Shown here in pieces: positions 1 to 23,036 of a stretch of 23,036 nucleotides of DNA. The position numbers and the translations under genes were made by a program. The notes under the pieces are model-generated. The model was not told the origin of the DNA. It ran no database searches and saw only the letters and a list, made by a program, of their open reading frames with translations. Within the stretch, counting starts at the first letter, position 1. Every line of letters starts with the position of its first letter. The stretch comes from a virus. The stretch is from positions 1 to 23,036 of IMG/VR virus record IMGVR_UViG_3300035204_000459. One strand, 5' to 3'.

Positions 1-1170
1 ACAAAACGTGCATGGGCAATAGTTGACGACGCATTAAAGAACAACAAAGACGACATGACTTTCGACGACATGATTGACCAACTTAAAGGCAAAAAAGAAG
101 ATCAAGTAACAGAATTAGATCCAGGTGCGGAGCCAATTGATGAACCTGTTGAACCAGCAGTAGACCATGCAATGGTTGTTAAACAGTTTTTAGCAAATCC
201 AAACAGCAGAATAATGCTTAACAAAAATATGCCTGACGAGAAAAAATATGACGTTCCAAATGCAACACCAGAAGATACAAGAATTATGACAACACTTTCA
301 GATATTGCATCTAGAATGCTAACAGACACTCCAGACGAAGACAGGGTGGCAAATTTTGCTTCTAGAGTAGCAGATCAAATGGAAAAATCCGGAATGCCTT
401 TTGATCCTAAAGATCCTGATGCTAATAAAAATAGAGATATTGCTAAGGCATTGGTAGCAAAATACGACAAGGCCTCTGAAGAAGTTGATCCAGCAGACTT
501 CAAAGCTAAAAAAGATATTAAAGGCAAACCACATTCATCAACAGAAGCATTTGAAAATTGGGTTAACGACATAGACGAATATGATAAAGAACCTACAGAC
601 GAAAAAGATAGAGAAGAAAAATTAAAAACATTACAAAATATACAACTCGATCCAAACACATCTAAAGATCCTGAAACTGTAAGAGCACTGATACAGCGTA
701 AAAAAGAACTAATGAAAAAAGAACCAGCATTTGCAGGAGAACAAGTAACATTTGAAGATATTAAACCTTATGTGTCTATGTACAAAGATGATCAAACTGG
801 TAAAATGACATATGACGTATTAGATAAAGATGGTGCATCAGCATTTAAAACAAGTGATTCAAAAGTAGCAATGGCTTATCTTTCTAAAAATTTTAACAAA
901 TTAAAAATGGATAAAGACGAAAGAATTGATCAAGGCATAGCACAACAAAAAGCAGATGCTGAAACAAATCCAGATTGGGGCAAAGATGTTGGCCCTGTAG
1001 ATACAATTGGCGACCGTTTTATGAAAAAATTTGCGAAAAAAGAATCAATAAAAGAATCAAGAACAAAAATAGTAGCGGCTATCAAAGCCAAAGCAGATGA
1101 AAACGCACAGAACATAGCAGGCGTTGAAGCAGAACTTGAGAGAATAACTCAATTAGTAAATTACCAATAA
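1..1170 (+). CDS. Large charged protein of unknown function (5' partial)
   Basis: The reading frame is open from base 1, so the gene begins upstream of the window; the first internal ATG is at 55. At least 389 residues are present. The protein is rich in Lys, Asp and Glu and low in Cys and aromatics, with many short acidic or lysine-rich stretches, and looks largely helical and hydrophilic. There is no signal peptide, membrane segment or recognisable catalytic motif. The C-terminal 60 residues (KKFAKKES onward, then alternating Ala/Glu/Ile) could form a coiled coil. It precedes gp32, separated by a 116-base gap that holds that gene's promoter. A scaffold-like or DNA-metabolism accessory role is conceivable, but nothing in the sequence shows it. 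The frame and stop are solid; the function is unknown. Confidence 0.75.
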   Translation, partial: TKRAWAIVDDALKNNKDDMTFDDMIDQLKGKKEDQVTELDPGAEPIDEPVEPAVDHAMVVKQFLANPNSRIMLNKNMPDEKKYDVPNATPEDTRIMTTLSDIASRMLTDTPDEDRVANFASRVADQMEKSGMPFDPKDPDANKNRDIAKALVAKYDKASEEVDPADFKAKKDIKGKPHSSTEAFENWVNDIDEYDKEPTDEKDREEKLKTLQNIQLDPNTSKDPETVRALIQRKKELMKKEPAFAGEQVTFEDIKPYVSMYKDDQTGKMTYDVLDKDGASAFKTSDSKVAMAYLSKNFNKLKMDKDERIDQGIAQQKADAETNPDWGKDVGPVDTIGDRFMKKFAKKESIKESRTKIVAAIKAKADENAQNIAGVEAELERITQLVNYQ

Positions 1171-1190
1171 TAGCACTTTACCAATAATAG
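1161..1190 (+). repeat. 13-bp direct repeat TTACCAATAATAG
   Basis: TTACCAATAATAG occurs at 1161-1173 and again, exactly, at 1178-1190. The first copy covers the stop codon of the upstream gene. Both lie just upstream of the -35 element predicted for gp32. The start-to-start distance is 17 bases. It may be a binding site for a regulator or simply a local duplication. Confidence 0.6.
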
Positions 1191-1193
1191 TAG

Positions 1194-1222
1194 TAGACAA
1201 TAGATAAATATAGTAGTATATT
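1194..1222 (+). promoter_or_regulatory. Predicted sigma70-type promoter for gp32
   Basis: TAGACA (1194-1199) and TATATT (1217-1222) are separated by 17 bases; each hexamer matches the sigma70 consensus at 5 of 6 positions. Transcription would start near 1229, leaving a leader of about 58 bases before the gp32 ATG. In T4 the gp32 leader is the site of translational autoregulation, so this leader is worth folding. Confidence 0.5.
1203..1210 (+). promoter_or_regulatory. Possible late promoter (GATAAATA)
   Basis: GATAAATA fits the relaxed NATAAATA late motif described for T4-like cyanophages. It lies 76 bases before the gp32 ATG and inside the spacer of the predicted sigma70 promoter. This could give gp32 both early and late expression. 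In AT-rich DNA such an octamer can arise by chance. Confidence 0.3.
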
Positions 1223-1286
1223 ATACGTAATGTTTAATATACATTTAGGCAGAAAACAAACATAGGCACACAAGGAGGCTTACATT

Positions 1287-2246
1287 ATGGCTACATTAGC
1301 TGAAATAAGAGCGAAGTTAAAATCTCAAGAAGTGAATCGCTCCACTTCATCAACAGGCGGAGACAACGCCATCTATCCACACTGGAATATAAACGAAGGC
1401 TCAGAAGCAGTTGTTAGATTCTTACCAGATAAAGATCAAGGTAACACTTTTTTCTGGACTGAAAGAAACATGATCAAACTACCTTTTGCAGGTATTAAGG
1501 GTCAAACTGATTCTCGACCAATTCAGGTACAAGTACCGTGTATGGAAATGTACGGAAAAACTTGTCCAGTTTTAACAGAAGTTAGACCGTGGTTTAAAGA
1601 TAAAAGCATGGAAGACATGGGTAGAAAGTATTGGAAAAAGAAAAGTTATATATTCCAAGGCTTTGTTGTTACAAATCCATTAACTGAAGAGACAGTACCA
1701 GAAAATCCAATTAGAAGATTTATAATTGGACCACAAATCTTTAATATAATTAGATCGGCATTACTTGATCCTGAAATGGAAGAGTTACCAACTGATTATG
1801 TAAAAGGTGTTGACTTTAGAGTTAATAAAACAACTAAAGGTGGATACGCTGACTACTCAACATCTAAATGGTCAAGAAGAGAACGTGCTCTTGATGAAAC
1901 AGAAAGAGCAAATATTGATAAATTTGGCTTACATAATTTATCAGACTATAGACCAAAAGAACCATCTGAAGCAGAAATAAAAATAATCAAAGAATTATTT
2001 GAAAAATCTGTTGAGGGTGAGGCTTATGATCTTGAGAAGTATGGACAGTATTATAGACCTGCAGGCGTTGGTGCTAGAATATCTGTACCAACAGCAAGTA
2101 GACCTGCTCCAGTTGAGAAGACTGCTGATCCGGTAAATGCAGAAGTAAAAGTTGCAGAAACGGTAACAGCATCGGCTCCAGCAGGCGATAGTGCTAAAAG
2201 AGCAGAAGACATCTTGAAATTAATAAGATCAAGACAACAAAAATAA
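1287..2246 (+). CDS. 32: Single-stranded DNA-binding protein gp32
   Basis: This is the T4-type helix-destabilising protein that coats ssDNA at the fork and during recombination, working with UvsX and UvsY. The N-terminal segment (MATLAEIRAKLKSQ) resembles the basic self-association domain. The core follows with VVRFLP (residues 42-47), CMEMYGKTCPVL (85-96) and KKKSYIFQGFVV, typical of the marine T4-like version. The start is set by a strong AAGGAGG at 1272-1278, eight bases before the ATG. Two features differ from T4: only two cysteines (C85, C93) remain where T4 has a His-Cys-Cys-Cys zinc site, and the protein ends in an Ala/Pro-rich linker followed by a basic tail (KLIRSRQQK) instead of an acidic one. 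At 319 residues it is close to T4 length (301). Confidence 0.92.
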   Translation: MATLAEIRAKLKSQEVNRSTSSTGGDNAIYPHWNINEGSEAVVRFLPDKDQGNTFFWTERNMIKLPFAGIKGQTDSRPIQVQVPCMEMYGKTCPVLTEVRPWFKDKSMEDMGRKYWKKKSYIFQGFVVTNPLTEETVPENPIRRFIIGPQIFNIIRSALLDPEMEELPTDYVKGVDFRVNKTTKGGYADYSTSKWSRRERALDETERANIDKFGLHNLSDYRPKEPSEAEIKIIKELFEKSVEGEAYDLEKYGQYYRPAGVGARISVPTASRPAPVEKTADPVNAEVKVAETVTASAPAGDSAKRAEDILKLIRSRQQK

Positions 2247-2257
2247 TCTAACATTAC

Positions 2258-2291
2258 CAAGGCCTTAAAATTATTGACAGTTAAGGCCTTG
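2258..2291. repeat. Perfect 11-bp inverted repeat between gp32 and uvsX
   Basis: CAAGGCCTTAA (2258-2268) and TTAAGGCCTTG (2281-2291) are perfect inverted copies around a 12-base loop. As RNA this is a strong hairpin just after the gp32 stop. No U-run follows, so an intrinsic terminator is possible but not classical; an mRNA-stabilising or processing hairpin also fits. Each arm contains the 8-bp palindrome AAGGCCTT, spaced 24 bp apart, so the two could also act as DNA operators. The right arm lies within the promoter spacer and the left arm upstream of the -35. Confidence 0.8.
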
Positions 2292-2302
2292 TGTATTATA
2301 AT
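2274..2302 (+). promoter_or_regulatory. Consensus sigma70 promoter upstream of uvsX
   Basis: TTGACA (2274-2279) and TATAAT (2297-2302) are both perfect consensus hexamers at the optimal 17-base spacing. The predicted transcription start near 2309 is only about three bases before the ATG of the small membrane ORF. The -35 lies in the loop of the inverted repeat, and the right arm of the repeat fills part of the spacer. This is the best match to the host consensus that I see in the window and is probably an early promoter for the recombination genes. Confidence 0.75.
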
Positions 2303-2311
2303 AAGGAGACT

Positions 2312-2410
2312 ATGAAAACAGAAATTAAAAAAGCAATAGATTGGATATTATACAAACAAGTACCTGCTTGGGTATTAATTGTGATAGTTATCCTTTGGAT
2401 TCTATTATAA
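2312..2410 (+). CDS. Small membrane peptide (32 aa) ahead of uvsX
   Basis: A 32-codon ORF with a basic, amphipathic N-terminus (MKTEIKKAIDW) and one hydrophobic segment (VPAWVLIVIVILWILL, residues 17-32) that reaches the C-terminus. It reads as a single-pass inner-membrane peptide with its N-terminus in the cytoplasm. AAGGAG (2303-2308) lies three bases before the ATG, a short spacing. Its stop (2408-2410) is two bases before the preferred uvsX start, which has no good ribosome-binding site of its own, suggesting translational coupling. The coding evidence is composition, RBS and position. No family was recognised; it could be a pure leader peptide. Confidence 0.5.
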   Translation: MKTEIKKAIDWILYKQVPAWVLIVIVILWILL

Positions 2411-2412
2411 AA

Positions 2413-3471
2413 ATGACAAAACCGTTTGACGTAACAAAATTTCGAAAGAGTATTACGAAGTCTATTTCAGGACTTGGTATAGGATTTAATGATCCAACTG
2501 ATTGGATTTCTACAGGAAACTATGCATTAAATTATTTAATAAGTGGTGACTTTAACAAAGGTGTTCCATTAGGCAAAGTAACAGTATTAGCAGGTGAATC
2601 GGGATCGGGTAAATCATTTGTAGCATCAGGCAATTTAGTACGTAATGCACAAAAGCAAGGCATTTATGTAATACTAATCGACTCTGAAAATGCACTAGAC
2701 CAATCATGGCTAGAAGCACTTGGCGTAGATACTGACGAAAAGAAACTTTTAAGATTAAGTTTATCTATGGTTGATGATGTTGCAAGAACAGTTTCAGATT
2801 TTATGAAAAGTTATAAAGATGAACACGCTGATGACAAAGAAAACGCACCTAAAGTATTAATTGTAATTGATAGTTTAGGTATGCTATTAACACCAACCGA
2901 TGTTGACCAGTTTGAAAAGGGAGAAATGAAGGGCGATTTAGGTAGAAAACCTAAAGCCTTAACAGCACTTGTAAGAAACTGTGTTAATATGTTTGGCTCT
3001 TGGAACGTTGGGCTTATAGCAACTAATCACACATACGCATCACAAGATATGTTTAATCCTGATGATAAAATATCAGGAGGACAAGGTTTTATATATGCAT
3101 CAAGTATTGTAATTGCAATGAAAAAATTAAAATTAAAAGAAGACGAAAAGGGTAACAAAATTACTGACGTTAGAGGTATTAGGGCGGCTTGTAAAGTAAT
3201 GAAAACAAGGTTTTCAAAACCGTTTGAGTCAGTACAAGTAAAAATTCCGTGGGATACAGGAATGGATCCATATAGTGGATTAGTAGACTTATTTGAGAAA
3301 AAAGGTATACTAGTACAAACAGGAAACAGGTTAAAATACGTAGATAGTGCTGGTAAAGAGCACATTGAGTTTAGAAAAGCCTGGGTCGGAGATAAATTAA
3401 TGATGTTGATGAAAGATTTTGATAAATTATCAACAACAACAACCGAACCCAAGGACAAAAATAATGGCTGA
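2413..3471 (+). CDS. uvsX: UvsX RecA-like recombinase
   Basis: This is the phage RecA/Rad51-family strand-exchange ATPase; it forms filaments on ssDNA with help from gp32 and UvsY and drives recombination-dependent replication. Walker A is GESGSGKS at residues 61-68, and a Walker B strand, KVLIVIDSLGML, follows about 90 residues later. The chosen start at 2413 gives MTKPFDVTKF, which fits the family N-terminus, and 352 residues. An in-frame start at 2341 would add 24 residues that overlap the membrane ORF and look unlike UvsX. No clear SD precedes 2413, consistent with coupling to the peptide ending at 2410. The C-terminus is Lys/Asp-rich and overlaps the next gene by eight bases. Confidence 0.9.
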   Translation: MTKPFDVTKFRKSITKSISGLGIGFNDPTDWISTGNYALNYLISGDFNKGVPLGKVTVLAGESGSGKSFVASGNLVRNAQKQGIYVILIDSENALDQSWLEALGVDTDEKKLLRLSLSMVDDVARTVSDFMKSYKDEHADDKENAPKVLIVIDSLGMLLTPTDVDQFEKGEMKGDLGRKPKALTALVRNCVNMFGSWNVGLIATNHTYASQDMFNPDDKISGGQGFIYASSIVIAMKKLKLKEDEKGNKITDVRGIRAACKVMKTRFSKPFESVQVKIPWDTGMDPYSGLVDLFEKKGILVQTGNRLKYVDSAGKEHIEFRKAWVGDKLMMLMKDFDKLSTTTTEPKDKNNG

Positions 3472-3697
3472 CATGACTCATGAAAATATTGAACGTATAT
3501 GGAACTCACTACTACATTATCTACCAGAAAGAACTAAATCAGACGCGGCAATTGACTTTGTAAAAAGTTTAGAAGATATAGGTGTCGAAGAACGTGAAAT
3601 TAAAGCATCTGCAGATTATGACCCTAAACTAGAAGAAGCAATTAATACTGTGTTTAATGAGGATGAAGACGAAGATGATTATTATAATGAGGAATAA
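3464..3697 (+). CDS. Small acidic conserved hypothetical protein
   Basis: 77 residues starting MADMTHENIERIWNSLLHYLPERTK. AAGGA (3451-3455) eight bases upstream supports this ATG over one 45 bases earlier that would run through uvsX sequence. The N-terminal two thirds appear helical; the C-terminus is a strongly acidic tail (NEDEDEDDYYNEE). It overlaps uvsX by eight bases and shares a base with the next ATG (TAATG). The style and position match small proteins that follow uvsX in marine T4-like phages. The acidic tail could contact the DNA-binding machinery, but that is inference; function unknown. Confidence 0.8.
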   Translation: MADMTHENIERIWNSLLHYLPERTKSDAAIDFVKSLEDIGVEEREIKASADYDPKLEEAINTVFNEDEDEDDYYNEE

Positions 3698-4155
3698 TGA
3701 ATTGGTATAACGAAGTAAGTAGAAATTTAGATAAAATTCCTGATTGTATCAACTATTTTGATACAGAATTATTACAAGCAAAAAAAGAAATTAAAATATT
3801 CGGTAGTCTTGAAAAGGCAAGTGCTTCTTTACCAGGTATTGTAGAGCAAAGATTTTCACAATTACAACAACTAGAAGCAATATTAGAATATCTTAACATT
3901 GAATTAAGACGTATAAGATCTAAAGCATTTATAAAATATTTTGAACATTACAATAGAGCATTGAATAGTAGAGAAGCCGAAAAATATGTTGACGGTGAAA
4001 CAGAAGTAATTGATTATCAAAAACTTATAAATGACTTTGCTTTAGTAAGAAACCAATGGCTAGGCATTACCAAAGGTTTAGATCAGAAACAATGGCAAAT
4101 AACAAACATTGTTAAATTGCGAGTAGCGGGTATGGAAGATGCCAGTATCAAATAG
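3697..4155 (+). CDS. UvsY-like recombination mediator candidate
   Basis: 152 residues, almost entirely helical, with a probable coiled coil around residues 45-80 (QLQQLEAILEYLNIELRRIR) followed by SKAFIKYFEHYNRAL and a C-terminal block ending VKLRVAGMEDAS. In T4, UvsY is a 137-residue helical protein that loads UvsX onto gp32-coated ssDNA. Size, helicity and position three genes after gp32 and two after uvsX fit that role, and some marine T4-like phages carry a similar protein labelled as UvsY-like. I see no direct residue match to T4 UvsY, so the name is tentative and the symbol is left empty. It overlaps the following gene by 17 bases. Confidence 0.5.
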   Translation: MNWYNEVSRNLDKIPDCINYFDTELLQAKKEIKIFGSLEKASASLPGIVEQRFSQLQQLEAILEYLNIELRRIRSKAFIKYFEHYNRALNSREAEKYVDGETEVIDYQKLINDFALVRNQWLGITKGLDQKQWQITNIVKLRVAGMEDASIK

Positions 4156-4396
4156 AAAAAGAAAAAAATATTACAAAATCGCTAAACTGCAACTGTATGG
4201 ACCAGATATGGAACCACAATTTGTATTTGAGGGTTGGGTTGAGGATTATCCAGAAATAAAAAAATTATATAATGAAGATAAACTTAAAATAATATCCGAC
4301 ATAGACGAAACAATGACCATTAAAGCAAAATTTACAGAAAAAGAATTTTTAATATGGCGTCTTAAAAATTCACACTGGTTAACATATGAACAATAG
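4139..4396 (+). CDS. Hypothetical protein, 85 aa
   Basis: A small basic protein beginning MPVSNRKRKKYYKIAKLQLYG, with alternating beta-like segments (LQLYG, FVFEGWVE) and a charged second half containing DIDETMTIKAKFTEKEFLIW. It overlaps the upstream gene by 17 bases and the downstream HAD gene by 11, as expected for a genuine member of this run. No motif or family was recognised. The basic N-terminus might bind nucleic acid, but this is only compositional. Confidence 0.65.
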   Translation: MPVSNRKRKKYYKIAKLQLYGPDMEPQFVFEGWVEDYPEIKKLYNEDKLKIISDIDETMTIKAKFTEKEFLIWRLKNSHWLTYEQ

Positions 4397-5006
4397 AATT
4401 ATACTTACAGACGTAGACGGAGTATTATTAGAATGGGAGCACCATTTTACTAAATGGATGTTACAACGAACACTCTTTGATGAAAAAGGAAGCAGATATC
4501 ACCCATATAGATTGTTAAAAGATAAAGAAAACACTTACGAAATGGCAGAACGTTTTGGTGTTACTATACCAGAAATTAGAAAAGAGATTAGAGAGTTTAA
4601 CAGAAGTGCTTGGATGGGAACACAACGGCCTATGCCAGATTCACAAACTTGGGTTAAACTACTACACGCAGAAGGTTGGACTTTTATACCAATTACATCA
4701 CAAACATCTGACAAACCAGCACAAGAATTACGTAAAAAACGACTAGAAGAACTATTTGGCAAACAAGTTTTTTCAAACTACCACATATTAGGTACAGGAG
4801 CAGATAAAGATTCAGCATTAGCAGAGTTTCACAACACAGGGTTATATTGGGTCGAGGACAAGCCTAAGAACGCTTTAGCCGGGCTCAATTACGGTTTAAA
4901 GGTTATATTATACAATCGTCCTTACAACCAAAACTTCGGCCATCCCGAAATTACTAGAGTAAATAATTGGAAAGACATACACCAAATTTTATCAGGAAAA
5001 AAATGA
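4386..5006 (+). CDS. HAD-superfamily phosphatase
   Basis: The N-terminal DVDGVL has D9 and D11, the nucleophile and acid/base pair of HAD hydrolases. ITSQTSD near residues 103-109 fits motif II (Thr/Ser), K141 in ADKDSA could be the motif III lysine, and VEDKPKNALAG has the motif IV acidic pair E157/D158. A helical cap lies between residues 20 and 85. The 206-residue length is usual for small HAD enzymes acting on nucleotides or sugar phosphates. It lies between recombination genes and the glycan island and shares ATGA with the following glycosyltransferase. A deoxynucleotidase (nucleotide pool) or a sugar-phosphate phosphatase is possible; the substrate cannot be read from the sequence. Confidence 0.75.
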   Translation: MNNRIILTDVDGVLLEWEHHFTKWMLQRTLFDEKGSRYHPYRLLKDKENTYEMAERFGVTIPEIRKEIREFNRSAWMGTQRPMPDSQTWVKLLHAEGWTFIPITSQTSDKPAQELRKKRLEELFGKQVFSNYHILGTGADKDSALAEFHNTGLYWVEDKPKNALAGLNYGLKVILYNRPYNQNFGHPEITRVNNWKDIHQILSGKK

Positions 5007-5836
5007 CAACAGACATACCAACAATATACGTAGGATACGATCCAAGAGAAGACGAACCTTATGAAGTACTAAAATATACAGCACAAAAACACGCATCGGG
5101 TCCAATAAACGTATACCCGATCAAGCAAGATTTATTAAGACGAATAGGATTATATAGACGAGCATGGCAATTAGGTAGTTCAGCACTACCAAGTCCTGTA
5201 GATCCTAAAAATGATATACAACACAGAGATCAATCAGATGGCAGACCATTTGCTACTGACTTTTCATTTTCAAGATTTTTAACACCATTTTTACATAGAT
5301 TAGAAGGTTGGGCAGTGTTTATGGACTGTGATATGTATTTTAGAAGTGATCCTTTAGAGTTATTTGAAAAATACAATGATCCGGGATATGCGATGTATTG
5401 TATTAAACATAATCATACCCAAGCATCAAACGAAACCCATAAAATGTATGGTAATGAACAATACAATTATAATCGTAAAAACTGGTCTTCAGTAATAATG
5501 TATAATTGTAGTCATCCAGCACACAAATATCTTACTGTGGATGATGTAAGTACAAAATCAGGAAGATGGTTGCATAGATTTGAATGGATTGAAGACTATG
5601 CTCGTGCAAACAATCTTAAGTTTGATGACCTTATAGGTAATCTACCAGAAGAATGGAACTGGTTAGATGGACATAGTTCAGCAGATATTGATGCTAAAAA
5701 TGTTCACTTCACAAGAGGTGGCCCGTGGTTCAGAGGACAAATATGGGAACCACTTGATGAACAATCAGAAAAATATGCAGTGGAATGGGAATCTATAAGA
5801 GACGAATATAGAGAATCTAAAAATTCCAATGCATAA
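5003..5836 (+). CDS. GT-A type glycosyltransferase (DxD)
   Basis: 277 residues from the ATG that overlaps the preceding stop (ATGA); a start 36 bases earlier would lie inside the HAD gene. The N-terminal IPTIYVGYDPRE is a Rossmann-like first strand. The central WAVFMDCDMYFRSDP contains D108-C-D110, a metal/nucleotide-sugar DxD of the kind seen in GT8-like GT-A enzymes. SRFLTPFLHR just before it fits the usual donor-site helix, and a C-terminal HFTRGGPWFRG resembles the substrate-closing His/Gly segment of such enzymes. It would transfer a sugar from a nucleotide donor to a cytoplasmic acceptor. It opens the glycan island. Confidence 0.75.
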   Translation: MTTDIPTIYVGYDPREDEPYEVLKYTAQKHASGPINVYPIKQDLLRRIGLYRRAWQLGSSALPSPVDPKNDIQHRDQSDGRPFATDFSFSRFLTPFLHRLEGWAVFMDCDMYFRSDPLELFEKYNDPGYAMYCIKHNHTQASNETHKMYGNEQYNYNRKNWSSVIMYNCSHPAHKYLTVDDVSTKSGRWLHRFEWIEDYARANNLKFDDLIGNLPEEWNWLDGHSSADIDAKNVHFTRGGPWFRGQIWEPLDEQSEKYAVEWESIRDEYRESKNSNA

Positions 5837-6270
5837 TGAACTGGGAAAAATTAAGAAAATCTCATTATCACAAAGAACCGGTTGAATACATTTACGCAAC
5901 TGGCATTTTTAATCTTAAAGAATACGATAAACTTTACGAAAACCAAAACAACCTTTCTCACCAAATTTGGCAAGACTTTGATACCAAATATAAAATTGGT
6001 TTTGAATTTTTTAAAGACTTACGTGAGTTTAATAAAAATAAAGAAGTAATTTGTTTATGGTTTTTTAAAGAGAGATCTGATAACAATAAAAATAATGCCA
6101 TTGAACTAGAAGGAAAAAATATTATGTATACTCCTAATACATTTTTTATAACTAAATCTAAAAACATAAAAATAAATGATAGAGAAAAACAATGGCCTTA
6201 TAGACCAGTTTTACAATTAGATTTAAGCATAAAAGAATACAATAAAATCAGAAAAATGGTAAACAACTAA
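5836..6270 (+). CDS. Conserved-style hypothetical protein, 144 aa
   Basis: It starts by sharing the last base of the upstream stop (TAATG), so it is likely co-translated with the glycosyltransferase. It is rich in aromatics and charge, with no membrane segment. Notable segments are EVICLWFFKERSD (residues 70-82) and a C-terminal beta-like stretch with NTFFITKS and RPVLQLDLS. The latter vaguely recalls the double-stranded beta-helix of 2OG-Fe(II) enzymes, but no HxD...H triad is convincing, so I do not assign that function. It meets the minus-strand methyltransferase tail-to-tail 11 bases downstream. Function unknown. Confidence 0.7.
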   Translation: MNWEKLRKSHYHKEPVEYIYATGIFNLKEYDKLYENQNNLSHQIWQDFDTKYKIGFEFFKDLREFNKNKEVICLWFFKERSDNNKNNAIELEGKNIMYTPNTFFITKSKNIKINDREKQWPYRPVLQLDLSIKEYNKIRKMVNN

Positions 6271-6281
6271 TAAGAGACACA

Positions 6282-6953
6282 TCATGATGGTCTATAAAAT
6301 ACTATATCCGGCCAAATTTTTATAAGAATTTTAAATCCTAACGTTCGAAGAACATACTTTTCAATCTCTAAATTACTTGAGCCATATTTTTTTGTATTAT
6401 TAAATTCAAGCATAAGAAACTTTACGTACGACTGATTTTCATCATTTATTGTTAATGTTTTTTTAGCACCTTCAAGCACACGCATTTCATATCCTTCTGC
6501 ATCTATTTTTATCATATCTACATCATCATAATTCCAATAATCAATATTAAACATTTGAACATCTTGAATATCATTAGATTCTTTTTCTATTCTTGTATTT
6601 TGTGTTTGACTTTCTTGTACTAAAGACACATTACAAAGTTTATCTCCTATTGCAAGTCTATTGCAAGTAACATGATTAAACGGATTTAAGTTTTTTTGTA
6701 AACATTCAAAAGTTGTTTTATTTGGTTCAAAAGCAATCACACGCTTACAATAAGGTTGTATTGCCTTGCTCCAAGTACCGCACCAAGCACCTACATCTAA
6801 AACAGTTTTAAATTTTTTATTTTGTGAATTACAATATTGTACAAAACTTTTTAAACATTTATCTTGCATATGTGGAGCACCTTTTTTTCTCCATTGTTCT
6901 ATTTGAGCATCGTCTGATGGTAGCCAAAGATCGTTTATTTTTTCTATGTTCAT
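6282..6953 (-). CDS. FkbM-family SAM-dependent methyltransferase
   Basis: 223 residues. SAM-binding motif I is VLDVGAWCGTWS (51-62), followed by RVIAFEPN (71-78) with the acidic residue that binds the SAM ribose. DMIKIDAEGYEMRVLEGA (146-163) is the diagnostic FkbM block. FkbM enzymes typically O-methylate sugars in polysaccharides or natural products. Here the likely acceptor is a glycan built by the neighbouring transferases, perhaps as a cap. It is the last gene of a three-gene minus-strand block and overlaps the upstream gene by four bases. The first 40 residues are a family-variable extension. Confidence 0.85.
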   Translation of the reverse strand: MNIEKINDLWLPSDDAQIEQWRKKGAPHMQDKCLKSFVQYCNSQNKKFKTVLDVGAWCGTWSKAIQPYCKRVIAFEPNKTTFECLQKNLNPFNHVTCNRLAIGDKLCNVSLVQESQTQNTRIEKESNDIQDVQMFNIDYWNYDDVDMIKIDAEGYEMRVLEGAKKTLTINDENQSYVKFLMLEFNNTKKYGSSNLEIEKYVLRTLGFKILIKIWPDIVFYRPS

Positions 6954-7762
6954 AAAATACCTTTACCCATTAAAATTTCTATAACAGTTCCGTTTGTAAA
7001 TTCTTCAGGTGTAAATTGTTGATAGGCTAAACTATTTAACCATGGTTCTGGGTCAGCATAAAAAGGTTCTTCTATATCTGCTAAATGTAAATTACCCATT
7101 GCCTTAGCAAAACTTTTTTCATCACAAAATACAGGTTTACCCATACACACTGCTTCAATGGCACTAATTGAACAACTTGTTACACACGCCCAAGCATCTT
7201 TTAAATCTTCAGAAAGTGGAACTGTTGCCTCACTTGGTCCTGATGTTCCTCTACCTCTGGGTTTTTCTCTAACCTTAATTGGCCTGTCTGTATATCTTTT
7301 AATTTCTTCTACTGTTTCTTGTATCCAGTTTGGCCTATCTAAATAATTGTGTATTCCTGTTGAACTAGGACAAACTAATATATGAGATCCTGTTAAGGTT
7401 GGTGCTTTTATTGTAATATTAAACTTGTCAAATCTATCAGACTTACAATCTTTTATAAAAGGAACGTGTATTCTACTTTTACAAATACGCCAATAATGGT
7501 TGTCTGGTTTTAAATTATTATTATCAAATCTTCCAAAATATGGTGTATCAGTAAACCAAAATTGCTGTTTACGTGCTTCTAATTTTTTAATTAGTTGTAA
7601 GTTATTATTAACAAATCCCCAAAACATTGAATTAGCTAAAGGCTCTGTCGCAACACTATTATCATTTACTATAACTTGTTCGGGCCAAGATTTTTCAACT
7701 CCATTAAAAACTTCCCACGCCTTACTATTTGGATTATTAAATGGTGCGTAAATTGTTAGCAT
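6950..7762 (-). CDS. GT-B-like glycan protein, paralogue A
   Basis: 270 residues. The C-terminal half has a strand VREKPRGRG, then DAWACVTSCSISAIEAVCMG with KPVFCDE, then ADIEEPFYADPEPW and SLAYQQFTPEEFTNG. The S/T-S-x-x-x-x-E-A...GKPV pattern is like that of KpsC/KpsS, CDP-glycerol-transferase and other GT-B capsule enzymes, where it forms the donor-site helix. Three other proteins in this window share the same ordered signature, so this is an in-genome paralogous family. It shares ATGA with the FkbM gene and overlaps the SGNH hydrolase by 26 bases. Likely a cytoplasmic glycan-building enzyme; donor and acceptor unknown. Confidence 0.7.
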   Translation of the reverse strand: MLTIYAPFNNPNSKAWEVFNGVEKSWPEQVIVNDNSVATEPLANSMFWGFVNNNLQLIKKLEARKQQFWFTDTPYFGRFDNNNLKPDNHYWRICKSRIHVPFIKDCKSDRFDKFNITIKAPTLTGSHILVCPSSTGIHNYLDRPNWIQETVEEIKRYTDRPIKVREKPRGRGTSGPSEATVPLSEDLKDAWACVTSCSISAIEAVCMGKPVFCDEKSFAKAMGNLHLADIEEPFYADPEPWLNSLAYQQFTPEEFTNGTVIEILMGKGIL

Positions 7763-8402
7763 CTATAAATTCTTTCAGTTTGTTTGCCCATTGTGTATGT
7801 CCTTCTATTGACGGGTGTGGATCTTTTGGACTTACAATCATGTTTTCTTTCATTACAAAATCATAATGACTGCTATTAAATTTAAAAAACCTTTTTTCGT
7901 CTATGCTTTCAACTATTTTATTAAAGTCAGAATTGTTCAAATTTACTGCATTAGGTAGAGCATTATACATTACATATGGAATTTTGTTTAATTTAAAATA
8001 GGTTTGTAAGTCAAAAACATGATCTAAAAAATTCATTGTAGCAGTATCATCAATATCCCATCCATGGTTTGAATTAATAAATCTAAGATGATCTGCAACT
8101 TTCCAAGTACGCCAAGTTAACTGCATATTAGGTATTCTTCCTTTTTTCCAACCATCGTTAGTAACATAATCATTTCTAAACTGACTAGACCAACCTATTA
8201 CTGCAAACGTGTCTGTTGCTCCGTTTTGTTCAAACCATAATTTTGTAGTAAAGCTGATCCGATCATTGCCTCTGCCTCCCATAGCTAGATTAAATAATTG
8301 TAAATTATATTGTTCAGCAAGTATTTTTGTTACAAATGTATTAACATCGTCTTTAGGACGAGGACCTAAAAAACTACAACCATTTGAAAACAATTTAGAC
8401 AT
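7737..8402 (-). CDS. SGNH/GDSL-family hydrolase
   Basis: 221 residues. Block I is SNGCSF with nucleophile Ser10. Block II is NLAMGGRGND (38-47), with the oxyanion glycine and the Asn. IGWSS (69-73) lies near block III. Block V is KDPHPSIEGH, giving D194 and H196 of the triad. There is no signal peptide, so it acts in the cytoplasm or is carried otherwise. Members remove acyl groups from sugars or lipids; an O-deacetylase or acetyl-transfer role in glycan tailoring fits the neighbours. It heads the minus-strand block and diverges from the GT61-like gene across 29 bases. Confidence 0.8.
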   Translation of the reverse strand: MSKLFSNGCSFLGPRPKDDVNTFVTKILAEQYNLQLFNLAMGGRGNDRISFTTKLWFEQNGATDTFAVIGWSSQFRNDYVTNDGWKKGRIPNMQLTWRTWKVADHLRFINSNHGWDIDDTATMNFLDHVFDLQTYFKLNKIPYVMYNALPNAVNLNNSDFNKIVESIDEKRFFKFNSSHYDFVMKENMIVSPKDPHPSIEGHTQWANKLKEFIDANNLRTI

Positions 8403-8431
8403 ACTGCTATTTTATAGTATAATTATTTAAA
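8394..8431. promoter_or_regulatory. Divergent promoter region with overlapping -10 elements
   Basis: Plus strand: TATAAT at 8418-8423 with a partial -35, TTTAGA, at 8394-8399 (18-base spacing); the start would fall near 8430, almost on the ATG at 8432. Minus strand: TATACT (8421 down to 8416) or TATAAA (8416 down to 8411) precedes the ATG at 8402, with no good -35. The two -10 elements overlap, so the two directions may compete. The plus-strand match is only moderate. Confidence 0.4.
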
Positions 8432-9526
8432 ATGCAAACAATGAAAAATATTACCAGCATAAAATACTTCTTAGATCGTTTTGAAACAGTGGATAATGAG
8501 TACTCTTTTGACGTGAAATATCACGAGAAGGCACCTAAAACACATTTTCATAGTTTGCCAACTTTTGTTGCTGAGTTTAGGAACTGTTCAGTTAATACTT
8601 TGCCTTGTTTAATTACTGAGGATAGACATCTTATAACTGAAAATGTTTGGCCTTTACTACACAAATACAAACATAAACCACAAAAAATTCATGGCTTATG
8701 GAACGAATGGACTGAACCTACTATCGAAATTAAAATCCCACCAATTAAAAAACAACTTGAAGGCGCAGGTAGATTTGTTTGGTTACCTATAGACAAAGAG
8801 AGTGCAAACAATCCATGGCATATATGGATTGACGTTATATCAAAATTTAGATTAATAGAAAAGAGAGGTGTATTAAATTTTTCAGAATTCATTTATATAT
8901 TAAGCAATCCGAGTGCTTACTTTGATAGAGTTGCCAAAGAAATGTTTCCAGATTTAAAATATTATGTAATGCCAGAAGGAGAAACTTGGCGTTTCCAACA
9001 TTTAATTGTTCCATCAATGAGCAATCATGATGATGGTGTAACAACACCATATCTTCCATTGTGGCTAAACCATTTTAAAGGACTGTTTGGCTTTAAAGGC
9101 TTAGAGCCACACAGAAAAATAATTGTATTAAGACCAGGTGCAAAAACAAGAAAACTAGTTAACTCTGATGAATTGATCCTAGCATTAAAAGGTTGGGAAA
9201 CAGTTGTATTAGAAAATATGACTATAAAAGAACAATTTAAAACTTTTGCAGAGGCAACTCACATACTAGCGGCTCACGGTGCAGGACTTGTAAACTTGCT
9301 TTGGTGCAGACCAGATACAAAAGTAATTGAAATACAAGATAGAAAAATGCTACATAAAAAAGTTTATCCTTTATTATCTCATCATTTAGGATTAAAACAC
9401 GAATTATACCTAGCAACAACAATACCAATTGGATATCAAAATAAAAAACCTAAAGGGGTCAAAAGAATCAATGACTTAATAAACTTTGAGGTTAATATAC
9501 CAGATTTGATTAGACTTTTGGATTGA
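8432..9526 (+). CDS. GT61-like (DUF563) glycosyltransferase
   Basis: 364 residues; an in-frame ATG at 8441 is an alternative start and would leave more leader after the predicted promoter. The diagnostic block is THILAAHGAGLVNLLWC (277-292) followed by KVIEI, typical of the GT61/DUF563 fold. A strand-loop RKIIVLRPGAKTRKL (228-242) precedes it, matching the basic phosphate-contacting loop of the family. GT61 enzymes include xylosyl- and GlcNAc-transferases of eukaryotes and capsule enzymes of bacteria. No signal peptide or membrane anchor is seen, suggesting a cytoplasmic enzyme. It begins the rightward part of the glycan island; the sugar specificity is unknown. Confidence 0.8.
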   Translation: MQTMKNITSIKYFLDRFETVDNEYSFDVKYHEKAPKTHFHSLPTFVAEFRNCSVNTLPCLITEDRHLITENVWPLLHKYKHKPQKIHGLWNEWTEPTIEIKIPPIKKQLEGAGRFVWLPIDKESANNPWHIWIDVISKFRLIEKRGVLNFSEFIYILSNPSAYFDRVAKEMFPDLKYYVMPEGETWRFQHLIVPSMSNHDDGVTTPYLPLWLNHFKGLFGFKGLEPHRKIIVLRPGAKTRKLVNSDELILALKGWETVVLENMTIKEQFKTFAEATHILAAHGAGLVNLLWCRPDTKVIEIQDRKMLHKKVYPLLSHHLGLKHELYLATTIPIGYQNKKPKGVKRINDLINFEVNIPDLIRLLD

Positions 9527-9545
9527 TATAGTTTAAAATTATAAT

Positions 9546-10361
9546 ATGATTTATTGTGTAAAAACTGAAAGACATAACACAGAAAAGTACATTGAAAATA
9601 TAGCTAGAGGTTTACCAAACTCTAAACTTGTATCATATAAAGAAACAATTAATTCAACCGATGCTAAAAAAGTTGCGTTTATGGGGTTTTTGCGAGGAAG
9701 TAATTTAGTATATAGATGGGCCGAAACAAAAGGAATAGACTTCTATTATCTTGATAGGCCTTATTGGGGAGAAAGTAGAGGTACACCTTACTGGATGAGA
9801 TGTACTAAAAATCAACACGTTAAAACAATCGTTGATAACAAACCCGATGATAGATTTAAACAAACATTTAAAAATAAAATACTTCCTTATCATAAAAACG
9901 GAAAATATATTTTAGTCGTTCCACCTAGTCATTCAATTGCATTAATGTTTAATAGTGGTTCATGGTTAGAAGATACACTAAAAATATTGAAGGAGAATAC
10001 AGATAGAGAAATAGTTATTAGAGAAAAACCTTATAATCCTAAATCATTTTTTGATAGTGAAGGAAAGTTAATGCCTGGACCAAGTGCAAATAAACAACCA
10101 CAAAAACCATTTGAATGGGATCAAGTTCATGCAGTTGTAACATTTAATAGTTCAATTACAATTAAAGCATTAACAAACGGTGTACCTTGCTTTGCTAATT
10201 TTGAAAACCCTTGTTTGCCTATATGTGAGCAAGACTTTAGTAAAATAGAAACACCTATATACGAAGATCCTAGACCAGTGTTTCATTCACTTGCTTATGG
10301 TCAATTTACACAAGAAGAATTTAGAAGCGGGTACGCTATGGAGATATTAGATGGACGTTGA
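9546..10361 (+). CDS. GT-B-like glycan protein, paralogue B
   Basis: 271 residues, nearly the same length as paralogue A and collinear with it: a DRPYWGESRGTPYWMRCTKN segment matches TDTPYFGRF...YWRICKS there. The C-terminal half gives IVIREKPYNP, then HAVVTFNSSITIKALTNG with VPCFANF, SKIETPIYEDPRP and SLAYGQFTQEEFRSG. It is a putative GT-B-type capsule or LPS glycosyltransferase. Only 19 bases separate it from the GT61-like gene, and it overlaps the next paralogue by 11 bases, so the pair looks like a tandem duplication that has since diverged. A TATAAT directly before the ATG is too close to serve this gene as a promoter. Confidence 0.7.
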   Translation: MIYCVKTERHNTEKYIENIARGLPNSKLVSYKETINSTDAKKVAFMGFLRGSNLVYRWAETKGIDFYYLDRPYWGESRGTPYWMRCTKNQHVKTIVDNKPDDRFKQTFKNKILPYHKNGKYILVVPPSHSIALMFNSGSWLEDTLKILKENTDREIVIREKPYNPKSFFDSEGKLMPGPSANKQPQKPFEWDQVHAVVTFNSSITIKALTNGVPCFANFENPCLPICEQDFSKIETPIYEDPRPVFHSLAYGQFTQEEFRSGYAMEILDGR

Positions 10362-11355
10362 GATATTTAGACGTACAGTAAAAGATCGTAGACGTGGCGC
10401 TAGTTGGGATCTTTTAAAATATATGGCAGAAGGAATTAAAGCTGTTGGAGATAATCCTATTATGGTTAATGAAAATAAAACAGGTTCATGGACTGAAAAC
10501 GAAATGGAGCCTACTGCTAAAATAGGTTGTATGTTTGGCTACGGTGGTTCAAAACAAATGCATCATACTAAAGGTAGACGAAGGGATTTAGTTGAACGTG
10601 CAAAGAAAAAAGGCATTTACATTATTACATTTGATGGGGGCATACTATCAAGTTTTGGCAATACAATAACTGATCCTAATCACCATTGGCGTGTAGCATT
10701 ATATTCTCCTATGAACAACGGAAACTTTTTAAGTGATAATAGTCCACCAGATAGGTGGGAAAAAATGAGAGCATTGTGGAAAATAAAATACGAACCGTGG
10801 CGGAAATCCAATCCAGAAGATCCAATATTATTTGTACTACAACCGAAAGATAATTGGAGTATGAACGAATTAGATCCTATTGATTGGTTTAATGATGTAT
10901 ATAAAAAACTAAGACCATTAACAAAAAGAAAATTTTTAATACGTCCACACCCAAATCACATGGCCGCAATGGAAAATAGAAAAAACGAATTTCCTAAAGA
11001 TTGTGAACTTATAATAGGACAAAAATTCTTTAGTGGCGACGAGAAAAAGCATTATAGATTCAACTTCCAAGACGCATTAAATAATTGTCATGCTGTTATT
11101 ACTCACAACTCTACTGCTTCCATTGATTCCTGCATCCGTGGCATCCCTACCTTTGTTACATCAGATCTTGCTATTTGTTGGCCTGTTGGGAACACTGTTT
11201 TAGAAGATATAGAAAATCCAAAATACCCTAACAGAACACAATGGGTTTATGATTTAGGTTATAAACAATGGACAGAAAAAGAAATTAAAGATGGCACAGT
11301 GTTTAAACGTTTTAAAAATAAATTATTTCCATTATATAAGGCAAACAATGAATGA
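10351..11355 (+). CDS. GT-B-like glycan protein, paralogue C
   Basis: 334 residues, the longest of the four paralogues. An early GCMFGYGGSKQMHHTKGRR segment and ITDPNHHWRVALYS align with the equivalent block of paralogues A and B. The C-terminal half shows FLIRPHPNHMA, HAVITHNSTASIDSCIRG, IPTFVTS, EDIENPKYPNRTQWVYDLGY and KQWTEKEIKDG. The RPHP plus HNSTASI pattern is very like KpsC/KpsS-type Kdo transferases and other GT-B capsule enzymes. It probably adds a sugar in a polymer or core pathway. It overlaps both neighbours, giving a coupled block with the sulfotransferase. A stretch near 11100-11160 looks less A-rich than its surroundings. Confidence 0.7.
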   Translation: MDVEIFRRTVKDRRRGASWDLLKYMAEGIKAVGDNPIMVNENKTGSWTENEMEPTAKIGCMFGYGGSKQMHHTKGRRRDLVERAKKKGIYIITFDGGILSSFGNTITDPNHHWRVALYSPMNNGNFLSDNSPPDRWEKMRALWKIKYEPWRKSNPEDPILFVLQPKDNWSMNELDPIDWFNDVYKKLRPLTKRKFLIRPHPNHMAAMENRKNEFPKDCELIIGQKFFSGDEKKHYRFNFQDALNNCHAVITHNSTASIDSCIRGIPTFVTSDLAICWPVGNTVLEDIENPKYPNRTQWVYDLGYKQWTEKEIKDGTVFKRFKNKLFPLYKANNE

Positions 11356-12223
11356 AAAGCATATACAACCATTAGGTAAAAGAATATCGAATCCTGAGAA
11401 ATATCCGCGGAGAATCAGGATTCTAAAATATCAGTATAACGATTGTCCATACTTAATATCAAGTTTTCCTCGTTGTGGACGTACTTGGGTGAAATATTTT
11501 TTAGGTTATTATATTGCAAAAAAATACAAAGTTAAATTTACACAACGATTAGAAGTAGATAGATTTAGTTTTTTTGCCAAAAACTCTTACAAGCCGTGTA
11601 ATATACCTCTAATATTATTTAGACACGATTATCTAAGTGTTGTAGGAAATATTCCATGGGAGGAATATTTTAATATAGTGAAAAAAAATAAACTTTTATT
11701 TGAAGAAGATATGGAACAACAAAAAATAATATATTTGTTTAGAGATCCAATAGATGTATTGTTTAGTTATTGGCCATACTTACAAGATATTCCTTATAAA
11801 AATTTTGAATGCCCAAAGCATGAAAATATTATAAGTTTTGCTGGAGAAAAATATTGGGGCATGGACGGCATTATTAATTTTATGAATTTACAATTAGATC
11901 ATCATGACAAACACAAAAAGAAAAAACTAATTATAAAATATGAAACCCTTAAACAAGGGGACAAGGAATGGAAAAAAATAATAAACTTTATATTTGGGGA
12001 GTTTAATGAAGAAGCATTTGAATATGCTAAAGAACAAACTACTTGGAATAAACTGCGACAAGAAAATAATATCAATGTACCCGAAAAATTAACTTTTTTT
12101 AGAAAAGGTGGATCAAATTATATAACTGAATTACCAAAGGATCAACAAAAAATATTATTAAATTGGCCAGGATTAGCAAAATTAAATGCAAGAATAAAAA
12201 AAAATTATGACTTATATTGTTAA
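11348..12223 (+). CDS. PAPS-dependent sulfotransferase
   Basis: 291 residues from the ATG at 11348; a start 57 bases earlier would lie in the paralogue C gene. YLISSFPRCGRTWVKYFLG contains the 5'-phosphosulfate loop (39-47, family form S-Y/F-P-K-S-G-T-T-W). IIYLFRDPIDVLFSYW (127-142) is the 3'-phosphate-binding block with R132 and S140. Both are in the order and spacing of the Sulfotransfer_1 family. It would move sulfate from PAPS to a hydroxyl or amine, most likely on a glycan, given the transferases around it. PAPS would have to come from the host. No signal peptide is seen, so action is cytoplasmic. It overlaps the upstream gene by eight bases. Confidence 0.85.
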   Translation: MNEKHIQPLGKRISNPEKYPRRIRILKYQYNDCPYLISSFPRCGRTWVKYFLGYYIAKKYKVKFTQRLEVDRFSFFAKNSYKPCNIPLILFRHDYLSVVGNIPWEEYFNIVKKNKLLFEEDMEQQKIIYLFRDPIDVLFSYWPYLQDIPYKNFECPKHENIISFAGEKYWGMDGIINFMNLQLDHHDKHKKKKLIIKYETLKQGDKEWKKIINFIFGEFNEEAFEYAKEQTTWNKLRQENNINVPEKLTFFRKGGSNYITELPKDQQKILLNWPGLAKLNARIKKNYDLYC

Positions 12224-12293
12224 TGACAAGTGTATCAAATTTAATGAAACAGCTACAAGGACAGGATTAATATGTGTGGAATATATGGAATAA
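12207..12293 (+). pseudogene. Possible 28-codon ferredoxin-like remnant
   Basis: An ATG ORF spanning the sulfotransferase/asnB junction begins MTYIVNDKCIK, close to the start of bacterial 7Fe ferredoxins (typically MTYVV-x-x-x-CIKCK). It then loses the cysteine pattern (FNETATRTG) and stops. If real, it is a decayed fragment of such a gene; a chance match is quite possible because it overlaps coding sequence at both ends. No dedicated RBS is seen. Confidence 0.2.
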
Positions 12294-13936
12294 CAGCAAG
12301 AAATCCTGAATTTATAAATCAATATATTAACAAGTGTAAACATAGAGGACCCGATGGGCAAAGTGTTTGGCACGACGATACTGTTACATTAGGACATAAT
12401 CTTTTAAGTATTATGGCTGATCCAAGTGTATCTAAACAACCATGGCGTACACCTAGAGGCAATATATTAACTTACAACGGTGAAATATTCAACTACTACG
12501 AACTTAAAGAAAAATATAAAAACTTTAAAGACACAACAGGTTGCGATACAGAACTATTAGCATGGGGTTTAGATACGTATGGATTAAAATTTATAGACGA
12601 GATAGATTCTATGCATGGCTTTGCATACTATGACATGACAAAAAAAGAAATTATATTAAGCAGAGACCATGCAGGTATAAAACCTGTGTACTATGCAGAA
12701 ACAAAAGAAGGCCTAGTGTTTGGTTCTGAAATAAAAGGTATGTTAGATAAAGTCCCTAATTCACGTTCCATGGATAATTTAGCAATGAGTTGTTTGGCAC
12801 ATACAGGTATTAATGCTACACGTAATACTGTGTTTAGTGGAATTAAAAAATTATTAGCAGGTGAGACAATAATTTATGACATATCAAATAAAAAAATAAA
12901 ATCACGTAAAAGAATTTTTATAAAACCAATTAGTAATATAGGTTTTGATCCTGCAGGATTTAGAAGTATGGCACGTAAAACAGTAAAAATGTGTAGTATT
13001 GGAAGAAGAAAAATTGGAGTATTTTTAAGTGGTGGGTTGGATTCAAGTTTAATTGCATACGAACTTAAAAATATAATGGGAGAAGCAAACACTTTTACTA
13101 ACCAGATGAACCCAAATATAATTAGTGGTGGTGAAAACTATAACGAAGATGCCATCTGTGCTCAAGTATTAGCTGATCAAGAAAACTTTAATCATAAAGA
13201 AGTAATAATTACACCTAAAATAATAGAAGACTACTGGGATGATTCAATTTATTTTATGGAACAACCTGCATATAATCCAAGTCTTGCCATGTATTGTTAT
13301 ACTAATAAAGTATTACATGACAATAGTATAGTAGTAACAATGGCTGGTGATATGGGTGATGAAATACTAGGTGGGTATCCAAAATATTGGAAAATGAAAA
13401 AACTTAAATTTAAAAGCTGGGCCGCTATTGTTGATCATTGGACTCGCAGAATAAAACGTCCAATAACACATATTAGGGCAGGTGTTAGTGGATTGAAGCC
13501 ATGGTTGCTTGTGGATACGAATAATGTGCGTGAGGAACTACTCAACTGTTATCCAGACGATTTATGGAACCCCGAAGATCCTGTAGCTTCATATATGGCA
13601 TTAGATTGTGTTACTCAAGTACCAGAAGAATTTTTTAATCGAAACGACAAATATGGTATGGCATATGGTATGGAAGGACGCTTTCCATTAGCAACTAAAA
13701 TGTTTATGCAATATTGTATGAACATACATAGTCTTTTTAAAATCGGATCAGCAAAAGGAGATACAAAAATGTTATCAAAAATTGCTTATAAAGAATGGTT
13801 ACCTAGAAAAATTATTAGAAAACAGAAAACTGGCTGGACTGTGCCATTACGAGAATGGTGGAATAAAAATAGCAAAGCAGATATACCAGCACTGATAGTA
13901 AAAGATTGGATTAAAACTTATAAAATAAAAACATGA
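12272..13936 (+). CDS. asnB: Glutamine-hydrolysing asparagine synthetase (AsnB family)
   Basis: 554 residues, the normal length for AsnB. The N-terminal glutaminase starts MCGIYG (Cys2 is the nucleophile after Met removal), with HRGPDG, YNGEIFNY and TGCDTE. The C-terminal synthetase has the ATP pyrophosphatase loop VFLSGGLDSS and the conserved AGDMGDEILGGYP. AGGACAGGA about seven bases upstream provides the RBS. The enzyme makes asparagine from aspartate, glutamine and ATP. In glycan clusters, close relatives amidate uronic acids or other carboxylates (as with WbpS-like enzymes), so here it may tailor a sugar rather than feed the amino-acid pool. It is followed by a transferase through ATGA. 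Confidence 0.88.
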   Translation: MCGIYGITARNPEFINQYINKCKHRGPDGQSVWHDDTVTLGHNLLSIMADPSVSKQPWRTPRGNILTYNGEIFNYYELKEKYKNFKDTTGCDTELLAWGLDTYGLKFIDEIDSMHGFAYYDMTKKEIILSRDHAGIKPVYYAETKEGLVFGSEIKGMLDKVPNSRSMDNLAMSCLAHTGINATRNTVFSGIKKLLAGETIIYDISNKKIKSRKRIFIKPISNIGFDPAGFRSMARKTVKMCSIGRRKIGVFLSGGLDSSLIAYELKNIMGEANTFTNQMNPNIISGGENYNEDAICAQVLADQENFNHKEVIITPKIIEDYWDDSIYFMEQPAYNPSLAMYCYTNKVLHDNSIVVTMAGDMGDEILGGYPKYWKMKKLKFKSWAAIVDHWTRRIKRPITHIRAGVSGLKPWLLVDTNNVREELLNCYPDDLWNPEDPVASYMALDCVTQVPEEFFNRNDKYGMAYGMEGRFPLATKMFMQYCMNIHSLFKIGSAKGDTKMLSKIAYKEWLPRKIIRKQKTGWTVPLREWWNKNSKADIPALIVKDWIKTYKIKT

Positions 13937-14799
13937 AATATAAAGTCATAACGACATTTAGGCCTAGCGATTGGGACAAATATGCAAAACGTATGGTACA
14001 ATCTGTACTTGACAAATGGCCTAATGCTGATATAACTGTTTACTATCAAGATCAAAAACCTGATTTTAATCAAAACGTTACTTGGGTTGACATAGACAAC
14101 GCCAATCCAAAACTACACGAATTTAGAGAAAAATATGAAAATGATCCTGTTGCTGTAGGTAAACTAAACGAAATACCCGGGGGTGTAAGGCGTTCTCCAC
14201 GTTTAGCAACAGAAGGTGGACTTGATGCAAAAAAAGAATCTTACTTGTGGAATGCAGTTAAATTTAGTTACAAAGTATCTTGTGTTACACACGCAGTAAA
14301 AACATATAAAGATTATGATTATGTAATTTGGATTGACGATGATACCTATACATTTAAAAATGTGCCAATGCAATTTATAGAAAGTATATGTCCTAATAAT
14401 ACATTAGTTACGTACCTTGGTCGAGAACGTAGTATAAAAGATGGCAAATATCCTGAGTGCGGCCTTGTTTGTTATAATATTAAACATCCACTTGTACAAA
14501 ACTTTGTTACAGATTGGGAAAAACTTTATACATCAGCGAACATATTTGACTTACTTGAATGGCATGACTCATATGTGTTCTGGCACATGACTAAAGAGTA
14601 CAGACAAAAGCACAATGTAAAAGTAAACGATATAGGTTATGCTAAAGGTGTTATGGGACATCACGTATTTGTAAACAGTGAGCTTGGACTTTATATTGAT
14701 CATTTTAAAGGAGATAGAAAAGATGCTAAAAGTTCACGTGCAGAGGACATTGGAAAAAGTTCTAGCATAGCAAAAGTTGATTATTGGAAAAACAAATGA
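13933..14799 (+). CDS. GT-A-like glycosyltransferase (DDD motif)
   Basis: 288 residues, translationally coupled to asnB (ATGA). It begins MKYKVITTFRPSDWDKYAKRM, a nucleotide-sugar-binding first strand. YDYVIWIDDDTYTFKNVP has three aspartates (135-137) in the DxD position, and a Cys-containing CGLVCYNIKHPLV follows where GT-A acceptor loops lie. The C-terminus carries HHVFVNSELGLYIDHFKGDR, with a His that could complete metal binding. It is probably a cytoplasmic hexosyl- or related transferase of the island. It is not obviously paralogous to the GT at 5003-5836 beyond the general fold. The substrate is unknown. Confidence 0.65.
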   Translation: MKYKVITTFRPSDWDKYAKRMVQSVLDKWPNADITVYYQDQKPDFNQNVTWVDIDNANPKLHEFREKYENDPVAVGKLNEIPGGVRRSPRLATEGGLDAKKESYLWNAVKFSYKVSCVTHAVKTYKDYDYVIWIDDDTYTFKNVPMQFIESICPNNTLVTYLGRERSIKDGKYPECGLVCYNIKHPLVQNFVTDWEKLYTSANIFDLLEWHDSYVFWHMTKEYRQKHNVKVNDIGYAKGVMGHHVFVNSELGLYIDHFKGDRKDAKSSRAEDIGKSSSIAKVDYWKNK

Positions 14800-15665
14800 A
14801 AATAAGCGTTTATACCAAATTTGGTCCTATTAATTCTAAAAAAGTTTTTGATGCTTTTATAGAAAGTTTAAAAAATGCTGGCGATGAAGTACAACTAAAC
14901 GAAGATAAAAATAGTGATGTTACTGTAATATGGTCAGTATTATGGCAAGGACGAATGATTGGCTACCAAAAAATTTGGAACGAATGCCAAAATAAAAATA
15001 AACCAGTTGTAGTTCTTGAAGTTGGTGGAATTAAAAGAAATGAAACTTTTAAAATTGGAATTAATGGCGTTAATAGAGAAGCAGATTTTGCCAATCAACA
15101 TGTTGATGCTGAACGTTGGAAAAAATTTAATATAGAATTAAAACCATGGCAATCAACTGGTGATATAATTATAATATGCGGTCAACATCATAGAAGCCAT
15201 CAATGGCGTAATAATCCTTCCATGAACATATGGTTTGAACAACAAATAAACGATATAAGAAAATATACTACTCGTCCAATTTTAGTAAGACCCCATCCAA
15301 GAAATCCTGTAGGAATAGATTTAAAAAAATGGAAAAATGTTTCTTATAAACCACCTCAAAGGGATTACAATACAATTGACGATACTGATTTTAAAGAAAT
15401 ATTAAAACACGCATGGGCAATTATAAATCATTCTTCCAATCCTGCTATGACGGCTGTATTCAACGGCATTCCTGTTTTTGTATCTGAAGCTAGTTTAAGT
15501 TATGACGTTGGTAATTCGTCTTTGGCAAATATTAATAATCCAAAAATGCCAGGTAGACAAACTTGGGCAAATCGTTTAGCATATACTGAGTGGACAACTG
15601 AAGAAATAAAACAAGGGTTACCATGGAAAAGAATTAAAAATAGATTAAAGGAAAAATATTTGTAA
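14796..15665 (+). CDS. GT-B-like glycan protein, paralogue D
   Basis: 289 residues; the ATG at 14796 overlaps the previous stop (ATGA), and a start 12 bases earlier has no support. The N-terminal domain differs from paralogues A and B (MKISVYTKFGPINSKKVFDA, then VIWSVLWQGRM), but the C-terminal half is the shared module: ILVRPHPRNP, HAWAIINHSSNPAMTAVFNG, IPVFVSE, ANINNPKMPGRQTW and RLAYTEWTTEEIKQG. It is closest to paralogue C in that half. A putative GT-B capsule or LPS transferase of the same family. It is linked to the next gene by a shared base (TAATG). Confidence 0.7.
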   Translation: MKISVYTKFGPINSKKVFDAFIESLKNAGDEVQLNEDKNSDVTVIWSVLWQGRMIGYQKIWNECQNKNKPVVVLEVGGIKRNETFKIGINGVNREADFANQHVDAERWKKFNIELKPWQSTGDIIIICGQHHRSHQWRNNPSMNIWFEQQINDIRKYTTRPILVRPHPRNPVGIDLKKWKNVSYKPPQRDYNTIDDTDFKEILKHAWAIINHSSNPAMTAVFNGIPVFVSEASLSYDVGNSSLANINNPKMPGRQTWANRLAYTEWTTEEIKQGLPWKRIKNRLKEKYL

Positions 15666-16417
15666 TGCCAACAATTATCGGAGGAGGGGAAGAAATACAA
15701 CCTATTGAATGGAAACAGTATGTTGGTGAAACAGTTAATACTAATCTTATAATTCGTAAAGGAAAAAAAATACAAGAAACAGCATTTTATGAAGATAAAG
15801 TAAAAGCAGTGCCGCGTGGTAATGCTTATTGTATAGGAAATGGCCCTTCACGTAAAGGGTTTGACCTAAACAAACTAAAAGCAACTGGACAAACATATGG
15901 TTGTAACGCATTGTATAGAGACTTTGTTCCGGACTTTATTTTTTCAGTTGATACTAAAATGACATTAAAAATGTGTGAAGATAAAGTATATGAAAAATGT
16001 ATTCACTATGCTCCGGCACTAGAAGTTAACAGACCATACAGCAAAAACAAATTACATTTAACTCCAAACAATCCACACTGGATATCAGGTAATCAAGCAT
16101 TTTGGACTGCGGCAGTACACGGACATAAAAACATTTATTTGATTGGTTTTGATTTCCGCGAGTATGGAAAAGATCAATTGAATAACATATATCAAGATAC
16201 TGAAAATTATGGTAAAAGACATAGCGACATTATTTTTGAAGTTTGGCTTACTCAATTTAGACAAATACAAAAAATGAGACCATATTGTAATTGGGTTGTT
16301 GTACACGATGACCCACCTGAATATTTAAAAGTGTCTAATCCAAGTGCTAATTTTGGAAAATTTAAAATATTAAATTACAAAGAATTTACTGCCGCAGTCT
16401 TAAATTATGCTGTCTAA
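15665..16417 (+). CDS. Rossmann-type sugar-pathway protein (MptE/DUF115- or sialyltransferase-like)
   Basis: 250 residues. The signature is AYCIGNGPSRKGFDLNKL, then YGCNALYRDF and PDFIFSVDTKM; a second block is HWISGNQAFWTAAVHGHKNIYLIGFDFR. GNGPS followed by a strand-loop with CNxxY/F and D-x-x-x-x-D is typical of DUF115/MptE-like proteins and of GT42-like sialyltransferases, both of which bind nucleotides or CMP-sugars. The last gene of the rightward glycan block, it ends 32 bases inside the convergent SprT gene. Transfer or activation of a nonulosonic acid-like sugar would fit, but this rests on a motif resemblance only. Confidence 0.6.
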   Translation: MPTIIGGGEEIQPIEWKQYVGETVNTNLIIRKGKKIQETAFYEDKVKAVPRGNAYCIGNGPSRKGFDLNKLKATGQTYGCNALYRDFVPDFIFSVDTKMTLKMCEDKVYEKCIHYAPALEVNRPYSKNKLHLTPNNPHWISGNQAFWTAAVHGHKNIYLIGFDFREYGKDQLNNIYQDTENYGKRHSDIIFEVWLTQFRQIQKMRPYCNWVVVHDDPPEYLKVSNPSANFGKFKILNYKEFTAAVLNYAV

Positions 16418-16856
16418 AATAGTTTTTCCAACTATAAAAATTAGCATTATGGTTTGAGTAAGGGTCTTTCCAAACTTGCATTTGATATAAATGTACCATT
16501 TCGTGTGCAAGTGTTTCTATAAAATCTTTCCACATAGGAAATTTATTGTGTAATTCTATTCTATAATCTAAATGATCACCTAAATGATAAGGAATTACTT
16601 TTTGATTGAACCTTCCTTTTCTACATTTTCTATTATCCCAATTTACAACGCATAGTCCCCAATCATAAATCATTTTTCTTACAATAAGTTTTGGTTCTTG
16701 TAAATTGCCACCAAACATACCTCTATTCAACGTTCTAAACCAACTTTGACATTGTTCTACTGTAGGTGTAAACTGTTTTATATTCTTACGCTTAGCCAGA
16801 GCTTTTTTAACTCTGAATCTTAACGTTTTATTGCGTTTTTGTATCTGCTTTTTCAT
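16386..16856 (-). CDS. SprT-like zinc metalloprotease
   Basis: 156 residues. LAHEMVHLYQMQ contains HEMVH (118-122), two zinc ligands and the catalytic Glu; H136 in SNHNANFYSW is the likely third ligand, matching the SprT pattern H-x3-F-x2-W. The Lys/Arg-rich N-terminus (1-27) could bind DNA. The C-terminal zinc ribbon of cellular SprT proteins is absent. SPRTN-type enzymes cut DNA-crosslinked proteins; phage versions are common in T4-like marine genomes and probably act in replication-linked repair. The position next to UvsW supports that. It is transcribed against its neighbours and overlaps the gene at 15665-16417 by 32 bases. Confidence 0.8.
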   Translation of the reverse strand: MKKQIQKRNKTLRFRVKKALAKRKNIKQFTPTVEQCQSWFRTLNRGMFGGNLQEPKLIVRKMIYDWGLCVVNWDNRKCRKGRFNQKVIPYHLGDHLDYRIELHNKFPMWKDFIETLAHEMVHLYQMQVWKDPYSNHNANFYSWKNYFRQHNLRLRQ

Positions 16857-16859
16857 AGG

Positions 16860-16887
16860 TTGACTTTATTACCAGTTATGTTATACT
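16860..16887 (+). promoter_or_regulatory. Sigma70-type promoter with extended -10 for the uvsW operon
   Basis: TTGACT (16860-16865) and TATACT (16882-16887) are 16 bases apart, with TG at 16879-16880 giving an extended -10 (TGtTATACT). Transcription would begin near 16894, about 14 bases before the chosen ATG at 16908. It probably drives the whole run from 16908 to 22431, since the genes after it overlap or nearly abut. Confidence 0.6.
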
Positions 16888-16907
16888 ATTATTATTACTA
16901 TTTAATC

Positions 16908-18242
16908 ATGAATATGCCAGAATTAACCGAAACTAAAATGCCAGAAAGCATTAACGAAGCACTTAAAATATTAGCATATAATGATTATTTTTATGCTGAT
17001 AGCCTTAAGACCCGGATTAGCCCCCACCATAAAGACAAAGAAACTGTAACATCACTAGCAGAGGCCCAATACCCATGGACTGAGAAGCAGGCTAAACTTG
17101 CAGTTGTAATACTAAAAAGGTACCTAACAAAGTTCCAAAAACACAAAATGGACATAAAACCGTTACTAGATAAACCTGTTTATGACGAACCTTTCCGGGT
17201 GATCGACTTTGCTAAAAGCATAGAAAAATACAAAGACGAGGACGAAGAATCATTAATAGATATGAAATTTCCTTACAGCAAAAAAATTGTAACTCTTATA
17301 AGAACTCTTAAGAATAAAAAATGTCTTCCAGTTAGCTACACAAAATATGACGGGGAATCAAAAGTGTGGACATTCAAACAAACAGATGTTACAACATATT
17401 ATCTTACATTAATTGCTGTAAGATATGATTTTAAATTTGTTGACCCAACATTACTTGATGAATATTACGAAGTAAGAAACGAAGTAAAAGATTATAAAAC
17501 TCCTACTGCAAAATTAATTGGTGGAGAAATTATAATAGAAAATGCTCCAGAGTCTATGATTGATTATTGGGATAAAAATTTAAAAAATAAAAAACCATTA
17601 TTACAACTTGATGCTTTAAAAGAGTTAAGAATTAAAACAACAGGTATTAATATCGAGGCTGAAACATACACAGCTAAAAAACTTGCAGAACAAAACAGTC
17701 AAAAACTTTGGATAGATAAAAAAGAATATAGCCGAGACGAAGTTATTGCAGGACTTAAAGAACTAGATTGTTTTCCTATTATGATGCCTGTAACTGGAGA
17801 TATTTCTAATATAGAAGAATTAGATGACTTTTGGGCGTGGATTAAAACATTTGAGCGTAATGGTATTGATCCATTAAATGAAATTTCTTGGGGTTTTGAT
17901 TTTAAAGAACCTGACGAGGAAACTTTAGGTGCGTGGTCATATAAACAAAAATATACCAAAGAAACTCATGACAAAATATTTGAGTTACATCAAATGAGCA
18001 AACAATTTAAATTTATAGACCAAACAACTAAAGTTATATTTGTACGTAATAGAATACCGCGATCATTAATAAAATCAAAAATAAAACCACGTGCTTCATT
18101 AACTACATTAGGTGGCGGTTATTATTCAGCAGGCACAGAAAATTTAAAAAGATTACTTGAAAATTTACCTAAAAAGTTGTATTATAGTGATAGTCGTCCA
18201 AGCAATTGGAATTGGAATGACGAAGTTATAATAAAACTATGA
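16908..18242 (+). CDS. Conserved hypothetical protein upstream of UvsW, 444 aa
   Basis: Begins MNMPELTETKMPESINEALKIL. A longer ORF from 16839 would run through the promoter and a tyrosine-rich stretch, so that start is rejected; ATG 16914 is an alternative. The protein is mixed alpha/beta with many Lys and aromatic residues: KQAKLAVVILKRYLTKFQK (about 70-88), LDCFPIMMPVTGDIS near 304, WGFDFKEP near 343, VIFVRNRIPRSLI near 390, and GGGYYSAGTENLKR near 411 with KKLYYSDSRPSNWNW near the end. No Walker or nuclease motif was recognised. It overlaps UvsW by ATGA, and similar pairs occur in marine T4-like phages, so a DNA replication or repair accessory role is likely by association. Confidence 0.75.
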   Translation: MNMPELTETKMPESINEALKILAYNDYFYADSLKTRISPHHKDKETVTSLAEAQYPWTEKQAKLAVVILKRYLTKFQKHKMDIKPLLDKPVYDEPFRVIDFAKSIEKYKDEDEESLIDMKFPYSKKIVTLIRTLKNKKCLPVSYTKYDGESKVWTFKQTDVTTYYLTLIAVRYDFKFVDPTLLDEYYEVRNEVKDYKTPTAKLIGGEIIIENAPESMIDYWDKNLKNKKPLLQLDALKELRIKTTGINIEAETYTAKKLAEQNSQKLWIDKKEYSRDEVIAGLKELDCFPIMMPVTGDISNIEELDDFWAWIKTFERNGIDPLNEISWGFDFKEPDEETLGAWSYKQKYTKETHDKIFELHQMSKQFKFIDQTTKVIFVRNRIPRSLIKSKIKPRASLTTLGGGYYSAGTENLKRLLENLPKKLYYSDSRPSNWNWNDEVIIKL

Positions 18243-19696
18243 GTTCATGTAAACTAGTAATTAAAGACGAAGTAAACGTTAAATTTGAAAATTTAGATTT
18301 GAAGTGGCGACAAAAACTTGCCAATAAATTTAAATATCAAGTTCCGTATGCTTATCATTTACCAGCAGTTAAACTAGGTCGATGGGATGGTAAAATTAGT
18401 TTTTTTGGACTTGGGGGCACAACATATCTTAATTTAGTTGATCAAATTCTTCCAATACTCGAGGCAGGTGGAGTATATGTTGAACTTGACGACAAACGAA
18501 CTAAACACAATTTTGAATTTAAATTAATTGATAAAAACTATCTATCAGATCTTACGTGGCCTGCAAATCATCCTTGTGCTGGACAACAAATTGTTCTTAG
18601 AGATTATCAAGTAGAAACAATTAATAAATTTTTAGAGGCACCACAAAGCCTACAAGAAATTGCCACCGGTGCAGGTAAAACAATTATTACTGCGGCACTT
18701 TGTAGATTAGTTGAGCCTTATGGGCGTACATTAACAATAGTACCTAATAAAAGTTTAGTAACACAAACAGAAGAAGATTTTCTTGCGTGTAATTTAGACA
18801 CAGGAGTTTATTTTGGCGACAGAAAAGAAGTAGGCAGATATAATACAATCGCAACTTGGCAATCAATTAATGTTCTTGAAAAAAAAGATAAAGTAGAATT
18901 TAAAGAAGTAATGCAAGGAATTCAGACAGTAATTGTTGATGAAGTACATATGGCAAAAGCAGATGTACTAAAAAGATTGCTAACAGGGGTATTTGCAAAC
19001 GCAGGTATACGTTGGGGACTAACAGGAACAGTACCTAAAGAAGAATATGAATTTATGGGAATAAAATGTTCGTTAGGAGATGTTACACATAGAATACCTG
19101 CTAAAGAATTACAAGACAAAGGTGTATTAGCAAAATGTCATGTTAATATTTTGCAAACACAAGATCATCCAATGTTTAAAAGCTACCCTGAAGAATTAAA
19201 ATGGCTTACAACCGATGATGCTAGAATAACCTGGGTAGCACAAACAATCAACGATATTGCAAGTTCTGGCAATACACTTATATTAGTAGATAGAATTTCT
19301 GCAGGAAACTTACTTGAAAAGAAAATAAAAAATTCAGTGTTTATATCCGGTGCAACTAAAACATTAGACAGAAAAGAACATTACGACGAGGTATCTATTG
19401 CAAAAAGTAAAATCATTATTGCTACATATGGAGTGGCTTCTGTAGGAATTAATATTCCTAGAATATTCAACCTTGTTCTTATTGAACCGGGTAAATCCTT
19501 TGTTCGTGTAATACAAAGTATAGGAAGAGGCATTCGTAAAGCAGAAGACAAAGACCACGTACAAATTTGGGATATAACTAGTAGTTGTAAATTTGCAAAA
19601 AGACATTTAACTACCAGAAAGAAATTTTATAAAGAAGCAAATTATCCATTTACAATAGAAAAGATAGATTATGAAAATCCTTACATTAGAAGATAG
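18239..19696 (+). CDS. uvsW: UvsW-type SF2 DNA/RNA helicase
   Basis: 485 residues, matching T4 UvsW (about 500). The N-terminal 110 residues form the substrate-binding domain (LPAVKLGRWDGKISFF, 41-56). Then come the Q-like LRDYQVE (120-126), Walker A ATGAGKT (142-148), DEVH (234-237), LTGT (261-264), and in the second RecA-like domain VGINIPR (402-408) and QSIGRGIRK (426-434). UvsW unwinds branched DNA and R-loops, switching T4 from origin- to recombination-dependent replication. It works with the UvsX group at the left of this window, from which it is split by the glycan island. Its 3' end overlaps the next gene by 26 bases. Confidence 0.9.
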   Translation: MSSCKLVIKDEVNVKFENLDLKWRQKLANKFKYQVPYAYHLPAVKLGRWDGKISFFGLGGTTYLNLVDQILPILEAGGVYVELDDKRTKHNFEFKLIDKNYLSDLTWPANHPCAGQQIVLRDYQVETINKFLEAPQSLQEIATGAGKTIITAALCRLVEPYGRTLTIVPNKSLVTQTEEDFLACNLDTGVYFGDRKEVGRYNTIATWQSINVLEKKDKVEFKEVMQGIQTVIVDEVHMAKADVLKRLLTGVFANAGIRWGLTGTVPKEEYEFMGIKCSLGDVTHRIPAKELQDKGVLAKCHVNILQTQDHPMFKSYPEELKWLTTDDARITWVAQTINDIASSGNTLILVDRISAGNLLEKKIKNSVFISGATKTLDRKEHYDEVSIAKSKIIIATYGVASVGINIPRIFNLVLIEPGKSFVRVIQSIGRGIRKAEDKDHVQIWDITSSCKFAKRHLTTRKKFYKEANYPFTIEKIDYENPYIRR

Positions 19697-20174
19697 AACA
19701 TACACTTTAGAAAAAATACCCGAATGGGTTGATGAAAACTTAAGATTTGCTGTATTAGATAATGCAAACCCAGAAGAACCAGATTTCTTTTATATACCTT
19801 TAATATTTTTAGAAAGTTTTAATGCGCCGGCGGCCGTATTAGAAATCGGCAAATATAAAATTAAAATGCCATTAGATTGGAAAATGCTAATAGGAGAAGC
19901 TGGACAACCTGAGATGCACGTGTTACCAATTACAAGTTTAAATGATAGAGGCTTTGATGCATTTACTTTTAATCCATTATCTAGTCCTAAACCAGATTTT
20001 TATCCAATTGATATTGTAGACATTTATACAGAAGTAAAATGGTATTTTCCTAAAATTAAATCAGGACAATTATTGGCAGTTCCTTTACAGGATGGTCCAA
20101 AACCCATATGTGCTTATTTTGTAAAAGATATTTCAAGACAATGTGAACAAATAGATTATGGCAACATCTGGTAG
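19671..20174 (+). CDS. Conserved hypothetical protein after UvsW, 167 aa
   Basis: Mostly beta-type, without membrane segments. Key segments are IPEWVDENLRFAVLD, YIPLIFLESFNAPAAVLE (41-58), LPITSLNDRGFDAFTFNPLSS (about 87-107) and EVKWYFPKIKSGQLLAVPLQ. The last residues CEQIDYGNIW overlap the following gene by 17 bases. The same kind of protein sits next to uvsW or replication genes in cyanophages and pelagiphages, where it is uncharacterised. A structural adaptor or replication accessory function are both possible; nothing catalytic is visible. Confidence 0.75.
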   Translation: MKILTLEDRTYTLEKIPEWVDENLRFAVLDNANPEEPDFFYIPLIFLESFNAPAAVLEIGKYKIKMPLDWKMLIGEAGQPEMHVLPITSLNDRGFDAFTFNPLSSPKPDFYPIDIVDIYTEVKWYFPKIKSGQLLAVPLQDGPKPICAYFVKDISRQCEQIDYGNIW

Positions 20175-20397
20175 AAAAACAATTAAAATTGATGCACCTA
20201 TAATGAAAATACAAGGTGCTTATGTTTGGATGGACAGAAATTGGCCAATAAAGTTTTTTGATTGGATGAAAGATGAAAAATTAAATACCAAACTTTCTGG
20301 TATGAAACAGATGAATAATAAGTTAAAATTAGAATTTATAGATGGCAAAAGTGCTACATTATTTGGATTAAAATATGACAAACAGAAAATTTTTTGA
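20158..20397 (+). CDS. Hypothetical protein, 79 aa
   Basis: A small basic, beta-rich protein: MATSGRKTIKIDAPIMKIQG, AYVWMDRNWPIKFFDWMKDE, then KLKLEFIDGKSATLFGLKYD. It overlaps the upstream gene by 17 bases and the probable gp62 by 23, and keeps an intact frame through both overlaps, which supports it being real. No family was recognised. The sequence fits a compact fold that might bind a partner protein. Confidence 0.6.
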   Translation: MATSGRKTIKIDAPIMKIQGAYVWMDRNWPIKFFDWMKDEKLNTKLSGMKQMNNKLKLEFIDGKSATLFGLKYDKQKIF

Positions 20398-20821
20398 ATT
20401 AAGAAACGGATTAAAAGCCGTGGATTTTCGTAATAAGGACTATTATGATAGAATAGACGACCACGAACGATCATTATATTCACCTTATATGTTAATGAGA
20501 TATGCTTCAAGTGTCTCGTCTAAAGATCCTTTCTATGTTGAACACTACGTAGAAATGATTAATGAGTGCGTTAACAAACATTGTTTTAGTCTAGGCAAAC
20601 ATAAAAAATTATTATGGATATTAACTGCTATGTGTGGTGCGTTAAAACAACAATTCCATCCATGGATTAAACCAATGAAACGTGTTCCAAATAAAAGTTT
20701 AAAACGATTACAACAATTATATCCTAATATGAAAGAATCAGATCTTGAAACACTCGATGCTATTATAACAGATCGTGAGCTTGAAGAATTATTCGAATCA
20801 CATGGACTCGAATCTAAATAA
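20375..20821 (+). CDS. Probable clamp-loader small subunit (gp62-like)
   Basis: 148 residues, all-helical. The segment SLYSPYMLMRYASSVSSKD (34-52), then EMINECVNKHCFSLGKHKKLLW and CGALKQQFHPWIKPMKR, matches the pattern of phage clamp-loader A proteins (YMVNR.LS...N, then a basic region). The end is acidic. T4 gp62 is 187 residues and bridges the gp44 ATPase ring that opens the gp45 clamp. This one is shorter, and gp44 is not in the window, so the call rests on pattern only. An adaptor for another replication protein is the alternative. It overlaps the next gene by 20 bases. Confidence 0.5.
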   Translation: MTNRKFFELRNGLKAVDFRNKDYYDRIDDHERSLYSPYMLMRYASSVSSKDPFYVEHYVEMINECVNKHCFSLGKHKKLLWILTAMCGALKQQFHPWIKPMKRVPNKSLKRLQQLYPNMKESDLETLDAIITDRELEELFESHGLESK

Positions 20822-21488
20822 ATGTACCTATTGCGATAAAGAATTCGCTAGAGAAAGAACACTACAAGTTCATTTATGTGAACCCAAAAGAAGACATTTA
20901 CAAAAAAATGAAAAGTGGGTGCAAAATGCTTTTATGGTATTTCAAAGATTTTATGAAATACACCAAAACAATAGTAAATCAAAAACATATAAAGATTTTT
21001 GTAGTTCAGCATATTATAATGCATTTGTAAAATTTGGTAGATATATTATGCATATCAATCCATTATATCCAGAAAAGTATATTGACTATGTTATACTATC
21101 AAAAATTAAATTAGATCATTGGGCAAGAGATGATTTATACGAAGCATACCTAATACACACATTAAAATCAGAACCTGTTGAGGCGGCATTACAAAGAAGT
21201 ATTGCAACAATGATGGATTGGGCAGAAGAACAACACGCACAATGGTCTGATTATTTTAGACTAGTCAATACTAATAGAGCAGTGCAACATATACGACAAG
21301 GAAAAATATCTCCATGGGTATTACTTGGTTGCTTGGCAGGCAAAAAAATGTTAAACTTATTTACAGATGAGCAATTACAAATAACACAAAGATTTATTAA
21401 TCTAGAATATTGGGCAAATAAATTTAAAAGTTATCCAGCAGATCATTTGTTTGTACAAGAAACAGCCAAGGAGGCTAAAATTGAGTAA
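20802..21488 (+). CDS. C2H2-finger-like conserved protein
   Basis: 228 residues. The N-terminus CTYCDKEFARERTLQVHLC has the C-x2-C-x-x-x-F...L-x2-H pattern of a classical C2H2 finger, with H40 (KRRHLQK) or C27 as the possible fourth ligand. The rest is helical with YNAFVKFGRYIMHINP, LDHWARDDLYEAYLIHTL and ISPWVLLGCLAGKK. ATG 20802 was chosen over an in-frame GTG at 20775 that would overlap gp62 further. Related proteins of unknown role occur in T4-like cyanophages. The finger may bind DNA or a replication protein. Its last codons overlap the TTG start of the next gene. Confidence 0.75.
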   Translation: MDSNLNKCTYCDKEFARERTLQVHLCEPKRRHLQKNEKWVQNAFMVFQRFYEIHQNNSKSKTYKDFCSSAYYNAFVKFGRYIMHINPLYPEKYIDYVILSKIKLDHWARDDLYEAYLIHTLKSEPVEAALQRSIATMMDWAEEQHAQWSDYFRLVNTNRAVQHIRQGKISPWVLLGCLAGKKMLNLFTDEQLQITQRFINLEYWANKFKSYPADHLFVQETAKEAKIE

Positions 21489-21717
21489 AATAGATTTTGA
21501 GATTGCAGACGATATAGAGTTTGACGACGGAGACTGTTGTGTTATAATAAAAAGTAATGGAACAATAAGTCGAGTAGTAATGCCAGAAATGAATAAAAAT
21601 ATTATAGCTACTAAAGGTTATAAAAAATTATTAGACGTTTTAGAAATACTAAAACCTGGATCAAAAAAAGACTTTATAAAATATAACCAAGAGGAGAAAA
21701 GAAAGAGTTATCACTAA
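21481..21717 (+). CDS. Small conserved hypothetical protein with TTG start, 78 aa
   Basis: The start is TTG 21481, set by a perfect AAGGAGG at 21468-21474 with a six-base spacer. An ATG at 21451 is in frame but would put the SD inside the coding region and add a basic run that belongs to the upstream gene. The protein reads (M)SKIDFEIADDIEFDDGDCC, then VIIKSNGTISRVVMPEMN and YKKLLDVLEILKPGSKKDF. It is acidic at the N-terminus and helical at the C-terminus. No known domain was recognised. It shares a base with the DnaE-like gene (TAATG). Confidence 0.7.
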   Translation: MSKIDFEIADDIEFDDGDCCVIIKSNGTISRVVMPEMNKNIIATKGYKKLLDVLEILKPGSKKDFIKYNQEEKRKSYH

Positions 21718-22307
21718 TGCCTGATGTAGATATAGATTTTTTTGATAGAGATGGAACATTAAAATTGTTCAAACACGCACCAGCGTCTATAATTAAAGAT
21801 GATAAAATAGAAAAGCACAAAACTGGAGTTTACTTTCACGCTGTGCCTACACACCCAGTTACAGGACATTCAACTTTAGACTATAAAAAAGCAGAAGAAA
21901 GAGGATACTTTAAAATAGATTGTCTTAATGTAAACATCTATAAAAATATTAAATCCGAACAAGAACTTGTTGAATTAATGATCGAAGAACCAGATTGGGA
22001 TATGTTAAAAGATCCAAAAGTTGTTGATCGATTATTTCACTTAAATGGACATTTTAATATTGTGTCAAAACTAGAACCAAAAAATATTGAACAACTTGCG
22101 GCTGTATTAGCAATTATTAGACCGGCTAAAAGAGGACTAATGTATAAAAATTGGATTGACATACTAAAAGAAGTTTGGATTAAACCAACTGATGGTACGT
22201 ACTTTTTCAAAAAATCACATGCAGTTGCTTATGCTCATGCAATTGTTGTACAAATGAATTTAATCAAAAAAGATAAATATAGTTTTAGTGCAACACAGGA
22301 AACGTAA
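21717..22307 (+). CDS. Miniature DnaE-like (Pol III alpha palm-derived) protein
   Basis: 196 residues. Segments line up in order with bacterial Pol III alpha: MPDVDIDFFDRD (1-12) with the two palm aspartates (E. coli MPDFDVDF); KHKTGVYFHAVP (33-44; GKHAGGVVIAP); GYFKIDCLNV (63-72; GLVKFDFLGL, holding the third catalytic Asp, here D68); DWDMLKDPKVVDRLFHL (93-109; SFDML...TTAVFQL); KLEPKNIEQLAAVLAIIRP (118-136; RLQPDCFEDMIALVALFRP); and YFFKKSHAVAYA (162-173; YGFNKSHSAAYA). The PHP, thumb, most of the fingers and the OB and tau-binding parts are gone. T4-like phages use a B-family polymerase, so this is probably not the main replicase; regulation or repair are open options. Confidence 0.7.
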   Translation: MPDVDIDFFDRDGTLKLFKHAPASIIKDDKIEKHKTGVYFHAVPTHPVTGHSTLDYKKAEERGYFKIDCLNVNIYKNIKSEQELVELMIEEPDWDMLKDPKVVDRLFHLNGHFNIVSKLEPKNIEQLAAVLAIIRPAKRGLMYKNWIDILKEVWIKPTDGTYFFKKSHAVAYAHAIVVQMNLIKKDKYSFSATQET

Positions 22308-22431
22308 ACTCACTAAAAAACATAAGAAACAAATCTCAACTCATCGCTCAGAAAATATTGGTTATCAAAAAAACAATCCTTTGACGATATATTATGCAAA
22401 ATATATTGAGAAAAAAGAGGAAGTTAAGTAG
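22288..22431 (+). CDS. Small basic protein, 47 aa (GTG start)
   Basis: A frame after the DnaE-like gene, overlapping its last 20 bases, gives (M)QHRKRKLTKKHKKQISTHR, then GYQKNNPLTIYYAKYIEKKEEVK, ending at TAG 22431. It is very rich in Lys and Arg and could bind nucleic acid. GTG 22288 is the likely start, since no ATG is available; no clear SD is seen. Its stop lies eight bases inside the convergent minus-strand gene. It fills what would otherwise be an empty 120-base gap, which supports it modestly. Confidence 0.5.
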   Translation: MQHRKRKLTKKHKKQISTHRSENIGYQKNNPLTIYYAKYIEKKEEVK

Positions 22432-22801
22432 GTTTTCGAACAAGTTGTATTGTTCTGCGTTTCACTCTCTTCTTTGATATATTAGATAATCTTACCGTTG
22501 GTCCTTCAACTATTTCAACATCTTTTGAATTTAAAGTTACTAAAGTAGTTCTAAAATATCTAAAGTCACCCTTAAGAAATATATTAATTGGTAATTTACG
22601 ATTCGATTCATACCACCAAATTTCACCACACTTTAAATATCTCATTTTATCTTGTGGTTGCATTAATCTACCATAATCATAGACACTTATTACATTATTA
22701 TCTTGGTTTTGTATAATGCCAATAAATTCCATATCTCCCTTTCTTATAAGGCTTAAAAATGGAAATTTATCCCTTAATGTCTTAAAAATTTCGTTCATCA
22801 T
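22424..22801 (-). CDS. Conserved-style hypothetical protein, 125 aa
   Basis: Starts MMNEIFKTLRDKFPFLSLIR; ATG 22801 is preferred, with a second ATG at 22798 and a TTG at 22804. The core is a beta-rich run: DMEFIGIIQNQDNNVISVYDYG (25-46), GEIWWYESNRKLPINIFL (56-73) and FRYFRTTLV. The C-terminus is strongly basic (KKRVKRRTIQLVRK), which may bind nucleic acid. It points away from the late gene at 22831 and overlaps the end of the small basic gene. Similar uncharacterised proteins occur at the replication/structural boundary of T4-like cyanophages. No catalytic motif. Confidence 0.75.
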   Translation of the reverse strand: MMNEIFKTLRDKFPFLSLIRKGDMEFIGIIQNQDNNVISVYDYGRLMQPQDKMRYLKCGEIWWYESNRKLPINIFLKGDFRYFRTTLVTLNSKDVEIVEGPTVRLSNISKKRVKRRTIQLVRKPT

Positions 22802-22806
22802 CAATC

Positions 22807-22814
22807 TATAAATA
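22807..22814 (+). promoter_or_regulatory. T4-type late promoter TATAAATA
   Basis: An exact match to the T4 late -10 octamer recognised by gp55 with RNA polymerase and the gp45 clamp. It lies in the 29-base gap between a leftward gene and the rightward gene starting at 22831, 16 bases before the ATG. No -35 is expected for this promoter class. Confidence 0.7.
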
Positions 22815-22830
22815 CTGTTAAATATGTACT

Positions 22831-23036
22831 ATGCAAACAGTAACAAGGTATTTACTAACAAACTCGGTAATTGTTTACCAAAGCGGTTATCACGGAAGGA
22901 ATTCAAAAGTGTACGATAGACGTCTACAGGTGTATAGAGGTGTATGGAACCCACTTACTTTTACGTTTAAGAACGAAGATCAGAAAGCTCAAAACGTAGT
23001 TGGAAAGACTTATACCTTTAATATTGTTGATACTGA
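22831..23036 (+). CDS. Probable virion structural protein (3' partial)
   Basis: The frame stays open from the ATG to the end of the window (68 codons and two bases of the next). It reads MQTVTRYLLTNSVIVYQSGYHGRN, KVYDRRLQVYRGVWNPLTFT and KNEDQKAQNVVGKTYTFNI, a beta-rich pattern like N-terminal domains of tail or neck proteins in marine T4-like phages. An ATG seven bases upstream is in a different frame that soon stops. The late promoter directly upstream supports a structural role. The exact product is not recognised. Confidence 0.65.
   Translation, partial: MQTVTRYLLTNSVIVYQSGYHGRNSKVYDRRLQVYRGVWNPLTFTFKNEDQKAQNVVGKTYTFNIVDT

Follow-up and report, generated by a model that had tools for sequence, protein, structure and literature searches.

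Composite promoter-terminator cassettes are reportedly carried by T4-like phages of the RB49/phi1 type, where they are said to occur in many copies within plastic regions. In a passage of PMC4503421, Arbiol 2010 and Comeau 2014 are cited on such PeSL (promoter early stem-loop) cassettes. The PeSLs of RB49-type phages are the closest known thing to the element analysed here; a literature search for an overlapping promoter and terminator hairpin gave no match. A scan of RB49 found several interleavings of a promoter with a stem-loop (with the -10 in the loop, or with the hairpin inside the spacer). In one case, at the regA/43 boundary, the loop contains the -35; this site (18504-18532) is annotated as a hypothetical early promoter. 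The gp32 terminator of the jumbo T4-superfamily phages (121Q, RaK2, GAP32, Vibrio 2.275) is a hairpin of the same kind at the same place as ours, but it has no promoter and in some cases has better U-runs (121Q, GTTTTATT). As for the start of translation, Zheng et al. interpreted a -10 box about 12 bp before the start codon as indicating a leaderless bacterial gene (PMC3160421).

The window (the whole stretch of DNA that was analysed, 23,036 nucleotides) is a virus fragment from an uncultured marine phage. The cultured relatives are jumbo phages of the T4 superfamily (PA5oct, Atu_ph07, RaK2, 121Q, GAP32), with up to about 50% identity across the full-length gp32. Matches in bacterial genomes were restricted to a few metagenome bins (Rickettsiales, Pelagibacter, Neomarinimicrobiota, and 'bacterium TMED46'), of which the closest ones carrying relatives are labelled Rickettsiales and Pelagibacter; these relatives may be binning errors. 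The gene order in the window is gp32 (single-strand DNA-binding protein; 1287-2246, + strand; PHROG 1192, E = 4e-61), an ORF for a 32-amino-acid single-pass membrane peptide (2312-2410, +), uvsX (recombinase; 2413-3471, +; PHROG 97, E = 5e-70), and uvsY. The 32-amino-acid ORF is kept in relatives, and by its codon-position differences (0.28, 0.047, and 0.394) it was taken as protein-coding; 29 junctions carry it, with 24 distinct proteins among them, and others lack it. Separate transcription of gp32 is plausible, since a promoter-like TAGACA-N17-TATATT lies upstream of it (1194-1222), apparently at the same place as TTGACA-N17-TATATT in the relative G002.

Between gp32 and uvsX, a perfect sigma-70 consensus, TTGACA-N17-TATAAT, is located on the + strand at 2274-2302, with the -35 hexamer at 2274-2279, the 17-nt spacer at 2280-2296, and the -10 hexamer at 2297-2302. 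It is the only 12/12 match among the 95 promoter-like sites at 1-20000 of the window, and also the only one across the entire record. Interleaved with it is an inverted repeat of 11 bp with 100% complementarity, of which the left arm CAAGGCCTTAA (2258-2268, +) starts directly after the gp32 stop codon and the right arm TTAAGGCCTTG (2281-2291, +) takes up the promoter spacer, so that the -35 sits within the 12-base loop AATTATTGACAG. The promoter and the hairpin are thus superimposed on about 45 bases. The predicted RNA fold of the hairpin has -17.2 kcal/mol (z = -2.75). In 400 dinucleotide shuffles of the window, the average yield per window was 0.015 perfect promoters and 0.033 perfect stems of 9 bp or more with TTGAC in their loop, and the combination of the perfect promoter with an enclosing stem did not occur at all. 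An Rfam search of the window gave no match, and a consensus scan of the window gave no canonical terminator. From the usual 7-nt distance after the -10, the transcription start was predicted near 2309; a Shine-Dalgarno-like AAGGAG (2303-2308, +) lies before this position and would, if the predicted start is correct, be contained only in read-through RNA. The original prediction of an ideal promoter with its -35 in the loop and the right arm in its spacer is therefore borne out, and the element does lie upstream of uvsX, although the gene next to it is the 32-amino-acid membrane ORF. The same prediction had regarded such a promoter as unusual at this place, which does not agree with the relatives: sigma-70-like promoters, strong by sequence, precede uvsX and a primase-like gene throughout the clade.

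By two scans of viral contigs (IMG/VR), about 99 distinct gp32-uvsX junctions were collected, and the nested anatomy (TTGAC in the loop, right arm into the spacer) was found in 62 of them, the window included. The spacing is 17 bp in nearly all of the 62, and the -10 is TAnnnT. When 39 junctions were aligned, no variation was seen in the gp32 stop codon, in TTGAC, in most columns of the -10, or at a few other single positions. The arms are of several unrelated sequence types (AAGGCCTT, AGGCCCTG, GGCTCCAG, GTGGCTATACT, and GACCCTGATT), with a median predicted stem strength of -21.7 kcal/mol. The eight bases 3' of the stem usually contain three Ts; that is, when compared with a terminator made of a GC-rich stem and a following U-tract, the stem is present and the U-tract is weak. 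Intrinsic termination in the window's clade is therefore doubtful, as no proper U-tract can be recognized. With PeSLs the element shares a strong sigma-70-like promoter (12/12 with a 17-bp spacer, and kept in the 62 junctions) fused at a gene boundary with a stem-loop that is physically combined with it. The PeSLs differ in their many copies in plastic regions; the window-type element sits in a single fixed copy at a core gene boundary, its loop always contains the -35, its U-tract is weak, its arms diverge by covariation, and a leaderless-type start is often joined to it. When 12 fragment contigs (38-75 kb) were searched by pattern, the nested form was seen only at the gp32 boundary among the matches listed (two of these being known as pattern matches). 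The element would work like the RB49 interleavings, but because it stays in one copy at a boundary between core genes, we did not file it as a PeSL.

The pairing of the arms was evaluated with stem pairs registered from TTGAC, and with the largest single-type alignment. Note that this register favours pairing, so that the absolute pairing is inflated while the contrast between G-U and A-C is unaffected. Stem positions 5-9 were 90-100% Watson-Crick, several of them using two or three types of pair. When left and right arms were re-paired between rows, the Watson-Crick share was halved at variable positions; at positions 7 and 9 all 62 rows were Watson-Crick, compared with about 31 and 26 expected, respectively. 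Parsimony on the gp32 tree gave 70 double changes from one Watson-Crick pair to another, which are not independent events, as they partly reflect wholesale replacement of the arm type. On the + strand, the same analysis gave 38 gains of G-U vs three gains of A-C, and a count over 43 distinct stems in which both kinds of mismatch were treated alike gave 42 G-T vs four A-C. The largest single-type alignment, which represents one subfamily, had 98.4% of its cells paired and a covariation score of 0.252 (0.146 when shuffled; none of 500 shuffles was as high), and the score collapsed once the partner was slid. With the 39 sequences aligned by MAFFT, RNAalifold predicted no structure, because in that alignment the different arm types are out of register by one base. 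The compensatory changes and the preference for G-U on the + strand point to a + strand RNA hairpin in gp32 read-through mRNA, as had originally been proposed, rather than to a DNA operator or cruciform.

The hairpin and the promoter also occur apart. In the isolates Phosso, Vibrio 2.275, GAP32, RaK2, 121Q, Atu_ph07, and PA5oct, a hairpin follows gp32 directly, and a promoter joined to it was seen in none of the isolates examined. In about 12 distant contigs, the hairpin is closed by tetraloops of the UUCG or GNRA type. In a sister clade of 11 in the gp32 tree, which includes two contigs whose gp32 and uvsX lie nearly adjacent, most members have a GC-rich hairpin and, only a few bases after it, TTGACA-N17/18-TATAAT. 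The window's clade (68 in the gp32 tree) has either the superimposed form or, in about 10 contigs, an insertion in the form of a gene of about 270 amino acids; most of the latter lack the hairpin and have TTGACA-N17-TATAAT just before uvsX or the small ORF. In L066, an inserted gene separates the parts: the hairpin has remained next to gp32, and the promoter next to uvsX. From these arrangements, the two look like separable functions packed together; the switch between read-through and new initiation in the original prediction is a hypothetical one. In eight contigs with the inserted gene (L034, L041, L093, L104, L123, L130, L133, and L160), the uvsX promoter overlaps the 3' end of this gene without a hairpin. 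In L084 (1637-2743), an ORF of 312 amino acids, whose start, read by eye, we take to resemble a nucleotide-sugar epimerase, is inserted between the small ORF and uvsX. On both the gp32 and the uvsX tree, many forks of which are weak, at least 25 changes of hairpin type were counted, and the genes inserted at the junction vary; both are suggestive of a shuffling of neighbouring genes, and only suggestive.

We consider the element, with a probability of about three in four, to be a composite boundary, at which the RNA hairpin forms the 3' end of the gp32 mRNA and the DNA promoter starts the unit of the small peptide and uvsX. The two arms in gp32 transcripts would pair, and the resulting hairpin would mark the 3' end of the message and shield it, either by terminating transcription (alone or together with a factor) or by impeding decay. 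In double-stranded DNA, these bases would serve as a strong promoter for the main sigma factor of the host and would start, near 2309, the downstream unit of the small membrane peptide and then uvsX. Both signals can fit because the promoter is indifferent to the sequence of its spacer (the right arm) and the hairpin is indifferent to the sequence of its loop (the -35). Alternatively, the hairpin may not be a 3' end and may instead act in the interior of a longer read-through RNA, where a nuclease would process it or where it would control the translation of the small ORF or uvsX. The weak U-tract and the selection acting on the + strand RNA would agree with this, as would the AAGGAG located 3' of the window stem, with which the read-through RNA could be translated; however, the stem does not cover this AAGGAG, the hairpin after gp32 is kept despite quite different downstream spacing among lineages, and in L066 it stays with gp32 where the promoter stands apart. 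We regard this alternative as quite unlikely.

The readings in which the arms work as DNA fare worse. The original prediction had proposed paired operator sites, i.e. a dimeric repressor or activator binding to the AAGGCCTT palindromes and controlling the promoter, and indeed both arms in the window are palindromic on either side of the -35. AAGGCCTT occurs in the window in exactly two copies (2259-2266 and 2283-2290). Of the 62 nested junctions, however, only 10 have both palindromes and only 20 have one or both; such arms as GGCTCCAG or GTGGCTATACT show no relation to AAGGCCTT in sequence, the arms change freely while still pairing, and the mismatches are strand-asymmetric. Since the palindromes are not kept, the operator was rejected as very improbable. 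A cruciform driven by supercoiling, which would expose or hide the -35 and so switch the promoter, would suit the perfect complementarity of the inverted repeat and its centre close to the -35. In a cruciform both strands must fold, so that G-T and A-C would be equally harmful, and the observed 38 vs three gains led us to reject it as extremely unlikely. A hairpin of + strand single-stranded DNA, for the priming of replication or as a single-strand promoter, would tolerate G-T pairs as well, and the neighbours are replication genes. In single-strand promoters, both elements lie within the folded duplex; here the -10 is outside the hairpin, and the tetraloops of distant relatives are RNA-typical, which leaves little room for this explanation.

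Under the composite boundary, the transcripts initiated at the promoter of the element would be without the hairpin, and in most relatives having the small ORF they would be leaderless. Among 27 nested cases with the small ORF, the A of its ATG falls on position 7 after the -10 in 19 and on position 6 in three; the start in L105 was scored at position 1, and an in-frame ATG is at 7. The six bases between the -10 and the ATG differ among relatives (AACAAC, ATTAAT, TATAGT, AAGAGC), so that it is their length and not their sequence that is kept. This placement of the ATG at the predicted start suggests that, in the majority of the relatives having this ORF, the promoter-started mRNA is leaderless. 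The likeness to the leaderless bacterial genes (PMC3160421) lies in the distance of 6-7 nt between the -10 and the ATG in most of these relatives; the differences are that a hairpin is superimposed on the promoter here, and that the distance is 10 nt in the window, as also in three near relatives. Two RNAs with two routes of translation might then exist, namely a read-through RNA with the hairpin (and, in the window's subclade, with the Shine-Dalgarno-like sequence) and a leaderless RNA started at the promoter, the leaderless start codon being that of the small membrane peptide or of uvsX; we offer this as a tentative and rather unlikely extension.

Two other promoter-like sites were noticed in the course of the analysis. 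One is a further sigma-70 promoter that is conserved, with a sequence near TTGACAAAATCCTNTATAGACAGTAAAAT; it is located at 1501-1529 of L185 and was also found in L171, L174, L175, L180, L181, L188, L189, and L191. It lies at the 3' end of a gene of 268 amino acids, just before the primase-like gene, without a clear hairpin and with an ATG about 7-9 nt after the -10; its homologous place in the window's phage is expected just beyond 23036. The other, TAGACA-N16-TATAAT, lies between divergent genes of the window (8396-8432); its -10 is followed by an ATG at position 9, possibly another leaderless start.

The composite boundary would explain why a perfect consensus promoter is found between gp32 and uvsX. 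Two regulatory codes, one read in RNA and the other in duplex DNA, would be maintained on one set of bases across a group of marine phages, and the natural covariation among the relatives separates the constraints of the two. The relatives also provide many natural variants for gauging how far the overlap of a terminator-like hairpin with a promoter is tolerable. The spacing between the -10 and the ATG suggests that marine phages of this group, and hence their hosts, use leaderless messages. If the reading with two RNAs is true, the balance between termination of the gp32 transcript and new initiation would set both the amount of the downstream proteins and the route by which their translation is initiated.
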